Assembly (NCBI RefSeq): GCF_000281715.2
Contig: NZ_CP124576.1
Coordinates: forward strand, 4,127,001 to 4,191,000
DNA: 64,000 bases
Source: Sphingobium sp. AP49
GTDB taxonomy: Bacteria; Pseudomonadota; Alphaproteobacteria; Sphingomonadales; Sphingomonadaceae
Reading direction: 5' to 3'
Each line of letters opens with the position of its first letter. Within the stretch, counting starts at the first letter, position 1. A model generated the notes under the pieces. The model worked only from the letters and a program-made list of their open reading frames with translations, ran no database searches and had not been told where the DNA came from. The position numbers and the translations under genes are program-made. Below, in pieces: positions 1 through 64,000 of this stretch.

Positions 1-66
1 CCCTTTCCCTCGACAGAATGCGTCGAGCGGAGGATAGTGGTGTCCATAATATAAAGGAGGATGGCC

Positions 67-825
67 ATGGCAAGTGCCGCCAGACAGCCCGACATGTCGC
101 CCGCCGAATGGGAGGCGCGCCAGCAGCTCGCCGCCTGCTACCGTATCTTCGACCATTTCGGCTGGTCGGAACTGATCTACAATCATATCACCCTGCGCGT
201 GCCCGATGAGGATAATGCCTTCCTCATCAACCCGTTCGGCCTGCTTTACAGTGAAGTCAGGGCGTCCAACCTGGTCAAGATCGACATTGACGGCCATGTG
301 CTGGACGGCAGCCCCTATCCGGTCAATCGCGCCGGCTTCACCCAGCATAGCGTCTTCCACCGGCACCTGCCCGACGCCCATTGCATCATCCACACCCATA
401 CGACGGCGGGCATGGCGGTCAGCGCCACGCAGGAGGGGTTGCGGCCGATCAATTTCTACGCCGCCGCCTTTGCCGGCCGGATCGCCTATCATGAATTTGA
501 AGGCGTCACGATCCGGCCGGAGGAAGGGGAAAGGCTGATCGCCAATCTGGGCGCGCGGCGAATCATGATGCTGCGCAACCATGGCACGCTGGTGATGGCC
601 AAGAGCCTGCCCGAAGCCTTCCTGATGCAATGGATGCTCCAGCGCGCCTGCGAGATTCAGGTCGCGGCCTGCGCCGCCGGTACGCCGGTGGAGATCCCGG
701 CCGACGTCATCGCCGTGCATCAGCGCGATCTCGCCGGCGTGCAATTGCCGGTCGGCGTCGGCGTGCCGGATTTCCAGGCGATGGTCCGCCTGATCGACCG
801 CACCGACAAGAGCTGGCGGGACTAG
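67..825 (+). CDS. Class II aldolase/adducin-fold protein
   Basis: Predicted cytosolic class II aldolase/adducin-family protein of 252 residues, a Zn-dependent fold used by sugar-phosphate aldolases, epimerases and decarboxylases. The zinc-binding histidines are visible as His109 and His111 in IIHTHTTAG and His172 in RNHGTL. I do not see the usual catalytic Glu of fuculose-phosphate aldolase in the N-R-A-G-F segment near residue 88, so a true aldolase reaction is uncertain. An in-frame ATG lies at 61, directly abutting AGGAGG at 55-60; the ATG at 67 has proper six-base spacing and is preferred. The gene stands alone and converges on the oxoprolinase gene. Confidence 0.85.
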   Translation: MASAARQPDMSPAEWEARQQLAACYRIFDHFGWSELIYNHITLRVPDEDNAFLINPFGLLYSEVRASNLVKIDIDGHVLDGSPYPVNRAGFTQHSVFHRHLPDAHCIIHTHTTAGMAVSATQEGLRPINFYAAAFAGRIAYHEFEGVTIRPEEGERLIANLGARRIMMLRNHGTLVMAKSLPEAFLMQWMLQRACEIQVAACAAGTPVEIPADVIAVHQRDLAGVQLPVGVGVPDFQAMVRLIDRTDKSWRD

Positions 826-830
826 GCGCC

Positions 831-872
831 CCGCCTTCCCCGCCTCTGTCCGCTTGCCGCGGACGAAGGCGG
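831..872. terminator. Nested stem-loop between convergent genes
   Basis: An outer stem CCGCCTTC (831-838) pairs with GAAGGCGG (865-872), and an inner stem GTCCGC (848-853) pairs with GCGGAC (859-864). It fills the whole 48-base gap between two convergent stop codons. There is no U-tract, so intrinsic termination is not certain. Confidence 0.55.
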
Positions 873-873
873 A

Positions 874-3800
874 TCAGCCCTTGCCGAATCCCCCACCGCC
901 GGGCGTCTCGATCACGAAGACGTCGCCCGGTGCCATCTCGGCCGATCCGGTCGCGCCCAGCATCTCGATCCGGCCATCGCCACGCTCGACCCAATTCCGC
1001 CCGAGGCCGCCGGGCGCGCCACCCTCCAGCCCGAAGGGCGGCACGCTGCGCCGGTTGGCGAGGATGCCGGCCGTCATATCCTCCAGGAAGCGGATGCGGC
1101 GCAGCCCGCCATTGCCGCCATGATGCGCGCCCGTGCCACCCGATCCGGCCCGGATGGAAAATTCCTCCAGCAGCACCGGGAATCGGCTTTCCAATATTTC
1201 GGGGTCGGTCAGGCGGCTGTTGGTCATGTGGGTCTGCACTACATCGGCGCCGTCGAAATCCGGCCCGGCGCCCGATCCGCCCGAGATCGTCTCATAATAT
1301 TGGTGGCGCGCATTGCCGAAGGTGAAGTTGTTCATCGTCCCCTGCGCGCCCGCCATCACGCCCAGCGCGCCAAACAAGGCGTCGGTGACGACCTGGCTGG
1401 TCTCGACATTGCCGGCGACCACTGCCGCGGGATAGCGCGGCCGTAGCAGCGATCCCTCCGGCACCACCAAAGTCATGGGCTTGAGGCAACCGTCATTCAT
1501 CGGCACGGCTTCGTCCACCAGCGTGCGCACGACATAGAGCAGGGCCGCGCGCGCGACCGACAAAGGCGCGTTGAAATTGCCCGGCAGCTGGTCCGACGTG
1601 CCGGTGAAATCCACCGTCGCGCCGCGCGCCGCCCGGTCGATCGTCACGCTGACGACCACCTCCGCCCCATTGTCCATCGCATAGCGATAGTGCCCGTCGG
1701 ACAGGCGATCGATCAGCCGGCGCACCGCTGCCTCGGCCTGATCCTGCACATGGCCCATATAGGCGGCCACGACATCGGCACCATAATCGCCGCTGATCCG
1801 CTGCAACTCGGCCGCGCCCTTGGCACAGGCGGCGATCTGGGCGGACAGGTCGGCGATATTCTGGTCGACATTGCGCGAAGGCCAGCGGCCAGAACCCAGC
1901 AAGGCGCGCAGATCGCCCTCCAGGAAGCGGCCCTGATCCACCACCAATATATTGTCGAGGACGATGCCCTCTTCCTCGATGCTGCGGCTGTCGGGCGGCA
2001 TCGAGCCGGGCGAGATGCCGCCAATATCGGCATGATGGCCGCGCGCCGCGACGTAGAAGGCGGGCGCGCCCGCCGTCTCATCGACGAACACCGGCATCAC
2101 CACCGTCACGTCGGGCAGGTGCGTGCCGCCATCATAGGGGGCGTTGAGCGCATAGACGTCGCCCGGCAGCATGCCGCGCCCATCGATCGCCCGGCCATCG
2201 GCGCCGATCCCGCGCCGGCGCATGACCGCGCGGATGCTCTCCCCCATGCTGCCCAGATGAACCGGCATGTGCGGCGCATTGGCGACCAGATTGCCGACCG
2301 CGTCGAACAGGGCGCAGGAGAAATCCAGACGCTCGCGAATATTGACCGAGGAGGCGCTGTGCTGGAGCGCAGCACCCATTTCCTCGGCGATCGCCATGAA
2401 CAGGCCGCCCATCACCTCCAGCCGGACCGGATCGACGGCGGTACCGTCATCGGCGGCGGGCGCCGGGCGCGGCGCATGGCGGGTCAGCACCAGATTGCCG
2501 ATCACATCGAGCCGCGCGCGCCAGCCCGGCTCGACCACCGTGGTCGACACCGGATCGCTGATCAGCGCCGGGCCATCGACGACGCTGTCCAGCGTCAGTC
2601 CGGCCCGGTCGAACACCGGTGCCTGCGCGCGCGCCAGCATCACCTGCGCCAACGGCGCGGCCGCCTGGGTCGCGATGGTCGCCACCTTGCCCATATCCTC
2701 GGCGGTCGGCGCGATCGCCTCGACCCGCACCATGTCGACCAGCACCGTGCCGGTGCCGCCATAGCCGAAGCGGGCCTGATATTGTGCCTCGAAATCGGCC
2801 AGCATCGCCGCCCGATCACCCAGCATCACGTCGAACAGGCTGTCGGTGCCATCATAGCGCAGCCGCAGCACCGTCTCGCTCCGTTCCGCCTCCGGCAGGT
2901 CGGCGCGCGCCTGCGCCGCCAGCTCGGCGATCGCCGCCGCCAGCAGATCGGTGCCCGCATCGTCCAGCGGCAGCGCCAGCGTCCGCTCGCGCACCGCGCG
3001 CCGGTCGGCCAGGCCCATGCCATAGGCCGACAGGACGCCGCCCAGCGGATGGATCATCACCCGATCCATGCCCAAGGCATCAGCGACCAGACAGGCATGC
3101 TGCCCGCCCGCCCCGCCAAAGCTCGCAAGCGTATAGCGCGCCACATCATGACCGCGCGCGACCGAGATGCGTTTGATCGCATTGGCCATGCTGGCAACAG
3201 CAACGGCGATGAAGCCCTGCGCCGCCTCCTGCGCGCTCATCACCCGGCCGGTCTGTGCCTCCACCTGCGCACAGATGTCGGCAAAGCGCGCCTCGACTGC
3301 GGCCCGGTCGAGCGCCTGGTCGCCCTTGGGGCCGAACAGGCTGGGGAAGAAATCGGGCTGCACCTTGCCCAGCATGACATTGCAGTCGGTGATGGTCAGC
3401 GGCCCGCCGCGCCGGTAGCAGGCCGGTCCCGGCACCGCGCCAGCCGATTCCGGGCCGACGCGAAAACGCCCGTCGACCACCGAACAAATGGAGCCGCCGC
3501 CCGCCGCGATGGTATGAATACGCATCATCGGCGCGCGCAGCCGCACGCCCGCCACCCGCGCCTCATTGTCGCGTTCGTAGCTGCCGGCATAATGGGACAC
3601 ATCGGTCGACGTGCCGCCCATGTCGAAACCGATCACCTCACCAAAACCTGCCTGCTCGGCGGTGCGGGCCAGGCCGACGATGCCGCCGGCCGGGCCGGAC
3701 AATACCGCATCCTTGCCGCGGAACAGGTCGCCCCGCGTCAGCCCGCCATTGGACTGCATGAACAGCATGTCGGCGTCCTCGCCGAGCGCAGCACCCAGCG

Positions 3801-4455
3801 CGTCGACATAGGCCCGCAGCACCGGCGAGAGATAGGCGTCGGCCAGCACCGTATCGCCCCGCCCGACCAGCTTGATCAGCGGCGCGACCTCATGGCTGAC
3901 CGAGATCTGGGTAAAGCCGATCTGCCGCGCGATCCGCGCCAGCGCCTGCTCATGGGCAGGATAGCGATAGCCATGCATCAGCACGATCGCGACCGCGCGC
4001 AGCCCGGCATCATGGCCGCGCTGCAACGCCGCCTGCGCCGCTGCCTCGTCCAGCGGCGTCAGGATGGTACCATCCTGCATTACCCGCTCGTCCATCTCAA
4101 CGACATCGGCATGGAGCGGCGGCAGCAGGTCGATCCGCCGCGCGAACAGGTCCGGCCGGTCCTGATAGCCGATGCGGATCGCGTCGCGGAAACCCTTGGT
4201 AATCGCCAGCAGCACCGGCTCGCCCTTGCGCTCCAGCAGCGCATTGGTGGCGATGGTCGTGCCGATCCGCAGCGTGCAGGGCGGGATCGGCCCGGCGCCC
4301 GCGCCGGTCAGCCGCCGGATCGCCTCGACCGCCGCGTCGGCATAGCGCTCGGGGTCGCTCGACAGCAGCTTGGCGGTGTGAAGAACCCCTTGCGGGTCGC
4401 GTGCCACCACATCGGTAAAAGTGCCGCCGCGGTCGATCCAGAATTGCCATTGCAT
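874..4455 (-). CDS. Hydantoinase A/B fusion, 5-oxoprolinase family
   Basis: A 1193-residue protein with the length and order of ATP-dependent 5-oxoprolinase: a HyuA-like half (N-terminal motif [14 protein letters not shown], an actin-like ATPase fold) followed from about residue 680 by a HyuB-like half. Family members hydrolyse 5-oxoproline, hydantoins or related lactams using ATP. The internal motif [14 protein letters not shown] is the second phosphate loop of the HyuA fold. The start at 4455 ([11 protein letters not shown]) is preferred over an upstream ATG at 4491 because the family begins directly at the [10 protein letters not shown] motif. Substrate cannot be assigned from sequence; no allantoin, hydantoin or glutathione genes are adjacent. 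Confidence 0.88.
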
Positions 4456-4545
4456 GCCCCGCCTGATGGCCGCGCTACAAGTGGTTGGCAAGCCGCTTGG
4501 CGTCCATTGCCACGCTTGCCAACGTATCGCACAATTGCTGACATT

Positions 4546-5004
4546 ATGATGGAACGTAATTGCTATGCGGCGGCAGATACGCCCCGCGCTATAATGGCGC
4601 TGCTTTTTCCCATCGCTGCTGTTCTTGCGGTGATATGGGACCTAGGCGCCAAAGGTTTCAGCGTTCGCGAATATCCTGAACTGTTGATTACGGGACACTT
4701 ATCCTGGTTCAGACAAGGCGTCGGCTGGCTCGCCCTGCTCCTGTGGGTGCTGCGCTATTATCCACCCGCTTGGATTGCATTATGGCATGGTCGATGTCTT
4801 GTCACGGCCGACCAATCCACATTCTTCATTGCAGGATCGCCTCCCATCGACCGTGCGCAGATCATATCTGTTCGGTTGCGTCGCGGTCTTCTGAGAAAAG
4901 ACCTTGAGATAAAAACCGCAGACCGTGCGGTTGCCATTTCCCAAATTTTTCTGCGCACAACATCCGAACTCCCACTAGACACGCTGATGCAGCAAAAATC
5001 ATGA
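4546..5004 (+). CDS. Small two-helix membrane protein, possibly PH-like
   Basis: A 152-residue protein I do not recognise. Two hydrophobic segments are visible (residues about 17-35, rich in Leu/Ile/Val/Ala, and about 52-73), followed by a soluble part of about 80 residues with alternating hydrophobic residues (LVTADQSTFFIAGSPPIDRA and a basic strand RLRRGLLRKDLEIKT). Two helices followed by a beta-rich tail resembles bacterial PH-like membrane proteins, but this is inference. Tandem ATGs occur at 4546 and 4549 and no clear Shine-Dalgarno sequence is visible. Local base composition is lower in G+C than the neighbours. Confidence 0.6.
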   Translation: MMERNCYAAADTPRAIMALLFPIAAVLAVIWDLGAKGFSVREYPELLITGHLSWFRQGVGWLALLLWVLRYYPPAWIALWHGRCLVTADQSTFFIAGSPPIDRAQIISVRLRRGLLRKDLEIKTADRAVAISQIFLRTTSELPLDTLMQQKS

Positions 5005-5011
5005 AGATCGC

Positions 5012-6163
5012 CTATTTCCAGAAGCTAGCCAGCTTGCGCACCGATGCCTCGGCAGCTTCGCGATCGGGCGTCTCGTTGGCATCGCCATAGCCGAACCAGT
5101 CGTCCTGCCCGACCTCCTGCACCACGATCCCGTCGCGCCGGGCCAGCATCGCCAGCTTGTCATGATAGACGCCATAGGTGGCGCCCGCCTGCGGGATGAG
5201 CCAGGCAATCTGGCCGCGCACCGGCACGATGCTCTCATCCCGCCACAACGCCCGCGCGCCATAGCCGGTGCAGTTGATGACGGTCTTTTGCTTCAGCCGC
5301 GTCACGTCGTTAGGTTCGTGGAGCTCCATTGGCACGATGCGGCCGCCGCCGATCAGGAAATCGTTGGTCAATTGATGGGCGAGGTCGGCGACATTGAAGG
5401 TCAGCGAACTGCTGCGCCGCGCCCGCTCGGTGCGGAAGGGATGCGTGCCCGGCGCCAGTTCGACCGATCGCGGCATGATGTCATGCAGTCGATCCTCCAG
5501 CCGGATGAAGCGATCGGGCCGCTCCGGCATCACCATCTCGACGGCGGGTGCGACGGCCGGGCCGTCCGACAGCATATAACGGTCGGTCCATTCCACCGGA
5601 TCGCCCGGCAGACCGAGCAGCCCCTGATAGAAAGCAAAGGATCGCCGTGCCATCACCTCCCAGCGATCGCCAAAGCCGGCATCGACCCCGCCCGCCATCG
5701 CGATCCGGGAATCAGGCGACCAGGTGCCGGTTGCCCGCGCCGATCGGACATCGGGAAATTGCTCCTTGGCATAGATGGTCACCTTCGCGCCCGCCCGCTG
5801 GGCGGTGAGCGCGGTGGTAAGGCCGATCGCGCCAGCGCCGATCACGGCAATATCCGTCATCCCTTCCGCCAGCGCCAGGCCGACCGCGACTTCGGCCGAT
5901 CCCCAGGACAAGGACCAGCCGCTGCCGCCATGGCCATAATGATGAACGACCCGCTTGCGCCCGACCGGCTCGATCGCGATGCGCGGGCCGGCCGCGCGGA
6001 AGGGCCGCAGGCAGACGGTGATGCGAAAGATGCGGTCGGGCGTCGCGCGGATCGGCTCCAGCCCGGCGAGAGGATCGAACAGGGCGGCCGCATCGGCGCC
6101 CGCCGCCAGCGACAAGGCCCCCATGCCACCCAGTCCGTGGGTAAGAAATCGCCGCCTATCCAT
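5012..6163 (-). CDS. Tat-type FAD oxidoreductase, permuted D-amino-acid-oxidase fold
   Basis: A 383-residue flavoprotein. It starts with a twin-arginine leader (MDRRRFLTHGLGG, Ala-rich core), so export through Tat is likely. The Rossmann FAD motif VIGAGAIGLTTA is at residues 107-118. Before it, at residues 48-90, lie CLRPFRAAGPRI and HHYGHGGSGWSLSWGSA, which in D-amino-acid oxidases form the C-terminal part of the chain (the substrate-carboxylate Arg and the FAD-binding HNYGHGG loop). After the Rossmann motif come SARATGTWSPDSR, VINCTGYGARAL and GRGQIAWL in normal DAAO order, and the chain ends where DAAO would continue into the RPxR strand. The order is thus circularly permuted. The start at 6163 has AAGGAG upstream; the in-frame extension to 6421 is not protein-like. 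Expected role: oxidation of an amino acid or amine by O2 outside the cytoplasm. Confidence 0.85.
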   Translation of the reverse strand: MDRRRFLTHGLGGMGALSLAAGADAAALFDPLAGLEPIRATPDRIFRITVCLRPFRAAGPRIAIEPVGRKRVVHHYGHGGSGWSLSWGSAEVAVGLALAEGMTDIAVIGAGAIGLTTALTAQRAGAKVTIYAKEQFPDVRSARATGTWSPDSRIAMAGGVDAGFGDRWEVMARRSFAFYQGLLGLPGDPVEWTDRYMLSDGPAVAPAVEMVMPERPDRFIRLEDRLHDIMPRSVELAPGTHPFRTERARRSSSLTFNVADLAHQLTNDFLIGGGRIVPMELHEPNDVTRLKQKTVINCTGYGARALWRDESIVPVRGQIAWLIPQAGATYGVYHDKLAMLARRDGIVVQEVGQDDWFGYGDANETPDREAAEASVRKLASFWK

Positions 6164-6292
6164 GGCTTCCGCCTCTCCTTGTGCCGGCCTATTCGTTCCT
6201 GCCAACGAAAGAGCCAAGCATATCCTCAACGCATTGAGCCTGAACAGATATAGCGGCTTGCTCACGCCCGGCGATTTCCGCATTAAGCAGCG

Positions 6293-8155
6293 ATGCCAGC
6301 CATACGCCCCGAACGTTCCATCGTCATATTGCTGCTGGCATTGATCATCGTCGTCATCGCCGTGAGCGGAACCTTCTGGCTCTATCGCAGCCAGCAAACC
6401 GGCATCGGCTGGGTGAACCACACATTGCGTGTGGAAAATCGCCTGTCAGTCATCCTTTCGCGCGTGCAGGCTGCCGAAAGTAGCCAGCGCGGCTATATGT
6501 TGACGCGTCAGGAGCCATTTCTGGCCCCGTTCGAGGATTTCAAGGCCGGGTGGCGCGGCGAGATCGCGAGCCTGCGTGTCGACGTGCGCGATAATCCCGT
6601 GCAGGTCCAGGCAGTGGACGCGCTGGGCGCTATGCTGGACCGACGGCTGACGCTGATGCAGGGCGGCGTAGATCTCCGGCGACGGGGTGGTGCAGTAGAC
6701 CCCAACGCTTTTGCGCCCGGCCTGGCCGCCATGGCCCAGATTCGCGCCCAGATCGAACAGATGAAGCTGCGCGAGGAATTGCTGCTGCGTGTCCGCAGCA
6801 TCGAGGCCAGCCGGCTCAACATCTGGGTGACCGCCAGTCTGGCCGTCAGCGCAGCATTCGTCATCATCCTGGGTATGCTTGCATTGCGAACCGCCCGGCG
6901 GCGGATGGAAGAAGCGCTGGAGAGCGAGCGGGCCTTGAGCGAAGCCAATGCGCGCCTGGTCGCGGAAGCCCAGGAACGCCAAGCCGTCGAAGCGCAAGTC
7001 CGACAGCTGCAAAAGATGGAATCGATCGGCCAGTTGACTGGCGGGATCGCACATGATTTCAACAATATGCTGGCGATCGTCATCGGGTCGCTCGACATGG
7101 TGCGGCGCCGGTTGACCCCCGACACCGATGCCCGAGTAGCGCGCGGCATCGACAATGCGACCGAGGGCGCGCAGCGCGCCGCCCAATTGACCTCCCGGCT
7201 ACTTGCCTTTTCCCGCCAGCAGCCGCTCGACCCGCAACCGACCGACGTCAACAAGCTGGTCGGTGGCATGTCCGAAATGCTGCGCCGGACGATCGGCGAA
7301 ACGGTGCGGGTGGAAACCGTGTTGGCCGGCGGCCTCTGGCGCGCCAGCATCGATTCGGGCCAGCTGGAAAGCGCCATCCTCAATCTGTGCGTCAATGCCC
7401 GCGACGCGATGCCGGGCGGCGGCCGGCTGACTGTCGAAACCGGCAACGCCCATCTGGACGATGCCTATGCCACCGCCCATGCCGAAGTGCTGGCCGGACA
7501 ATATGTCATGGTATCGGTGACCGACAGCGGTACCGGTATGCCCGCCGAGGTGGTCGAGCGCGCCTTCGATCCCTTTTTCACCACCAAGGGCGTGGGCAAG
7601 GGCACCGGCCTCGGCCTCAGCCAGGTGTTCGGCTTCGTGAAACAGTCGCGCGGCCATGTGAAAATCTATTCCGAACCCGGCCAGGGGACGGTCATCAAAA
7701 TCTATCTGCCGCGCCACTATGGCGCCGACATGATGGATGCCCCTGCCCGCACCGCACCAGTGGAACTGCCCCGCGCCCGGGGCGAGGAAATTATCCTGGT
7801 GGTGGAGGACGAAGAACGGGTCCGCCACATGTCAGTCGATTCCCTGCGCGAACTGGGTTATGTCATCGTCCAGGCGTCGGATGGCGAACAGGCGCTGGCG
7901 ATGCTGGCAATCCAGCCGCGCATCGACCTGTTGTTCACCGATATCGTCATGCCCGGCATCAATGGTCGCATCCTGGCTGACCGCGCCCGTGAACAACGAC
8001 CTGACCTCAAGGTCCTCTACACAACAGGCTATACCCGCAACGCCATCGTCCATAACGGCATGCTCGATCCAGGCGTTGCCTTTCTTGCCAAGCCCTTCAC
8101 ATTTGATCAGTTGGCCGCGAAGGTACGACAGGTGCTGGACGAAGGCACGATCTGA
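6293..8155 (+). CDS. Hybrid sensor histidine kinase/response regulator with CHASE3-like sensor
   Basis: A 620-residue membrane hybrid kinase. Transmembrane helix at residues 9-29, periplasmic CHASE3-like helical domain about 30-175, second helix about 177-198, a coiled linker (200-240), then HisKA with phospho-acceptor His254 in [11 protein letters not shown]. The ATPase has N369 in [15 protein letters not shown] (G1 box) and GKGTGLGL (G2 box). The C-terminal receiver (about 498-618) has acidic pair E505/D506, phospho-acceptor D550 in FTDIVMPG and K600. No DNA-binding output domain is present, so the output is presumably a separate phosphotransfer partner, not seen in this window. It is divergent from the flavoprotein gene, with about 130 bases of shared promoter space. 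Confidence 0.93.
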
Positions 8156-8205
8156 CCATTTTCGGCCGCTTTGCCTGATCAAGATTATGGACGGCCGCCG
8201 CAAAA

Positions 8206-8220
8206 GAACATATCAGGAAC
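8206..8220 (+). promoter_or_regulatory. LexA-type box before the radical SAM/UdgX module
   Basis: GAAC (8206-8209), seven bases, GAAC (8217-8220): the direct-repeat SOS box typical of alphaproteobacterial LexA (GTTC-N7-GTTC on the other strand). It ends three bases before the ATG of the radical SAM gene and overlaps its AGGA ribosome binding site. About two such matches are expected by chance in 64 kb on both strands, so weight comes from its position before DNA-repair-like genes. Confidence 0.5.
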
Positions 8221-8223
8221 GAT

Positions 8224-9465
8224 ATGTCGGCTGTATCCATCCCGCAAAAGCTCGAAATCCTTGCCGATGCCGCCAAATATGATGCGTCCTGCGCCTCGTC
8301 CGGCACGACCAAGCGGGATTCGCGCGACGGCAAGGGCATAGGCTCGACCGAAGGCATGGGCATTTGCCATGCCTATGCGCCCGACGGCCGCTGCATCTCG
8401 CTGCTGAAAATCCTGCTGACCAACAGCTGCATCTTCGACTGCCATTATTGCATCAATCGCCGGTCGAGCGATGTCCGTCGCGCCCGCTTCACCGCGCGCG
8501 AGGTGGTCGATCTCACGCTCAGCTTCTATCGCCGCAACTATATCGAGGGGCTGTTCCTCTCCTCCGGCATCATCCGCTCGTCCGACTATACGATGGAGCA
8601 GATGGTCGAGGTCGCCCGCAGCCTGCGCGAGGATCATGAGTTTCGCGGCTATATCCATTTGAAGACCATTCCCGACGCCGATCCGGAACTGCTGCGTCAG
8701 GCAGGGCTGCATGCCGACCGGCTGTCGATCAACGTCGAACTGCCGACCGAACCGGGCCTCAAGCGCCTGGCCCCCGAGAAGGACGGCGGCCGGATCGAGG
8801 ACGCGATGGCGCAGATGCGCAGCCAGATGGACGATATGGGCGACGCCCGCCGCAAATATCGCCACGCCCCGCGCTTTGCCCCGGCCGGCCAGTCGACCCA
8901 GATGATCGTCGGCGCCGATGCCGCCGACGATCGCGCCATCATCCAGCGGGCGAGCAGCCTCTATGACCGGCACCAGCTGCGCCGCGTCTATTACAGCGCC
9001 TTCTCCCCCATCCCCTCGCCCAGCAGCGTGCTGCCGCTCCAGCGTCCGCCGCTGATGCGCGAACATCGGCTCTACCAGTCGGACTGGATGATGCGCTTCT
9101 ACGGCTATTCCGCCACGGAGATCGCCGCCGCGACCGACAGGGACAGCGGCTGCCTGCCGCTCGACATCGATCCCAAGCTCGCCTGGGCGTTGCAGCATCG
9201 CGCCAGCTTCCCGGTCGACGTCAACCGCGCACCACGCGAACTGCTGCTGCGCGTGCCCGGCCTGGGGGTGAAGGCGGTCGACCGCATCCTTGCCAGCCGC
9301 CGCCATCGCCGGCTGCGGCTGGAGGATGTCGCGCGCCTGACCACATCGATCGTCAAGCTGCGCCCCTTCCTCATCACCGCCGACTGGCGCCCGGTCCAGT
9401 TGGCCGACCGAGTCGATCTGTCCGCGCAGTTGCGGCGTCCGGCCACGCAGATGGAACTTTTTTAA
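8224..9465 (+). CDS. Putative DNA modification/repair radical SAM protein
   Basis: A 413-residue radical SAM protein. The 4Fe-4S/SAM motif C-x3-C-x2-C is at Cys69, Cys73 and Cys76 (NSCIFDCHYCINRR). After the radical SAM barrel, a helix-hairpin-helix DNA-binding motif appears at about residues 335-375 (RELLLRVPGLGVKAVDRILA). This matches the family annotated as putative DNA modification/repair radical SAM protein, known to co-occur with an uracil-DNA-glycosylase-like protein, which is indeed encoded 1 kb downstream. The reaction is not known to me; a radical-based action on DNA bases is inferred. The ATG at 8224 is preceded by AGGA at five bases, embedded in the LexA-type box. Confidence 0.88.
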   Translation: MSAVSIPQKLEILADAAKYDASCASSGTTKRDSRDGKGIGSTEGMGICHAYAPDGRCISLLKILLTNSCIFDCHYCINRRSSDVRRARFTAREVVDLTLSFYRRNYIEGLFLSSGIIRSSDYTMEQMVEVARSLREDHEFRGYIHLKTIPDADPELLRQAGLHADRLSINVELPTEPGLKRLAPEKDGGRIEDAMAQMRSQMDDMGDARRKYRHAPRFAPAGQSTQMIVGADAADDRAIIQRASSLYDRHQLRRVYYSAFSPIPSPSSVLPLQRPPLMREHRLYQSDWMMRFYGYSATEIAAATDRDSGCLPLDIDPKLAWALQHRASFPVDVNRAPRELLLRVPGLGVKAVDRILASRRHRRLRLEDVARLTTSIVKLRPFLITADWRPVQLADRVDLSAQLRRPATQMELF

Positions 9466-9547
9466 GGGGAAGCGAGGCAATTTTGCGGTTGATCGCAAGC
9501 ACGGTTCATGAAACTCTTGTAACACGATCAGCAAGGGGATCGGGACT

Positions 9548-9904
9548 TTGGCGACACTTTTCGACATTCAGGCCACCGGGCGCAGCGGCACCGGCTTTGC
9601 CAAGCGGATCAGCACCCACCTTGCGGCCGCCCTTGTCGTCTTCTGCCTGCTTCAGATCTTCATCGTCGCCAAGATGGGCGGCTCGCTGGTCCTGCACCTC
9701 GGCGTCATCATCGCGATCGGCGGTTTCGCCATCGCCGCGCGCGCGCTCGAACATCGCTGGCAGATGCTCGACCATAGCGGCCTGTCCCATGCCGGGCTGC
9801 GCCTGCGCTTCCGGCGCGACCTGCTTCAGCTCTGGGCCACCAGCCTGTTGGGCGCGCTGCTCTGGATTCCGGTCGCGATCATCTTCCACGCGCTGTTCGG
9901 CTAG
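9548..9904 (+). CDS. Small integral membrane protein between radical SAM and hemerythrin genes
   Basis: A 118-residue protein with three hydrophobic segments (about residues 22-40, 46-63 and 92-115) separated by a basic stretch (RLRFRRDLL). I do not recognise the family. The start is a TTG at 9548 with AAGGGG at 9533-9538. It lies 82 bases after the radical SAM gene and 61 before the hemerythrin gene, on the same strand, so co-transcription within the repair-like module is plausible but not shown. Confidence 0.65.
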   Translation: MATLFDIQATGRSGTGFAKRISTHLAAALVVFCLLQIFIVAKMGGSLVLHLGVIIAIGGFAIAARALEHRWQMLDHSGLSHAGLRLRFRRDLLQLWATSLLGALLWIPVAIIFHALFG

Positions 9905-9934
9905 GCGCCGGACCCTTTCCGCCCAATTCTCGTT

Positions 9935-9959
9935 TCCTCCTTCATCGCTTGAAGGAGGA
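9935..9959 (+). promoter_or_regulatory. Stem-loop masking the hemerythrin ribosome binding site
   Basis: TCCTCCTTCA (9935-9944) is perfectly complementary to TGAAGGAGGA (9950-9959), with loop TCGCT. The 3' arm contains the full Shine-Dalgarno sequence of the downstream gene, whose GTG start is at 9966, so the folded form should block ribosome access. No U-tract follows, which argues against a simple terminator. Confidence 0.55.
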
Positions 9960-9965
9960 TTGCCC

Positions 9966-10436
9966 GTGGCCGACGCCAATATCTTCGATCGCCTGAAACA
10001 GGATCATGACGCCCATCGCCAGCTGTTCGCCAAGATGGCGGAAGCCATGCGCGAAAAGGATGACGAACGACTGGAAAAGCTGTTCGACCAGTTCAAGGTC
10101 GAAGTGACCGCCCATGCCGCCGCCGAGGAGGAAACCCTCTACGCCACCATGCTCGCCCAGCCGGACCTGCGCGAGGACGCCCAGCACAGCGTGTCCGAGC
10201 ATAAGGAAATCGACGATTATCTGGAGGAACTGGACGGCCTCAAATTCAACGGCGACGCCTGGCGCCGCACCTTCGACCAGCTCAAGAAACGCTATCTCCA
10301 CCATATCGACGAGGAAGAGGAGGAGATGTTCCCGGCCGCGGCCAAGGAACTGAGCAAGGCCAAGGAGCAGGAACTGGCGAAGCTCTTCGCCAAGCGCAAG
10401 CCCGCCGAACTGGCCCGCGCCGAGGCGGAGGACTGA
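9966..10436 (+). CDS. Hemerythrin-domain protein
   Basis: A 156-residue hemerythrin/HHE-type cation-binding protein, expected to bind a di-iron centre in a four-helix bundle and to sense or handle O2, NO or iron. Candidate ligands are visible as HDAHR near the N-terminus, HAAAEEETLY, HKEIDDYLEEL and HHIDEEEEEMF, matching the His/Glu spacing of the family; the C-terminus is Lys/Ala/Glu rich. The start is GTG 9966, seven bases after AAGGAGG; the in-frame extension upstream to 9483 is not protein-like. The ribosome site lies within a stem-loop. Only ten bases separate it from udgX, so the two are probably co-transcribed. Confidence 0.88.
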   Translation: MADANIFDRLKQDHDAHRQLFAKMAEAMREKDDERLEKLFDQFKVEVTAHAAAEEETLYATMLAQPDLREDAQHSVSEHKEIDDYLEELDGLKFNGDAWRRTFDQLKKRYLHHIDEEEEEMFPAAAKELSKAKEQELAKLFAKRKPAELARAEAED

Positions 10437-10446
10437 CCGGACCACC

Positions 10447-11853
10447 ATGTATCGGGTGACGCTGGCGGGGCCAGACGATTTTGAGGGCTGGCGCGACGCC
10501 GCCCGCACGCTGGCTCTCGCCACCGGTCCCGCCGACGCCATCCTGTGGGATGTTGCGGGCAGCGCTGCGCCCGACCTGTTCGGCAGCGATGCGACGCCCC
10601 TGCCCGCCACCCCGGCGAACGCAGCCTTTCCCGTGCCGCGCGCCTTCGTCGAACTGGCGCGCAGCGCGATCCTGCATCGCGATCCCGCCCGCTTCGCGCT
10701 GCTCTACAGCCTGTTGCTGGCGGTGCGTGCTCGGCCGGGCCGGATGGACGACCGCGCTGACCCGCTGCTGCGCCGGGTCGAGGATCTGGCCAAGGCGGTG
10801 CGGCGCGATATCCACAAGATGCGCGCCTTCGTCCGCTTCCGCGAACTGGATGAAGGCGACGGCCCGCGCTTCATCGCCTGGTTCGAGCCCGACCATCATA
10901 TCGTCCGCGCCAATGCCGGCTTCTTCACCCGCCGCTTCGCGTCGATGCGCTGGTCGATCCTCACGCCGGAAATCAGCATCCATTGGGATGGCGAGACATT
11001 GACCGAGGGGCCGGGTGCGCAACGCGGCGACGCTCCGGCGGACGATCCCGTCGAGGATGTGTGGAAGGGCTATTATGCCGCCATCTTCAACCCCGCCCGG
11101 CTCAAGACCGGGGCGATGCTGTCGGAAATGCCGCGCAAATATTGGCGCAACCTGCCCGAAGCCGCCCTTATCCCCGATCTCGTCGCCAGCGCCCAGGCGC
11201 GCGAGGCGGCGATGATCGCCACCGCCCCGCGCCCCGCAGCCCGCACCGGCAATAGCCGCGCCGCCTGGCAGGCACTGCGCGACGAGGCCATGGCCTGCAC
11301 CCGCTGCCCCTTACACGGGCCAGCCACGCAGACCGTGTTCGGCGAAGGCCCGCTTGACGCACCCCTGCTCTTCATCGGCGAACAGCCCGGCGATCAGGAG
11401 GATCTGGCCGGCCGCCCCTTTGTCGGCCCCGCCGGGCAATTGTTCGACGCGGCGCTGGCCGAGGCCGGTGTCGATCGAGCACGCGCCTATGTCACCAACG
11501 CCGTCAAGCATTTCAAATATGAACAGCGCGGCAAGCGCCGCATTCACCAGACGCCGGACGTGCCGGAGATCAAGGCCTGCCGCTGGTGGCTGGAGCAGGA
11601 ACTGGACCTCATCCGCCCGCGCATCATCGTCGCCCTGGGCGCCACCGCCGCCCGCGCCCTGCTGGGGAAGCCGGTAACGATCAGTCAGATGCGCGGCCGC
11701 CCGATACCGCTCGATGATGGCGCCGAAGCCTGGATTACCGTCCACCCCAGCTATTTGCTGCGCTTGCCCGATCCCGATCGGCAGGCGCAGGAACAGGCGC
11801 GCTTCGTCGCCGATCTGCGACTCGTCGGCGAACGGCTTGCCGTCCGTGCCTGA
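10447..11853 (+). CDS. udgX: DUF4130-UdgX fusion, uracil-DNA-binding protein
   Basis: A 468-residue two-domain protein. Residues 1 to about 255 are DUF4130-like (ending with YYAAIFNPARLKTGAMLSEMPRKYWRNLPEA), the domain usually linked to the radical SAM repair protein. Residues 275-468 are a family-4-like uracil-DNA glycosylase of the UdgX type: Cys284/Cys287 and Cys378 for the Fe-S cluster, GEQPGDQED (311-319), the diagnostic KRRIH insert at 363-367 with His367, and VHPSYLLR at 432-439. In mycobacterial UdgX the His of this insert forms a covalent bond with the abasic site after uracil removal. At the place where ordinary family-4 enzymes have a third Cys (NVVKC), this protein reads NAVKH with His356. 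Confidence 0.92.
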   Translation: MYRVTLAGPDDFEGWRDAARTLALATGPADAILWDVAGSAAPDLFGSDATPLPATPANAAFPVPRAFVELARSAILHRDPARFALLYSLLLAVRARPGRMDDRADPLLRRVEDLAKAVRRDIHKMRAFVRFRELDEGDGPRFIAWFEPDHHIVRANAGFFTRRFASMRWSILTPEISIHWDGETLTEGPGAQRGDAPADDPVEDVWKGYYAAIFNPARLKTGAMLSEMPRKYWRNLPEAALIPDLVASAQAREAAMIATAPRPAARTGNSRAAWQALRDEAMACTRCPLHGPATQTVFGEGPLDAPLLFIGEQPGDQEDLAGRPFVGPAGQLFDAALAEAGVDRARAYVTNAVKHFKYEQRGKRRIHQTPDVPEIKACRWWLEQELDLIRPRIIVALGATAARALLGKPVTISQMRGRPIPLDDGAEAWITVHPSYLLRLPDPDRQAQEQARFVADLRLVGERLAVRA

Positions 11854-11920
11854 TATAAATGCGTTGACGGCCGGCTCGCTGCGCGCGACGCTGCCCCCAT
11901 CAAATTAAACAGGGGGTTAC

Positions 11921-13246
11921 ATGATCTGGGGGAAGGCAGCGGCGCTGGCCGCATGCAGCATGGCGGCGCTGGTCGCGGTGTCGGCGCCGGCCGTAATGGC
12001 CAAGGATGTCGTGGTCCATGCCGGACGGATGATCGACGGCACCGGCGCCGCCGCGCGCGAGAAAGTGTCGATCCTGATCCATGACGATCGCATCACCGCG
12101 ATCCAGTCCGGCTTCGTCACGCCCACCGGCGCGGAGGTGATCGACCTGTCGGCCAAGACCGTGCTGCCCGGCCTGATCGATACCCATGACCATATCACCG
12201 CCGGCTGGCACAGCGGCGACCCGATCCGCAACGCGGTGACGCGCAGCGCCTATGAGGATGCGATCGAGGCGACCGGCTTCGTGCGCAATACGCTGCTCGC
12301 CGGCTTCACCTCGGTCCGTGACTGCGGCGCCGATACCCAGGTGATCGTCGCGCTCAAGAAATCGATCGACGGCGCCGTCATCCCCGGCCCGCGCCTGTGG
12401 GTGGCAGGCACGCCGCTCGGCCCGACCGGCGGCCATGGCGACGCGGTCAACGGCCTGCGCGTCGAATTTGCCGACATTCCCCACATCAGCGACAATGTGA
12501 TCGACAGCCCGGAAGCCGCCCGCATCGCCGTGCGCCGGCTGAAGCGCGAGGGCGCGGACCTTATCAAGATCATGCCCTCGGGCGGGGTCATGTCGATCGG
12601 CGATGATCCCAAGCATCAGTTGATGACCGACGAGGAGATCAAGGCGGTGATCGACACCGCCCATAGCCTGGGCATGAAGGTCGCGGCCCATGCCCATGGC
12701 AAGGAGGCGATCGACCACACGATAGCGCTGGGCGTCGATTCGATCGAGCATGGCTCCTATGCCGACGCCGGCAGCTACAAGATCTTCAAGCAATATGGCG
12801 CCTATCTGGTGCCGACCATGCTGGTGGGCGAGCGCGTCTATCAGCGCGCCAGGGAACATCCCGAACAGCTCAATCCCTCGACCGCCGAAAAGGCATTGGT
12901 GATCGGCCCGCTGCTACAGAAGAATCTGCGCGATGCCTATGCCGCCGGGGTCAAGATCGCCTTCGGCACCGACACGTTCGGCCTGTCCGACCATGGCGAA
13001 AATGCCCAGGAATTCGCGCTGATGGTGCGCGCGGGCATGCCGGCGATGGAGGCGATCAAGGCCGCCACCGCCAATGCCGCCGACCTGTTGGGCAGCGCCG
13101 ATGTCGGCACGTTGCAGGCCGGCCGCTATGCCGACCTGATCGCGGTCGATGGTGACCCGCTGGCCGATGTCCGCCAGCTCGAAAAGGTCGGCTTCGTGAT
13201 GAAGGGCGGCGCCGTGGTCAAGGCCGACGGCAAGCCGATGATCTGA
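11921..13246 (+). CDS. Exported amidohydrolase (imidazolonepropionase/prolidase-like)
   Basis: A 441-residue metal-dependent amidohydrolase with a signal peptide (residues 1-27, cleavage after VMA). Metal and catalytic residues visible: DTHDHITAG (HxH), DLIKIMPSGG (bridging Lys), AHAHG, SIEHGSY and GTDTFG (final Asp). This set is typical of the Xaa-Pro dipeptidase/imidazolonepropionase-like group that acts on N-blocked dipeptides or cyclic amides in the periplasm. Exact substrate unknown. AGGGGG precedes the ATG at eight bases or fewer. The gene follows udgX on the same strand by 67 bases but is functionally unrelated. Confidence 0.9.
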   Translation: MIWGKAAALAACSMAALVAVSAPAVMAKDVVVHAGRMIDGTGAAAREKVSILIHDDRITAIQSGFVTPTGAEVIDLSAKTVLPGLIDTHDHITAGWHSGDPIRNAVTRSAYEDAIEATGFVRNTLLAGFTSVRDCGADTQVIVALKKSIDGAVIPGPRLWVAGTPLGPTGGHGDAVNGLRVEFADIPHISDNVIDSPEAARIAVRRLKREGADLIKIMPSGGVMSIGDDPKHQLMTDEEIKAVIDTAHSLGMKVAAHAHGKEAIDHTIALGVDSIEHGSYADAGSYKIFKQYGAYLVPTMLVGERVYQRAREHPEQLNPSTAEKALVIGPLLQKNLRDAYAAGVKIAFGTDTFGLSDHGENAQEFALMVRAGMPAMEAIKAATANAADLLGSADVGTLQAGRYADLIAVDGDPLADVRQLEKVGFVMKGGAVVKADGKPMI

Positions 13247-13254
13247 CCGGCCTT

Positions 13255-13277
13255 GGGGCTGGCGTCAGACCAGCCCC
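13255..13277. terminator. Stem-loop across a convergent junction
   Basis: GGGGCTGG (13255-13262) pairs with CCAGCCCC (13270-13277) around a seven-base loop that contains the stop codon of the minus-strand DUF1489 gene. No U-tract. Confidence 0.5.
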
Positions 13278-13663
13278 AGCCGCGCCAGTTCGTTCAGCAT
13301 GGCGGGCGGCATCGCTTCCAGATCGTCCGCCTCGCCGCCGCCCAGATCGGGCGGCGCATCCTTGTCCTCCAGATAGCGCCAGCCCTGATGCGCGCGCTTG
13401 GGGGCCGTCCGCACCGGGATCAGCCGTGGCGCCAGCCGGATCCAGTAGCGCCCCTGCCCGGTCTCCTGAAAGCCCAGGATCGGACTGCGGCCGACCAGCG
13501 CATGGCCGTGAATCCAGTAGAGCGATCCGCCATCCATCTCCTCCAGCCGCTTGGGCAGATAGCGGGTGGTCAGGCGCGCCTCGTCCGCATGGCTTTCCAG
13601 CCAGGCCTTGAGGGTCGCGGGGCTTTCGCTCTGGAAGGCGATCTTGGTCAGGTGCAGCGGCAT
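13265..13663 (-). CDS. DUF1489 family protein
   Basis: A 132-residue soluble protein of unknown function with the DUF1489 pattern seen widely in alphaproteobacteria: an N-terminal LTKIAFQSES, then TRYLPKRLEEMDGGSLYWIHGH and a basic middle with TGQGRYWIRLAPRLIPVR, and QGWRYLEDKDAPPDL near the end. No membrane segment or catalytic signature is evident. It lies 23 bases downstream of mgtE's stop on the opposite side of the same operon direction (both minus strand; mgtE ends at 13687 but is upstream), so the order of transcription is mgtE then this gene. Confidence 0.8.
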   Translation of the reverse strand: MPLHLTKIAFQSESPATLKAWLESHADEARLTTRYLPKRLEEMDGGSLYWIHGHALVGRSPILGFQETGQGRYWIRLAPRLIPVRTAPKRAHQGWRYLEDKDAPPDLGGGEADDLEAMPPAMLNELARLGLV

Positions 13664-13686
13664 TGGCGTCTAGATGGGGCGGCGGT

Positions 13687-15138
13687 TCAGCCGGTCAATC
13701 CCGCCGCCGTGGCCAGCCCCAGAAAAGCGAAGAAGCCCATCGAGTCCGTGATCATGGTGACGAAGATGGAGGATGCCACCGCCGGGTCGAGGTTCATCCG
13801 GTCGAACGCCAACGGCACCGCTGCGCCGGCGAGGCCAGCGGTCACGATATTGGTCATCATCGCTGCGGCAATGACGCCGCCCAGCTGGACATTGTGGAAC
13901 ACCAGCCCCACGCCCAGTCCCAGCACCAGCGCCACGGTGCAGCCATTGAGCAATGCCACGCGAATTTCGCGCAATATGGTACGGCGGGCGTTCGATCCGG
14001 TAATCTGGTTGGTGGCAAGCGCGCGTACCGTCACCGCCATGGTCTGGCTGCCGGCATTACCGCCCACCCCCGCGACGATCGGCATCAGCGTCGCGAGCGC
14101 CACCATCTTCTCGATCGTATGCTCGAAAATGCCGATGATGGTCGACGCCACCAACGCGGTCAGCAAGTTGGTCAGCAGCCAGCGCACACGCGCGCGGTAG
14201 CTGTCCATCACCGGCTCGTTGATGTCGCCTTCGCCCGCACCCGACAGGCGGAGGATATCCTCGCCCGCTTCCTCGGAAATGATGTGGACGATGTCGTCGA
14301 CCGTGATCATGCCGACCAGCCGGCCGCTGCCATCGACCACGGCGGCGGAGATCAGCGCATATTTCTGGAAGCGCAGCGCCACCTCTTCCTGGTCCATGTC
14401 GACCGGGATCAGCGTCTGCTCGCGCTTCATCAGGTCAGCCATGGCAATGTCGCGCGGACAGGTCAGTACCCAGCTCAGCTGACAGGTGCCGATCGGCTTA
14501 TGGCCTTCATCGACGACGAAGATTTCCCAGAAGTCGCGGGTCAGGTCGCCATTGTCGCGCAGATAGTCGATCACCTGGCCGACCGTCATATGCTCGGGCA
14601 CCGCGACCAGGTCGCGCTGCATCAGGCGACCGGCGGATTCTTCGGGATAAGCGAGCGCAGACTCGATCGCGGCGCGATCTTCCGGCTCCATCGCCTCCAG
14701 CACCGCCTGCTGGTCGGCTTCCTCCATGTCCTCAATAATCGCGACGGCATCGTCGGTATCGAGTTCGGAGGCGAATTCGGCGACCTGCTCGGGCGCCAGC
14801 GCGCCGATCAGGTCGTCGCGCACATAATCATTGAGTTCGGACAGAACCTCCGCGCCGACCAGGTCGCCCAGCGCAGCGGCCACTTCGCCACGCTGCTCGG
14901 CGGGCGTCAGTTCCAGAAGGTCGGCAATGTCGGCGGGATGCAGCGGCGAGACCAGCTCGCGCGCATGGTCGATGTCGCCTTCGTCCACCGCATCCAGCAC
15001 GGCGGACAGGAATTCGGGCTTCAGCCGGTCATCCTCGTCCAGGCTCGACTCGACCTGCTCCATACCGGCCGAGATCAGACTCTCGTCAGCAAGTTCCTCG
15101 TGCGGCCGCGGCTCGGCCAAATCGCCACGTTCGGTCAT
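13687..15138 (-). CDS. mgtE: Magnesium transporter MgtE
   Basis: A 483-residue Mg2+ channel/transporter. The acidic N domain (residues about 35-165, with LHPADIADLLELTPAEQR) precedes two CBS domains (about 165-290: LVAVPEHMTVGQVIDYL and LIPVDMDQEEVALRFQKYALISAAVVD) that sense cytosolic Mg2+, then about five transmembrane helices with the conserved GVGGNAGSQT segment and the C-terminal FVTMITDSMGFFAFLGLA, which lines the pore. The start at 15138 (MTERGD) is chosen because the preceding in-frame residues are not MgtE-like. Divergent from ppiB. Confidence 0.93.
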   Translation of the reverse strand: MTERGDLAEPRPHEELADESLISAGMEQVESSLDEDDRLKPEFLSAVLDAVDEGDIDHARELVSPLHPADIADLLELTPAEQRGEVAAALGDLVGAEVLSELNDYVRDDLIGALAPEQVAEFASELDTDDAVAIIEDMEEADQQAVLEAMEPEDRAAIESALAYPEESAGRLMQRDLVAVPEHMTVGQVIDYLRDNGDLTRDFWEIFVVDEGHKPIGTCQLSWVLTCPRDIAMADLMKREQTLIPVDMDQEEVALRFQKYALISAAVVDGSGRLVGMITVDDIVHIISEEAGEDILRLSGAGEGDINEPVMDSYRARVRWLLTNLLTALVASTIIGIFEHTIEKMVALATLMPIVAGVGGNAGSQTMAVTVRALATNQITGSNARRTILREIRVALLNGCTVALVLGLGVGLVFHNVQLGGVIAAAMMTNIVTAGLAGAAVPLAFDRMNLDPAVASSIFVTMITDSMGFFAFLGLATAAGLTG

Positions 15139-15219
15139 GGCGCGCGCAACTGTCCGGTTCCTGTAACATTCCGATGCTTTCGCCGATGCACAATATAATT
15201 GCAATGGGCTTGGACGCGC

Positions 15220-15250
15220 TTTGGCAACAGATGGGGCAGGCTTTGCCAAA
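15220..15250. promoter_or_regulatory. Inverted repeat in the mgtE-ppiB divergent region
   Basis: TTTGGCAA (15220-15227) and TTGCCAAA (15243-15250), spaced by 15 bases, lie between the divergent mgtE and ppiB genes. It could be an operator; no regulator is identified. Confidence 0.3.
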
Positions 15251-15321
15251 CAGCTGCTTCCATCCCCATCGCAAGCCTCTATATGAGGCGATCAACGCCT
15301 TCCCCAATGAGAGGATCTTTC

Positions 15322-15774
15322 ATGGCCGACGAAACCCTTACCCTTTCCCTCGACAGCGGCGGCGACGTCGTGATCAAGCTGCGCCCCGATCTGGCGCCCG
15401 GCCATGTCGAACGCATCACCACCCTCGCCAAGGACGGCTTCTATGACGGCGTGGTCTTCCACCGCGTCATCCCCGGCTTCATGGCGCAGGGCGGCGATCC
15501 GACCGGCACCGGCATGGGCGGTTCCAAGCTGCCCGACATCAAGGCCGAATTCAGCCGCGAACCGCATGTCCGCGGCGTGTGCTCGATGGCCCGCGCGATG
15601 AACCCGAACAGCGCCAACAGCCAGTTCTTCATCTGCTTCGACGACGCTACCTTCCTCGACGGCCAGTATACCGTCTGGGGCGAAGTCACCTCGGGCATGG
15701 AACATGTCGATGCGCTGCCCAAGGGCGAGCCGCCCAAGACGCCGGGCAAGATCGTCAAGGCGACCGTCGCCTAA
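15322..15774 (+). CDS. ppiB: Cyclophilin-type peptidyl-prolyl isomerase
   Basis: A 150-residue single-domain cyclophilin that catalyses cis-trans isomerisation of Xaa-Pro bonds. Family landmarks: GFYDGVVFHRVIPGFMAQGGDP (active-site Arg and Phe), ARAMNPNSANSQFFICFDD and TVWGEV. There is no signal peptide, so it is cytosolic. The ATG at 15322 follows GAGAGG by six bases; upstream in-frame ATGs would add non-family residues. Confidence 0.93.
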   Translation: MADETLTLSLDSGGDVVIKLRPDLAPGHVERITTLAKDGFYDGVVFHRVIPGFMAQGGDPTGTGMGGSKLPDIKAEFSREPHVRGVCSMARAMNPNSANSQFFICFDDATFLDGQYTVWGEVTSGMEHVDALPKGEPPKTPGKIVKATVA

Positions 15775-15834
15775 GCGACATATAGCCCAAGCCGTCGCCA
15801 GTCCCTCATGGGCACTGGCCGCAGGCGCAGTCCC

Positions 15835-15865
15835 GACACCGGTGCGGCCCCGCCGCACCGGTGTC
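15835..15865. terminator. 14-bp stem-loop at a convergent junction
   Basis: GACACCGGTGCGGC (15835-15848) pairs perfectly with GCCGCACCGGTGTC (15852-15865) over a three-base loop. It overlaps the stop codon of the minus-strand lipoprotein gene. No U-tract on either side. Confidence 0.6.
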
Positions 15866-16565
15866 AGCGTTTCCGGGCAAGTCCGTCGGTGGCGGAAATC
15901 AGCTGCGCCGTCTGGGTTGCATTTTCCGCTTCATCGGCTGGCGGCGCGACATAGGCGCCGATCGATTCGATATGCCAGCGCCGTGCTGCCTCGCTCGCGC
16001 CCGGCACGTCATCGACCCGGCGCAGAACCACCTGGCGCAGCCGATACCAGGGCCTGCCGTTCGCCTTCAGCCGGCCATAGACCTGCACCGGCACCGTCAC
16101 GAAGCTCGATCCTGCCGCACCTTCGGGTTCGGCCGGACTGCCAATATTGGCATGGATTTCGCCGAAGCCGCGAAAGCGCGCGGCGAAATGCGCATCATCC
16201 TGTGCCCCGATCGCGCTCTTCTCGTCCCACAAATCCTGCGCGTCGCTGAAGCGTTTTTCCTCCAGCAGACCATAATAGCCCTGTACCACCTGGGCAGCGC
16301 CCTGCGCGCTGTCGGGATCGATCGCGCCCTCCTCGGCCGGCGCCGGTTCCACCGGCAAACCGCCAGGCGTACCAGGCGCAGGCGGCGCCAGCGGCTCCAT
16401 CAGCGCCTGTGCTTCGGCCCGGACATTATTCTCCACCTGGCTGGCATTGGCGCCATTGGCCAGATTGTCGATCGCACTCTCCTCCCGCCCGTCACAGGCG
16501 GTCAGACTCACCAGGCCCAGTAACAATGCGGCGCCAGCCATCCCCCTCATAAACGTCTCCCGCAT
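15864..16565 (-). CDS. Predicted lipoprotein with Asn/Ala-rich linker
   Basis: A 233-residue predicted lipoprotein: hydrophobic leader and lipobox LTAC, followed by a disordered linker (ESAIDNLANGANASQVENN, then Pro/Ala-rich). The C-terminal half (about residues 85-215) has an alpha+beta look with GYYGLLEEKRFSDAQDLWDE, resembling small NTF2-like or DUF4440-like folds, but I do not recognise it firmly. The ATG at 16565 overlaps the TGA of the upstream lipoprotein gene by one base (TGATG), indicating translational coupling. A later ATG at 16550 is possible. Confidence 0.7.
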   Translation of the reverse strand: MRETFMRGMAGAALLLGLVSLTACDGREESAIDNLANGANASQVENNVRAEAQALMEPLAPPAPGTPGGLPVEPAPAEEGAIDPDSAQGAAQVVQGYYGLLEEKRFSDAQDLWDEKSAIGAQDDAHFAARFRGFGEIHANIGSPAEPEGAAGSSFVTVPVQVYGRLKANGRPWYRLRQVVLRRVDDVPGASEAARRWHIESIGAYVAPPADEAENATQTAQLISATDGLARKR

Positions 16566-17266
16566 CAATTGGGCCGGGTCCGAACCGGTTCGCGGCCACC
16601 GCCCCTTGTACCACCCTCCGCCCGCATGCGCGGCGCCGGTCGGGCACTGCCGCCCATGTCGCGCGGCGGGCGGCTTGCCTGGGGTGGGCGCTGACCGGGC
16701 TGCGGCACATAGCGCTGGTCTCCACCGCTGGCGCCTGGCGTCGGACGCCCGCGACCAGGCGTATCATTGCCGCGCGGCGGGCGTGGGCGGGTCCAATTGC
16801 CATCATTGGGACGACCATCGCCGCCATTCCAGCCCGGACGACCGCCACCGGGACGTCCGTCGCCCGGGCGATCGCCATCAGGACGTCCATCACCGGGCCG
16901 ATCCCAGCCCGGTCGTCCATTGCCCGGTCGCCCGTCACCGGGACGACCATTGCCCGGACGCTCCTTGCGACGCGCCTCCCAATAACGACGCTGGCCGTCG
17001 TTCCAGCGATGCCGGGCGCCGCCACGATCGTACACATAATAACCGCTGCCCGGATAATAATAATCATTGTACCAGCCGCCATAGGCGCCCGGCGCATAGC
17101 CATAAGGCCCATAATAGCCATCGCCATAATAGCCGCCGCCGCCATAATAGCCGGTACCGACGCTCACGCCGCCATAGCCATAGCCGTCATCATAGGCGCA
17201 GCCCCCCAGGGCTATCACGCTCGCGAGACCAAGCGCAGCCAGGAATCGCGATCCAGTCCGCTTCAT
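16565..17266 (-). CDS. Tyr/Gly-rich lipoprotein with RPGDG repeats
   Basis: A 233-residue predicted lipoprotein with lipobox LGGC at Cys23. Residues 24-80 are extremely Gly/Tyr-rich (YGGGGYYGDGYYGPYGY), followed by HRWNDGQRRYWEARR and then about nine imperfect RPG(N/D)G units at residues 103-147, and a basic Arg/Pro/Gly tail. The composition suggests an intrinsically disordered, cell-envelope-associated protein, perhaps interacting with polysaccharide or peptidoglycan; function unknown. The start at 17266 has AGGAGA six bases upstream; longer in-frame starts lack support. The repeats are also visible in DNA at about 16825-16960. Confidence 0.7.
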   Translation of the reverse strand: MKRTGSRFLAALGLASVIALGGCAYDDGYGYGGVSVGTGYYGGGGYYGDGYYGPYGYAPGAYGGWYNDYYYPGSGYYVYDRGGARHRWNDGQRRYWEARRKERPGNGRPGDGRPGNGRPGWDRPGDGRPDGDRPGDGRPGGGRPGWNGGDGRPNDGNWTRPRPPRGNDTPGRGRPTPGASGGDQRYVPQPGQRPPQASRPPRDMGGSARPAPRMRAEGGTRGGGREPVRTRPN

Positions 17267-17579
17267 TGCCTGTCTCCTCATACCATTCATGCCCTTGGCT
17301 AACGCGTCCCGGTTGAATTGGTGGTGAATGAAAAACGGTTCAAGAGCAGGGGTTTATTCCCCGTTCAGAAAAGCACCTCTTCGTTCATTCCAGTGACAGA
17401 AACCGTGTCAATTCCAACACATAATCGCCACCTGACGAATATTTCGCATCTTGTTCAGGAAACCTTCCGGCGGGCCTGTTCATTGATTGCCCATGTCCTC
17501 GCAGACGCTTGCAGCGCCCAGGGCATACCGGCGGGTCCACACCCCGGTTATTTTTCAGAAACAGATAAAGGGTCACCCC
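17267..17579. other. Divergent intergenic region
   Basis: 313 bases between the divergent lipoprotein operon and the outer-membrane protein gene, noticeably richer in A+T than its surroundings. Both promoters must lie here. I see no convincing -35/-10 pair, no RNA gene and only a short GGGG/CCCC hairpin at 17349-17362. Confidence 0.5.
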
Positions 17580-18134
17580 ATGAAGACACTGCTTCTCACG
17601 GCAGTTGCTGCCGCCGCTCTGTTGCCTGCCGCCGCGATGGCGCAGGACGACGCCGGCTCCACCCGCCGCATCGAACCCTATGTCGGCGTGATGGCGGGCG
17701 TGCATAATTATGACAGCGAGACCAGCAAGGAAGGCATTCCGCCTGTCGGTTACAAGGGCCGCATGGTCGAAGGCGTCGCAGGCGTGAACTACAATATTGC
17801 CGGCCCGGTCGTACTGGGTGTCGAGGGCACGGCATCCAAGGGCGTGAGCGGCGACATCGATTGGGAATATGGCGCGGCAGGCCGTGTCGGCGTGAAAGCT
17901 GGCAAGGACAGCATGTTCTTCGGCAAGGTCGGCTATCAGTGGACCAATTTCGATGCGCTGGGCAAGGATAGCCGCGACTATCACGGCATGACCTATGGCG
18001 CTGGCGTCGAACTGTCGCCGGCCGACCTGGGCAGTTCGGCCGCGCGCAGCAACGTCCGTCTGCGCGTCCAAGCCGACACCACCGGCAATTTCCATTCGAT
18101 CCGCCCGATGGCGGGCATGGTCCTAAAATATTGA
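17580..18134 (+). CDS. Small outer-membrane beta-barrel protein
   Basis: A 184-residue exported protein. Signal peptide MKTLLLTAVAAAALLPAAAMA with cleavage before QDD. The mature part alternates polar and hydrophobic residues in short strands (EPYVGVMAGVHNY, VEGVAGVNYNI, FFGKVGYQW) and ends in the aromatic LKY, typical of eight-stranded OmpA/OmpW/Opa-like barrels. No peptidoglycan domain is present. The start at 17580 is chosen because it begins the signal peptide and follows AAAGGG. Role unknown; structural or adhesion functions are common in this fold. Confidence 0.8.
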   Translation: MKTLLLTAVAAAALLPAAAMAQDDAGSTRRIEPYVGVMAGVHNYDSETSKEGIPPVGYKGRMVEGVAGVNYNIAGPVVLGVEGTASKGVSGDIDWEYGAAGRVGVKAGKDSMFFGKVGYQWTNFDALGKDSRDYHGMTYGAGVELSPADLGSSAARSNVRLRVQADTTGNFHSIRPMAGMVLKY

Positions 18135-18141
18135 CGCAATC

Positions 18142-18171
18142 GGGCCGCTGACGGAATTCCGCCAGCGGCCC
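18142..18171. terminator. Stem-loop after outer-membrane protein gene
   Basis: GGGCCGCTG (18142-18150) pairs with CAGCGGCCC (18163-18171), the loop itself holding CGGAATTCCG. A second inverted repeat, GTGCGGGACG (18203-18212) with CGTCCCGCAC (18232-18241), precedes the stop of the convergent adhP gene. Confidence 0.55.
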
Positions 18172-18247
18172 GTCATGGCCACCTCTCCCGAGGGAGAGAT
18201 GGGTGCGGGACGGTCGGAAGGACTGCAGGATCGTCCCGCACTATTCT

Positions 18248-19279
18248 TCAGGCCGTCATATCCAGGACGATCCGCCCCTCGATCTGGCCCTTGTGCATCC
18301 GCTCAAACACCTGGTTGATATCCTCCAGTCTTGCGGTCTCGATAGTCGCTCTGACCTTGCCTTCGGCCGCGAAGTCGATCGACTCCTGCAGGTCGAGCCG
18401 GGTGCCAACGATCGATCCGCGCACGGTGATGCCGTTCAGCACCATGCCGAAGATGTTGAGCGGAAAATCGCCGGGCGGCAGGCCGTTGAGCGACACCGTT
18501 CCCCCGCGCGCGACCATGCCGATCGCCTGCTCGAACGCCTTCTCGCTGACCGCCGTCACCAGCACGCCATTGACGCCGCCGCCGGTTTCCTTGCGGATCA
18601 CCGCCGCCGGATCCTCGTTACGAGCATTCACCGTGACCGTCGCACCCAGCCGCCGGGCCAGATCGAGCTTGGCATCGTCGACGTCGACTGCCGCGACATT
18701 CAGGCCCATGGCAACGGCATATTGCACCGCCATATGGCCAAGGCCACCAATGCCGCTGATCGCGACGAAATCGCCCGGCTTGGTGTCGGTTACCTTGAGC
18801 CCCTTGTAGACGGTGACGCCTGCGCACAGCACCGGCGCAATTTCCTGGAAGCCCAGATTGGCCGGCAAATGGCCGACATAATTGGGGTCGGCGATCACAT
18901 AGTCGGCAAAGCCGCCATTGACCGAATAACCGGTATTGAGCTGCTGCTCGCACAATGTCTCCCAGCCGCCCAGGCAATGCACGCAATGGCCGCAAGCGGT
19001 ATAGAGCCAGGGCACGCCGACGCGGTCGCCTTCCTTCACATGCTTCACCCCGGCGCCCACCTGCGATACGAAGCCAACGCCCTCATGACCGGGAATGAAG
19101 GGAGGATTGGGCTTCACCGGCCAGTCACCCTCGGCCGCATGAAGATCGGTATGACAGACGCCCGACGCCTGGATCGCCACCTGGATCTGGCCCGGCCCGA
19201 CTTCGGGGACCGGCACCTCGTCAATGGTGAGCGGCTTGCCGAATTCGCGCACCACGGCGGCTTTCATGGTCTTGGCCAT
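18248..19279 (-). CDS. adhP: Zinc-dependent alcohol dehydrogenase AdhP
   Basis: A 343-residue medium-chain NAD-dependent alcohol dehydrogenase, reversible alcohol to aldehyde conversion in the cytosol. Catalytic zinc ligands Cys42 (GVCHTD), His65 with Glu66 (GHE) and a Cys near 151; structural zinc Cys96, Cys99, Cys102 and Cys110 ([15 protein letters not shown]). The cofactor loop is GIGGLGHMA followed by VDVDD, whose acidic residues suit NAD rather than NADP. Two ATGs overlap at 19282 and 19279; the latter has six-base spacing to AAGGAG. Confidence 0.93.
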
Positions 19280-19695
19280 CATTCACTCCTTGTACGAGAG
19301 GGGGAGGTCTCAACGGAGGCAGCAGGAATGGCGGAGGACGGATTGCAGATAGGGGGCATCGTCTCGCACGCCGGTTGGACGGAGGCTGTGGTTCGCCGAA
19401 GCGCCCAACCTTGCGGGCGTTTGCGCCGATCGACAATCGACTAGCGGGAGTTCCGACCGGTCCATGGCACCTCCAACGCGCACCATTGTCCTCGGTGAAA
19501 AGCTTGTCAAATGAGACCAAAGGCTTGGATGCTATGATGGACCCACTCTGGCATCCTTGGCCGACCAAATTACCCTATCGGATGCCCCATGTTAGAAGGC
19601 ACGGCGCCGCACCGATTTATATTCGATAATGTCGACCCATTGACATAAAATGTCAAAATATACGGAAAATATGCGATATTAGCGGTGAAAATCTA
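19280..19695. other. Gene-free region upstream of adhP
   Basis: About 415 bases with no convincing gene. The half nearest ppc is A+T-rich. It should contain the adhP promoter; the one striking element is the inverted repeat at 19640-19656. Nothing else is recognised. Confidence 0.45.
19640..19656. promoter_or_regulatory. TTGACAT-AAA-ATGTCAA palindrome
   Basis: Perfect seven-base arms with a three-base spacer, in the A+T-rich space between adhP and ppc. It contains a TTGACA hexamer on both strands. It lies about 360 bases before adhP, so the gene it controls is unclear. Confidence 0.35.
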
Positions 19696-19726
19696 ACGGA
19701 GCGGCCGGTGCCCCCGCCCGCTCCGT
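19696..19726 (-). terminator. ppc terminator
   Basis: ACGGAGCGG (19696-19704) pairs with CCGCTCCGT (19718-19726), 12 bases after the ppc stop codon; on the minus strand it is followed by a T-rich run (TTAGATTTTC). Confidence 0.7.
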
Positions 19727-19737
19727 GACATCGCCAT

Positions 19738-22440
19738 TCAGCCGCTGTTGCGTAGCGCGGTCGCGATCGCGTTGATCGAAAGCTCGATGCCTTCCTTGAT
19801 CCGGGCGTCATCCTCGCCGGCGCGATAGCGCTTGAGCAGTTCGACCTGCAACAGGTTGAGCGGCTCGATATAGGGCAGGCGCAGCCGGATCGACGTCTCG
19901 GTAGCAGGACTCTTTTCCAGCAGGCGCGACTGGCCGGTGGCGGCGAGCAGCCCATCATGGGTCAGCGACCAGCCTTCGCGGATGCGACCGAACAGCGTTT
20001 CCGCCTGTGCCTGGTCCTCGACCAGCGGCAGATAGCGTGCCGCGATGCCCAGGTCAGACTTGGCCAGCACCATCTCCAGATTGGCGAGCGCCGATTGCAG
20101 GAAAGACCAATGCTGCGCCATGTCGGCGAGCAGCGCCTTGTCCTCGAACGCGGCGATCGCATGGCCAAAGCCGTACCAACCCGGCAGCATGACGCGGGCC
20201 TGCGCCCAGCTGAACACCCAGGGAATGGCGCGCAGATCCTCGATCGCGGTGCTCTTGGTCCGGCTCGCCGGGCGCGATCCGATCTTGAGACCGGAAATTT
20301 CCTGGATTGGCGTCAGCTGACGGAAAAATTCCTTGAACCCCTCGGTCCCGTAAACCAGGTCGCGATAGGCGGTGAAGGCGTTTTTCGACAGTTCATCCAT
20401 CGCCGCGGCAAAGCGGGCGGCATCCTTCGCCGACACGCCCTCGGGTTCCAGGCTGGCCAGCAGGGTCGCGCTGGTCATCGCTTCCAGATTGGTCATCGCC
20501 ACGTCGCGCGTGCCGAACTTGGCGGCGATCACCTCGCCCTGTTCGGTGATGCGGATGCGCCCCTGAACACTGCCCTTGGGCTGGGCCTGAATCGCCTTGA
20601 AGGCCGATCCGCCGCCGCGCCCGACCGCACCGCCGCGCCCGTGGAACAACTGCATCGCCGCGCCGGCCTCGGCAAAGACCGGCTCCAACGCCTGGCTCGC
20701 CTTGTAGAGGCTCCAGGTCGAGGTGATGTAGCCGCCATCCTTGTTGCTGTCGGAATAGCCGATCATCACTTCCTGATGGCCACGCGCCTGCACGACCCCG
20801 GCGATTTCGGGCAGGCCGAAATAGGCAGTCATGATCTTGGGCGCAGCCTCAAGGTCGCCGATCGTCTCGAACAGCGGGATCGACATGATCGCCGCCTTGG
20901 CCGGGCTGCCATTTTCCGGCGCGCGCCACAGCCCCGCTTCCTTGAGCAGGATATTGACCTCCAGCATGTCGGACACGCTTTCGGCCTTGGAAATGATATA
21001 ATGGGTGATGCACTGCGGCCCATAGGTCCGGTGCGCCTCCGCCGCGGCATGGACGATCGCCAGCTCCGACGCCGTCTCCTCCGAATATTCGGCAAAGCGC
21101 GTGCCGAGCGGCCGGTTGGTCGCCAGTTCCTTACGCAACAGGGCGATGCGGGCAAACTCGTCCAGCCCGGCATAATCGGCCTCGACACCGGCAACCTTCA
21201 GCAGTTCGGCAACGACGCGCTGATGCACGTCGCTATTCTGCCGCATGTCGAGCGTCGCGAGATGGAATCCGAAGGTTTCGACCGCGCGGATCAGCCGGCC
21301 GAGCGCGCCACCGGACGACAGCGCGCCATCGCCCTCGCTTGCCAGCCCCTGCGCCACGGTGACGAGATCGCGGCGGAAATCGCCCGGCGCAACATAGGCT
21401 TCGCCCTTCAGCGTCGCCGGACGCGGCGGCGCCTTGCCGATCAGCGCGGCATAAGTAGCCGCGAGCCGGGCATAAATACCGGAAATGGCCCGGCGATAGG
21501 GTTCGTCCTGTCGGCTGGGCGAGGCATCTCCGCTGGCTTCGGCCAGATCCAGCACCGCCTGCGGCACATGGGCCAGTTCGGTCGAGACCGACAATTCGCC
21601 ACCCAGCGCGTGGATCGACTCCATATAATAGGCCAAAGCCGCCTCGCAGCCGCGGCCCAGCGCCGAACGTAGCTGCGGCGCCTGGACGAAGGGGTTTCCG
21701 TCGCGGTCGCCGCCGATCCAGTTGCCGACCCGCAGGAAGCTCTGCGGCCGTGCGCCCAGCACCCGTTCCCACCGGCCATAAAGCGCCGGCAGCGTCGGCA
21801 GGAAGATGTCGCGGAAATAGGTCAGGACATTGTCGATCTCGTCCTGCACGAACAGCTTTTCGCGGCGCAGCGGTCGCGTCTGCCACAGCAGCGCGATCTG
21901 GCGGAAAATCGCCTCGTCCAGATTTTCGCCATCGACCGTCTCGGTCCGCCCGGCATCCTTTAGCAGCATCAGGTCGGCGATGCGATTCTTGTGATCGATC
22001 ATGCTCTTGCGCCGCACCTCGGTCGGGTGGGCGGTCAGCACCGGCACGATCAGGCTGTGCGACAGCAATTCCAGCACCGCATCCTTGCCGATGCCATGTG
22101 ATTCGAGCTTGGCCACGGCGGAGGCGACATCGGCACCGGGTTCCGCCGCCACGCCCTGCCGATCCTCGGCCAGGTTGGCCAGCATCGAGAAGAGCATGAA
22201 GCCGCGGGTGAAGTTGAGCGTATCGTCGAGGCTAAGCGCATCGAGCCCCGTATCCGTCAGGTCCGCGCCCTGGAGGCCGCGCGCACGATCGACCGAGGCG
22301 GAACGGATATATTCGGTCTGCTTGTAGAGTTTTTCCCCGCCATAGGCCCGAATGACGTCACCCAGCAGTCGGCCAAGATAACGGATGTCGGGATTCTGCG
22401 TGATCGCAGGTGCGGAGGGGGAGGAAGCAAGAGTCGCCAT
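19738..22440 (-). CDS. ppc: Phosphoenolpyruvate carboxylase
   Basis: A 900-residue anaplerotic enzyme that converts PEP and bicarbonate to oxaloacetate. Signature segments: VLTAHPTEVRRKS (catalytic His), EVMIGYSDSNKDGGYI, FHGRGGAVGRGGGSA (flexible glycine loop) and VFSWAQARVMLPGWYGFG. The C-terminus ends RNSG where many PEPCs end QNTG; this tail carries the allosteric/active-site Gly. The start at 22440 (MATLASSP) is a compromise: ATGs also exist at 22458 and 22470 and none has a clear Shine-Dalgarno sequence. Divergent from the HerA-like gene. Confidence 0.93.
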   Translation of the reverse strand: MATLASSPSAPAITQNPDIRYLGRLLGDVIRAYGGEKLYKQTEYIRSASVDRARGLQGADLTDTGLDALSLDDTLNFTRGFMLFSMLANLAEDRQGVAAEPGADVASAVAKLESHGIGKDAVLELLSHSLIVPVLTAHPTEVRRKSMIDHKNRIADLMLLKDAGRTETVDGENLDEAIFRQIALLWQTRPLRREKLFVQDEIDNVLTYFRDIFLPTLPALYGRWERVLGARPQSFLRVGNWIGGDRDGNPFVQAPQLRSALGRGCEAALAYYMESIHALGGELSVSTELAHVPQAVLDLAEASGDASPSRQDEPYRRAISGIYARLAATYAALIGKAPPRPATLKGEAYVAPGDFRRDLVTVAQGLASEGDGALSSGGALGRLIRAVETFGFHLATLDMRQNSDVHQRVVAELLKVAGVEADYAGLDEFARIALLRKELATNRPLGTRFAEYSEETASELAIVHAAAEAHRTYGPQCITHYIISKAESVSDMLEVNILLKEAGLWRAPENGSPAKAAIMSIPLFETIGDLEAAPKIMTAYFGLPEIAGVVQARGHQEVMIGYSDSNKDGGYITSTWSLYKASQALEPVFAEAGAAMQLFHGRGGAVGRGGGSAFKAIQAQPKGSVQGRIRITEQGEVIAAKFGTRDVAMTNLEAMTSATLLASLEPEGVSAKDAARFAAAMDELSKNAFTAYRDLVYGTEGFKEFFRQLTPIQEISGLKIGSRPASRTKSTAIEDLRAIPWVFSWAQARVMLPGWYGFGHAIAAFEDKALLADMAQHWSFLQSALANLEMVLAKSDLGIAARYLPLVEDQAQAETLFGRIREGWSLTHDGLLAATGQSRLLEKSPATETSIRLRLPYIEPLNLLQVELLKRYRAGEDDARIKEGIELSINAIATALRNSG

Positions 22441-22554
22441 GATCGATCGATGCTGCATCGCAACAATCAAACGGTCAAGGATTTACACCGCCAGCGTTGG
22501 CAAAGTGCGCGATACAGGTTGCGCGCAGGCCACAGGCTGGGCCAAAGGACGTTC

Positions 22555-24003
22555 GTGACCGCCAGCATCAGCATAGGAAATGACGGCACGGGCAATCCCG
22601 TGTTGGTCGATGTCGAGGAACTTCTTGCCACCCGTCTGCTCGTCCAGGGCAATTCAGGGTCCGGCAAGTCGCATCTCCTGCGCCGCCTGCTGGAGGAAAG
22701 CGCGCCGATGGTGCAGCAGGTGGTGATCGACCCGGAGGGCGACTTCGTCACCCTGGCCGACGAATATGGCCATGTCGTGATCGACGCGGGCGACTATAAT
22801 GAGCGCGAGATCGTCAAGATGGCGGCCCGTATCCGCGAACATCGCGCGTCGGTGGTGCTGAGCCTCGAGTCGCTGGAGCTGGAAGCGCAGATGCGCTGCG
22901 CCGCGACCTTCCTGTCGACGCTGTTCGATGCGCCGCGCGACCATTGGTATCCCGCGCTGGTGGTGGTCGACGAGGCGCAGATGTTCGCCCCGGTCGCCGC
23001 CGGCGACGTGTCGGACGAGGCCCGGCGCCTGTCGCTTGCCGCCATGACCAACCTGATGTGTCGTGGCCGCAAGCGCGGCCTGGCCGGCGTCATCGCCACC
23101 CAGCGCCTGGCCAAGCTGGCCAAGAATGTCGCGGCCGAAGCCTCCAACTTCCTGATGGGCCGTACCTTCCTGGACATCGACATGGCCCGCGCCGCCGACC
23201 TGCTGGGCATGGAACGGCGGCAGGCGGAGCAGATCCGCGACCTGGAGCGTGGCCGTTTCCTGGGGCTCGGCCCGGCGATCGCGCGCCGCCCGGTGGCGGT
23301 GAAGATCGGTTCGGTCAAGACCGGCACGCGCGGTGGCACCCACAAGCTGATGCCGCCGCCGATCACTACCGGCGAGGATTTTCAGGAATTGCTGTTCGCG
23401 CGGGTCGAGGAAGAATCGATGCCGCCGCCCCCGCCCCGCGCCGAACCGCCTGCCCGGCCGGCCGAGGAGATCATGCGCCAACTGGCCGATGTGCCGTCGG
23501 CCAAGCCCGCCGCGCCGGAACTGGATTTCGGCGAGAATGAGCCGATCGTGATCGCCGTGCTGGACGAGATCGTCGCGGACCTGGGCGAAGCCGTCCCCAG
23601 CGTCGCTGCCCTGTTCCAGGATTTCGGCGTCCGCTGCCGGATGAAGGGGCTGCGCAAGCCGCCGCTCGACCTGCCCGCCTTCCGCAAGCGCTTCGCCATG
23701 GCGCTCGCCGGCATGAGCGATTCGGCCGACCCGCGCTGGGAAGAACCGATCCGCGCCGCCGATCCGGTGCCCGAAGATATGCTGGCGCCCTTCCTGTTGA
23801 TCGCCCGCGCGGCGATGGAGGGCGAACCCTGCCCCGAGGACACCGTGCTGGCCCGTGCCTATGGCACCAGCTCCCCCGGCCGTGTGCGCAGGCTGATCGA
23901 ATATATGGAGAAATTGGGCGTGATCGTGGCGCGCACCGATTTCGGTGGGCGCCGCTCGATCGGCATCCCGGCGCTCGGCCTCAGCACGGCGGCCGCCGAA
24001 TGA
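22555..24003 (+). CDS. HerA/DUF87-family ATPase
   Basis: A 482-residue P-loop ATPase of the HerA-FtsK type. Walker A GNSGSGKS at residues 32-39, VVIDPEGDF after it, Walker B ALVVVDEAQMF near residue 137, and a downstream CRGRKRGLAGVIATQRLAKL arginine/sensor segment. The C-terminal 130 residues have a helical, winged-helix-like look (SSPGRVRRLIEYMEKLGVIV). HerA hexamers translocate DNA and usually pair with NurA nuclease; no NurA is encoded nearby. The GTG at 22555 follows AAAGGA by six bases; upstream in-frame sequence is not HerA-like. The stop overlaps the phosphatase start (ATGA). Confidence 0.85.
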   Translation: MTASISIGNDGTGNPVLVDVEELLATRLLVQGNSGSGKSHLLRRLLEESAPMVQQVVIDPEGDFVTLADEYGHVVIDAGDYNEREIVKMAARIREHRASVVLSLESLELEAQMRCAATFLSTLFDAPRDHWYPALVVVDEAQMFAPVAAGDVSDEARRLSLAAMTNLMCRGRKRGLAGVIATQRLAKLAKNVAAEASNFLMGRTFLDIDMARAADLLGMERRQAEQIRDLERGRFLGLGPAIARRPVAVKIGSVKTGTRGGTHKLMPPPITTGEDFQELLFARVEEESMPPPPPRAEPPARPAEEIMRQLADVPSAKPAAPELDFGENEPIVIAVLDEIVADLGEAVPSVAALFQDFGVRCRMKGLRKPPLDLPAFRKRFAMALAGMSDSADPRWEEPIRAADPVPEDMLAPFLLIARAAMEGEPCPEDTVLARAYGTSSPGRVRRLIEYMEKLGVIVARTDFGGRRSIGIPALGLSTAAAE

Positions 24004-24464
24004 TGCAGGCGTCGGTCCTGTTCGTCTGCCTCGGCAATATCTGTCGCTCCCCGCTTGCCGAAGCCGCGCTGCGGGCGGAGGCCGAACAGGCCGGGCTGGA
24101 CATAGTGGTGGATTCGGCCGGCACCGGCGACTGGCATGTCGGCGATGCGCCCGATCCGCGCGCGCAGGCGGTGGCGCGGCGCCATGGCATCGACATCAGC
24201 TTCTATCGCGGGCGGCAGGCGAAGCCGGTGGATTTCCACCGCTTCACCCATATCTTCGCGCTCGACAGCGACAATCTCGCCAATCTGCGCCGCATCCGCC
24301 CCGCCGACGGCACCGCCAGCCTGTCTTTGCTGATGGATCTGGTGCCGGGGCGTGAGGGCAGCGGCGTGACCGACCCCTATTATGGCAATGATGCCGGCTT
24401 CGACATCACCTGGGACGATGTCATCCGCGCAGCCAAGGCAATCGTGGCCGGGCTTCAGGCCTGA
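24000..24464 (+). CDS. Low-molecular-weight protein-tyrosine phosphatase
   Basis: A 154-residue cytosolic phosphatase. The catalytic P-loop C-x5-R-S is Cys10 to Arg16 and Ser17 (CLGNICRS), and the general-acid Asp lies in VTDPYYGN near residue 126. These enzymes dephosphorylate phosphotyrosine in proteins, often acting on capsule or exopolysaccharide tyrosine kinases; none is present here. Translation is coupled to the HerA-like gene by a four-base ATGA overlap. Confidence 0.92.
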   Translation: MMQASVLFVCLGNICRSPLAEAALRAEAEQAGLDIVVDSAGTGDWHVGDAPDPRAQAVARRHGIDISFYRGRQAKPVDFHRFTHIFALDSDNLANLRRIRPADGTASLSLLMDLVPGREGSGVTDPYYGNDAGFDITWDDVIRAAKAIVAGLQA

Positions 24465-24483
24465 CCACTGCCGTAATCAGGCC
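24458..24483. terminator. Stem-loop built from the two convergent stop codons
   Basis: GGCCTGA (24458-24464) pairs with TCAGGCC (24477-24483). The arms include the TGA stop of the phosphatase and the complementary stop of the OsmC gene. Confidence 0.5.
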
Positions 24484-24857
24484 AGCGTCGTCGCGATCGG
24501 CAGGCCCTGCTTCAACGTCAATGTAACCGGCGTCCGCTCGGCAACATCGGCCAGTCGTGCCCGCTGTTCCGCGTCCAGCCCGACGATCGTCAGCGTCCGG
24601 TCGATCCGCTTTTCCTCCTTGCCCGACAGGCGCAGCGCGACATCGAGCGATTCAAGCGGCCAGCCCTTCTTCTCCGCATACATGCGCAGCGTAATTGCGG
24701 TGCACGCCCCCAGCGCCGCCAGCAGCAGGTCATAGGGCGCGGGGCCGAGATTGGCGCCGCCCAGCGTCTCCGGCTCGTCGGCGGTGATGGCATGACCGCC
24801 GACGATGATCTCCGTGCGATATCGGTCCTTGCCGATATGGGCGCTACCCTGGGCCAT
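24477..24857 (-). CDS. OsmC/Ohr family protein
   Basis: A 126-residue OsmC-family protein; members reduce organic hydroperoxides through a reactive Cys pair or act as uncharacterised OsmC-like proteins. Only one conserved Cys is visible, in AALGACTAITLRMYAE at about residue 52; the second peroxidatic Cys of classical Ohr/OsmC near the N-terminal third is absent (residues there read TADEPETLGGANLGP). It belongs to the YhfA-like subgroup by appearance. Last gene of the unit hypothetical - pirin - OsmC; AAGGAG precedes the ATG, 11 bases after the pirin stop. Confidence 0.87.
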   Translation of the reverse strand: MAQGSAHIGKDRYRTEIIVGGHAITADEPETLGGANLGPAPYDLLLAALGACTAITLRMYAEKKGWPLESLDVALRLSGKEEKRIDRTLTIVGLDAEQRARLADVAERTPVTLTLKQGLPIATTLA

Positions 24858-24868
24858 GATGCTGCTCC

Positions 24869-25765
24869 TTATACCGGGAGGGGGATGAATTCATGCTCTT
24901 CCGGCACCGGGGCGAAGCGCTGGGCCTGCCAGTCGGCCTTTGCCTGCTCGATCCGCTCGGGCGAGGAAGAAACGAAGTTCCAGAAGATATGGCGCTTCTC
25001 GGGCAGCGGCTCGCCGCCCATCAGCATCAGCCGGGTCGCCCCCTTGGCGCGCAGGATGATCTCCGCGCCGGGCTTGAACACGATCAGTTCGCCGGTCGCA
25101 AAGCCGCCGGTCTGACCGATCACCTCGACTGCGCCCTGCACCACATAGATGGCGCGTTCGACATGCTCGGCCTTGAGTTGGTAGCGGGCGCCGTCCTGCA
25201 GCGCGATATCGGCATAGACCATGTCGGAGAAGGTCTTGACCGGCGACACCAGACCGTCGGAGCTGCCGGCGATCAGGGTCAGGCGCGTGCCCGCATCCTC
25301 GATCGTCGGGATTTCGTCGGCCTTGTGATGGGCGAAACCCGGATCGACCTCCTCCGCCTGCGTCGGCAGCGCAACCCAGGTCTGCAGGCCAAACAGCTTG
25401 CCGCCCTTGGCGCGATTCTCGTCACTGGTGCGCTCGCTATGGACGATGCCGCTGCCCGCGGTCATCCAGTTGACCTCGCCGGGGCGGATCGACTGGACCG
25501 ATCCGACGCTGTCGCGGTGTAGGATTTCGCCCTCCAGCAGATAGGTGACGGTGGCAAGACCGATATGCGGATGCGGACGCACATCCAGCCCCTCGCCGCT
25601 GTTGAAGGTCGCCTCGCCCATCTGGTCGAAGAAGATGAAGGGGCCGACCATGCGGCGATGCGCCGATGGCAGCGCGCGGCGGACCGAGAAGCCATCGCCC
25701 AGATCGCGGACCGGGGGCAGGATGACGAGATCGACGCCGTCGACCTCTGAAGTGCGGATGGACAT
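24869..25765 (-). CDS. Pirin family protein (first copy)
   Basis: A 298-residue bicupin of the pirin family, cytosolic, metal-binding; characterised members include quercetin 2,3-dioxygenase-type enzymes and redox-linked regulators. The N-terminal cupin has [23 protein letters not shown] with the metal-site histidines, then [23 protein letters not shown]; the C-terminal cupin carries [15 protein letters not shown]. Middle gene of the operator-preceded unit. A second, distinct pirin is encoded 0.5 kb upstream under its own copy of the operator. AAAGGA lies seven bases before the ATG. Confidence 0.9.
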
Positions 25766-25792
25766 GGGACGGATCCTTTCTGGCGGGTGCGA

Positions 25793-26113
25793 TCAGGCGC
25801 CGAGCAGCGCCATCGCCTCGATCTGGGCACGGCTATAGCCTTGTGCGGACAGGGTGGGAATGTGACGTTCGGCGATCCGGCGGGTACGGCCGGATTCGCA
25901 GAGAAACTGGCGCACATCGTGCAGATGCGGGGCGAGCGTGACCGGCTGGGCCTTTTTCGGTCCCAGGATCGCGTCGAGCGCATGGCCGATCCGCGAACGG
26001 ACCGGGCCGGCGGCGGCGGGCTCGCCACAGCCGCAATCGGCAACGGCGCTCAAGGTGGCCTTCACGTCCTGCCATTCGGCGGGGCTGAGGCGCGGGGTGG
26101 CGATGTTCAGCAT
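25793..26113 (-). CDS. Unrecognised 106-residue protein, first gene of the pirin-OsmC unit
   Basis: A small soluble protein I cannot name. Features: LSPAEWQDVKATLSAVADCGCGEP with a Cys-Gly-Cys, LDAILGPKKAQPVTLAPHLHDVRQFLCESGRTRR and a helical end (YSRAQIEAMALLGA). It may bind metal through CGC and the His pair, but this is only a suggestion. It is the first gene after operator copy A (92 bases) and lies 27 bases before the pirin gene, so it belongs to the regulon. Confidence 0.65.
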   Translation of the reverse strand: MLNIATPRLSPAEWQDVKATLSAVADCGCGEPAAAGPVRSRIGHALDAILGPKKAQPVTLAPHLHDVRQFLCESGRTRRIAERHIPTLSAQGYSRAQIEAMALLGA

Positions 26114-26187
26114 GAGAGGGCTCCCTGTTCGTCTGGACCGTTTCGATGACTTCCTTCTAGCGCGGCGACGCTTTCAGGATCAGCCAG

Positions 26188-26220
26188 ATAAAATCGGCCA
26201 TTCTGTTCTACATTCTGGAA
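26188..26220 (-). promoter_or_regulatory. LysR-type operator, copy A
   Basis: On the plus strand: ATAAAAT (26188-26194), ten bases, GTTC (26205-26208), nine bases, GAA (26218-26220). The GTTC starts 92 bases before the start codon of the 106-residue protein. Copies B and A share 28 of 36 bases over the extended site. Confidence 0.7.
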
Positions 26221-26258
26221 AAGAAGGAGCGTGTCATCGGCGCCCCTTCCCTTTATCA

Positions 26259-26957
26259 TCAGGCCGCGTCGACCAGCACGATCTCACTATCCTCGATCGC
26301 CGTCACGCGGATCACGTCAAGATCGCTGATCGCCACGCCGTCGCGGGCATTGGCACGCACATCATCAATCTGAATCGCCCCGGTCGCCGGCACCAGATAG
26401 GCCTTGCGATCCTTGCCGATCGGATATTCGGCGCTCTCGCCGGCCTTCAGCGTCGCGGCAACCACGCGCGCATCGGTGCGGATCGGCAGTGCGTCATTGT
26501 CATTCTCATAGCCCGACGCCAGCGTCACGAACTGGCCGCTCCGCTCGCCCTTGGGGAAAGGCCGGGCACCCCAGCTCGGCGCTTCGCCGTCGCGGGTCGG
26601 GATGATCCAGATCTGGAAGATCTTCGTCGTCACATCCTCGCGATTATATTCCGAATGGGTGATGCCGGTGCCGGCCGACATGACCTGCACGTCGCCAGCC
26701 TCGGTCCGGCCCTTGTTGCCCAGATTATCCTGGTGGGTGATCGCCCCTTCGCGAACATAGGTGATGATTTCCATGTCGCGATGGGGGTGCGGCGGAAAGC
26801 CGGTATTGGGCGCGATCGCGTCGTCATTCCAGACACGCAGATTGCCCCAATGAACGCGGGCAGGATCATGATAGCCCGCGAACGAAAAATGATGCTTGGC
26901 ATCCAGCCAGCCATGATTGGCGCCGCCCAGGCTGCCGAAGGGACGAAGTTCGATCAT
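26259..26957 (-). CDS. Pirin family protein (second copy)
   Basis: A 232-residue pirin/YhaK-type bicupin, shorter than the first copy. The N-terminal part reads MIELRPFGSLGGANHGWLDA and the metal-site cupin motif is PPHPHRDMEIITYVREGAITHQDNLGN, followed by EAGDVQVMSAGTGITHSEYN. YhaK-like pirins are monomeric and have been linked to redox sensing. The start at 26957 has AGGAGA seven bases upstream; the extension to 27080 has no support and would overlap the operator. It is a single-gene unit divergent from lysR, with operator copy D between. Confidence 0.9.
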   Translation of the reverse strand: MIELRPFGSLGGANHGWLDAKHHFSFAGYHDPARVHWGNLRVWNDDAIAPNTGFPPHPHRDMEIITYVREGAITHQDNLGNKGRTEAGDVQVMSAGTGITHSEYNREDVTTKIFQIWIIPTRDGEAPSWGARPFPKGERSGQFVTLASGYENDNDALPIRTDARVVAATLKAGESAEYPIGKDRKAYLVPATGAIQIDDVRANARDGVAISDLDVIRVTAIEDSEIVLVDAA

Positions 26958-27044
26958 CTGATATCTCCTGCGGGCGGCACATCCAGGATGGGGCCGCCCT
27001 GTCGAAGATCCAGATAGCGCTTGAATGCTTTCCCGATCAGATGG

Positions 27045-27077
27045 ATAAAATCCATCGAAACGTTCCAGGAAATCGAA
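27045..27077 (-). promoter_or_regulatory. LysR-type operator, copy D
   Basis: ATAAAAT (27045-27051), ten bases, GTTC (27062-27065), nine bases, GAAC (27075-27078). The GTTC is 105 bases before the pirin start codon. Here the dyad is perfect (GTTC/GAAC), and ATGGAT-AAA-ATCCAT (27041-27055) forms a second palindrome over the A+T-rich half. It sits directly before the lysR gene, which suggests autoregulation. Confidence 0.7.
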
Positions 27078-27079
27078 CA

Positions 27080-28009
27080 TTGCATAATCCCGGCACCCCG
27101 ACCTTCGACCAGCTCCGCATCTTCCTGACCATCGTCGACACCGGCAGTTTCGCCGCCGCGGGGCGCAAGCTCAACCGTGCCGTCTCGGTCATCAGCTATG
27201 GCATCGCCAATCTGGAGGCGCAGCTGGGCGTGATGCTGTTCGACCGGGAAGGCACCCGCAAGCCGCAGCTGACGGTCGCCGGCCGGGCGCTGCTGGCCGA
27301 AGCACGCAGCATCGCCCATGGCATGGACGGGCTGCGGGCCAAGGTGAAGGGCTTGCTCGACGGGCTGGAGGCGGAGGTCAATCTGGCCGTCGACGTGATG
27401 TTGCCGGCCGAACGGCTGGGCAAGGTGCTGCGCGCCTTCGCCAAGGAATTTCCGACGGTACAGTTGCGCCTCCATGCCGAAGCGCTGGGCGCGATCGTGG
27501 CGATGGTGCTGGACCGGGGCGCGGTGATCGGCCTGTCCGGGCCGCTGTCGGCCGGGGTCGAGGGAATCGAGAGCATGGCGGCCGGGCTAGTGCCGATGGT
27601 CCCTGTTGCTGCGCCCGACCATCCGCTCGGCCGGATGGAGGCGATCGCGCCGGGCGCCGGGCGCGATTATACCCAGTTGGTGCTGACCGACCGTTCGCGC
27701 TTTACCGAAGGCCGCGATTTCTCGGTCAGCAGCCCCAAGACCTGGCGCCTTGCCGATCTGGGTGCGAAACATGCGCTGCTGCGCGAGGGGATTGGGTGGG
27801 GCAATATGCCGCTGCCGATGATCGAGGCGGATCTGGTCGCCGGCACTTTGGTCCGGCTGGCCATGCCCGATCATCCCGGCGGCACCTATCGCTTCTCGGG
27901 CATCTGGCGCCGCGACACCCCGCCCGGCCCGGCCGCGTCCTGGCTGATCGACCAGTTCGTCGCCTTGGGCGCGGACGATCGCGAGGCGGCCGGGATGAGC
28001 GACGTCTAG
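27080..28009 (+). CDS. LysR-family transcriptional regulator
   Basis: A LysR-type regulator of 309 residues from this start. The winged helix-turn-helix is at once recognisable: FDQLRIFLTIVDTGSFAAAGRKLNRAVSVISYGIANLEAQLGV. The remaining 230 residues form the effector-binding domain. An ATG at 27041 would add 13 residues but places operator D inside the reading frame; the TTG at 27080 has AGGAA eight bases upstream and gives the normal LysR N-terminal length, so I prefer it. It is the only regulator within the 24.5-35.5 kb cluster and the natural candidate to bind the four T-N11-A type operators. Effector unknown. It converges with the DUF1275 gene by a four-base overlap. Confidence 0.88.
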   Translation: MHNPGTPTFDQLRIFLTIVDTGSFAAAGRKLNRAVSVISYGIANLEAQLGVMLFDREGTRKPQLTVAGRALLAEARSIAHGMDGLRAKVKGLLDGLEAEVNLAVDVMLPAERLGKVLRAFAKEFPTVQLRLHAEALGAIVAMVLDRGAVIGLSGPLSAGVEGIESMAAGLVPMVPVAAPDHPLGRMEAIAPGAGRDYTQLVLTDRSRFTEGRDFSVSSPKTWRLADLGAKHALLREGIGWGNMPLPMIEADLVAGTLVRLAMPDHPGGTYRFSGIWRRDTPPGPAASWLIDQFVALGADDREAAGMSDV

Positions 28010-28701
28010 GCGGGTTCGCGCGCGGCTGGATGCAGCGCGCAGGCGGCCGTACCGGCGAGGACCAGCGCACCGGCCAGAAGCAGCGGCGAAACCAGTCCGC
28101 CATGGGTGACCAGCGCCGCGCCGATGGCCGCGCCCAGGAAGATGGCGGCCACGCTGCCGATACGGCGGGCGATATTGGGATTGCTACCGCCAGCCAGACT
28201 GGAATCGGCCGCAATGCCCGTCAGGGTCAGGGTCAGCACCGTGGTGGTGAGGTCCGGCACCTTGAGCTGGCGAATGGTCGAATTGCGAAACCCCATGGCA
28301 AGGCCGGTGAGCGCGATGATCACATAGAGGCTGGTACCGGGCGATTGGGCGGGAATGTCGAAGCCGACAGCGACACCGGCGGCTATCCACAGCAGCGCCG
28401 CCTCGATCAGCGCAGCCAACATCAGCCAGCGACGCAGCGGCAGACCGGCATGCCCCTTCCCCACGCGCCCAGCGACCAGCGCGCCGATCAGGAACGCCGC
28501 AATCGCCACCAGATAGGGGGCGACGCGGAAGCCCGGCGTGCCCGCAGCGGCAAAGCCCAGAAAGACGATGTTGCCTGTCATGTTCGCCGTAAACACCTTG
28601 CCCAGGCCCAGCACGCTGATCGCGTCGACCAGGCCCGTGGTCACGGACAGGAGCAGTAGCAGCCAGGGCAATGGCGCGGTGGAGGCTTTGGTGGCGGTCA
28701 T
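28006..28701 (-). CDS. DUF1275 (YoaK-like) membrane protein
   Basis: A 231-residue integral membrane protein with six predicted helices; DUF1275 landmarks are SVTTGLVDAISVLGLGKVFTANMTGNIVFLGFAAAG and GFRNSTIRQLKVPDLTTTVLTLTLTGI. The family is uncharacterised, probably a small transporter. AAGGGA precedes the ATG at 28701. Last gene of the unit VOC - DoxX - porin - DUF1275; the stop codon overlaps the lysR stop from the other strand. Confidence 0.85.
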   Translation of the reverse strand: MTATKASTAPLPWLLLLLSVTTGLVDAISVLGLGKVFTANMTGNIVFLGFAAAGTPGFRVAPYLVAIAAFLIGALVAGRVGKGHAGLPLRRWLMLAALIEAALLWIAAGVAVGFDIPAQSPGTSLYVIIALTGLAMGFRNSTIRQLKVPDLTTTVLTLTLTGIAADSSLAGGSNPNIARRIGSVAAIFLGAAIGAALVTHGGLVSPLLLAGALVLAGTAACALHPAAREPA

Positions 28702-28735
28702 GGCACTATCCCTTGGTTCAATGTCAAAATGGCCG

Positions 28736-30094
28736 TCAGAAACGGAAATTGCTTTCAAGGCCCAGCATGGTGATCGTCTTGGCCGGGCCGGTGTCGCGGA
28801 TGAAGGCGCCCGGCGCGAAGGCGGATAAGGAGGCGGACAATTCCCATTCGGCGCTGGCCTGCCAGGCGATCGTCGCCTCGGCCTCCTTGCCGATGAAGCG
28901 CGCGTCGCTGTCGCCCGGCGCGCGGATCAGATTGCCGGGAATGTCATAGACGCCGTCCCCCGTGGAGTAGCGCCAATAGGCCATGGCAGCGAGGCTGGCG
29001 GAGACGCCCTCGCCCAGATTGCCGCTGATCCGTGGATTGACGCTGATAATGTTGGTCGGGCCAACCGGCGACAATTCGCCGAAATATTTGCCCTTGGGGA
29101 ACAGCGCATTGAAGGTGCCGAGCTGGCCGTCATCGGCTTTCTTGTCGCCACTGACGATGTTGACGCGCAGGGTCGCATCCGGCGCCAAGGGCAAAGCGGG
29201 GAATGTGCGGCCGATCTCGGTGCCCAACGTCCAGGCGGCGATACGCTGGCCATCATAGTCGCCGAACTGATAGACGCCCTCAACATTCCAGTGCCAGTCG
29301 CCCCGCACGCCATGGCTGCGCAGCCCCAGGCTGTGCCGCACTTCCCGCCCCTCGTCGCCGCCGAACCGGGCCGCACGGTTGCGATAGCCCAGATAATAGA
29401 GGTCGATCTCGGGCAGGCTCGCATAGGCCCCCCACAAGGCCTTGGTGTCGGATGTCGCATCGTCGAAACTGTGGAGGCCGGGTTGCACGGGCTTCACCGC
29501 CAGCAGACTGACCGTCGCGTTGCCAATCCGCATGTCGGCCCGTGCGCCGTCAAAGGCGAGGGGGACATTGGGACCATAGCGGGTGCCCACCAGCCGTTCG
29601 GTGCCAAGCGACAGCATCTGCCGCCCGGCACGCACGGTAACCGGTCCAAGATCCGCCTCGGCAAAGCCCTGTAGCAGATCGACGCGGCTTTGATCCACTG
29701 GCCCCGCAGAGGGCGCGACGCCGACGGCATAGGCGATCATCGGCTGGACAAAGGCGCGGACCTTGCCGACATGCAGATCGGCATAGGGCAAAGCCCGCAG
29801 CCAGAGATAGGCGTCGTCGCGCGCCTGTGCCCCACCCCAGAGATTATTGTCATAGCTTTCGACCCGGGCACGCAACTCGATGCCGGTCGACAACCAGGCA
29901 TCGTCGCCCAGGGGGATATATTTGAACGGGCCGGTCCAGTGATGGCCACGCTTCTTGGCATCGGCGAGGTCAGACCAATCCTCCTCATAGCGGGTGATGC
30001 TGAGCGTCGGTGCCTGCCACGCCTCACGCGGCTGGGCAGCGGCCGGGAATGGCAGCGCCAGCAGCGCGAGGAAAGGCAGGCCATGCTTAGGCAT
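28736..30094 (-). CDS. Alginate-export-like outer-membrane porin
   Basis: A 452-residue outer-membrane beta-barrel. Signal peptide MPKHGLPFLALLALPFPAAAQ. The mature start (RYEEDWSDLADAKKRGHHWTGPFKYIPLGDDAWLSTGIELRARVESYDN) and the following strands match the alginate_exp family (AlgE-like, 18-stranded), and the chain ends in a terminal Phe (ESNFRF). In accessory catabolic clusters these porins usually import small organic acids or aromatics rather than export alginate. The start overlaps the DoxX stop by eight bases. Confidence 0.82.
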   Translation of the reverse strand: MPKHGLPFLALLALPFPAAAQPREAWQAPTLSITRYEEDWSDLADAKKRGHHWTGPFKYIPLGDDAWLSTGIELRARVESYDNNLWGGAQARDDAYLWLRALPYADLHVGKVRAFVQPMIAYAVGVAPSAGPVDQSRVDLLQGFAEADLGPVTVRAGRQMLSLGTERLVGTRYGPNVPLAFDGARADMRIGNATVSLLAVKPVQPGLHSFDDATSDTKALWGAYASLPEIDLYYLGYRNRAARFGGDEGREVRHSLGLRSHGVRGDWHWNVEGVYQFGDYDGQRIAAWTLGTEIGRTFPALPLAPDATLRVNIVSGDKKADDGQLGTFNALFPKGKYFGELSPVGPTNIISVNPRISGNLGEGVSASLAAMAYWRYSTGDGVYDIPGNLIRAPGDSDARFIGKEAEATIAWQASAEWELSASLSAFAPGAFIRDTGPAKTITMLGLESNFRF

Positions 30095-30509
30095 CTGCGG
30101 CGCGCCGGTTAGCGATCATGGCGACCGCGATGAAACCGCCAATCAGGCCGATATGCTCGAAAAAGGCGTTGGTCGCCATGAAGCGGTCCTGCCCGGCCGG
30201 CATCGCCCAGAAGGCATTGGCGGTAAAAGCCGCCAGCAGGGTGAAGACGCCCAGCATCCCTGCTCCCAGCCAGACCAGGCGGCCGGTCAGGATCAGCACG
30301 GGGCCGACCAGTTCAAGGCCGATCGTCAACGCCGCCCACAGCGCTGGCGGGCTCATGCCGAAATGCGCCTGCTCGGCGACGGCACCCTGCCAGTCGGTCA
30401 GCTTGACGATACCGCCCAGCAGATAGGCACTGGTCAGCGCCAGCCGGGCGATGAACCAGGTCGGCCGCCAGTCCAGGATGGCGGCCACGAAACGGGGGGT
30501 GAACGCCAT
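30087..30509 (-). CDS. DoxX family membrane protein
   Basis: A 140-residue four-helix membrane protein of the DoxX/DoxD type (LALTSAYLLGGIVKLTDW, FGMSPPALWAALTIGLELVGPVLILTGR, helix three FTLLAAFTANAFW, helix four IGLIGGFIAVAMI). DoxX proteins associate with quinone- or thiosulfate-linked redox enzymes in some organisms. The ATG at 30509 has GGGGAG eight bases upstream; a GTG at 30518 that overlaps the preceding stop (GTGA) is an alternative start. Confidence 0.85.
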   Translation of the reverse strand: MAFTPRFVAAILDWRPTWFIARLALTSAYLLGGIVKLTDWQGAVAEQAHFGMSPPALWAALTIGLELVGPVLILTGRLVWLGAGMLGVFTLLAAFTANAFWAMPAGQDRFMATNAFFEHIGLIGGFIAVAMIANRRAADA

Positions 30510-30514
30510 GTCCT

Positions 30515-31414
30515 TCACTCCCCAGCGACACTGTGAACTTCGGCGATATAGCCGCCGGGGAAGCGGACAATCGCGGCCTGGCGATCACCTTCTGCATGGG
30601 CCGGGACCAGCGTCTCGACGCCCGCCGCCTTAGCCTTGTCCAGCGTGACGGACAGGTTGGACACTGCATAGCCGGTCATATCACGGCCATAGGGCCAGGG
30701 CAGTTGCCCGTCCGACACGATGACGCTCATCTTGCCATAGCCCGACGTCAACCGAATGCGGCGATACGTCTTGCCCGGCTGGCCGATTTCCGCGCCGGGT
30801 GCTGCCTTGTCATCCGACGTCACCTTGGCATGGGCAAAGCCCGTCCACTGCTTGACGAACAGGTCGGCCGCATCAGCGGTCAGGTAGATGCGGTTTTCCG
30901 GCACGGTCGCCAGCGCCGGATAGCTGGGCTTGGTAGTATGCCAATAAAGCTGCATGTTCACGCCGCCGGCCCATTGCACCACGACGTCACGGCCGATCGG
31001 ATCGGGGAAGCTCGTGATCAGGCGGGTTGCCCCATGCTTGACTGCGGACGCGACCGCACCGTCCATGTCGCTGACAAGATAGCCGGTCCGCTCCGCACCG
31101 AAGGGATAGGGAATGGGCGTCAGGAAACCGAAAACGGAAATGGTGCCGGCCGGCGTCAGTGCGAGCTGCGACTTGGTCTTGCTGGCGGTGGGCGTAACCT
31201 GAAACGCGCCCTGCTTGCTGGTGGTGCCGCCGAATGTGGCGGTGAAGCTGGCAACGAAGCGATCGAAATCCTCCGGCGCCACATAGACATGGGTGGTGTC
31301 ATATTGCGGGCCGACGGAATAGTCGGCGGTCACGGGTGCGGTGGGTTTTGCAGGCGCGACGGCAGGGCTGATGGCGACCAGGGCAGTCGCCACCATCAGG
31401 GTGAAACGCTTCAT
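30515..31414 (-). CDS. Exported VOC/glyoxalase-like protein
   Basis: A 299-residue protein with a signal peptide (MKRFTLMVATALVAISPAVAPA) and two vicinal-oxygen-chelate-like halves: THVYVAPEDFDRFVASFTATFGG to GAERTGYLVSDMDGAVASAVKHGATRL, and YLTADAADLFVKQWTGF to TGYAVSNLSVTLDKAKAAGVETLVPAHAEG. VOC enzymes include glyoxalases, extradiol dioxygenases and antibiotic-resistance proteins; a periplasmic one is uncommon. Reaction unknown. It is the first gene after operator copy C (105 bases), leading DoxX, porin and DUF1275. Confidence 0.78.
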   Translation of the reverse strand: MKRFTLMVATALVAISPAVAPAKPTAPVTADYSVGPQYDTTHVYVAPEDFDRFVASFTATFGGTTSKQGAFQVTPTASKTKSQLALTPAGTISVFGFLTPIPYPFGAERTGYLVSDMDGAVASAVKHGATRLITSFPDPIGRDVVVQWAGGVNMQLYWHTTKPSYPALATVPENRIYLTADAADLFVKQWTGFAHAKVTSDDKAAPGAEIGQPGKTYRRIRLTSGYGKMSVIVSDGQLPWPYGRDMTGYAVSNLSVTLDKAKAAGVETLVPAHAEGDRQAAIVRFPGGYIAEVHSVAGE

Positions 31415-31501
31415 GTCTGTTGCTCCGGTTGGAGAGGGCGAACCCTCTCGATCGATGTGGCAGAACCTGTTTAGGCAGAGGTCTAAAGACTAACGATCCG
31501 A

Positions 31502-31534
31502 ATAATATAGACGATTATGTTCGATATTATAGAA
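31502..31534 (-). promoter_or_regulatory. LysR-type operator, copy C
   Basis: ATAATAT (31502-31508), ten bases, GTTC (31519-31522), nine bases, GAA (31532-31534). The GTTC is 105 bases before the VOC start codon. The whole element lies in a strongly A+T-rich gap, just after the stop of the amidohydrolase from the preceding unit. Confidence 0.7.
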
Positions 31535-31543
31535 TGAACTGCG

Positions 31544-33469
31544 TCACACCGCCCAGCAGCCGCAGCCCAGCGTTCCCCAGAAGCTCTGCACATCGGCAGC
31601 GGGAACATTGGCGCCCAGCGCTGCGGCATGGTCATGGCCATGCACGCCACAGGCAGAGTGACAACCGCAGGCCGAAGCCAGCTTCTTCGCAGTTTCGTCC
31701 CGGCGGTAATAGCCGCCAAAGGTTGCGACCGGCGACCAGTCCGGCATCGCCTTGGGCGCGACCGGCGCCAGCGCGCCATAATCGCCCTCGCCATAGACGA
31801 TCTTGCCACCCAGCATGGTCAGCACCGAACGGAGATGCGCGATCTCATCCTCCGGCACCGAGAAATAATCGTCCGACAGCAAGGCAAGATCGGCCAGTTG
31901 CCCGGCCTTGATCTGGCCCTTCTTGCCGACCTCGTTCGAGAACCAGGTGTTCTGCTCGGTCCACAGGCGCAGCGCGGTCTCGCGATCCAGGCGGTTGCGA
32001 ACCGGATAGAGGGCCAACCCGCCGACCGTCTTCGACGTGACCAGCCAGCTGAGCGACACCCAGGGATTATAGCTCGCCACCCGGGTCGCATCCGTGCCGG
32101 CGCCCACCGGCAGGCCTGCCGCCATCATCCGCTTGATCGGCGGGGTGGCCTCAGCGGCCTTAGCGCCATAACGTTCGACGAAATATTCGCCCTGGAAGGC
32201 CATGCGATGCTGCACGGCGATACCGCCGCCCAGCGCCGCGATCCGGTCGATATTGCGCTCGCTGATCGTCTCGGCATGGTCGAAGAACCAGTTGAGGCCC
32301 TGCAGCGGGATATCGCGATTGACCTTCTCGAACACATCCAGGGCGCGGCCGATCGTCTGGTCGTAGGTCGCGTGCATGCGCCAGGGCCAGCGCCGTTCGG
32401 CAAGCAGGCGGATGACCGGCTCCAGATCGCCCTCCATCTGCGGCGGCATGTCGGGGCGGGCGACACGGAAATCCTCGAAGTCGGCCGCCGAATAGACCAG
32501 CATCTCGCCCGCGCCATTGTGGCGATAGCTATCATCGCCATCGCCCGGCTTGATCTTGGTCGACCAGGTGGCGAAGTCCTTCAGTTCTTCCTTCGGCTTC
32601 TGGGTAAAGAGATTATAGGCGATGCGCAGCGTCAGTTCGCCATCCTTGTGCAACTTGTCGATGACCTCATAATCGTCGGGATAATTTTGCGACCCGCCGC
32701 CCGCGTCGATCACGCTGGTAACGCCCAGGGAATTCAGCTCGCGCATGAAATGCTTCGTGCTGTTCACCTGATATTCCGGCGGTAGCTTCGGCCCCTTGGC
32801 AAGGGTCGCATAGAGGATCGTCGCATTAGGCTGAGCCAGCAGCAGGCCGGTCGGGTTGCCCTGCGCATCGCGGACGATCTCGCCACCCGGCGGATTGGGC
32901 GTATCCTTGGTATAGCCCACTGCCCGCAGCGCGGCGGCGTTCAGCAGGGCGCGGTCGTATAGGTGCAGGATGAAGACCGGAGTCTCGGGCGCGACGGCAT
33001 TGATCTCCTCGATCGTGGGCAGGCGCTTCTCGGCAAACTGATGTTCAGTAAAGCCGCCCACGACGCGCACCCATTGCGGCGGCGGCGTATTTTCGGCCTG
33101 GCGCTTCAGCATCGCCATCGCCTCAGCCAGGCTCGGCACGCCTTCCCAGCGCAGTTCCATATTATAGTTGAGGCCACCCCGGATGACATGGATATGGCTG
33201 TCGATGAGGCCCGGGATCAGGCGACGCCCCTTGGCATCGATAACGATCGCGTCGGCGCCGGCGGCGGCGCGGACCTCACCCTCTGTCCCGACCGCCAGAA
33301 ACTTGCCATCGCGGATCGCGACCGTGTCGGCGACCGGATTTTCCCGATCCAGCGTCGTGACCTTGGCATTGGTGATGAGGATATCCTTGCGGGTCATGGC
33401 GAAGCTTTCGGTGGCGGTGAGAAGAGCGGTGGTGGCAGCGCTGGCGAGCGCCTGGCGACGGGTGATCAT
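31544..33469 (-). CDS. Tat-exported YtcJ-like amidohydrolase with Cys/His-rich tail
   Basis: A 641-residue amidohydrolase. Twin-arginine leader MITRRQALASAATTALL. Metal-dependent hydrolase motifs: LIPGLIDSHIHVIRGG (HxH), FDHAETISERN and GAGTDATRVASYNPW (final Asp). Overall order matches YtcJ/AepA-type exoenzymes that hydrolyse N-formyl or amide bonds. The C-terminal 40 residues are unusual: ACGCHSACGVHGHDH followed by a linker and GTLGCGCWAV, six Cys and four His that look like an added metal-binding tail. The ATG overlaps the XapX stop by four bases (ATGA). Last gene of the unit that starts with the isochorismatase. Confidence 0.87.
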   Translation of the reverse strand: MITRRQALASAATTALLTATESFAMTRKDILITNAKVTTLDRENPVADTVAIRDGKFLAVGTEGEVRAAAGADAIVIDAKGRRLIPGLIDSHIHVIRGGLNYNMELRWEGVPSLAEAMAMLKRQAENTPPPQWVRVVGGFTEHQFAEKRLPTIEEINAVAPETPVFILHLYDRALLNAAALRAVGYTKDTPNPPGGEIVRDAQGNPTGLLLAQPNATILYATLAKGPKLPPEYQVNSTKHFMRELNSLGVTSVIDAGGGSQNYPDDYEVIDKLHKDGELTLRIAYNLFTQKPKEELKDFATWSTKIKPGDGDDSYRHNGAGEMLVYSAADFEDFRVARPDMPPQMEGDLEPVIRLLAERRWPWRMHATYDQTIGRALDVFEKVNRDIPLQGLNWFFDHAETISERNIDRIAALGGGIAVQHRMAFQGEYFVERYGAKAAEATPPIKRMMAAGLPVGAGTDATRVASYNPWVSLSWLVTSKTVGGLALYPVRNRLDRETALRLWTEQNTWFSNEVGKKGQIKAGQLADLALLSDDYFSVPEDEIAHLRSVLTMLGGKIVYGEGDYGALAPVAPKAMPDWSPVATFGGYYRRDETAKKLASACGCHSACGVHGHDHAAALGANVPAADVQSFWGTLGCGCWAV

Positions 33470-33714
33470 GCGTCCTGCTTCCGGTTTGTCGGCAATTGCC
33501 CAAGGATGTGATGGGCGCAGTCGGTGGTGACGAAGGCGGTCAGTTCCGTGCGATCAAGCAGCCGCTTGGCGACCGGGACGATCTGCTCCCCGACCAGTAT
33601 CCCGGCCAGCCCGATCAGGGCGATGACCGGCGGAGCGGGAGAACGGACGCCAAGCAGGCTGTAGACGATGCCGACCAGCAGCCCGGCGCCCAGCGAGAGA
33701 AGATAGGCTTTCAT
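33466..33714 (-). CDS. XapX domain protein
   Basis: An 82-residue protein with the XapX (DUF1427) core MKAYLLSLGAGLLVGIVYSLLGVRSPAPPVIALIGLAGILVGEQIVP, which forms two membrane helices, followed by a short soluble tail with Cys-Ala-His-His. The family has no established function; it is found in many proteobacterial accessory operons next to hydrolases and amidohydrolases, as here. Coupled to the downstream amidohydrolase by ATGA. Confidence 0.85.
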   Translation of the reverse strand: MKAYLLSLGAGLLVGIVYSLLGVRSPAPPVIALIGLAGILVGEQIVPVAKRLLDRTELTAFVTTDCAHHILGQLPTNRKQDA

Positions 33715-33737
33715 GGGTCCGTTCTCCCCGGTTTCGA

Positions 33738-34577
33738 TCAGGCCTGGATGAAGGCGAGGATGTCGGCGTTCAGCACGTCGGCATTCACCGTCAGCATGCC
33801 ATGCGAATAGCCCTCATAGATTTTGAGCGTCGCGTTCGGCAGGATTTCGGCCTGCAACACACCGGCATTCTTGTAGGGGACGACCTGGTCGTCATCGCCA
33901 TGCAGAACCAGGGTCGGCACGGTGATTGCCGTGAGATCATCGGTCTGATCGGTTTCGGAGAAAGCCTTGATCCCCTCAGAATGAGCAAGCGCGCTGCCCA
34001 TCATGCCCTGGCGCCACCAATTTTCGATGACGGCAGGCTTCACGTCAGCACCGTCGCGGTTGAAGCCATAGAAGGGGCCAGCCGCGACGTCATGGAAGAA
34101 TTGCGCACGGTTGGCGGCCAAGCCGGCACGCAAACCGTCAAACACTTCGATCGGCAAGCCGCCCGGATAGCGATCGGTCTTCAGCATGATCGGCGGGACG
34201 GCGCTGACCAGCACTGCCTTGGCGACGCGCCCCTGCGGCAGGCCATGGCGGGCGACATAGGCCGCGACCTCGCCGCCGCCCGTCGAATGGCCGATATGGA
34301 TGGCATTGCGCAGGTCGAGATGTTCGGCGACGGCGGCTGCGTCGGCGGCATAATGATCCATGTCATGACCGAAATCGACCTGGGCGGAACGGCCATGACC
34401 GCGGCGGTCATGGGCAATGACGCGATAGCCCTTCGACAGGAAGAACAGCATCTGCGCGTCCCAGTCGTCCGCCGACAGCGGCCAGCCATGGTGGAACATG
34501 ATCGGCTGGGCATCCTTGCTGCCCCAATCCTTGTAGAAGATCTGGACGCCGTCCTTGGTGGTGACGAAATTGGTCAT
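33738..34577 (-). CDS. Alpha/beta hydrolase, non-heme chloroperoxidase-like
   Basis: A 279-residue soluble alpha/beta hydrolase. Nucleophile elbow GHSTGGGEVA (catalytic Ser near residue 99), oxyanion segment FHHGWPLSADDWD, acid in LHGDDDQVVPY and catalytic His in GYSHGMLT. The AHDRRGHGRS and elbow sequence are those of cofactor-free haloperoxidases/aryl esterases, whose physiological role is ester or lactone hydrolysis and perhydrolysis. GAAAGGA precedes the ATG. It follows the isochorismatase gene by about 100 bases that contain a stem-loop. Confidence 0.92.
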   Translation of the reverse strand: MTNFVTTKDGVQIFYKDWGSKDAQPIMFHHGWPLSADDWDAQMLFFLSKGYRVIAHDRRGHGRSAQVDFGHDMDHYAADAAAVAEHLDLRNAIHIGHSTGGGEVAAYVARHGLPQGRVAKAVLVSAVPPIMLKTDRYPGGLPIEVFDGLRAGLAANRAQFFHDVAAGPFYGFNRDGADVKPAVIENWWRQGMMGSALAHSEGIKAFSETDQTDDLTAITVPTLVLHGDDDQVVPYKNAGVLQAEILPNATLKIYEGYSHGMLTVNADVLNADILAFIQA

Positions 34578-34634
34578 GGGAATATCCTTTCACGGGGCGG
34601 GAGAAAAAGAAGAAGAGAAAGACAGGTGAGGGAA

Positions 34635-34666
34635 GCGGCCGGGTCGGGAGATGTCGGCCCGGCCGC
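34635..34666 (-). terminator. Stem-loop between isochorismatase and hydrolase genes
   Basis: GCGGCCGGG (34635-34643) pairs with CCCGGCCGC (34658-34666), 13 bases after the isochorismatase stop. On the minus strand it is followed by a long pyrimidine tract (34596-34632), so it may terminate or attenuate part of the transcripts inside the operon. Confidence 0.5.
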
Positions 34667-34679
34667 AGAATGGCGGGGC

Positions 34680-35339
34680 TTAGTGGCCGCCTTCCGATGC
34701 GCCGAACATGGTCTTGGCGTAGGTGATGCCCAAGCCATAGGCGCCGCCCCATTTGCGGGCGATACCGGTGGTCATGTCGTAGGTTTCGGTACGTGCCCAG
34801 TCGCGCTGAAGTTCCAGCAGATATTGCAGCGAGGTGATCGGACGGGCGCCCGCCTGGATCATGCGCTCGACGGCGCGTTCATGGGCTTCCTCGCTGATAT
34901 CACCGCTGGCATCGGTGATGACATAGGCCTCGAACCCCTGTTCGATGGCCGACAGGACCGGACCGACGATGCAGACGCTGGTCCACAGACCGGCGAACAC
35001 CAGACGTTCCTTGCCGATGCGGTTCACTTCCTCGATCACCGCAGCATCTTCCCAGGTGTTCATCGAGGTGCGATCGAGCATCGGCTGGTTGTTGAAGGCT
35101 TCGGTGATCTCGCTGAACATCGGGCCGGAAAAGCTCTTTTCAGCGACGGTGGTGAGGATGGTGGGGACATTGAAGCCGGCGGCGGCGTTGGAAACCAGCG
35201 CGGCATTGTTGCGCAGCAATTCAGGCGCGATCGACTTGGTGGCAAAAGCCATCTGCGACTGGAAATCGATGAGGACCAGGGCGTGGTTGCTGGGATTCAG
35301 CAGGGCCTTGGCAGGGGTCGGGGTGGCGGTGATCGACAT
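34680..35339 (-). CDS. Isochorismatase-family (YcaC-like) hydrolase
   Basis: A 219-residue cysteine hydrolase of the isochorismatase superfamily. The catalytic triad is visible: Asp in LVLIDFQSQM, Lys in VAEKSFSG and Cys in AGLWTSVCIVG. It resembles YcaC-type hydrolases of unknown substrate (amide or ester bonds). The ATG at 35339 has AGGAGGAG upstream; the extension to 35408 is unsupported. First gene after operator copy B; leads hydrolase, XapX and amidohydrolase. Confidence 0.9.
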   Translation of the reverse strand: MSITATPTPAKALLNPSNHALVLIDFQSQMAFATKSIAPELLRNNAALVSNAAAGFNVPTILTTVAEKSFSGPMFSEITEAFNNQPMLDRTSMNTWEDAAVIEEVNRIGKERLVFAGLWTSVCIVGPVLSAIEQGFEAYVITDASGDISEEAHERAVERMIQAGARPITSLQYLLELQRDWARTETYDMTTGIARKWGGAYGLGITYAKTMFGASEGGH

Positions 35340-35425
35340 GGGTAACTCCTCCTGAAACTCTGTGGCGCCCGGTGCGTCTGGGCTGAAAACAGGTCTATGG
35401 CGAAGCATCTTTGCGAAACAGGCGT

Positions 35426-35458
35426 ATAAATTCGGCTATATCGTTCTATATTTCTGAA
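35426..35458 (-). promoter_or_regulatory. LysR-type operator, copy B
   Basis: ATAAATT (35426-35432), ten bases, GTTC (35443-35446), nine bases, GAA (35456-35458). The GTTC is 104 bases before the isochorismatase start codon. It also lies about 100 bases before the divergent AcvB/VirJ-like gene, so an effect on that gene is possible. Confidence 0.7.
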
Positions 35459-35555
35459 AAGCATATCTATGCGGGAATCACTGCCCTCTTGTGCAGGACG
35501 CATGGCCCGCGATAGCGATATCAGGAAGATGTCAGCCATCAAGCGAGGAGAAATC

Positions 35556-37007
35556 ATGACGGTTCGTCAACGGCTCGCTGCCCTTGCCATGGTCGTTATG
35601 ATCCTGCTGGCGCCAGCCTCCGATGCTGGCGAAGCACCGCTTCATCTGGTGGCTCATGAAAGCAGCTACAGCCTCGCGCCCCTCGGCGAAATCCATCTCC
35701 ATCGGCCCGCTAGCGTCCCCCGCGCCATCGTCCTGCTGTTGTCCGACAAAAATGGTTGGGGTAGCGCTGAAACGGTCATGGCCCGCAGCTTGGCGAAACA
35801 GGGCTTTCTGGTCGCAGGTGCCTCTACGCCGTCGCTGGTCCAAAGGCTCGAAAAGGCACCTGGCAAGTGCATAAATCCCAATTACGCTCTGATTGCTCTG
35901 TCGCGCGATGTCCAGCATCGAGCAGAGGTCGATCGTTATCACAAGCCGATAGTGGCCGGGCTCGGCGCGGGTGCGACATTGGCGTTCGGCGCGCTCGCCC
36001 AATGGCCCGATGGCAGCTATCAAGGGGTAATATCGATCGATCCGGTACCCAGCCTTGCCGGTCGCAAGCCCTGGTGCGCGGCGCCCGGTTTCGCCGCCGG
36101 TCGCGTCACCGGTCCGCATGCCGGATGGCGCTTCGCCCCCAATCGCCACAATCGGATCGGCTGGATCGCGTTACAGTCGGCCGAACCGCCGAGCATCGCT
36201 CCGCAGCGTCTACTCCATTTCGTGGCCGCCGTGCCCGGCGCGCGTCTGATCCGCCTCCCCCGGCAAGGCGATAGTACCCAACCCCCGAACCAATTAAACG
36301 AGCAGGTGGGAAGCTCGATCCTGTCGCTGCTGCCCCGCCCGGCAGCGGCTCCGCTACCGGGACACATACCGCTCCCTGACATGCCACTTACTCTGGTTCC
36401 GGCAACCGGCAAAGGAGTCGATGACCTGATGGCGATCGCTTATTCCGGCGATGGCGGCTGGGTCGGCATCGACCGTGATCTTGCGACCCAACTGGCCGGC
36501 GCGGGCATACCCGTAGTCGGGATCGACAGCCTTGCCTATTTCTGGACCGCCCGAACACCACAAGGCGCTGGGCAGGATCTGGCACAGTTGATCCGGGCGT
36601 TCAGTCAGCGCTGGCAAAAGCGGCGCGTCTTGCTGATCGGCTATAGTTTCGGGGCAGATGTCATGCCTTATATGGTGGACAATCTGGACCTCGATGCACG
36701 CTCGCGCATCGATAGCGTGGCGTTGCTTGGCCTCAGTGCTACCGCCGACTTCCAGTTCCACCTGTCATCCTGGCTGGATATCGATTCCGCCAACGCGCGC
36801 CCTACACTCCCGGCAATCCAACGAATGAAAGGGATCCGGCTACTGTGCGTGCGCGGGCAGGTAGAAGCTGAGAGCGCTTGTGCTGCGATCCCGCCGGGGC
36901 AAGCGCAGCAATTCATCGTACCGGGCGATCATCACTTCAACCGCAATGCGGCGCTGCTTGCACGGATCATTCTTGGCCGCAGGAAGGCTGGATTCGTGGC
37001 GCGCTGA
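35556..37007 (+). CDS. AcvB/VirJ-family serine hydrolase
   Basis: A 483-residue exported protein with a signal peptide (VRQRLAALAMVVMILLAPASDAG). It has two hydrolase-like halves: an N-terminal one (IVLLLSDKNGWGSAETVMARSLAKQGFLVAG) and a C-terminal VirJ domain with AIAYSGDGGWVGIDRDLATQLAGAG and nucleophile elbow LIGYSFGADVMPYMV. AcvB of Agrobacterium hydrolyses lysyl-phosphatidylglycerol in the periplasm and pairs with the synthase LpiA; no lpiA is in this window. GAGGAG six bases before the ATG at 35556 fixes the start. Confidence 0.85.
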   Translation: MTVRQRLAALAMVVMILLAPASDAGEAPLHLVAHESSYSLAPLGEIHLHRPASVPRAIVLLLSDKNGWGSAETVMARSLAKQGFLVAGASTPSLVQRLEKAPGKCINPNYALIALSRDVQHRAEVDRYHKPIVAGLGAGATLAFGALAQWPDGSYQGVISIDPVPSLAGRKPWCAAPGFAAGRVTGPHAGWRFAPNRHNRIGWIALQSAEPPSIAPQRLLHFVAAVPGARLIRLPRQGDSTQPPNQLNEQVGSSILSLLPRPAAAPLPGHIPLPDMPLTLVPATGKGVDDLMAIAYSGDGGWVGIDRDLATQLAGAGIPVVGIDSLAYFWTARTPQGAGQDLAQLIRAFSQRWQKRRVLLIGYSFGADVMPYMVDNLDLDARSRIDSVALLGLSATADFQFHLSSWLDIDSANARPTLPAIQRMKGIRLLCVRGQVEAESACAAIPPGQAQQFIVPGDHHFNRNAALLARIILGRRKAGFVAR

Positions 37008-37412
37008 AGTTCGGGTAGTTCCAATCCGGATGGCTTCCAGCACTGTGCGCAGGGTCCGACCTGGGCCAAGTCACGGCGACCTATGAACATCTGACTGGCG
37101 AACTGACGCATCTACCGCGCCATCTCCAGATCACCCTTGCCCTCAACCCGGTATCAGCCGCGACAGCTCTCTGCCGCTCGGTTGGACCAACAAAAAAGCC
37201 TGCCCGCATCGCTCCTTTTATAGAGCCCATCATTTTTGATCGCTGCGTTAGTCAACACCAACATGAGGGTCTTTTCCATGTCGCCCGGGACCATGCGGGG
37301 ACCAGGCTCTGCTCTGGTGCCCAAAATCTCCGGCCGTCGGCGAAAACCAGCCTTGAACATGGCAGATTCCCGGGCTTTGCAAACCCGTCAGTGAATATTG
37401 GCGAAAGGAGAT
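37008..37412. other. Gene-poor stretch beside tRNA-Phe
   Basis: About 400 bases between the hydrolase and the tRNA. It holds a short integrase-like fragment on the minus strand (37154-37264) and otherwise broken reading frames. I see no direct repeat of the tRNA 3' end in it. Best read as debris of an old integration. Confidence 0.4.
37154..37264 (-). pseudogene. Decayed fragment of a tyrosine integrase N-terminus
   Basis: The minus strand from 37264 translates as MLVLTNAAIKN, then DGLYKRSDAGRLFCW, before a stop. This resembles the N-terminal arm-binding domain (DUF4102) of tRNA-targeting integrases, which typically read LTD-AAI-R/K-N-AKP...YKLSD-GGLYLLV. The AKPRD spacer and the rest of the enzyme are missing. 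It lies just past the 3' end of tRNA-Phe, the standard position of such an integrase. The match is short, so this is tentative. Confidence 0.4.
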
Positions 37413-37489
37413 GTGGTGCCCGGGGACGGATTCGAACCGCCGACACTGCGATTTTCAATCGCATGCTCTACCAACTGAGCTACCCGGGC
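37413..37489 (-). tRNA. tRNA-Phe(GAA)
   Basis: Cloverleaf on the minus strand: acceptor stem GCCCGGG/CCCGGGC, D arm AGCTCAGTTGGTAGAGCA, anticodon stem TGCGA/TCGCA around loop TTGAAAA (anticodon GAA), T arm GGCGGTTCGAATCCGTC, discriminator A and a genome-encoded CCA (37413-37415). Confidence 0.95.
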
Positions 37490-37541
37490 ATCGCCTGTCC
37501 GGGCAAAGGCTCCGGTTGGCTTGGAGGCGTGCCTATAGGCG

Positions 37542-37736
37542 TCAATCCGACTCCCTGTCCAGCCCATAATTGCCATTTTTTTGCATGTCTTCATCGGCCG
37601 GCGGACCGGCTACCCGATAGCCCTCGCCCAACCATCGCAGCAGGTCGCGATCACGGCAACGGGTGCTGCAAAATGGCCGAATTTCAGCCTGGGTGCGCTG
37701 GCCGCAGACCGGGCAGGCCCCCAAATCAGGCGACAT
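37542..37736 (-). CDS. yacG: DNA gyrase inhibitor YacG
   Basis: A 64-residue zinc-finger protein. Zinc ligands CPVCG near the N-terminus and FCSTRCRDRDL in the middle are the YacG signature. In E. coli YacG binds GyrB and inhibits gyrase. The start lies inside the end of the RNase E/G gene (11-base overlap), giving translational coupling. The C-terminus is short and acidic. Confidence 0.92.
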   Translation of the reverse strand: MSPDLGACPVCGQRTQAEIRPFCSTRCRDRDLLRWLGEGYRVAGPPADEDMQKNGNYGLDRESD

Positions 37737-38715
37737 GGCCGGCTGCCAAGGTCAGGGCCGCATCTGCGCGCAGCGTCACTTCGCCACCACGGCGGCGCGC
37801 CAGATGCTCGATCCAGTCAGACCGCTTGTGCAACATATCCACGATCGCAGACGCGGCAGTGATCGTCACCGCACCACCATTGCCGTACCGCTCGGCCTGG
37901 CGCAGAAGGGCCAGTGCGGCGGTCAGCACCGGATCCTCGCGCATCACCTCCATCAGGTTCGCGCGTTCGCGCTTGCGAATGATCTGGACAAAACCAAAAC
38001 CGTTGACCGCCGTCCGTTCAAAGGGCAGCGGCAGATATTTGTCGATCTGCGCTGCGGCGACGATGCGTTCATCCTTGTTGTTCATGGTCGGCAGGTCAAT
38101 GCCGATCGAACCAGCCAGACCCATGCGACGGATCGCCTGGGCAGACAGCTTGGCCCCCTTGGGACCGAGTTGCGCGGGTGGCAGGCTTCCGTCAATATCA
38201 ATCAGGATCATGGCGGGCGTGAGGAAAATGCGGAGCGCGGCGTCCTCCCCTCCCACGTTGCCGGACATGGCCTCGTCCATCAGCTCGCTCCAGCCATGGG
38301 CTTCGAGCCGATCCTCCTCATGGGCGGGACAAGGTCGAACGGCGATATCGGTCGCGCGCAAGCGCTGCAACAGGCTGGCACCAGAATGCACCTTCGCGCC
38401 CGGCTGAGCGACCCGGCCCTTGGCGCGTTTTTCACGCCCTTCCTCGGCGATCGCCTCACGCAGAATCTCGACCAGGATATTAGCGCCTTCGGCGACCTTG
38501 GGGGGAATCGGCTCGACTAGCACTTCCTCACCGGAAATCAGCCGTGCAACGCCGCGTTTGCGCGGGATGATGCTCTGGATCAGACGTGCCTGCAGGACCG
38601 CGCCAGCCCGAGCGGCCGCGTCCTCCCGCTCGACTAGCGCCTCGACGATACGGCCCTTTTCGATCAGGGCGGCCCGCGCCTCGCCAATGCCTTCTTCATA
38701 GAGCCATTCGGCCAT
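37726..38715 (-). CDS. Compact RNase E/G-like ribonuclease
   Basis: A 329-residue protein related to RNase E/G. It keeps a degenerate S1-like N-terminus (EWLYEEGIGEARAALIEKGRIVEALVERED) and the DNase-I-like catalytic half, where ILIDIDGS and GIDLPTMNNKDER carry the two candidate catalytic Asp residues; the C-terminal ITAASAIVDMLH follows. The zinc-link CPxC motif and the C-terminal scaffold of RNase E are absent, so it is about 100-150 residues shorter than RNase G. Start chosen at 38715 (MAEWLYEEG) to fit the family. Part of the infA-maf-this-yacG string. Confidence 0.8.
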   Translation of the reverse strand: MAEWLYEEGIGEARAALIEKGRIVEALVEREDAAARAGAVLQARLIQSIIPRKRGVARLISGEEVLVEPIPPKVAEGANILVEILREAIAEEGREKRAKGRVAQPGAKVHSGASLLQRLRATDIAVRPCPAHEEDRLEAHGWSELMDEAMSGNVGGEDAALRIFLTPAMILIDIDGSLPPAQLGPKGAKLSAQAIRRMGLAGSIGIDLPTMNNKDERIVAAAQIDKYLPLPFERTAVNGFGFVQIIRKRERANLMEVMREDPVLTAALALLRQAERYGNGGAVTITAASAIVDMLHKRSDWIEHLARRRGGEVTLRADAALTLAAGHVA

Positions 38716-38824
38716 GTATGTTCCTAATCGCCTGTCCTTGCGGTCCATTCCGAATCAATCCGATCGGAATTAGCCCTTTTCTTGCTTATCGAGAGTATCG
38801 AGCAACCAAATGCACCACTCGAAA

Positions 38825-39397
38825 TCAGTCTAATGGGTAACCCGCCGCCTTGAGCAACGTGCGAGTTTCATAGAGCGGCAGGCCCATGATAGCGCTGTGG
38901 CTCCCCTGAATGCTACGGATCAACCCGGCTGCACGACCCTGGATCGCATAGCCGCCCGCCTTGCCAAACCCTTCGCCGCTGGCAATATAACAGTCGATCT
39001 CGCTCCGCTCCAGCCGCTTGAAAATAACGATACTGGTAGAAAGGCGGTGCCGCACCACACCTGTCGCATCGATCAGCGTGATCGCGCTGTAAACGCGGTG
39101 CCGACGGCCCGACAATAGGTCAAGACAGGCGCGCACTTCCCCTTCGCTTTCCGCCTTGGGCAGGATGCGGCGGCCAGCGGCAACCACGGTATCGCCCGAC
39201 AAGACCAGTGCACCCGGGTGACGGGCGGCAACCAGCGCGCCTTTTTCGGCCGCGACCCGCGCGGCATAGGCGGCCGGCAGCTCCGCCTTGCCCGGTGTTT
39301 CGTCGATATCGGCAGGATCAACGGCATCGGGGACGACACCTATCTGCCCCAGAAGATCATGCCGCCTGGGGGAAGCCGAAGCTAGAATGAGTCGCAT
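38825..39397 (-). CDS. Maf-family nucleotide pyrophosphatase
   Basis: A 190-residue Maf/HAM1-superfamily enzyme, hydrolysing dTTP/UTP or modified nucleotides to monophosphates. Signatures: LILASASPRRHDLL at the N-terminus, GDTVVAAGRRILPKAESEGE and GGYAIQGRAAGLIRSIQGSHSAIMGLPLYET. The final Q-G-R and IxGSxxxVxGLP elements define the active site. The ATG at 39397 is preferred over a TTG three bases earlier. Lies 13 bases after infA. Confidence 0.92.
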   Translation of the reverse strand: MRLILASASPRRHDLLGQIGVVPDAVDPADIDETPGKAELPAAYAARVAAEKGALVAARHPGALVLSGDTVVAAGRRILPKAESEGEVRACLDLLSGRRHRVYSAITLIDATGVVRHRLSTSIVIFKRLERSEIDCYIASGEGFGKAGGYAIQGRAAGLIRSIQGSHSAIMGLPLYETRTLLKAAGYPLD

Positions 39398-39410
39398 CAA
39401 AAAATGCGGC

Positions 39411-39629
39411 TTATTTGAAGCGGTACGTGATCCGACCCTTGGTCAGGTCGTATGGCGTCAGTTCGACCAGCACTTCGTCACCGACCAGCACGCGGATGCG
39501 GTTCTTACGCATCTTGCCAGCAGTGTGACCGAGAATTTCATGATCATTCTCAAGGCGCACGCGGAACATGGCGTTGGGGAGAAGCTCCACAACCTGTCCG
39601 CGCATTTCAAGCAGTTCTTCTTTGGCCAT
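39411..39629 (-). CDS. infA: Translation initiation factor IF-1
   Basis: A 72-residue OB-fold protein that occupies the ribosomal A site during initiation. The sequence [20 protein letters not shown], then [27 protein letters not shown] and [23 protein letters not shown], is textbook IF-1. First gene of the maf - RNase - yacG string. Confidence 0.97.
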
Positions 39630-39687
39630 AATATCCCAGAATCGAAAAAATCGCGCCGCCATAGCGCCAAATGATGGAAAATGAAAG

Positions 39688-40977
39688 TCAGGACGGCACG
39701 CCAAAGCGATCGCCGGCAGCGACGAGCGCCGCAAAGACGGCATCGAGCTGCTGCGCATCGATGCAATAGGGCGGCATGAGATAGATGGTGTTGCCGAGCG
39801 GCCTTAGCAAGATACCCCGTTCCAGAAAGAAGGCGCGCAGTCGCGGCGCAAGATCGGAGAGGTACCCCGCATCGGCCGTAACAAGATCGATCGCCATGAT
39901 CGTGCCAATCTGGCGCAGGTTAGCAAAGGCCGGATGGCCGGCCAATATGGCCAGTCGATCGGCAAGGCCGCGCACCAGCGTATCGATCCGCCCCCGCACA
40001 TCCTCCTCCCGCCATATCGCAAGATTTTCAGCGGCGGCGGCGCAGGCAATGGCGTTCGCGGTATAGCTGGACGAATGGTAGAAGAGCCGCGCCCGGTCAG
40101 TCGATCGATGCGCCTCGAAGATGCGCGAAGTCGCCAGCGTCGCAGCGAGCGGAATGGCACCCCCGGTAATGCCTTTGGCCACCGCCATGATGTCCGGCAC
40201 CACCTCCGCCTGCTCGCAGGCGAACCGGGTGCCGGTGCGCCCCCAGCCGGTCATCACCTCATCGGCGATGAACAGCACGTCATGGCGCGCGCAGATATGA
40301 GCCATGGCCCGCAACACATGTGGCGGGTAGATCAGCATCCCCCCTGCCCCCAGGATTAGCGGCTCGACGATGAAGGCGGCTGGCCGGTCGGCGCACGCGG
40401 CTTCCAATGCGGCCAGCGTTTCCGGCTCGCGGCCCGGATGGGGGAAGGGAATAGTGCCGACATCGAACAGCAAAGGCGTCCAGGCGGCATTATAAACCCC
40501 GCGCTCGCCGATGGACATCGCCCCGATCGTGTCACCATGATAGCTGTGCTCCAGCACCAGGATGCGGCTGCGCGCATCGCCCAGCCCGTCGAGCGCACGA
40601 TTATGCCAATAGCCGAGCGCCATCTTGAGCGCGACTTCCACCGCGGTCGACCCGCTGTCGGAAAAGAAGACATGGGCCAGCGGATCGCGGCCCCGCGCCT
40701 GCGGCATGATATCGACCAGGCCGCGCGCGACTGCCTCGGCCGGTTCATGGGTGTAACCCGCGAAGATCAACTGGTCGAGCTGTCCAGCCTGACGCGCGAT
40801 GGCAGAGGCGATGCGCGGATGGCAATGACCATGAGTCGTGACCCACCAGCTGGAAATAGCATCGACGAGCGTGCTGCCATCAGCCAGATGCAGGGTCGCC
40901 CCCTCCGCCCGGACGACATGGGGAATAGGCTCGTTGAGGCCGTGCTGGGTGAAGGGGTGCCAGACAGGAGAGGTCAT
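39688..40977 (-). CDS. bioA: Adenosylmethionine-8-amino-7-oxononanoate aminotransferase
   Basis: A 429-residue PLP class III aminotransferase of biotin synthesis; converts KAPA to DAPA with SAM as amino donor. Landmarks: VWHPFTQHG at the N-terminus (BioA-specific), [53 protein letters not shown] and the PLP-lysine in [12 protein letters not shown]. Lies 32 bases after the OmpA-type lipoprotein gene, 5 kb from bioD-bioF, so the pathway is split within the window. Confidence 0.95.
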
Positions 40978-41009
40978 CGGCGTCCCCTACGCCCGATCGG
41001 CGGCCAAGG

Positions 41010-41633
41010 CTATGGCTTGTCCTTGCGGTCCACCGGCGAGATGCTGGGCAGCACGGCCGCTGTCGGCACGACGACCATGGGCACCGCGACATGGATATCG
41101 ACCCGGCGATTCTTCGCCCGGCCTTCGGGATCGTCGCTGCCGTCCTCCTTTGCATTGGGGGACACCGGCCGGGTTTCGCCTAGCGCGATCAGGGTGATGC
41201 GATCCTTGGCGATGCCCTTTTCGAGCAGATAGGCCTCGACCGCTTCGGCCCGGATGCGGGAGGCTACGCGATTGTCGCCGTCATTGCCCTTGCTATCACT
41301 ATGGCCGCGCAGCGTGATCGCTCCGCCCGTCTTGATCGCCGGCGTGTCAACCAGCGTATCGAGCGCGGCGCGGGCGGGATCGTCCAGCTTCAGTCCGGAC
41401 GCGCCGAAGGCGATGGTGACGTCGAGCGGTTCGATCTTCGGCGCCTCGGGTTCGGCCACTTCGGGGCGCAGGATCGAGCGGACCGGCTCAGCGGCATTGT
41501 CAGCGCCATTGGCCGTCATGTCGTTCTCCACCGCATTGGCGGCGTTGGCGCCATTATCCACGGCATTGCCTGCCGGCCGATCACATGCGGCCAGCATGAC
41601 GCAAAGGGCCAGCGCGGGGGCAAGGCTCCTCAT
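41010..41633 (-). CDS. OmpA-domain lipoprotein
   Basis: A 207-residue predicted lipoprotein. Lipobox LAAC, then an Asn/Ala-rich linker (AVDNGANAANAVENDMTANG), then an OmpA C-terminal peptidoglycan-binding domain (about residues 70-185): ITLRGHSDSKGNDGDNRVASRIRAEAVEAYLLEKGI, with the meso-diaminopimelate-contacting Asp/Arg pattern ending RAKNRRVDI. It likely tethers the outer membrane to peptidoglycan. Starts four bases inside the antiporter stop (ATGA). Confidence 0.88.
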   Translation of the reverse strand: MRSLAPALALCVMLAACDRPAGNAVDNGANAANAVENDMTANGADNAAEPVRSILRPEVAEPEAPKIEPLDVTIAFGASGLKLDDPARAALDTLVDTPAIKTGGAITLRGHSDSKGNDGDNRVASRIRAEAVEAYLLEKGIAKDRITLIALGETRPVSPNAKEDGSDDPEGRAKNRRVDIHVAVPMVVVPTAAVLPSISPVDRKDKP

Positions 41634-43450
41634 TCCTCCTCTCCTTCCTGTTTCTTGCGGGTCTTATGGGTGGGCGGCACATAGGACAGGATCGTGTCGC
41701 CCGGCTGCGGCGTCGGTCGCGACGCATGGGTGAAGAAACGCATCGTCCCGTTTTTGCGCAACAGCAGCAGCATGTCCGCATCGATCGGCAGGTCCGCCTT
41801 GGCTGCCTCGAAACCAAACTGGTCGCTGATCCGCGTCTTGCGGAAGGTCCAGCCTGTATCCTCACGGATCATGATTTCCTCAACGCCCAGTCCAGAATCG
41901 AACAGGGCGCGGCCGCGCAGTGATTCCGGCAGCGCGCGCGGATCATGATCGTCGCTGGCGTCGCCAAGCTGATAGACATTGTCGCGGCCGACTTCCGGCG
42001 CAAACTCATTGCAGACGAGCGCGTTATAGGCCTCATTTTCCGACGTGGCCGCGAGCACCTGGAACTGGGTCAGGTCCAGCCGTTCCTCGGTCGCCTCCGC
42101 CAATATCTCGCCATGATAGGTCGGGATGCCGCCATGGCGGGCGGGGGCCAGACGCTGCCAGCTATTGTCGGCGATCATCACCGGCACCTCCAGCTGGCGC
42201 AACTGGGCGGCGAGGCTTAGGCTGAAGGGGGTTGCGCCGACCAGCAGCAGTCCCTTGTCCTGCGCGCCCGTGACCTTGAGCAGCCGGGCGACCGGCTTGA
42301 TCGAGAAGCCGTGGAACAGGATGGTCGCGACCACGATCGAGAAGGACAGGGTGACGAGGATGGCGCCATCGCCATAGCCCAGCCGATCGAGCCGCAGCGC
42401 AAAGAGACCCGAAATGGCGACCGCGACGATACCGCGCGGCGCGATCCAGGCGACCAGCAGCCGCTCATTCCAGGGCACCGGCGAGAAGGCAAGGCTGAGC
42501 AGCACCGTCGCCGGGCGGACGACGAACAGCAGCACCAGCAGATAGGCCAGGAAGCGCCATTCAAACTGACGCAGCACATTGAGGTCGAGCGAGGCCGACA
42601 AGATCACAAACACGCCCGAGATCAGCAGGACGGTGACATTTTCCTTGAACGGCTGGATGTCGCGCAGGGAGTCGAACTTCATGTTGGCCAGCGCGACGCC
42701 CATCACCGTCACAGTGACAAGGCCGGTTTCCGCCTGGATGAGGTTGGACAGGACGAAAACGCCGATCACTGCGACGAGCAGGATCGGAGCTTTCAGATAT
42801 TCGGGCACATGGCCGCGCTGGAACGCCCAGCCGATCGCGCGGGCGGCCAGCCAGCCGATCAGGCCAGCGATGATCGCGGCGGCGACCAGCGACAGGATGA
42901 CCGCCGCCAGCGTGCTGCCCTCGCTCGACCGGCGCAGATATTCATAGGTAGCAAGGCCCAGCAGTGCGCCGACCGGATCGTTGACGATCGCTTCCCATTT
43001 GAGGATGGCGCGCGGGCGGGCGGCGACATTGGACTGGCGCAGCAGCGGCAGCACCACCGTTGGCCCGGTTACGACCAGGATGCCCGCGAACAGGATGGCC
43101 ACCGGCCAGACGAGACCCGCGACATAATAGAGGGCGAACGCGCCCAACACCCATCCGATCGGTGCGCCCAGCACCACCAGCCGGGTGACAGCGCCGTCGG
43201 TCTTGCGCAATTCGCGGAAGTTCAGGCTGAGCCCGCCCTCAAACAGGATCAGGGCGACCGCCACCGAGACCATGGGTTCGAGCAGTTCGCCGAAGGTGAG
43301 CTTGGGATCGATAAGGCCGGTCACCGGGCCACCGATGACGCCGGCGGCGAGCATCAGGGCAATGGCGGGCCAGCCGGTGCGCCAGGCAATCCATTGAGCG
43401 CCAATGCCCAATATGCCGATCAGCGCAATTACAAGGGCCTGTTCATGCAT
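41630..43450 (-). CDS. CPA1-type cation:proton antiporter with TrkA-N-like domain
   Basis: A 606-residue membrane protein with about 12 helices followed by a cytosolic nucleotide-binding domain. ALILFEGGLSLNFRELR, GPTVVLPLLRQSNV and NDPVGALLGL are the conserved exchanger motifs (the ND pair carries the ion). GLLLVGATPFSLSLAAQLRQLEVPVMIADNSWQ is a TrkA-N/RCK Rossmann motif, and a TrkA-C-like part ends the chain. Probable Na+(K+)/H+ exchange gated by nucleotide. Start at 43450 (MHEQALV) is uncertain; an ATG at 43462 is equally possible. Followed by the OmpA-type gene with a four-base overlap. Confidence 0.87.
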   Translation of the reverse strand: MHEQALVIALIGILGIGAQWIAWRTGWPAIALMLAAGVIGGPVTGLIDPKLTFGELLEPMVSVAVALILFEGGLSLNFRELRKTDGAVTRLVVLGAPIGWVLGAFALYYVAGLVWPVAILFAGILVVTGPTVVLPLLRQSNVAARPRAILKWEAIVNDPVGALLGLATYEYLRRSSEGSTLAAVILSLVAAAIIAGLIGWLAARAIGWAFQRGHVPEYLKAPILLVAVIGVFVLSNLIQAETGLVTVTVMGVALANMKFDSLRDIQPFKENVTVLLISGVFVILSASLDLNVLRQFEWRFLAYLLVLLFVVRPATVLLSLAFSPVPWNERLLVAWIAPRGIVAVAISGLFALRLDRLGYGDGAILVTLSFSIVVATILFHGFSIKPVARLLKVTGAQDKGLLLVGATPFSLSLAAQLRQLEVPVMIADNSWQRLAPARHGGIPTYHGEILAEATEERLDLTQFQVLAATSENEAYNALVCNEFAPEVGRDNVYQLGDASDDHDPRALPESLRGRALFDSGLGVEEIMIREDTGWTFRKTRISDQFGFEAAKADLPIDADMLLLLRKNGTMRFFTHASRPTPQPGDTILSYVPPTHKTRKKQEGEEE

Positions 43451-43528
43451 GGCCGCAACCATAGACAGCCGGAGCCGCCATGGTCACCCCCTTTATTTTC
43501 AACAACCTGGGGAACCGGATCGCAGACC

Positions 43529-43562
43529 GGGAATGGCAGGCAGGGGAGAACCTGCCATTCCC
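43529..43562 (-). terminator. 12-bp stem-loop after DUF4168 gene
   Basis: GGGAATGGCAGG (43529-43540) pairs perfectly with CCTGCCATTCCC (43551-43562), 14 bases after the DUF4168 stop. No U-tract. Confidence 0.55.
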
Positions 43563-43576
43563 ATGTCAAAATCCGC

Positions 43577-43978
43577 TTATTGCTGCGGCGGGCTGGCCGG
43601 AGCGGCCGGACTAGCGGGCGCTGCCGGTGCCGATGCGCCAGCCGCTGCCTGGATGCGCTGCTGCAACGCCGGATCGGAGGCTGCAGCCTGGCCGATCTGG
43701 TTGAACTTTTCGGGCGGCATGCCCTTTGACTGGAGCGCAGCCAGCATCTTGGGCTGCTTGTCCGCAGCGGCGATGGCCGTGTCCGACTGAATCTTGGTCA
43801 CTTCGACCGCAGCTGCCGCGAACTGCTGGATATCGGCATCACTGAAGCTGCTTGCGCCCGCAGCTGGGGCACCGGGCGCTGGCGCGGCCGGCGTCTGCGC
43901 AGAAACCGAATAAGCCGCCAGCAGCGCGACCGATGCGACACCGGTCTTGATGATTTTCGAGAGGTTGAGACCCGTCAA
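43577..43978 (-). CDS. Exported DUF4168 protein
   Basis: A 133-residue secreted or periplasmic protein. Signal peptide ending VSAQ, a Pro/Ala/Gly linker, then the DUF4168 core SDADIQQFAAAAVEVTKIQSD and SKGMPPEKFNQIGQAAASDPALQQRI, and a second Ala/Pro-rich tail. The family is of unknown function. The start is a TTG with AAGGAG seven bases upstream. Confidence 0.8.
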   Translation of the reverse strand: MTGLNLSKIIKTGVASVALLAAYSVSAQTPAAPAPGAPAAGASSFSDADIQQFAAAAVEVTKIQSDTAIAAADKQPKMLAALQSKGMPPEKFNQIGQAAASDPALQQRIQAAAGASAPAAPASPAAPASPPQQ

Positions 43979-44141
43979 CTTGCTTCTCCTTGCTTTGCTA
44001 CCCCCAAAGCTGTGGACAAAACAGGCAAGGGAAAAGTCCGGACAGGATGAAGCGTGGCATTAGAAAGACGGTGGAAAAGTTCCCGTCCGCTTGTCGCGAA
44101 GAGGAAACGATCGGCCGATCATATCATTCCTACTGCGCAAC

Positions 44142-44171
44142 AAAAAAGGGCCGCGCGATGGGCGGCCCTTT
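44142..44171 (-). terminator. Rho-independent terminator of the M13 peptidase gene
   Basis: AAAGGGCCGC (44145-44154) pairs with GCGGCCCTTT (44162-44171) over a seven-base loop; on the minus strand the stem ends in TTTTTT. Begins 12 bases after the stop codon. Confidence 0.9.
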
Positions 44172-44182
44172 CCCGATTCTGC

Positions 44183-46231
44183 TTACCAGATCTTCACCCG
44201 ATCCTTGGGATCGAGATAGATCTTGCCGCCCGGCGCTGGCTTGAACGCATCATACCAGGCGTCGAAATTGCGCACGATGTCGGCGCGATACTGCGACGGC
44301 GCGTGCGGATCGGTGACCAGGCGCTGGCGCAGATTGGCTTCGCGATAATTGCGGCGCCACACCTGCGCCCAGCCCAGGAAGAAGCGCTGGTCGCCGGTCA
44401 TGCCGTCGATCACCGGCGCGGCCTTTCCGCCCAGCGAGGCATGATAGGCGTCGAGCGCGACGGCCAGGCCGCCCAGATCGCCGATATTCTCGCCCATGGT
44501 GAAGGCGCCCTTCACATGCGCGCCCGGGAAGGGCTCATAGGCGTCATATTGAGCGCCGAGCTTGGCGGTCAGCGCCTTGAAATTGGCGACGTCCTGATCG
44601 GTCCACCACTGGTTGAGCTTGCCGGTCTCGTCATATTTCGCGCCCTGGTCGTCGAAATGATGGCTGAGTTCATGGCCGATCACCGCGCCGATGCCGCCAT
44701 AATTGACCGCCGGGTCGGCGTGGGGATCGAAGAAGGGCGGCTGCAGGATGGCGGCCGGAAAGACGATCTCGACCATGCCGAAATTGGCATAGGCATTGAT
44801 CTCCATCGGGGTCATGCCCCATTCCCAGCGATAGATGGGCTTGCCCAGCTTGCCGATATTATAGTCGAAGTCGAACTGGTTCGACCGCATCGCATTGCCG
44901 AACAGGTCGCCCGACTTGATGGTCAGGCCGCTATAGTCGCGCCAGCGATCGGGATAGCCGATCTTGGGCGTGAAGGCGGCGAGCTTCTTGTGGGCACGGG
45001 CCTTGGCCTCGTCGCTCATCCACGGCAGGCCATCGATGCGGCGCCCCATGGCGGACAGGACATTCTTGACCAGCTGGTCCATCGCCGCCTTGGTTTCGGG
45101 CGGGAAATATTTGGCGACATAGACTTTGCCGACTTCCTCACCCAGCGAGTCCTTGAGGAAGGTGACGCCGCGCTTCCAGCGTTCCTCGCGCTCGGGCGTG
45201 CCCGACAGGGTGGTGCCATAGAAGGCGAAATCGGCGCTGGCGATAGTGTCCGGCAGATAGTCGGCATATTGATGCAGGCTGCGCAGCAGCAGGCTGTCCT
45301 TCAGCACGCCGATCGGCGTCTTGGCGATCAGCGCGGCCTCGCCGGTGACGGCCGACGGCTGAGCGACCAGCAGGTCCGCAGGCTTGAGACCAACGGCGCC
45401 GAAATAGGCGGCGAAGTCGAAACCGGGCGCGGCCTTCTGCAGCGCGGCGAGGCTCATCTTATTATAGGTCTTGTCCGCGTCGCGGCTGTCGACCTGGGTC
45501 CAGTGGACCTTGGCGATCTCGGTCTCGAACGCCATCAGCGCGGCAGCGCGGGCCTTGGCATCGGGTTCGCCCAGCAAAGTCAGCATCTGTTCGAGATGGG
45601 CGACATAGGCGGTGCGGATCGCCGCCATCTTCTCGCCCTGGTCGAGATAATAGTCGCGGTCGGGCAGGCCCAGGCCACCCTGCATCATCGAGAGGATGTA
45701 GGTTTCAGGATCCTTGTCGTCCTGGCCGACATAGAAGCGGAACGGGCCGCGCACGCCGGCGCGCGCCGCCTTGCCGGAGAGGGCGGCATAGGCCTTCAGA
45801 TCCTTGACCGCGCCGATTTCGGCGAGCCAGGGCTTGATCGGAGCGAGGCCCTTCGCCTCGACCGCAGCCGAGTCCAGATAGGTCGCATAGGCGACGCCGA
45901 TCTTGCTGTTGGGATCGGTCTTGGCGCCGTCCAAAATCTCGCGGGTGCGCTTCTGCGACAGTTCGTCCAGCACGGTGAAGGCGCCATAGTTGGACTTGTC
46001 CGCCGGGATCGGCGTGTTCTTCAGCCAGGTGCCATTGGCATAGTCGTAGAAATCGTCACCGGGCTTGACCGAGGTGTCCATGCCAGCGGTGTCGAAGCCG
46101 TAGGCGCCGTAGGTCGGCTTGGCGGTCGCAGTCGGGGCAGCGGCGGTCGAGGTGGCGGGCTGGTCGGCATAGGCTACGGTCGCGGCAAGCGCGAGGCCAG
46201 TGGCGGCAGCGCCCATCAGGAGGAACTTCAT
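44183..46231 (-). CDS. M13-family (neprilysin-like) zinc metallopeptidase
   Basis: A 682-residue exported peptidase. Signal peptide MKFLLMGAAATGLALAATVAYA. The zinc site is HELSH in GAVIGHELSHHFDDQG with the third ligand in GENIGDLGG, and NAYANFGMVEIVFPAAILQPPFF is the substrate-binding NAY segment. The C-terminus KDRVKIW matches the conserved end of the family. Acts on small peptides in the periplasm. The start at 46231 begins the signal peptide and follows AAGGGAAATGCC. Confidence 0.94.
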   Translation of the reverse strand: MKFLLMGAAATGLALAATVAYADQPATSTAAAPTATAKPTYGAYGFDTAGMDTSVKPGDDFYDYANGTWLKNTPIPADKSNYGAFTVLDELSQKRTREILDGAKTDPNSKIGVAYATYLDSAAVEAKGLAPIKPWLAEIGAVKDLKAYAALSGKAARAGVRGPFRFYVGQDDKDPETYILSMMQGGLGLPDRDYYLDQGEKMAAIRTAYVAHLEQMLTLLGEPDAKARAAALMAFETEIAKVHWTQVDSRDADKTYNKMSLAALQKAAPGFDFAAYFGAVGLKPADLLVAQPSAVTGEAALIAKTPIGVLKDSLLLRSLHQYADYLPDTIASADFAFYGTTLSGTPEREERWKRGVTFLKDSLGEEVGKVYVAKYFPPETKAAMDQLVKNVLSAMGRRIDGLPWMSDEAKARAHKKLAAFTPKIGYPDRWRDYSGLTIKSGDLFGNAMRSNQFDFDYNIGKLGKPIYRWEWGMTPMEINAYANFGMVEIVFPAAILQPPFFDPHADPAVNYGGIGAVIGHELSHHFDDQGAKYDETGKLNQWWTDQDVANFKALTAKLGAQYDAYEPFPGAHVKGAFTMGENIGDLGGLAVALDAYHASLGGKAAPVIDGMTGDQRFFLGWAQVWRRNYREANLRQRLVTDPHAPSQYRADIVRNFDAWYDAFKPAPGGKIYLDPKDRVKIW

Positions 46232-46338
46232 GAAGGCATTTCCCTTGCTTCGGCGGAATCGGACGTCGTTCGACTGGTCCGTTGTGCCGGGCAGTTGAAC
46301 GCGCGTCAAAGAGCCATGTCCATGTCGTTGGTCGAAAA

Positions 46339-46971
46339 TTATCGACCGTTGAAATTATCGGGAAGGTGGATATGCGCCTTGAAAGCCGCCGCCAGACTGT
46401 CCCGGTCGAGCGGATCGAGCAGCGGCAAACGGCCTAGACTGGGCACCCCGGCGATATGCGGGATGATCCGCTCATTCTCCTCATGCGCCTCGCCGATGAA
46501 GGCAATGCCGACGACATGGACGCCGCGCGCGCGTAGCGCTTCTATACTGAGCAGGCTGTGGTTGATCGTGCCAAGACCGGTGCGGGCACACAGGATTGCG
46601 GGCTGTCCCCAATAGGCAAACAGGTCCGCCATCAGCAGGCTTTCGCTGACCGGCACCAGCACGCCGCCGGCCCCTTCCACCACCAGCGGGCCATCCACCT
46701 TGGGCAGGGCCAGGCGGTCGAGCGAGATGTCGACGCCATCGATCCGCGCGGCGAGATGCGGCGAGGCCGGCGTGGCGAGACGATAGGCTTCGGGCAGGAT
46801 GCGTTCGGGCGGCAGGCCGGACAGGGTGGCGACCCGTTCCTTGTCGCCCTGCGGATCGACGCCGGCCTGGATCGGCTTCCAATAATAAGCGCCGAGCGCC
46901 GCGGCGAGGCCGGCGGCGAAGACGGTCTTACCGATGTCGGTATCGGTGCCGGTGACGATCAGGCGGGTCAT
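46339..46971 (-). CDS. bioD: Dethiobiotin synthetase
   Basis: A 210-residue ATP-dependent enzyme that closes the ureido ring of dethiobiotin from DAPA and CO2. P-loop VTGTDTDIGKT at residues 6-16, catalytic Lys in YWKPIQAG and VEGAGGVLVPVS are characteristic. It starts four bases inside the bioF stop codon, so bioF-bioD are translationally coupled. Confidence 0.95.
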   Translation of the reverse strand: MTRLIVTGTDTDIGKTVFAAGLAAALGAYYWKPIQAGVDPQGDKERVATLSGLPPERILPEAYRLATPASPHLAARIDGVDISLDRLALPKVDGPLVVEGAGGVLVPVSESLLMADLFAYWGQPAILCARTGLGTINHSLLSIEALRARGVHVVGIAFIGEAHEENERIIPHIAGVPSLGRLPLLDPLDRDSLAAAFKAHIHLPDNFNGR

Positions 46972-48092
46972 CGCGCGACCCGGCGCAACACGTCGCCGAG
47001 CGCAATCACATCGGCGCGCCCGACATTGAGCGAGAGCGAGATGCGCAACCGGCTGGTGCCGGCGGGCACGGTCGGCGGGCGGATGCCGCGCACATCGAAG
47101 CCAGCCTCCTGCAAGGCGGCAGCGGCGGCCATGGTGCGCGCATCCTCGCCCAGGATCAGCGGGATGATCTGGCTGCGCGGACGGGGCAGGCCGAGCGGCG
47201 CACAGATCGCTTCCATCGCATCCTGGCGCAGGGTCAGCAGCCGATCACGCCGGTTGTCCGCCGTCTCGATCCGGTCGATCGCCGCCGAGGCCGCGACCGC
47301 CATCAGCGGCGAGGGCGCAGTCGAGAAGATGAAGGGCCGGGCGCGGTTGATGAGATAGTCGATATGGATACGCGGACCGCAGATCAGCGCGCCCTCCACG
47401 CCCATCGCCTTGCCGCAGGTATGGAGCGTGATGACATTGTGCAGGCCATCGAGGCCGGCCGACAGACCCCGCCCGCCCGGCCCGAAGACGCCAGTGCCAT
47501 GCGCCTCGTCCAGCAGCAACATCGCGTCATGGGTGGCGGCGAGCTTGGCCAGATCGGTGAGCGGCGCCATGTCGCCGTCCATCGAATAGAGCGTCTCGAC
47601 CGCGATCCAGATCCGCCCCTTGCCACCCTCGGCACGGAAGGCGGTGATGAGATCGGCGAAGCTTTGCAGATCATTATGGCGCGCGAAGACGGCAGTGGCC
47701 TTGGACAGACGGATGCCGTCATGGACGCTGGCATGAATCAGTTCGTCCGCGACGATCAGGTCACCGCGCTGCGGCAGGGTGGCGAACAGCGCCATGTTGG
47801 CGAGAAAGCCATTGGCGAGGAACAGCGACGCCTGGGTACGGAAAAATTCCGCCGCCTTGGCCTCCAGCCCTTCATGCTCCGGCGCATTGCCGCGCAGCAA
47901 GCGCGAGCCCCCCGAGCCAACCGGTACGCCGCGGGCGACCGCATCGGCCACGGCCTGACCAATGATCGGATCGGACGCGAGGCCGAGATAATCGTTAGAG
48001 GCAAAATCGCGCCCGGCGCGGGGGATCAGATGCCGCAGCCGCCCCCTCGATTCAAGCGCGGCCAGTTGCGTACGGAAGGGTTCGCTGCTCAT
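46968..48092 (-). CDS. bioF: 8-amino-7-oxononanoate synthase
   Basis: A 374-residue PLP alpha-oxoamine synthase that condenses pimeloyl-ACP/CoA with alanine. Landmarks: FASNDYLGLASD, GSGGSRLLRGN, LLLDEAHGTGVFGPGGRG and the PLP-lysine in HTCGKAMGVEGALI. First gene of bioF-bioD. No bioB, bioC or bioH is present here. Confidence 0.94.
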   Translation of the reverse strand: MSSEPFRTQLAALESRGRLRHLIPRAGRDFASNDYLGLASDPIIGQAVADAVARGVPVGSGGSRLLRGNAPEHEGLEAKAAEFFRTQASLFLANGFLANMALFATLPQRGDLIVADELIHASVHDGIRLSKATAVFARHNDLQSFADLITAFRAEGGKGRIWIAVETLYSMDGDMAPLTDLAKLAATHDAMLLLDEAHGTGVFGPGGRGLSAGLDGLHNVITLHTCGKAMGVEGALICGPRIHIDYLINRARPFIFSTAPSPLMAVAASAAIDRIETADNRRDRLLTLRQDAMEAICAPLGLPRPRSQIIPLILGEDARTMAAAAALQEAGFDVRGIRPPTVPAGTSRLRISLSLNVGRADVIALGDVLRRVAR

Positions 48093-48260
48093 GATCGCGG
48101 GCTATAGGCCCCCGCCCCGAACCGGGCAAGCAAGCGCTTAACTTCGCATATTTCCCGTATATTTTGTCATATTCATTCAAATGGCGGAAATTTCGTTACA
48201 AGCGCAGCCCCATTACCTATGCCTGACAATATAGGGCCATAGCGCCTTGTAGGACAGCGA

Positions 48261-48935
48261 TCAGAAGCTGAAGCTGAGGGACAGCGACGCGACATTATCA
48301 TTGCTGTCGTCGGCGTCGGGGCGGAAGCCATGCTGGTGGAGATAGCCGATCTCCGCATTCACATTTTTCGCGAGCGGCGTGGTGATCGCAATCATATTGC
48401 GCATCCGCTCCTCGCCCTGGACCCGCTGAAAATTGGTCTTGTTGAAATCGATGAAGCTTTCATGACTGAGGACCAGCGCGGTCTTGCCCCCTTCCTTGAA
48501 GGGCAGGACATATTTGACATAGGGCCGCAGCCTCCAGGCGGTGCCGTCGATGCCTTCACGCCAGCGCTGTTCCAGCCGTAGCCGGGCGCTGAGTGTGCCC
48601 GGGCCGATCTTGACGATATTGTCGAACGTCACCTGTTCTCGGGCACGATGTTCCATCACGGTGAAGTCGCCACCATCATATTGTGGGTCATGGGTATAGC
48701 CGGCCCAGACCGTCACCTGTTTGCTGACCTTGTACCCCAGCAGCGTGTTGCTCTCGATTTCGTAAAGACCATCGCGGTCGTTGCTGAAGCGGGCGACAAT
48801 TTCCTGGGACAGCCGCCAATGATCGGAGAGCTTCACCGTCGCGCTGGTCGTGGTCCAGAGTTGCTCATCCTCGCTGGCATGCGCCGTCGCGGGCAGCGCC
48901 AAAGCGGCAAGAAGATACAGGCATAGACGGCGCAT
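48261..48935 (-). CDS. DUF2490 outer-membrane protein
   Basis: A 224-residue beta-rich exported protein. Signal peptide MRRLCLYLLAALALPATAHA, then strands such as LWTTTSATVKLSDHWRLSQEIVARFSND and VWAGYTHDP, and a C-terminal Phe (SLSFSF), as in DUF2490 barrels. Function unknown. The start at 48935 begins the signal peptide; the much longer open frame upstream is unlike protein. Divergent from the TonB receptor. Confidence 0.8.
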   Translation of the reverse strand: MRRLCLYLLAALALPATAHASEDEQLWTTTSATVKLSDHWRLSQEIVARFSNDRDGLYEIESNTLLGYKVSKQVTVWAGYTHDPQYDGGDFTVMEHRAREQVTFDNIVKIGPGTLSARLRLEQRWREGIDGTAWRLRPYVKYVLPFKEGGKTALVLSHESFIDFNKTNFQRVQGEERMRNMIAITTPLAKNVNAEIGYLHQHGFRPDADDSNDNVASLSLSFSF

Positions 48936-49102
48936 CGGGCTTCGCTCTCCAACAGGAATTGTCGGGCGCTCTATGACGATTCGGTTACATAAGAGCGTCA
49001 GTTTGATTGCAGTTGTGTGACAATTGCTGTCCGCAATGTTGCCAGACCGCCGCACAGAGCGACGCGGATCCAAGTGAGCGCAAAACAAGGACAAATTGCA
49101 TC

Positions 49103-49114
49103 GCAACATGTTGC
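49103..49114. promoter_or_regulatory. GCAACATGTTGC palindrome upstream of the TonB receptor
   Basis: A perfect 12-base palindrome in an A+T-rich run with further GCAA/TTGC half-sites nearby (49096-49100 and 49123-49127). It is about 95 bases before the receptor start and may be an operator; it does not resemble a classical Fur box. Confidence 0.3.
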
Positions 49115-49206
49115 AATAAACTCGCAATATCATTAGCGGGCGACATTCGGGAGAGGCCATCGGGAGCAACGGCTCCATCCTTCGTCATGTTTCCAGGATC
49201 GCCGCC

Positions 49207-51321
49207 TTGCCCAGCCTCCGCTTCTCGCGCCTTGCAGCCCTGCCCTTCCTGTTTGCGCCCTTGCCTGTCCTGGCCCAGGCGCCGCTCGCCATGATGGCCG
49301 AGGACAGCGACATATTGGTGACCGCGCGTGCGCAGAAACTCTATCGCGTCGAAGACAGCGAGATCGGCAAGATCCCCGCCGACCCGATGGACATTCCCCA
49401 GTCGGTCCAGGTCATCACCAGCGAGTTGATCCGCGACCAGGGCGCGCGCGACATCACCGATCTTTATCGCAATATCGCCGGCGTCAGCGCCAACCAATAT
49501 GCCACCGTCACCTATCGCGGCTTCCGGCAGGAGGCGATGTTCTATGACGGGCTGCGCGGCGACCCGTTCCAGGGCTTCGCCGTGCCGAACCTGTTCAGCA
49601 TCGACCGGGTCGAGTTTCTGAAGGGGCCGGTCGGCATGCTCTATGGCGCCAGTTCGCCCGGCGGCATGGTCAATTATGTGACGAAGAAGCCGCAGGACAA
49701 GTTCGCCGCATCGGTGCGCGCGGTGGTCGGCAATTATGACCGTTATGGCGCGTCGGGCGAGGTAACCGGGCCGATCGACGCGAATGGCGTGGTCGCGGGC
49801 CGGGCCGGAATTTTCTACGAGAGCTTCGACACGGTGCAGCGCTTTTCCGGCAGCCGCAGCCTGGTCGCGGATGCCGGGCTGAAATTCAACCTGGCGCCCG
49901 ACACCAGCCTGACGGTGCAGGCGACCCGATATGACCAGAGCTTGCCCGGCAACCGGCTGCGCGGCGTGGCGATCGACGCGAACGGCAACTTCCTGGCTGA
50001 CCGCAACTGGACCCATAATGAGAAGAATGACAAGCTGGACCTGAAAGGCACGGTGCTACAGGCACGGCTGGACAGCCGCCTGTCCGACGCGATCAGCATC
50101 AATGCGTCAGGCCGCTGGTTCCGCTATACCGAAGATCAGCGCTATCATGAGCCGCTGGGACCGATCGACACCGACGGCGACGGCATGGTCGACACCCAGC
50201 CGCGCGAATTCCGGTCGCAACATCGCACGATCGAGGGGGTGAGCCTGGCGAGCAATATGATCGCCAGGCTGGAGACCGGCGGGATCAAACATATATTGCT
50301 GGTTGGCGCCGACTGGTATCGCGAGACACAGGATTTCAGCGGCGTGACGATCAAGGGCGTGCCGGGCCTGTCGCTGAGCAATCCCGTCTATGGCCTGAGC
50401 AACCCCACCGAGGCGGACCTGGCGGGCCTGACGCCGGAAGTGAATGCGTCGCGCGCCCATCGCTATGGCGTCTACGCCCAGGAACAGGCTGATATCGGCG
50501 AGCATGTCATCCTGGTCGGCGGCGTGCGCCATGACTGGTTCGACGACAAGGACAAGATTGGCGGCGCCTATGCCGATGGCGGCCGCTGGAGCTGGCGCGT
50601 CGGCGGCATCTACAAGCCGGTAAAATCCGTCTCCCTCTATGGCAGCTATGCCCAGAGCTTCGAGCCGCAAAGCCCCGGCAACCAGAATCCGTCGGTCGGC
50701 GGTCCCTTCGCCCCGATCGCCAGCCGCCAGTTCGAGGTCGGCGCCAAGGGCGAACTGATGGAGGGCAAGCTGCAACCGACGATCGCGCTCTACCATATCG
50801 TGCGCAACGGCATCGTGCAGGTCGATCCTGATCTGGAGCCTATCAATGGGCTGGACCAGCTATCGCCGGTCGGCGAGGTCACCAGCAAGGGGATCGAACT
50901 GACGCTGGCCGCCGACCTCAGCAAGAATTGGGTGCTGACCGCCAATTACGCCTATAATGACGCGCGCATCACCGACAGTGCGGACGGCGCGACGATCGAC
51001 AATGCGGTCGGCGGCCGTTTCCCCAATGCGCCGAATCATCAGGCCGGGCTCTGGTCCCGTTATCAGATCCCCGCCTGGGGCACGGCGCTGGCGCTGGGCG
51101 GCCAATATGTGTCCGGCCAGATCGACCGACGCGGCGCGCATATTCCCGGCTTCACCGTGTTCGACGGCAGCATCACCCAGAATCTGGGCTTTGCCGAGGC
51201 GATGATCCGGGTCGAGAATATCTTCGACAAGAGCTATGCCGTCGCCACCTTCGACGCGCGCAAGGGCGCCTTTGTCGGCCGGCCGCGCACGGTATTTCTG
51301 GAATTGCGGCGCGACTTCTGA
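49207..51321 (+). CDS. TonB-dependent siderophore receptor
   Basis: A 704-residue outer-membrane receptor. Leader LPSLRFSRLAALPFLFAPLPVLAQ, TonB-box-like DILVTARA, plug domain DIPQSVQVITSELIRDQGARDITDLYRNIAGVSANQYATVTYRGFRQE and VEFLKGPVGMLYGASSPGGMVNYVTKKP, then a 22-strand barrel ending LELRRDF. The plug sequence is the ferrichrome/hydroxamate-type siderophore group. The start is a TTG with AGGA nine bases upstream; the ATG at 49187 is out of frame. No siderophore utilisation genes are adjacent. Confidence 0.92.
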   Translation: MPSLRFSRLAALPFLFAPLPVLAQAPLAMMAEDSDILVTARAQKLYRVEDSEIGKIPADPMDIPQSVQVITSELIRDQGARDITDLYRNIAGVSANQYATVTYRGFRQEAMFYDGLRGDPFQGFAVPNLFSIDRVEFLKGPVGMLYGASSPGGMVNYVTKKPQDKFAASVRAVVGNYDRYGASGEVTGPIDANGVVAGRAGIFYESFDTVQRFSGSRSLVADAGLKFNLAPDTSLTVQATRYDQSLPGNRLRGVAIDANGNFLADRNWTHNEKNDKLDLKGTVLQARLDSRLSDAISINASGRWFRYTEDQRYHEPLGPIDTDGDGMVDTQPREFRSQHRTIEGVSLASNMIARLETGGIKHILLVGADWYRETQDFSGVTIKGVPGLSLSNPVYGLSNPTEADLAGLTPEVNASRAHRYGVYAQEQADIGEHVILVGGVRHDWFDDKDKIGGAYADGGRWSWRVGGIYKPVKSVSLYGSYAQSFEPQSPGNQNPSVGGPFAPIASRQFEVGAKGELMEGKLQPTIALYHIVRNGIVQVDPDLEPINGLDQLSPVGEVTSKGIELTLAADLSKNWVLTANYAYNDARITDSADGATIDNAVGGRFPNAPNHQAGLWSRYQIPAWGTALALGGQYVSGQIDRRGAHIPGFTVFDGSITQNLGFAEAMIRVENIFDKSYAVATFDARKGAFVGRPRTVFLELRRDF

Positions 51322-51347
51322 TCGTCCCGATTGTCACCGGGGCGATC
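51320..51347. terminator. Stem-loop overlapping both convergent stop codons
   Basis: GATCGTCCC (51320-51328) pairs with GGGGCGATC (51339-51347) with one G-T pair. It overlaps the TGA of the receptor and the stop of the methyltransferase. No U-tract. Confidence 0.45.
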
Positions 51348-53085
51348 AAAGATCGCCAAAATCCAGCCCGGCCTGCGCACCGGGCTGGTGCGAAACCCGT
51401 GTCTCGATCCGGGGCGCCTTGCGGTTGGGGCTGACCAGTGGCGGCAGGCGAGGATGCCGATCCACAAACAGTTCCGCGAGCGTGAAGATCTGAAGCGCCG
51501 GAAAGCGGCCGAATTCGGTCTGGACCAGGCCGTGGCTGTCCGCTTCCTGCTCCATGCCGCGTGTCGGCGCCGCTGCACAGACGAACAGGCCGATGCGATG
51601 GCCATCCCGCTGCATCACCCGTCCAAGATCGCGCACCATGGCCGGATTGACATTATGGCCGGCCTTGACGGAGATGACGCCAGTCCGGGTCTGGCCGCCC
51701 TCCCCGACATAATAGAAATAGCCGTCGACACCCTTGTCGCCGCCTTTCTTGCCGCCCATCCAGGGCCAACCGCCCAGCTTGAGCGTGATCCAGTGCTGAA
51801 ACTGATGCGGATCATCTACGGCCAGGCGCTGGGCCGAAGCGAGGTCGCGCGGGCTGCCGATGGTTTCAAACCGCGCAGCATTCCCATAACCTTCGCGCAG
51901 CCGCTTTTCGATCAGGCCGATGGCGAGGTGCGTGATATCGATGCCGATCCAGCGGCGACCCAGCTTCTGCGCGGCATCCACCGCCGTGCCACAACCGCAG
52001 AAGGGATCGAGGATGACGTCGCCAGGGTTGGAGGAGGCGGCGATAATGCGTTCGAGCAGGCCGATCGGCTTCTGGGTCGGATAGCCCAGTTTCTCATCCT
52101 CGCTATCCAGCCATTTGACATCCGCGTCGATGCCCTCCTCCGTATCGATCAGGCAGCCATCCGTGCCCGGCTGATAGGCCCAGATATCCTGATAGACTGT
52201 CCCCTGCCCCAGCCGCTGCTTGTAAGTAGGTCGCCCGGATGCCGACAGCACAACCTCTCCGGCCTGGTGGAGCAGATCAAGCATCTGCTGCGGCGGAGCA
52301 TCCTGCTGATCAAGCGGCAACAAGGCCTTGAGCGATGCGGGTATTGCCCAATGACGACTGCGCGCGGTGGGATCATAGCCCATCCATGGCAGGCCACTGG
52401 CCCCGGCGCGAATGCCCGCCCCTGTCAGTTCATTAAGTCGATAGGCGCCACGATCATCGCTATAGCGGAACGCGCCCGATATATATTTCCGCAGATGCGG
52501 CGTCCGGCCAGGATGAAAGATGATGTCCCGGCTGCGGGAATAGAAGAAAATGGTATCGTGGACCGGGCCGAACTGTGTCGACAATTTATTGTGCGACGAT
52601 GTCCTGCGCCAGATGATCTCGCTACGGAAATTTTCCACGCCGAACACCGCGTCCAGTACCAGTTTCAGATAGTGGCTCGCGGTTGGATCGCAGTGGAGAT
52701 AGAGGCTGCCGCTGGACTTGAGCACGCGATGCAGTTCCTGCAGGCGCACCGCCATCATGACCAGATAGGCCATCATGGCATTTTCGCCGATCGCCGTGCG
52801 CATCGCCTGCATCAACACATACAGCCGATGGTTGCCACTGTTGGTGATGTCCATCAGGGCGCCCGCAGCGGCCGGTCCCCAGCTCCATGTATCATCGAAC
52901 GCCTCTATGCTGGCGTCCGCGCCAGTGCCGGCGGGGGACCGAAAGAGGATATTGTAGCTGGCATTGGAATTGAACGGCGGATCAAGATAGACGAGATCGA
53001 CGCTCTCATCCGTAATATGTGCCCGCAATATGTCGAGATTGTCGCCATAATAGAGGCGATCGACCGTCCCGTTCCCTGATGCCAT
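51346..53085 (-). CDS. DNA methyltransferase fused to an Mrr-like nuclease domain
   Basis: A 579-residue protein. Residues 1-410 are a beta-class amino-methyltransferase: catalytic DPPF at 35-38 precedes the SAM-binding DPFCGCGT at 360-367, with EKLGYPTQKPIGLLERII before it. Residues about 435-545 resemble an Mrr/PD-(D/E)xK endonuclease: GGDKGVDGYFYYVG with Asp454, then GVISVKAG with Ser472-x-Lys474 in place of the usual Glu/Gln-x-Lys. The whole may be a single-chain restriction-modification enzyme or a methylation-linked nuclease. No specificity subunit is nearby. GGAGGGG is eight bases before the ATG. The gene sits between unrelated housekeeping genes and looks acquired. Confidence 0.87.
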   Translation of the reverse strand: MASGNGTVDRLYYGDNLDILRAHITDESVDLVYLDPPFNSNASYNILFRSPAGTGADASIEAFDDTWSWGPAAAGALMDITNSGNHRLYVLMQAMRTAIGENAMMAYLVMMAVRLQELHRVLKSSGSLYLHCDPTASHYLKLVLDAVFGVENFRSEIIWRRTSSHNKLSTQFGPVHDTIFFYSRSRDIIFHPGRTPHLRKYISGAFRYSDDRGAYRLNELTGAGIRAGASGLPWMGYDPTARSRHWAIPASLKALLPLDQQDAPPQQMLDLLHQAGEVVLSASGRPTYKQRLGQGTVYQDIWAYQPGTDGCLIDTEEGIDADVKWLDSEDEKLGYPTQKPIGLLERIIAASSNPGDVILDPFCGCGTAVDAAQKLGRRWIGIDITHLAIGLIEKRLREGYGNAARFETIGSPRDLASAQRLAVDDPHQFQHWITLKLGGWPWMGGKKGGDKGVDGYFYYVGEGGQTRTGVISVKAGHNVNPAMVRDLGRVMQRDGHRIGLFVCAAAPTRGMEQEADSHGLVQTEFGRFPALQIFTLAELFVDRHPRLPPLVSPNRKAPRIETRVSHQPGAQAGLDFGDL

Positions 53086-53174
53086 CGCGCTGTCCCCTCC
53101 ATGGGCAGCTCAACAAAAGGGGGAGGGTTCTTCCACAGAAAGCCGGTCCATTTCGGCGCGGCCCTAGTCGGAAA

Positions 53175-53205
53175 GAAGGGCGCGCCGCCTGTTGGCGCGC
53201 CCTTC
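53175..53205 (-). terminator. hppA terminator
   Basis: GAAGGGCGCGCC (53175-53186) pairs perfectly with GGCGCGCCCTTC (53194-53205), 20 bases after the hppA stop; the minus strand then reads TTTCC. Weak U-tract. Confidence 0.7.
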
Positions 53206-53224
53206 CCGTCCATTTCCGATGCAG

Positions 53225-55348
53225 TTACGCGCCGTGTGCCAACGCCGCCAGCAGCAGCAAGGCCACGATATTGGTGATCTTGATCATCGGGTTGACCGCC
53301 GGGCCAGCTGTGTCCTTGTAGGGATCACCGACCGTGTCACCAGTCACTGCGGCCTTGTGCGCCTCGCTGCCCTTGCCGCCATGATGGCCATCCTCGATAT
53401 ATTTCTTCGCATTGTCCCAGGCGCCACCACCCGACGTCATCGACAGGGCCACGAATAGCCCCGAGACGATGACGCCCAGCAGCAGTGCGCCCAGGGCGGC
53501 AAAGCCATTGGGCACGCCCGCGACCGCCGCAATGATGAAATAGACCGCGATCGGCGCCAGCACCGGCAGCAGCGAGGGGATGATCATCTCCTTGATCGCG
53601 GCGCGGGTGACGAGATCGACGGTGCGGGCATAATTGGGGCGCGACGTCCCTTCCATAATGCCCTTGTTGGTGGCGAACTGGTCACGCACATCCTTGACCA
53701 CGTCGCCGGCCGCGCGGCCGACCGCCGTCATCCCCATGGCGCCGAACAGATAGGGCAACAGCGCGCCCAGCAGCAGGCCGACGATGACATAGGGGTTGGA
53801 CAGGCTGAAATCGACCGGCTCGGTAAGACCCAGGGCCGAATTGTAGAATTTGAGGTCCTCCGTATAGGCGCCGAACAGCACCAGCGCGGCGAGGCCGGCC
53901 GAGCCGATGGCATAGCCCTTGGTCACCGCCTTGGTGGTGTTGCCGACCGCGTCGAGCGCATCGGTCTTCACCCGCACGCTGTCGTCGAGATGCGCCATTT
54001 CAGCGATGCCGCCGGCATTGTCTGTGACCGGGCCATAGGCATCCAATGCCACGACCATGCCGGCCAGTGCCAGCATCGCGGTGGCGGCAAAGGCAATGCC
54101 GATCAGGCCCGCCAGCTGATAGGCGACGATGATGCCGACCACGATCACGATCGTCGGCAGCGCAGTCGATTCCAGGCTGATCGCCAGCCCCTGGATGACA
54201 TTGGTGCCATGGCCGGTTTCCGATGCCTTGGCGATCGAGCGGACCGGGCGATAATTGGTGCTGGTATAATATTCGGTGATGACGACCAGCAGACCGGTCA
54301 CGGCCAGGCCGACCATCATCGACCAGAACAGCGCCATGCCGGTATAGCCGCCGACCCCGTCCAGATCGGTGCCGAACGGGGTGCGGATGTCGCCCAGCGT
54401 ATATTGGGTGACAAAATAAAGCGCCGGAATCGACAGCATCGCAGTGGTCCAGAACCCCTTGTAGAGCGCCCCCATGATCGACTGACTGGCACCCAGGCGG
54501 ACCATATAGGTACCGATGATCGAGGTGATGATGCATACGCCGCCGACGATCAGCGGCAACGACATGAGGCGCATCAGGAAGGCGTTATCGACGCCGGTCA
54601 CCAGCAATGCGGTCAGCACCATGGTGGCGCCGACGGTGACGACATAGGTTTCAAACAGGTCGGCCGCCATGCCGGCACAGTCGCCGACATTGTCGCCGAC
54701 ATTGTCCGCGATCACGGCGGGGTTGCGCGGGTCATCCTCCGGAATGCCGGCCTCCACCTTGCCCACCAGATCGGCGCCGACATCGGCCGCCTTGGTGAAA
54801 ATGCCGCCGCCAAGCCGCGCGAAGATGGAGATGAGGCTGGCGCCGAACGCGAGCGCGACCAGACTGTCGATCACCAGGCGGTCATCAGGCGCGTGGCCGG
54901 CCGGACCGGTCAGATACCAGAAAAAGGTGCTGATCGCGAGCAGGGCAAGCCCGGCCACCAGCATGCCGGTGATGGCCCCTGCGCGAAAAGCAACGGTCAG
55001 GCCATTCTGCAGGGTGCCGCGAGCGGCCTCCGCCGTGCGGACATTGGCACGCACCGAGATGTTCATGCCGATAAAGCCGGCCGCACCCGACAGGATCGCG
55101 CCAATCAGGAAGCCAACGGCACTGGTTATCCCCAGGAACAGGAAGACAAGGACGGCGACGACGACGCCGACCACCGCGATGGTGGTATATTGGCGGCCGA
55201 GATAGGCCTTCGCCCCTTCCTGAATCGCCCCCGCGATCGCCTGCATGGTTTCATTGCCCGCCGGCGCGGCGAGCACCTGGCGACTGGTGAAAAGCCCGTA
55301 GAGCACGGCCAGCAGGCCGCACCCTATGGCAATATAGACTATCTGCAT
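53225..55348 (-). CDS. hppA: Membrane H+-translocating pyrophosphatase
   Basis: A 707-residue membrane protein with about 16 helices that couples PPi hydrolysis to proton export. The PPi-binding segments [42 protein letters not shown] and the symmetric DNAGGIAEM near the C-terminal half are present. [16 protein letters not shown] has Lys where potassium-dependent enzymes have Ala, so a K+-independent H+-PPase is inferred. Start at 55348 (MQIVYIAIG) with GGAGCAAGC upstream. Downstream of thiL on the same strand, separated by 227 bases. Confidence 0.95.
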
Positions 55349-55575
55349 GCTTGCTCCTCTCCCCCTATTGTTGCTGTCATCGATCGCTCCGCAGGGAATG
55401 ACGGGCGGGCGAAGGGCGCAACAGCGGGCGGCCGAACGGGAAGGGTCCGGCATCGGGCACCGCGTCAATCAGCAACAGGGCGATGCGCATCGGGCGCTCC
55501 AACCGGCTGAGAATAGGCTGATCCGAAGCTACAGCTCAGGCAGCGCGCGTCAAGCCGGTAGCGGAATGCCCCTGA

Positions 55576-56493
55576 TCAACCATGTTCCCAGCCGAGCCGT
55601 TCGGGCAGCGGCATGATCGCACCATCGATCCGCAGGGTAAGGCCCGCCCCTTCGGAGAGGTAGCCGATCGGAATCGCGCGGACAGGCGACGAAACGCCGG
55701 GTGGCAGGGCGAAGAGCAGTTCATAATCGTCGCCGGCGCGCGCGGCGGCGAGCTGGATCGCGGTGCTACCGCCGCGCACGCTTTCGAGCGCCGGCGAAAG
55801 CGGGACATGGTCGATAGTCACGGCAAGATTGCTGGCCGCCCCCATGCGCGCCGCGTCGATCAATAGCCCGTCCGACAGGTCCATCATCGCGGTCGCGACG
55901 CGGGCGAGCAAGGCTCCTTCAGCCAAACGCGGGCGCGGTCGGCGATAGGCCGCGACCAGCGGGCCGGATGTGTTGGGATCGACGCGCGCAAGATGGAGGC
56001 CGATGCCGGCATCGCCGACCGGCCCGGTGACATAGAGCCGGTCGCCTGCGCGCGCGCCGGCCCGGCTGGGCACCGGCTTGCTGGTCGCTTCGCCGATCGC
56101 GGTCAGGCTGTAACTGCGCGGAGCACCAACCGGCATGCTGACCGTGTCGCCGCCGAGCAACGGCATGGCATGCCGTTCCAGCGCCTCGCCCAGCCCTTCG
56201 AGGAAGGCTGCATCCCATCCATCATCGCCGGACAGGCTGTAATTGAGCAGGCAGCCGACCGGCCTTGCCCCCTTGGCGGCAAGGTCGGACAGATTCACCG
56301 CCGCCAGTTTCCAGCCGATGTCGGCCGGCGGATCAGTGGAGAGATAATGGACGTCCTCGACCATCGTGTCGCTGGTGAGGATCAGGCGCGTGCCGCCGAC
56401 CGGCAGCACGGCAACATCATCCTGCAGTCCCTGCGCGGCGGGATCATGCGCCAGCAGGCGCAGCAGGGTGAGGAAGCGGGATTCGGCGGACAT
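55576..56493 (-). CDS. thiL: Thiamine-monophosphate kinase
   Basis: A 305-residue AIR-synthase-fold kinase that phosphorylates TMP to the cofactor TPP. Landmarks: LQDDVAVLPVGGTRLILTSDTMVEDVHYL, AAVNLSDLAAKGARPVGCLL, MMDLSDGLLIDAARMG and AGDDYELLF. It follows nusB by about 70 bases, the common nusB-thiL order. No TPP riboswitch is visible in that gap. Confidence 0.94.
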   Translation of the reverse strand: MSAESRFLTLLRLLAHDPAAQGLQDDVAVLPVGGTRLILTSDTMVEDVHYLSTDPPADIGWKLAAVNLSDLAAKGARPVGCLLNYSLSGDDGWDAAFLEGLGEALERHAMPLLGGDTVSMPVGAPRSYSLTAIGEATSKPVPSRAGARAGDRLYVTGPVGDAGIGLHLARVDPNTSGPLVAAYRRPRPRLAEGALLARVATAMMDLSDGLLIDAARMGAASNLAVTIDHVPLSPALESVRGGSTAIQLAAARAGDDYELLFALPPGVSSPVRAIPIGYLSEGAGLTLRIDGAIMPLPERLGWEHG

Positions 56494-56564
56494 GATGTGA
56501 GCCTATCCCTCTTCCTCGACCGGTACAGTCCTGGCCGATCGTTTCTTGCGAACGGCCAGACCGC

Positions 56565-57011
56565 TTATTTGCGCGCGTCCTTGGCGACGGCGTCGAGCAG
56601 GCCATTGACGAAGCCGGCTTCGCGCTTGTCGTAAAAGGCGTGGGCGACGTCGACATATTCGCTGATGACGGTGCCCGTCGCGATATCCGCACGGGCAAGT
56701 AGCTCATAGGTGCCCGCGCGCAAAATCTGGCGCATCGGCTTGTCGAGGCGATCGAGGGTCCAGCCGCTCGACAGGCGGGCGGAAATCAACCCATCGATTT
56801 CGGCGCGGCGGCGATCGACGCCAGATACGATATCGTCGAAGAAATTCTGTTCGGCATCGGCATAGGTCACGTCCTCGATCGTCGCACCCAGGCGATGTTC
56901 GTGGAATTCGTGCAGCAGCAGATGGAGCGGCGTACCCTCCATTTCGAGCTGGTAAAGCGCCTGGACCGCGGCGAGGCGCGCGGCGGAGCGGGATTTGGAA
57001 CGTTCGGTCAT
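56565..57011 (-). CDS. nusB: Transcription antitermination factor NusB
   Basis: A 148-residue helical RNA-binding protein that, with NusE, supports rRNA antitermination. Family segments: SRSAARLAAVQALYQLEME, WTLDRLDKPMRQILRAGTYELL and VISEYVDVAHAFYDKREAGFVNGLLDAVAKD. Start at 57011 (MTERSKSRS) fits NusB; the upstream in-frame part lies within an intergenic repeat. Confidence 0.95.
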   Translation of the reverse strand: MTERSKSRSAARLAAVQALYQLEMEGTPLHLLLHEFHEHRLGATIEDVTYADAEQNFFDDIVSGVDRRRAEIDGLISARLSSGWTLDRLDKPMRQILRAGTYELLARADIATGTVISEYVDVAHAFYDKREAGFVNGLLDAVAKDARK

Positions 57012-57027
57012 ATCAATCTGTCCATAA

Positions 57028-57106
57028 CCGTTCGGGCCGAGCTTGTCGAAGCCCATGACCGAACGCAGTGAGATGTCCGCCCTTCGACGTCGTTCAGGGC
57101 GAACGG
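57028..57106. repeat. REP-like palindromic intergenic element
   Basis: Outer arms CCGTTCG (57028-57034) and CGAACGG (57100-57106) enclose GGGCCGAGCTTGTCGAAGCCC and a second near-palindrome GCCCTTCGACGTCGTTCAGGGC (the two share TTCG/CGAA units). The CGTTCGGGC...GAGC..GTCGAAGCCC wording recalls a repeat that is common between genes in sphingomonads. Only this copy is seen in the window. Confidence 0.5.
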
Positions 57107-57111
57107 AATTT

Positions 57112-58398
57112 CTAGAGCCGCAACGCGACCGATGCGGCATGGGCAGGCAGGCCTTCCGCCTCAGCCAATGCCACGGCGGCGGGACCGATCGCGCGTATCG
57201 CGTCGGGCGTTAGACCCAGGAAACTGGTGCGCTTCATGAAATCGAGCACCGAAAGGCCTGATGAGAAGCGCGCGCGACGGCCGGTCGGCAGCACATGGTT
57301 CGGCCCTGCGACATAATCGCCCACCGCCTCCGGCGTCATCCGGCCGAGGAAGACCGAGCCGGCATGACGGACCTGCCTGAAATAGCGGTCGGGATCATCC
57401 ACCGCCAGTTCCAGATGCTCGGGCGCGAGCCGATCGACCAGCGGCATCGCCTCGTCAAGGTCGCGCACCAGAATGATCGCGCCATTGGCGGCCCAGCTGG
57501 TGGTGGCGACAGCCCTCGTCGTCAGCTTGGGAAGCTGCTGCTCGACCGCCTTTTCAACGGCATCGGCAAAGGCCGCATCATCAGTGAAGAGGATCGACTG
57601 GCTGGTCGGGTCATGTTCCGACTGGCTCAAGAGATCGGCCGCGATCCAGTCGGCGTCATTCCGGCCATCGGCGACGACGACGATTTCGGACGGGCCGGCG
57701 ACCATGTCGATGCCGACCACGCCATAAAGCTGGCGCTTGGCTTCGGCGACCCAGGCATTGCCGGGACCGGTGATGACGTCGACCGGCTTGATGCGATCGG
57801 TGCCATAGGCGAGCGCCGCGACGGCCTGTGCCCCGCCGACGCGCCAGATTTCTTCGATTCCCGCGATCTGCGCAGCAGCCAGCACCAACGGGTTGATCTC
57901 GCCCTTCGGCGTCGGCGTGACCATGGCAATGCGGCGCACGCCCGCCACCTTGGCCGGGATGACATTCATCAGCAGCGAGCTGGGATAGGCGGCGCGGCCA
58001 CCGGGCACATAGAGCCCGGCAGCGTCCACCGCCGTCCAGCGCGCGCCGAGGCGCACGCCGGCGCTGTCGATGCCGTCGCTGTCCACCGGCCTTTGCTTTT
58101 CATGATAGGTGGTGATGCGCGCGGCCGCGAGTTCGAGCGCGTCGCGCAGCTCGCTCGACAGGCCATCGAGCGCGGCACGACAGTCGGCCGGGTCGACCGC
58201 CCAGCCGCTGACGTCCAGATCATGATGGTCGAAGCGGCTGGTATAATCGGCGAGCGCGGTGTCGCCATGGGCACGCACAGCCTTCAGGATGGCGCTGACG
58301 TCGCGCGACACATCCTCGTCCGCCTCGCGCCGTGCATCGACCAGGGCTGTGAAATCGACCGCGAAGCCGGCGGCCTTGCTGTCGAGCCTAAGCGGCAT
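57112..58398 (-). CDS. hisD: Histidinol dehydrogenase
   Basis: A 428-residue NAD- and zinc-dependent enzyme catalysing the last two steps of histidine synthesis. Recognisable: [62 protein letters not shown] and [14 protein letters not shown] (catalytic Glu/His pair), then [20 protein letters not shown]. Overlaps hisG's end by 11 bases. Confidence 0.95.
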
Positions 58399-59050
58399 TG
58401 CGCACCTCCACCGCCTTGCGAAACGCCTCCACCAGCGTGGTAAGATCGGCCGAGCGCATCTTGTAGGCGGCGCGATTGACGATCAGCCGCGCCGAGACCG
58501 GCATGATGATCGCGGTCTCCACCAGACCATTGGCCTTGAGCGTGGCGCCCGAGGACACAAGGTCGACAATGCGACGCGACAGGCCGAGCGAAGGCGCCAG
58601 TTCCATCGCGCCATTCAGCTTCACGCATTCGGCCTGAAGGCCCCGCGCCTCATAATATTTGCGGGTAAGATGCGGATATTTGGTGGCGACGCGGACATGG
58701 CTCATCGCTGCCTGATCCTCGTCGCCCGCATCCGCCGGTTCGGCAACCGACAGGCGGCAATGGCCGATATTGAGGTCGACGGGGGCGTAAAGTTCGGAAT
58801 AGTCGAACTCGTCCACGACGTCGGAACCGACGATGCCGATCTGGGCTGCGCCATGGGCGACGAAGGTCGCAACATCGAAAGCGCGCACGCGGATGATCGA
58901 CACGTCTGGCCGATTAGTGGCGAAACGCAGCGCCCGGCTCTTCTTGTCATGGAATTCCGCCTCCGGTTCGATACCGGCTTTGGCGAGCAGGGGTAGCGCC
59001 TCTTCGAGGATGCGCCCCTTGGGGATGGCGAAGGTGATCGGGCGAGTCAT
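58388..59050 (-). CDS. hisG: ATP phosphoribosyltransferase, short form
   Basis: A 220-residue first enzyme of histidine synthesis. [20 protein letters not shown] and [10 protein letters not shown] are typical, as is [23 protein letters not shown] [22 protein letters not shown]. The length is that of HisG-S, which lacks the C-terminal regulatory domain and normally needs HisZ for activity and feedback; hisZ is not in the window. hisG-hisD form an overlapping pair. Confidence 0.94.
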
Positions 59051-59091
59051 GACGCGCGGGCCTTACCGGCGACGCCCCGGAAACACAAGAT

Positions 59092-60198
59092 TCAGGCGGC
59101 CTGTGCCAGCGCTGCCTGCGTGCTTGCGATCCAGCCGCCGCCCAGAACGCGATCGCCGGCGTAGAGCACGGCCGCTTGCCCCGGTGCGACGCCATATTCC
59201 GGCGCGTCGAAGACCAGACGATCGCCGTCGAGCCGCGCGGGCACCGGCTTGGCCATCGAACGGACCTTGGCGGTCAGGGGGCCGGTAAAATCACCGCCTA
59301 ACCAGTTGATGTCGGTCAAGATCGCGCCCGCAACCGCCAGTGCCGCCTTTGGCCCGACAATCACGCGGCGCGCCTCTGCATCAAGACGCACGACATAGAG
59401 TGGATCGGGCTGGCCGCCGATTTCCAGCCCCTTGCGCTGCCCTACCGTATAATGAATCAAACCTTTGTGGCGACCGAGGATGCGACCGTCGACATGGACG
59501 ATATCGCCCCCCTCGTCCGCATCGGGGCGCAGCTTGCGGACGATCTTGGCATAGTCGCCGTCCGGCACGAAGCAAATGTCCTGGCTGTCGGGCTTAAGCG
59601 CGACCGCCAGCCCCAGTTCGGCCGCGATTTCGCGGACCTGGGCCTTGGGCAGGCCACCTAGCGGGAAACGCAGATAATCGAGCTGCGCCTGAGTCGTGGC
59701 AAACAAAAAATAGCTCTGGTCACGGGCCGGATCGGCGGCACGGTGCAATTCGGCCCCCTGCGGCCCTTCGACGCGACGGACATAATGGCCGGTCGCAAGA
59801 CAGTCCGCGCCCAGATCACGCGCGATCTGGAACAGGTCGGTGAATTTCACCCCCATATTGCATTTCACGCAGGGAATGGGGGTGCGCCCCGCCATATATT
59901 CATCGGCAAAGTCGGCTATCACCGAATCCCGAAACTGGCTTTCATAATCAAAGACATAGTGAGCGATACCGATACGATCGGCGACCGCGCGCGCGTCGCG
60001 GATATCCTGCCCTGCACAGCAGCTGCCGGTACGGCCGACGGCAGCGCCATGATCGTAAAGCTGAAGCGTCACACCGATCACTTCGGCGCCCGTCCGCGCG
60101 GCCAGCGCGGCGACGACGCTGCTGTCCACGCCACCGGACATGGCAACGACGATGCGCCGCTGCGAGAGCGGCTCGGAAAGCTGGAATTCAGGCTGCAT
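59092..60198 (-). CDS. mnmA: tRNA 2-thiouridylase MnmA
   Basis: A 368-residue ATP-pyrophosphatase that thiolates U34 of Glu, Gln and Lys tRNAs. PP-loop [16 protein letters not shown] at the N-terminus; catalytic cysteines in [13 protein letters not shown] and [20 protein letters not shown] and [13 protein letters not shown] toward the end. Start at 60198 (MQPEFQL) fits the family. Confidence 0.95.
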
Positions 60199-60324
60199 GG
60201 CCGCCCATATAGTCGCAAGCCCTCCGGCGTTCCAGCGCGATCCTCGCTCCTTTTGTCGCTTCGACGCAGAAAGCGATCCGGGCATTTACCGGACCTTATC
60301 CATTACACCCCTAAACCCAACGGC

Positions 60325-60621
60325 ATGGATCTGAGCTTCCTCCGAACCGGCGGATTAAAACCCGCCATTACCAAGCCAACCGGGCGGCCACGCGTGCCGG
60401 CCTGGCCCTTCCTGCGCGCGACATCTGCCGCGGCGCAGGCGGCCAGTCCGACCGCGCAAGCGGTGGCTGGCGTCCTGCGGGGGCAGGACGGGCTGACAGA
60501 CTGGATCCAGGAACTGGCCGAGATTTTCGCGCCACGTTCCAGCGGCAAGATCGAAGCCGCTCGGCTCGCGGGAAGCTTTAACCCGTTGGTCGCGAGCCAT
60601 TTAGGGGTGGGGCAAGGATGA
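60325..60621 (+). CDS. Doubtful small open frame upstream of sciP
   Basis: An open frame of 98 residues (MDLSFLRTGGLKPAITKPTGRPRVPAW then Ala-rich, and GLTDWIQELAEIFAPRSSGKIEAARLAG). It has no Shine-Dalgarno sequence and matches nothing I know. It occupies the largest gap between mnmA and sciP (60199-60728), where no other feature is seen apart from promoters that must exist. It may not be real. Confidence 0.25.
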   Translation: MDLSFLRTGGLKPAITKPTGRPRVPAWPFLRATSAAAQAASPTAQAVAGVLRGQDGLTDWIQELAEIFAPRSSGKIEAARLAGSFNPLVASHLGVGQG

Positions 60622-60728
60622 TGAAATCAGTGTTTACCTTTGGGCTTTAGCCGATCTTCAGGGCTGAGGTGCATAGACGGTTTCGCTGCTGAATTCGGCA
60701 ACGCCAGTGCCGCTAATTGAGGGTAAGA

Positions 60729-61028
60729 ATGATCGAGAACCAGAAAATCCGACCTGCACAGGTCGTCGGGCCGCTGGGAGAACCCCTGACGCTGGAAAGT
60801 CTGCCGCCCGTGGACACCACGCGCTGGGTGGTACGCCGGAAGGCCGAAGTGGTCGCCGCCGTCAATGGCGGACTGCTAACCGTGGACGAAGCGTGCGCGC
60901 GTTACAGCCTGACGCTGGAGGAATTTGCCAGCTGGCAGCGCGCGGTTGACCGCTCAGGCATGCACGGCCTGCGCGTAACCCGCATCCAATATTATAAATC
61001 CCTCTACGAGCGGCAGCAGAAATATTAA
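60729..61028 (+). CDS. sciP: DUF1153/SciP cell-cycle regulator
   Basis: A 99-residue helix-turn-helix protein of the DUF1153/SciP family. The core TTRWVVRRKAEVVAAVNGGLLTVDEACARYSLTLEEFASWQRAVD followed by GLRVTRIQYYKSL is nearly the signature of Caulobacter SciP, which binds CtrA and blocks its activation of target promoters. Expected to act in the cytosol on CtrA-dependent transcription. The ATG at 60729 has GAGGG five bases upstream; a TTG at 60717 would overlap that site. Followed by a strong terminator. Confidence 0.93.
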   Translation: MIENQKIRPAQVVGPLGEPLTLESLPPVDTTRWVVRRKAEVVAAVNGGLLTVDEACARYSLTLEEFASWQRAVDRSGMHGLRVTRIQYYKSLYERQQKY

Positions 61029-61077
61029 GCGATCGGATGCGGCCGCTGTCCGGCCGCAAAAACCGGGAAATCTGCCC

Positions 61078-61109
61078 AAGGGCCGCCGGACCTGTGTCCG
61101 ACGGCCCTT
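61078..61109 (+). terminator. sciP terminator
   Basis: AAGGGCCG (61078-61085) pairs with CGGCCCTT (61102-61109), with GGAC/GTCC inside. Followed by ATTCCTTTG. A smaller GCGGCCG/CGGCCGC hairpin lies at 61039-61057. Confidence 0.65.
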
Positions 61110-61158
61110 ATTCCTTTGTGCCACGGGGATGGTTTCCGAAGCGGAATCATTTTTTGCG

Positions 61159-61183
61159 GGAACGCGAAGCCGTCTGCCGGGTT
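61159..61183 (+). promoter_or_regulatory. EcfG-type stress promoter candidate
   Basis: GGAAC (61159-61163), 16 bases, GGTT (61180-61183): one base off the alphaproteobacterial general-stress sigma consensus GGAAC-N16/17-CGTT. It lies 45 bases before a GlsB/YeaQ stress membrane gene, a usual member of that regulon. Confidence 0.4.
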
Positions 61184-61228
61184 GAACATGTCAGCCAACC
61201 CGCTGGGGGCGTGGTCAAGGAGAGTAAT

Positions 61229-61486
61229 ATGGGCATCATTTTGTGGCTTATCGTCGGCGGCGTGATCGGCTGGCTCGCAAGCATGATCATGCGCACCGAT
61301 GCGCAGCAGGGCATTTTGCTGAATATCGTGGTCGGCATTGTCGGCGCCTTCATCGGCGGACTGATCTTCAGCGGCGGATCGATCAACAATGCTGGGCTGA
61401 CATTGTACAGCTTCCTTGTCTCGTTGGTCGGCGCGGTCATTTTGCTGGCGATCGTCAACCTCGTCCGGCGCGGATCCGTACGCTAG
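61229..61486 (+). CDS. GlsB/YeaQ/YmgE-family membrane protein (first copy)
   Basis: An 85-residue protein with three hydrophobic Gly-rich helices: LWLIVGGVIGWLASMIMR, ILLNIVVGIVGAFIGGLIFSGG and YSFLVSLVGAVILLAIVNLVRRG. It is the transglycosylase-associated/YeaQ-type family, induced by stress in many bacteria; molecular role unclear. The ATG at 61229 has AAGGAG six bases upstream. A second, divergent-sequence copy lies on the opposite strand, converging on the same terminator. Confidence 0.9.
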   Translation: MGIILWLIVGGVIGWLASMIMRTDAQQGILLNIVVGIVGAFIGGLIFSGGSINNAGLTLYSFLVSLVGAVILLAIVNLVRRGSVR

Positions 61487-61504
61487 AATAGCCAATCGAC
61501 CCGC

Positions 61505-61545
61505 AAAAAGGCCGCGCCGTCGCAAAGACAGCGCGGCCTTTTTTT
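61505..61545. terminator. Bidirectional terminator
   Basis: AAAAAGGCCGCGC (61505-61517) pairs with GCGCGGCCTTTTT within 61531-61545, giving a U-tract on both strands. It lies between the two convergent GlsB/YeaQ-type genes. Confidence 0.92.
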
Positions 61546-61554
61546 GTTGCGATT

Positions 61555-61803
61555 TCAGTGTCGTGCGCCAAACCAGCGATAGAGAATCAGCACCGCCATG
61601 GCCCCCAGCACAGCAGCGAGAAAGCTGGCCCGCTGACCGGGCAGGTAGAAACCCAGCAGCTGGCCAACATAGGCCGCCAGCAAGGCCCCCGCGATTCCCA
61701 ACAAGATCGTGACGACGCAGCCGCCCGGGTCGCGTCCGGGCATGACCAGCCGCGCCAACGCACCAGCGAGCAGACCCGTCATGATCCATCCCAGCAATTC
61801 CAT
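61555..61803 (-). CDS. GlsB/YeaQ/YmgE-family membrane protein (second copy)
   Basis: An 82-residue membrane protein of the same family as the gene opposite: LLGWIMTGLLAGALARLVMPGRDPGGCVVTILLGIAGALLAAYVGQLLG followed by FLAAVLGAMAVLILYRWF. AGGAGG lies 11 bases before the ATG at 61803. Sequence differs widely from the first copy, so this is not a recent duplication. Confidence 0.9.
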   Translation of the reverse strand: MELLGWIMTGLLAGALARLVMPGRDPGGCVVTILLGIAGALLAAYVGQLLGFYLPGQRASFLAAVLGAMAVLILYRWFGARH

Positions 61804-62023
61804 GGCACACTCCCTCCTGCCCGGCGGCTCGCAATCCATAGCGCGCATAGTCCGACTATTTTGGCAATAGACGCACCAAACGCTGTCCACCGCCATGTTC
61901 CGTCCCGGCACAGAATGCTTTGCGAATGCCGGACCAACCGTGATAATGGGACTTGAGGGCGGTGATATATTCATATAACACAGTGCCGAGTTTTGGCGGA
62001 ACCGCCGGAGAGATGGAAACGGC

Positions 62024-63196
62024 ATGAATTACGAAACCCAGCTGATGGGCGAATCGTCCTCGATCCTCGTCGATGAGGAAGAACGGAACCGCGGTCGGCG
62101 CCGGTTGCTGATCATTGGCGGCGTTGCCGCGATCGCCCTGATTGCCGTAGCGGCCGCGCTGTCGATGCGCGGCAAGAGCGCAGCAACGCCAGACGCCGTC
62201 CAACAGGCCCCGGTGGTAACCGTCGTGAGCCCTGGTCAAACGATGGTCGCACGCACCGTCAGCGCCACCGGATCGCTCGCCGCCCGAATAGACATGCCGG
62301 TCGGCGTCGTTGGCGAAGGCGGCATGGTGACCCGCGTGCTGGTGCAGCCGGGCGACTGGGTCCGGGCCGGGCAAGCGCTGGCCATCGTCGAACGGTCGGT
62401 CCAGAGCGAGCAGATCAACTCCCTAGCCGCACAAGTCGAGGTCCAGCGGGCCAACGCCAAGCTGGCACAGGCCCAGCTGGACCGCGCCAAGGCCCTGGTC
62501 GGGCGCGGTTTCATCAGCGCCGCCGACATCGATCAGCGTACCGCCACGCGCGATCAGGCCGTAGCCCAGGTCCGCGTGGCCGAGGCGCAGTTGGCCGAGC
62601 AGCGCGCCCGCACCGGGCGGCTCGACATCCGTGCGCCCGCAGCGGGCCTTGTCCTGACCCGGACTGTCGAGCCTGGGCAGATCGTGCAGGCCGGCAGCGG
62701 CGTGCTGTTCCGCATGGCCAAGGACGGCGAAATGGAAATGCTGGCGCAGGTCAGCGAAGGGGATTTGACCACGCTCCGCGCCGGCAATGGCGCTACGGTA
62801 ACCCCGGTCGGCGGCAAGGACAGCTTTGCCGGGCGGGTGTGGCAGGTATCGCCGGTCGTCGACCCGCAGAGCCGCCAGGGCATCGCCCGTATCGCCTTGT
62901 CCTATAATCCTGCGATCCGGCCAGGTGGCTTTGCTACCGCGACGATTACCAGCGGTTCGGGCGAGGCACCTCTGCTGCCGGAATCGGCCGTCCAGAGCGA
63001 TGCCAACGGCAATTATGTCTATATCGTCAACGCCAAGAACCAGGTCGAACGCCGCGAAGTGAAGGTCGGCCAAGTGTCGGATACCGGTGTTGCAATCGCC
63101 ACCGGCCTGACCGGTGCCGAACGGATCGTCACGTCGGCCGGCGCTTTCCTGACCCCCGGGCAGAAGGTCAAGCCCGAGGCACGCAAGGCGCCATGA
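62024..63196 (+). CDS. RND efflux periplasmic adaptor subunit
   Basis: A 390-residue membrane-fusion protein. One N-terminal transmembrane segment (LLIIGGVAAIALIAVAAALS), a lipoyl/barrel-sandwich hybrid (RVLVQPGDWVRAGQALAIVE ... LDIRAPAAGLVLTRTVEPGQIV), a long alpha-helical hairpin (about residues 130-200), a beta-barrel and a C-terminal domain. It bridges the inner-membrane pump encoded 89 bases downstream and an outer-membrane channel. Substrates unknown. A 220-base gap with no other gene precedes it. Confidence 0.92.
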   Translation: MNYETQLMGESSSILVDEEERNRGRRRLLIIGGVAAIALIAVAAALSMRGKSAATPDAVQQAPVVTVVSPGQTMVARTVSATGSLAARIDMPVGVVGEGGMVTRVLVQPGDWVRAGQALAIVERSVQSEQINSLAAQVEVQRANAKLAQAQLDRAKALVGRGFISAADIDQRTATRDQAVAQVRVAEAQLAEQRARTGRLDIRAPAAGLVLTRTVEPGQIVQAGSGVLFRMAKDGEMEMLAQVSEGDLTTLRAGNGATVTPVGGKDSFAGRVWQVSPVVDPQSRQGIARIALSYNPAIRPGGFATATITSGSGEAPLLPESAVQSDANGNYVYIVNAKNQVERREVKVGQVSDTGVAIATGLTGAERIVTSAGAFLTPGQKVKPEARKAP

Positions 63197-63284
63197 GCAG
63201 CATCGGGCAGGGTTTCTCCCCGCCCGCAACAGGCTGGACAGAGTTGGAAGCGGACGCCCGTGCGTCCGGTGAGGGATGCCCATC

Positions 63285-64000
63285 ATGAGTTTTCGCAATA
63301 TTTCCGCATGGGCGATCCGCAACCCGGTCCCCCCTCTGGTGCTGTTCGCCGCCCTGCTGCTGGCGGGCGTCGTCAGCTTCATGCGGATGGACGTCAACCA
63401 GAACCCGGATATCAGCTTCCCTGCGGTCAGTGTGACCGTAATCCAGCCCGGTGCCGCGCCGACCGAGCTGGAAACCCAGGTCACCCAGCGGATCGAGGCC
63501 GCCGTGCGCGGCATCAGCGGGGTGGAGGACATCACATCCTTCGCATCCGAGGGGCAATCGCTGACCAATGTCCAGTTCAAGATAGGCACGCCGGTTGACC
63601 GCGCGGTCAACGACGTCAAGAACGCCGTCGACCAGATCCGCAGCGATCTGCCCGATGGCATTCTAGAACCACAGGTTACCCGCATCGACGTCGACGGCGG
63701 CCCGATTGCCTATTTCAGCGCCGAAACCACGGACATGACGCTGGAAGAACTGTCCTGGTATGTCGACAATACCGTCGCCAAACGCCTGCTGGCCGTGAGC
63801 GGCATGGCGGCAGTCCGGCGCGGCGGCGGGGTCAGCCGCGAAATCCGCGTCATCCTGGATCCGGCCAAGCTGCAGGCTTATGGCGTCACCGCCGCACAAG
63901 TAAATGCCCAGCTGAGCCAGGTGAACCTGAACGCAGCCGGCGGCCGCACCGAAATCGCCGGCGCCGAACAGTCGATCCGCGTACTGGGCAACGCCCGCAA
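63285..64000 (+). CDS. RND efflux pump permease, partial at window end
   Basis: The first 238 residues of an RND (AcrB/MexB-like HAE1) transporter; the gene runs out of the window. MSFRNISAWAIRNPVPPLVLFAALLLAGVVSF is the first transmembrane helix, and the porter domain starts with NPDISFPAVSVTVIQPGAAPTELETQVTQRIEAAVRGISGVEDI, typical of the family. GAGGGA precedes the ATG. Forms an operon with the adaptor gene. Confidence 0.92.
   Translation, partial: MSFRNISAWAIRNPVPPLVLFAALLLAGVVSFMRMDVNQNPDISFPAVSVTVIQPGAAPTELETQVTQRIEAAVRGISGVEDITSFASEGQSLTNVQFKIGTPVDRAVNDVKNAVDQIRSDLPDGILEPQVTRIDVDGGPIAYFSAETTDMTLEELSWYVDNTVAKRLLAVSGMAAVRRGGGVSREIRVILDPAKLQAYGVTAAQVNAQLSQVNLNAAGGRTEIAGAEQSIRVLGNAR

Follow-up and report, generated by a model that had tools for sequence, protein, structure and literature searches.

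The four copies of one composite motif in the analysed window, a 64,000-nucleotide stretch of Sphingobium sp. AP49, raise the question of whether they are operators of the LysR protein encoded among them and which signal such operators would serve. A preliminary description had located the pattern ATAA-N13-GTTC-N9-GAA at 26188, 27045, 31502 and 35426, and proposed a whole-genome scan as a check. The copies were found exactly at these places, and the scan (4,506,188 bases) gave these four exact matches and no further equal ones. As a control, the reversed pattern gave one forward and one reverse match in the same genome. The chance expectation in the window was 0.01 and none of 100 shuffles reached four copies, in line with the earlier view that so constant an arrangement is hard to obtain by chance. 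Measured from the start codons at 26113, 26957, 31414 and 35339, the GTTC begins 92, 105, 105 and 104 bases upstream, the distances originally given.

Since the pattern had been chosen after the sites were seen, it was retested with a matrix trained solely on lysR-adjacent sites from 79 relatives. Under this matrix the four copies (50.8, 28.4, 23.7 and 23.0 bits) outranked every other position of the window on either strand, the next best of which reached -0.1. Column shuffling of the matrix, repeated 200 times, gave fourth-best scores of at most 0.13, compared with the observed 23.0. Chance pattern matching is ruled out by the genome count, the shuffles and the independent matrix. A longer, different pattern, with up to three mismatches allowed, recovered copies A, B and C but not D. 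It also picked up the loci L085 and L086, whose best matrix scores were 3.5 and -3.8.

Table 1. Proposed operators, promoter elements and genes of the locus (window coordinates).
Feature	Position	Strand	Remarks
Operator A	26188..26220	-	TTC-N9-GAAC-N13-TTAT on gene strand; precedes orf106-pirin2-osmC; matrix score 23.7
Operator D	27045..27077	-	same module, between pirin1 and lysR; covers likely lysR -10 and Shine-Dalgarno
Operator B	31502..31534	-	precedes voc-doxX-porin-DUF1275; matrix score 28.4
Operator C	35426..35458	-	precedes isochorismatase-hydrolase-xapX-amidohydrolase; matrix score 23.0
-10 box, operator A promoter	26155..26160	-	CTAGAA; -35-like CTGATC 26183-26178; TA column conserved
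-10 box, pirin1 promoter (operator D)	27012..27017	-	CTATCT; -35-like CTGATC 27040-27035
-10 box, operator B promoter	31469..31474	-	CTAAAC
-10 box, operator C promoter	35393..35398	-	ATAGAC
Likely lysR promoter	27021..27049	+	TTGAAT-17-GATAAA, overlaps operator D; direct reading
Likely lysR Shine-Dalgarno	27067..27072	+	AGGAAA, inside D dyad, 7 nt before TTG 27080
lysR	27080..28009	+	LysR-type regulator, HTH_1 and LysR_substrate; likely start TTG 27080
pirin1	26259..26957	-	41% identical to E. coli YhhW, 27% to YhaK
orf106	25793..26113	-	no significant family match
pirin2	24869..25765	-	Pirin and Pirin_C
OsmC-like protein	24477..24857	-	last gene of the orf106-pirin2-osmC group
VOC/glyoxalase-like protein (voc)	30515..31414	-	weak: Glyoxalase_4, E 0.019, below cutoff
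DoxX family protein	30087..30512	-	29% identity over 112 residues to E. coli YqjF, E 8e-06
Outer-membrane protein (porin)	28736..30094	-	Alginate_exp family
DUF1275 protein	28006..28701	-	voc-doxX-porin-DUF1275 group
Isochorismatase-fold hydrolase	34680..35339	-	best NCBIfam model YcaC, below its cutoff
Alpha/beta hydrolase	33738..34577	-	isochorismatase-hydrolase-xapX-amidohydrolase group
XapX/DUF1427 protein	33466..33714	-	isochorismatase-hydrolase-xapX-amidohydrolase group
Amidohydro_3 amidohydrolase	31544..33469	-	isochorismatase-hydrolase-xapX-amidohydrolase group

Each operator stands before one of four tandem groups of minus-strand genes, which together comprise 12 genes (Table 1); this agrees with the regulon of about 12 genes predicted earlier. 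The reading of TTC-N9-GAA as a T-N11-A dyad, the LysR recognition form, also stands at the presumed target promoters. The constant distance to the start codons is explained by a fixed spacing between operator and promoter. In 97% of the 73 pirin-class sites and 89% of the 75 others, the -10 box has its TA at module position 62; elsewhere between positions 45 and 83 the share in the pooled 75 sites is 0-4%. The -10 columns (module positions 61-66) fall outside the matrix used to pick the sites. None of the four promoters was picked up by a consensus sigma-70 scan, which reported three elsewhere where 2.5 were expected. The -35 region of copy B is poor. In LysR systems the recognition site as a rule lies near -65. 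Judged from predicted transcription starts, the operator is locked to the promoter in this classic layout, with TTC-N9-GAA near -65 and TTTTAT beside -35. The latter, ATAA on the opposite strand, would adjoin the -35 box in the manner of an activation-site element. In the non-pirin site classes, conservation of the individual TTAT bases ranges from 86 to 100%, figures that involve some circularity, as TTAT is part of the matrix by which the sites were selected.

The product of lysR carries an N-terminal HTH_1 domain (PF00126, E 2.6e-17) and a C-terminal LysR_substrate domain (PF03466, E 2.1e-23). TTG 27080 was taken as its start because of the Shine-Dalgarno sequence and because relatives have GTG or ATG at the same place or within 2 bases. 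As previously described, the gene lies in the middle of the cluster directly after copy D. The accompanying statement that each copy occupies an A+T-rich gap needs qualification at D, which ends 2 bases before this start codon. The likely lysR promoter was not picked up by the consensus scan; within the pirin/lysR class the complement of its -35, GCAA, is conserved, and the consensus of the other classes lacks it. Part of the N9 of copy D is constrained for another reason, since the likely Shine-Dalgarno lies there. The covering of the likely -10 and Shine-Dalgarno by copy D suggests autorepression of lysR.

Phylogenetic footprinting, the other computational check proposed, showed the sites to be conserved across the relatives' loci. 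In all 80 of 80 loci a copy adjoins lysR; its mismatches number no more than 3 of 11, and 57 copies have none. Of 1600 random 160-bp windows from the same loci 14 had zero mismatches, some of which may be real sites. At a 12-bit cutoff 73 further sites were found, 68 of them ahead of homologues of the window's genes. Counterparts of A before orf106 numbered 8 (plus one lysR-adjacent site so labelled), those of B before voc 8 and those of C before isochorismatase 34, with L005 included in each case. Quinone-linked genes come up repeatedly. Sites lie ahead of doxX-like genes in L095 and L096 (by BLAST) and in L051, L052 and L068 (by reading), and ahead of a gene named by reading as FMN-reductase/azoreductase-like in L093. 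An Azotobacter plasmid encodes a LysR 66% identical to this one, with a site, and its annotated neighbours are pirin, quinol monooxygenase, wrbA and doxX. At the L070 site at 17059 the osmC label is doubtful, the gene being 346 bases away; L070 carries a further site at 17199. None of the open-licence PMC matches listed described such a regulon for sphingomonads or for Alphaproteobacteria.

Among the family genomes, the pattern was present in 27 of 42 bearing this LysR versus 9 of 77 others (Fisher 7.6e-9), and its exact form was absent from 15 of the 42. The outer bases of the dyad appear to track one residue of the recognition helix, with few independent changes. Where this residue is V or T the outer pairs were T-A in 103 cases versus A-T in one; where it is Q, T-A in none versus A-T in 17. 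Other pairs occurred in 8 V/T rows and one Q row, and by the criterion used 20 of 38 Q-type upstream regions, 9 of 20 T-type and 8 of 109 V-type ones yielded no site. On the tree there were three residue changes and four operator changes, giving one independent pair on supported branches and three on all; no significance is claimed for the covariation, since the independent changes are too few, and a Fisher value that takes no account of kinship was set aside. Because of the co-occurrence of pattern and gene, together with this tracking of the recognition helix, the adjacent LysR is the probable binder of the four sites.

The LysR groups with E. coli YhaJ, PunR and AllS in the tree (98/97), the order inside the group not being fixed. 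It is 29% identical to YhaJ and about equally close to AllS and PunR, and is not claimed to be an exact YhaJ orthologue; among six E. coli LysR proteins compared, the reverse search gave 87.4 bits for YhaJ, 87.0 for AllS and 83.6 for PunR. With YhaJ as query it came first in its genome (82 vs 49 bits). The best PDB sequence match was 8j4n, which has a generic LysR name, and the YhaJ DNA-binding domain 9irz and effector domain 8h58 were weaker; all NCBIfam models for LysR among the matches listed (25 of 45) were far below cutoff. According to passages of PMC5031710, YhaJ is an activator that answers hydroquinone, and the induction of yhhW, ybiJ and yqjF by hydroquinone or DNT depends on it.

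The YhaJ regulon was taken as yhaJ/yhaK, yqjF, yhhW, ybiJ, ygiD and yceP, and these six promoters were scored. The D matrix found yhhW, ybiJ and yqjF, with 0, 1 and 3 of 1592 background windows as good, and was weak or null at yhaK, ygiD and yceP (95, 65 and 466); with the non-D matrix, yhaK improved to 10 of 1592. The controls punC, allA and metE were not found, with 95 windows as good for punC, about the level of yhaK, and 325 for allA. A place before yhhZ outscored ybiJ and yqjF. The 15-base dyad alone was less selective (yhhW 1, ybiJ 27 and yqjF 56 of 1592 windows). A 66-column matrix was worse for yqjF, yhaK and ybiJ and somewhat better for ygiD and yceP, with yhhW still first. A similar operator thus seems to be present in at least three E. 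coli YhaJ promoters.

It is highly probable that the four copies are operators of the adjacent LysR, which would activate four operons (12 genes) with an inducer, most likely a quinone-like one, and repress its own gene at D. Binding, tetramer contacts, operon structure, activation, autorepression and inducer, as we infer them, would fit together as follows. One dimer of a LysR tetramer would bind TTC-N9-GAA (T-N11-A) about 65 bases before the predicted transcription start, and the second would contact TTTTAT beside the -35 box. Inducer-bound LysR would activate pirin1, orf106-pirin2-osmC, voc-doxX-porin-DUF1275 and isochorismatase-hydrolase-xapX-amidohydrolase. At copy D, binding would cover the likely -10, start and Shine-Dalgarno of lysR, which would thereby be negatively autoregulated. 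A quinone, a hydroquinone or a related aromatic electrophile is the most likely inducer, as for YhaJ, and the regulon would detoxify it.

Other explanations were weighed against this one. That the sites are real operators of another LysR or regulator class, next to this lysR by coincidence, is very improbable: a search with YhaJ gave 24 matches in the genome, so other LysR candidates exist there, and passages of PMC6449761 describe T-N11-A as common to many LysR proteins, but the lysR-adjacent copy recurs in every relative's locus, pattern and gene co-occur over genomes and the outer pair follows the recognition helix of this protein. Nor does it seem at all likely that ATAA is merely the -10 of a divergent promoter, outside the operator. 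It does overlap the likely lysR -10 at copy D (GATAAA 27044-27049), but it occurs at A and B despite the lack of a divergent gene there, and its conservation, partly circular as counted, holds in the non-pirin site classes; a role as lysR's -10 alone was rejected on these grounds. A LysR that mainly represses the four operons, with the inducer relieving repression, would fit a TTTTAT element that touches the -35 region. Repressors are known among LysR proteins, and P. aeruginosa PA3225 is reported to be mainly one; the pirin gene PA1210 rises in its deletion (passages of PMC5527654). Repression as the main mode is unlikely, since a dyad near -65 with -35 and -10 boxes far from consensus fits activation, the mode described for YhaJ (PMC5031710).

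The signal is the part on which a different reading deserves most weight. Genes for OsmC, isochorismatase and hydrolases are also known from other stress responses. The likeness to YhaJ could be one of DNA recognition only, and the regulon might answer reactive chlorine, organic peroxides, lipophilic phenols or a plant aromatic. The distant overall likeness of the two LysR proteins, the occurrence of OsmC, isochorismatase and hydrolase genes here and a P. aeruginosa BexR operon with a pirin for which the passages of PMC2796861 name no inducer all favour this alternative. For several regulon genes no tie to quinones is evident, a point against the main reading. The alternative is plausible but less likely than not, given the DoxX-like and azoreductase-like genes at the sites, the presence of genes for WrbA and quinol monooxygenase next to that of a related LysR, and the answer of YhaJ-dependent promoters to hydroquinone (PMC5031710). 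A quinone-like inducer is the reading retained.

Sphingomonads are known as degraders of aromatic compounds. For them, the locus would place a dozen genes with little annotation (pirins, XapX, DUF1275, isochorismatase, VOC-like) in a definite regulon whose inducer class is open to testing. It would also extend to another class an operator known from E. coli YhaJ, which is used in explosives sensors, and provide a case of changed LysR protein-DNA specificity addressable at one residue. More tentatively, with slightly less than even confidence, a single module (TTC-N9-GAA, TTTTAT and a -10 at a fixed 62 bases) may define a quinone-stress regulon over Alphaproteobacteria into Gammaproteobacteria. 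Operons would be reshuffled between genomes while the module moves with each promoter, one recognition-helix position (V/T/L/I vs Q) would set the outer pair (TTC/GAA vs ATC/GAT), and YhaJ, perhaps also BexR, would be branches.

With the operators of CatR, BenM and ClcR the locus shares the T-N11-A dyad and divergent regulator gene (passages of PMC6449761) and the two-site recognition/activation layout (passages of PMC11739112), but their consensus is AkACC-N5-GGTAT instead of TTC-N9-GAA. The passages of PMC5527654 and PMC9068703 hold no operator to compare. By gene content, the locus was likened to the BexR regulon (PA1202-PA1205, PA2698), in which a LysR protein activates an operon with a hydrolase, a redox protein, an FMN reductase and a pirin (passages of PMC2796861); quinone reductase activity is reported for the FMN reductase in passages of PMC4051601. 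BexR is positively autoregulated and bistable in those same PMC2796861 passages, whereas the site position here suggests autorepression. Of the six E. coli LysR proteins compared, PunR, AllS and YhaJ come closest, but no convincing operator copy precedes punC and allA. With the YhaJ system the locus shares a LysR gene transcribed away from a pirin-like gene, a dyad TC-N9-GA (published as TCA-N7-TGA) near the regulator's start, and DoxX and pirin targets. The YhaJ regulon is scattered over the chromosome, whereas here 12 genes lie in one 11-kb cluster that additionally holds isochorismatase, XapX, amidohydrolase, OsmC, porin and DUF1275 genes.

The composite LysR-type pattern ATAA-N13-GTTC-N9-GAA was found at the four positions of the preliminary description, always on the plus strand, that is, facing minus-strand genes, and the GTTC-to-start-codon distances of 92, 105, 105 and 104 bases for copies A, D, B and C agreed with it. 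Chance is an unlikely source, as had been argued, since the pattern is expected 0.01 times in the window and was seen four times. The proposed genome-wide scan (4.5 Mb) returned exactly these four matches; the reversed control pattern gave 1 and 1 match in the whole genome. A longer alternative pattern (up to 3 mismatches) recovered three copies, missed D and added two weak places, which were rejected with low matrix scores (3.5 and -3.8). The count of about 12 genes for the proposed regulon was also borne out: the four tandem minus-strand groups behind the sites comprise 12 genes, to which the divergent lysR is added. Gaps inside the groups do not exceed 102 bases, and this spacing suggests that the groups form operons.

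Features of the window and of loci from other genomes
Feature	Position	Strand	Remarks
Predicted operator A	26188-26220	+	group A (minus strand): orf106, pirin2, OsmC
Likely lysR promoter TTGAAT-17-GATAAA	27021-27049	+	read from sequence
Predicted operator D	27045-27077	+	group D (minus strand): pirin1; overlaps likely lysR promoter, contains likely Shine-Dalgarno
Likely lysR Shine-Dalgarno AGGAAA	27067-27072	+	read from sequence
Likely Shine-Dalgarno inside predicted recognition dyad	27067-27082		one stretch, two uses
Likely lysR start TTG	27080	+	read from sequence
Predicted operator B	31502-31534	+	group B (minus strand): VOC-like protein, DoxX, Alginate_exp porin, DUF1275
Predicted operator C	35426-35458	+	group C (minus strand): isochorismatase-fold hydrolase, alpha/beta hydrolase, XapX protein, amidohydrolase
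VirJ-domain gene	35556-37007		divergent from operator C
tRNA-Phe (gaa)	37414-37489	-	sole tRNA gene found in window
Two opposed operator copies, L091 (genome G011)	2237-2333		start-to-start 64 bases; between divergent hydrolase and isochorismatase genes
Two opposed operator copies, L095 (genome G046)	2211-2363		between divergent pirin and doxX-like genes
Place upstream of yhhZ, L105 (E. coli K-12)	3777-3809

Footprinting was carried out in the best 80 of 380 loci with LysR relatives (76-97% identical; the closest, at 97%, from Sphingobium scionense). The pattern lay beside lysR in all 80 at no more than 3 of 11 mismatches (57 none, 18 one, 4 two, 1 three). For comparison, 1600 windows of 160 bp were drawn at random from these loci; 14 had none, 1 one, 11 two and 77 three mismatches, and some of them may contain real sites. 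Because the pattern had been derived from the sites themselves, a matrix was built without the window from 79 lysR-adjacent sites (74 different), leaving out the 97% identical locus L005. On both window strands it ranked the four sites on top (50.8, 28.4, 23.7 and 23.0 bits), the next place scoring -0.1; after column shuffling (200 matrices), the fourth-best score stayed at or below 0.13.

With the same matrix and a cutoff of 12 bits, chosen by the analyst, the 80 loci contained 80 lysR-adjacent sites, seven of which bore a label other than pirin1, and 73 others (3 in near-identical L005). Of these 73, 68 lay within 700 bases before homologues of window genes: isochorismatase (34), hydrolase (9), orf106 (8), VOC (8), DUF1275 (7), pirin1 (1) and OsmC (1, doubtful label at 346 bases). 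The remaining five include sites before doxX-like genes (L051, L052, L068) and a transporter-like gene (L059), named by reading; the fifth site is in L070. Twelve stretches of additional genomes in this family were hand-picked from pattern matches, and their genes were named by BLAST to window proteins or by reading. Sites were found there before genes for isochorismatase (L091, L092, L094, L097), pirin (L093, L095, L098, L102), doxX-like proteins (L095, L096), hydrolase (L091), an FMN-reductase/azoreductase-like protein (L093) and an outer-membrane-like protein (L099); the target gene in L100 was unclear, and L101 had no site by the matrix. Judged by these target genes, operon make-up differs between genomes, the operons being differently cut, and the predicted operator stays with them.

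Promoter geometry was numbered on the gene strand from the first T of TTC, which places TTTTAT at 28-33. T39, within a CTGATC-like -35, did not vary in six of the seven site classes and reached 75% in the class without assigned target. All four window sites had the TA of the -10 box at 62-63, as did 97% of the 73 pirin-class sites and 89% of 75 others, which include the seven lysR-adjacent ones with another label; elsewhere from 45 to 83 TA reached 0-4% in the pooled 75. These columns are outside the matrix. If transcription starts about 7 bases downstream of the -10, the dyad TTC-N9-GAA would be centred near -65. A two-site layout, recognition plus activation, is described for LysR operators of the CatR/BenM/ClcR type (PMC11739112). 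Given the fixed -10 position relative to the dyad, the constant operator-to-gene distance is best read as a promoter constraint.

That ATAA is only the -10 box of a divergent promoter, outside the operator, appears very improbable, and is rated marginally higher than it might be because the evidence against it is partly circular. Repression rather than activation by the LysR stays an unlikely rival, because PA3225, a LysR of P. aeruginosa, is reported to act mainly by repression, and a pirin gene goes up when PA3225 is deleted (PMC5527654). As to the operator itself, the N9 of lysR-adjacent sites favours ..TTTCCTC and that of other sites is more A/T-rich, a bias attributable to the overlap of copy D with the likely lysR promoter and Shine-Dalgarno. 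lysR may repress itself through copy D. The shared Shine-Dalgarno/dyad stretch would limit evolution of the lysR-adjacent operator.

In order to evaluate which protein binds, 119 genomes of the family were scored for a close variant of the pattern and for the LysR (E 1e-60 or better). The variant occurred in 27/42 genomes with the LysR versus 9/77 without (Fisher 7.6e-9, kinship ignored); the reversed control occurred in 9/119, 3 of these with the LysR. Relatives are patchy (31/299 genomes of a phylum sample at E 1e-35; 18/385 of a class sample at E 1e-45). Plasmids carry them as well: 246 plasmid records had a match (E 1e-35 or better), most often from Sinorhizobium (114), followed by Rhizobium (42) and Agrobacterium (20); 116 were typed conjugative, and in 180/246 the best place had <60% identity.

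Covariation was followed upstream of lysR in 175 different regions, after removal of 3 duplicates; a rule ignoring the two outer bases gave a site in 135. Rows were sorted by the recognition-helix residue after RA in RAVSVISY, which would correspond to Gln29, a DNA-contacting residue of BenM. The outer pair was T-A (TTC..GAA type) in 103 V or T rows versus A-T in 1, and T-A in 0 Q rows versus A-T in 17; 5 further T-A pairs came from L, I and A rows, and other pairs occurred in V (4), T (4) and Q (1). The rule gave no site in 8 V, 9 T and 20 Q rows and in one row each with I, H and P; the P row is E. coli YhaJ, and its site at yhaK is without TTAT. In a tree reduced to 110 rows by thinning out close relatives (recognition helix left out; 69 with both traits), 3 changes of the residue and 4 of the operator were counted. 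As a pattern the covariation is clear; its independence is weak, since supported branches show a single independent pair. Upstream of lysR in L143, L146, L147, L148, L150 and L152, whose more distant LysR (46-49% identical) carry RAQSV, an ATC-N9-GAT dyad was observed at the same TTAT spacing.

Among the genes that the sites precede, those for pirin, DoxX and azoreductase-like proteins point to quinones, as do the neighbours of an Azotobacter plasmid LysR (66% identical) that has the site, annotated as quinol monooxygenase and WrbA genes. A quinone-like inducer is therefore moderately favoured. BexR, also a LysR of P. aeruginosa, is reported to control an operon of hydrolase, redox, FMN reductase and pirin genes (PMC2796861; PMC4051601).

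YhaJ is likewise a LysR divergent from a pirin-like gene, yhaK, and pirin1 is 41% identical to E. coli YhhW. The matrix from alphaproteobacterial lysR-adjacent sites, with E. coli background, was applied to E. coli promoters, and their scores were compared with those of 1592 background windows taken from both strands of four 50-kb stretches of K-12. No window did as well as yhhW, one did as well as ybiJ and three as well as yqjF; 65, 95 and 466 windows were as good as ygiD, yhaK and yceP, and 95, 325 and 729 as good as the controls punC, allA and metE. With a matrix of the other sites, 10 equalled yhaK. The 15-base dyad alone was less selective (yhhW 1, ybiJ 27, yqjF 56). A place upstream of yhhZ scored 11.7 versus 10.7 for ybiJ and 8.5 for yqjF; to our knowledge, yhhZ is not a known YhaJ target. 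The LysR is the best match of YhaJ in this genome (82 versus 49 bits). In the reverse comparison AllS and PunR score like YhaJ, and in a tree with six E. coli LysR only, the three join the LysR, their branching order lacking resolution. On this evidence the LysR is predicted to work like YhaJ, a likeness of working, short of orthology.

No prior description of this 12-gene regulon or of its alphaproteobacterial spread was found among the open-licence papers listed, some of the lists being incomplete. LysR regulons of this layout are already known.
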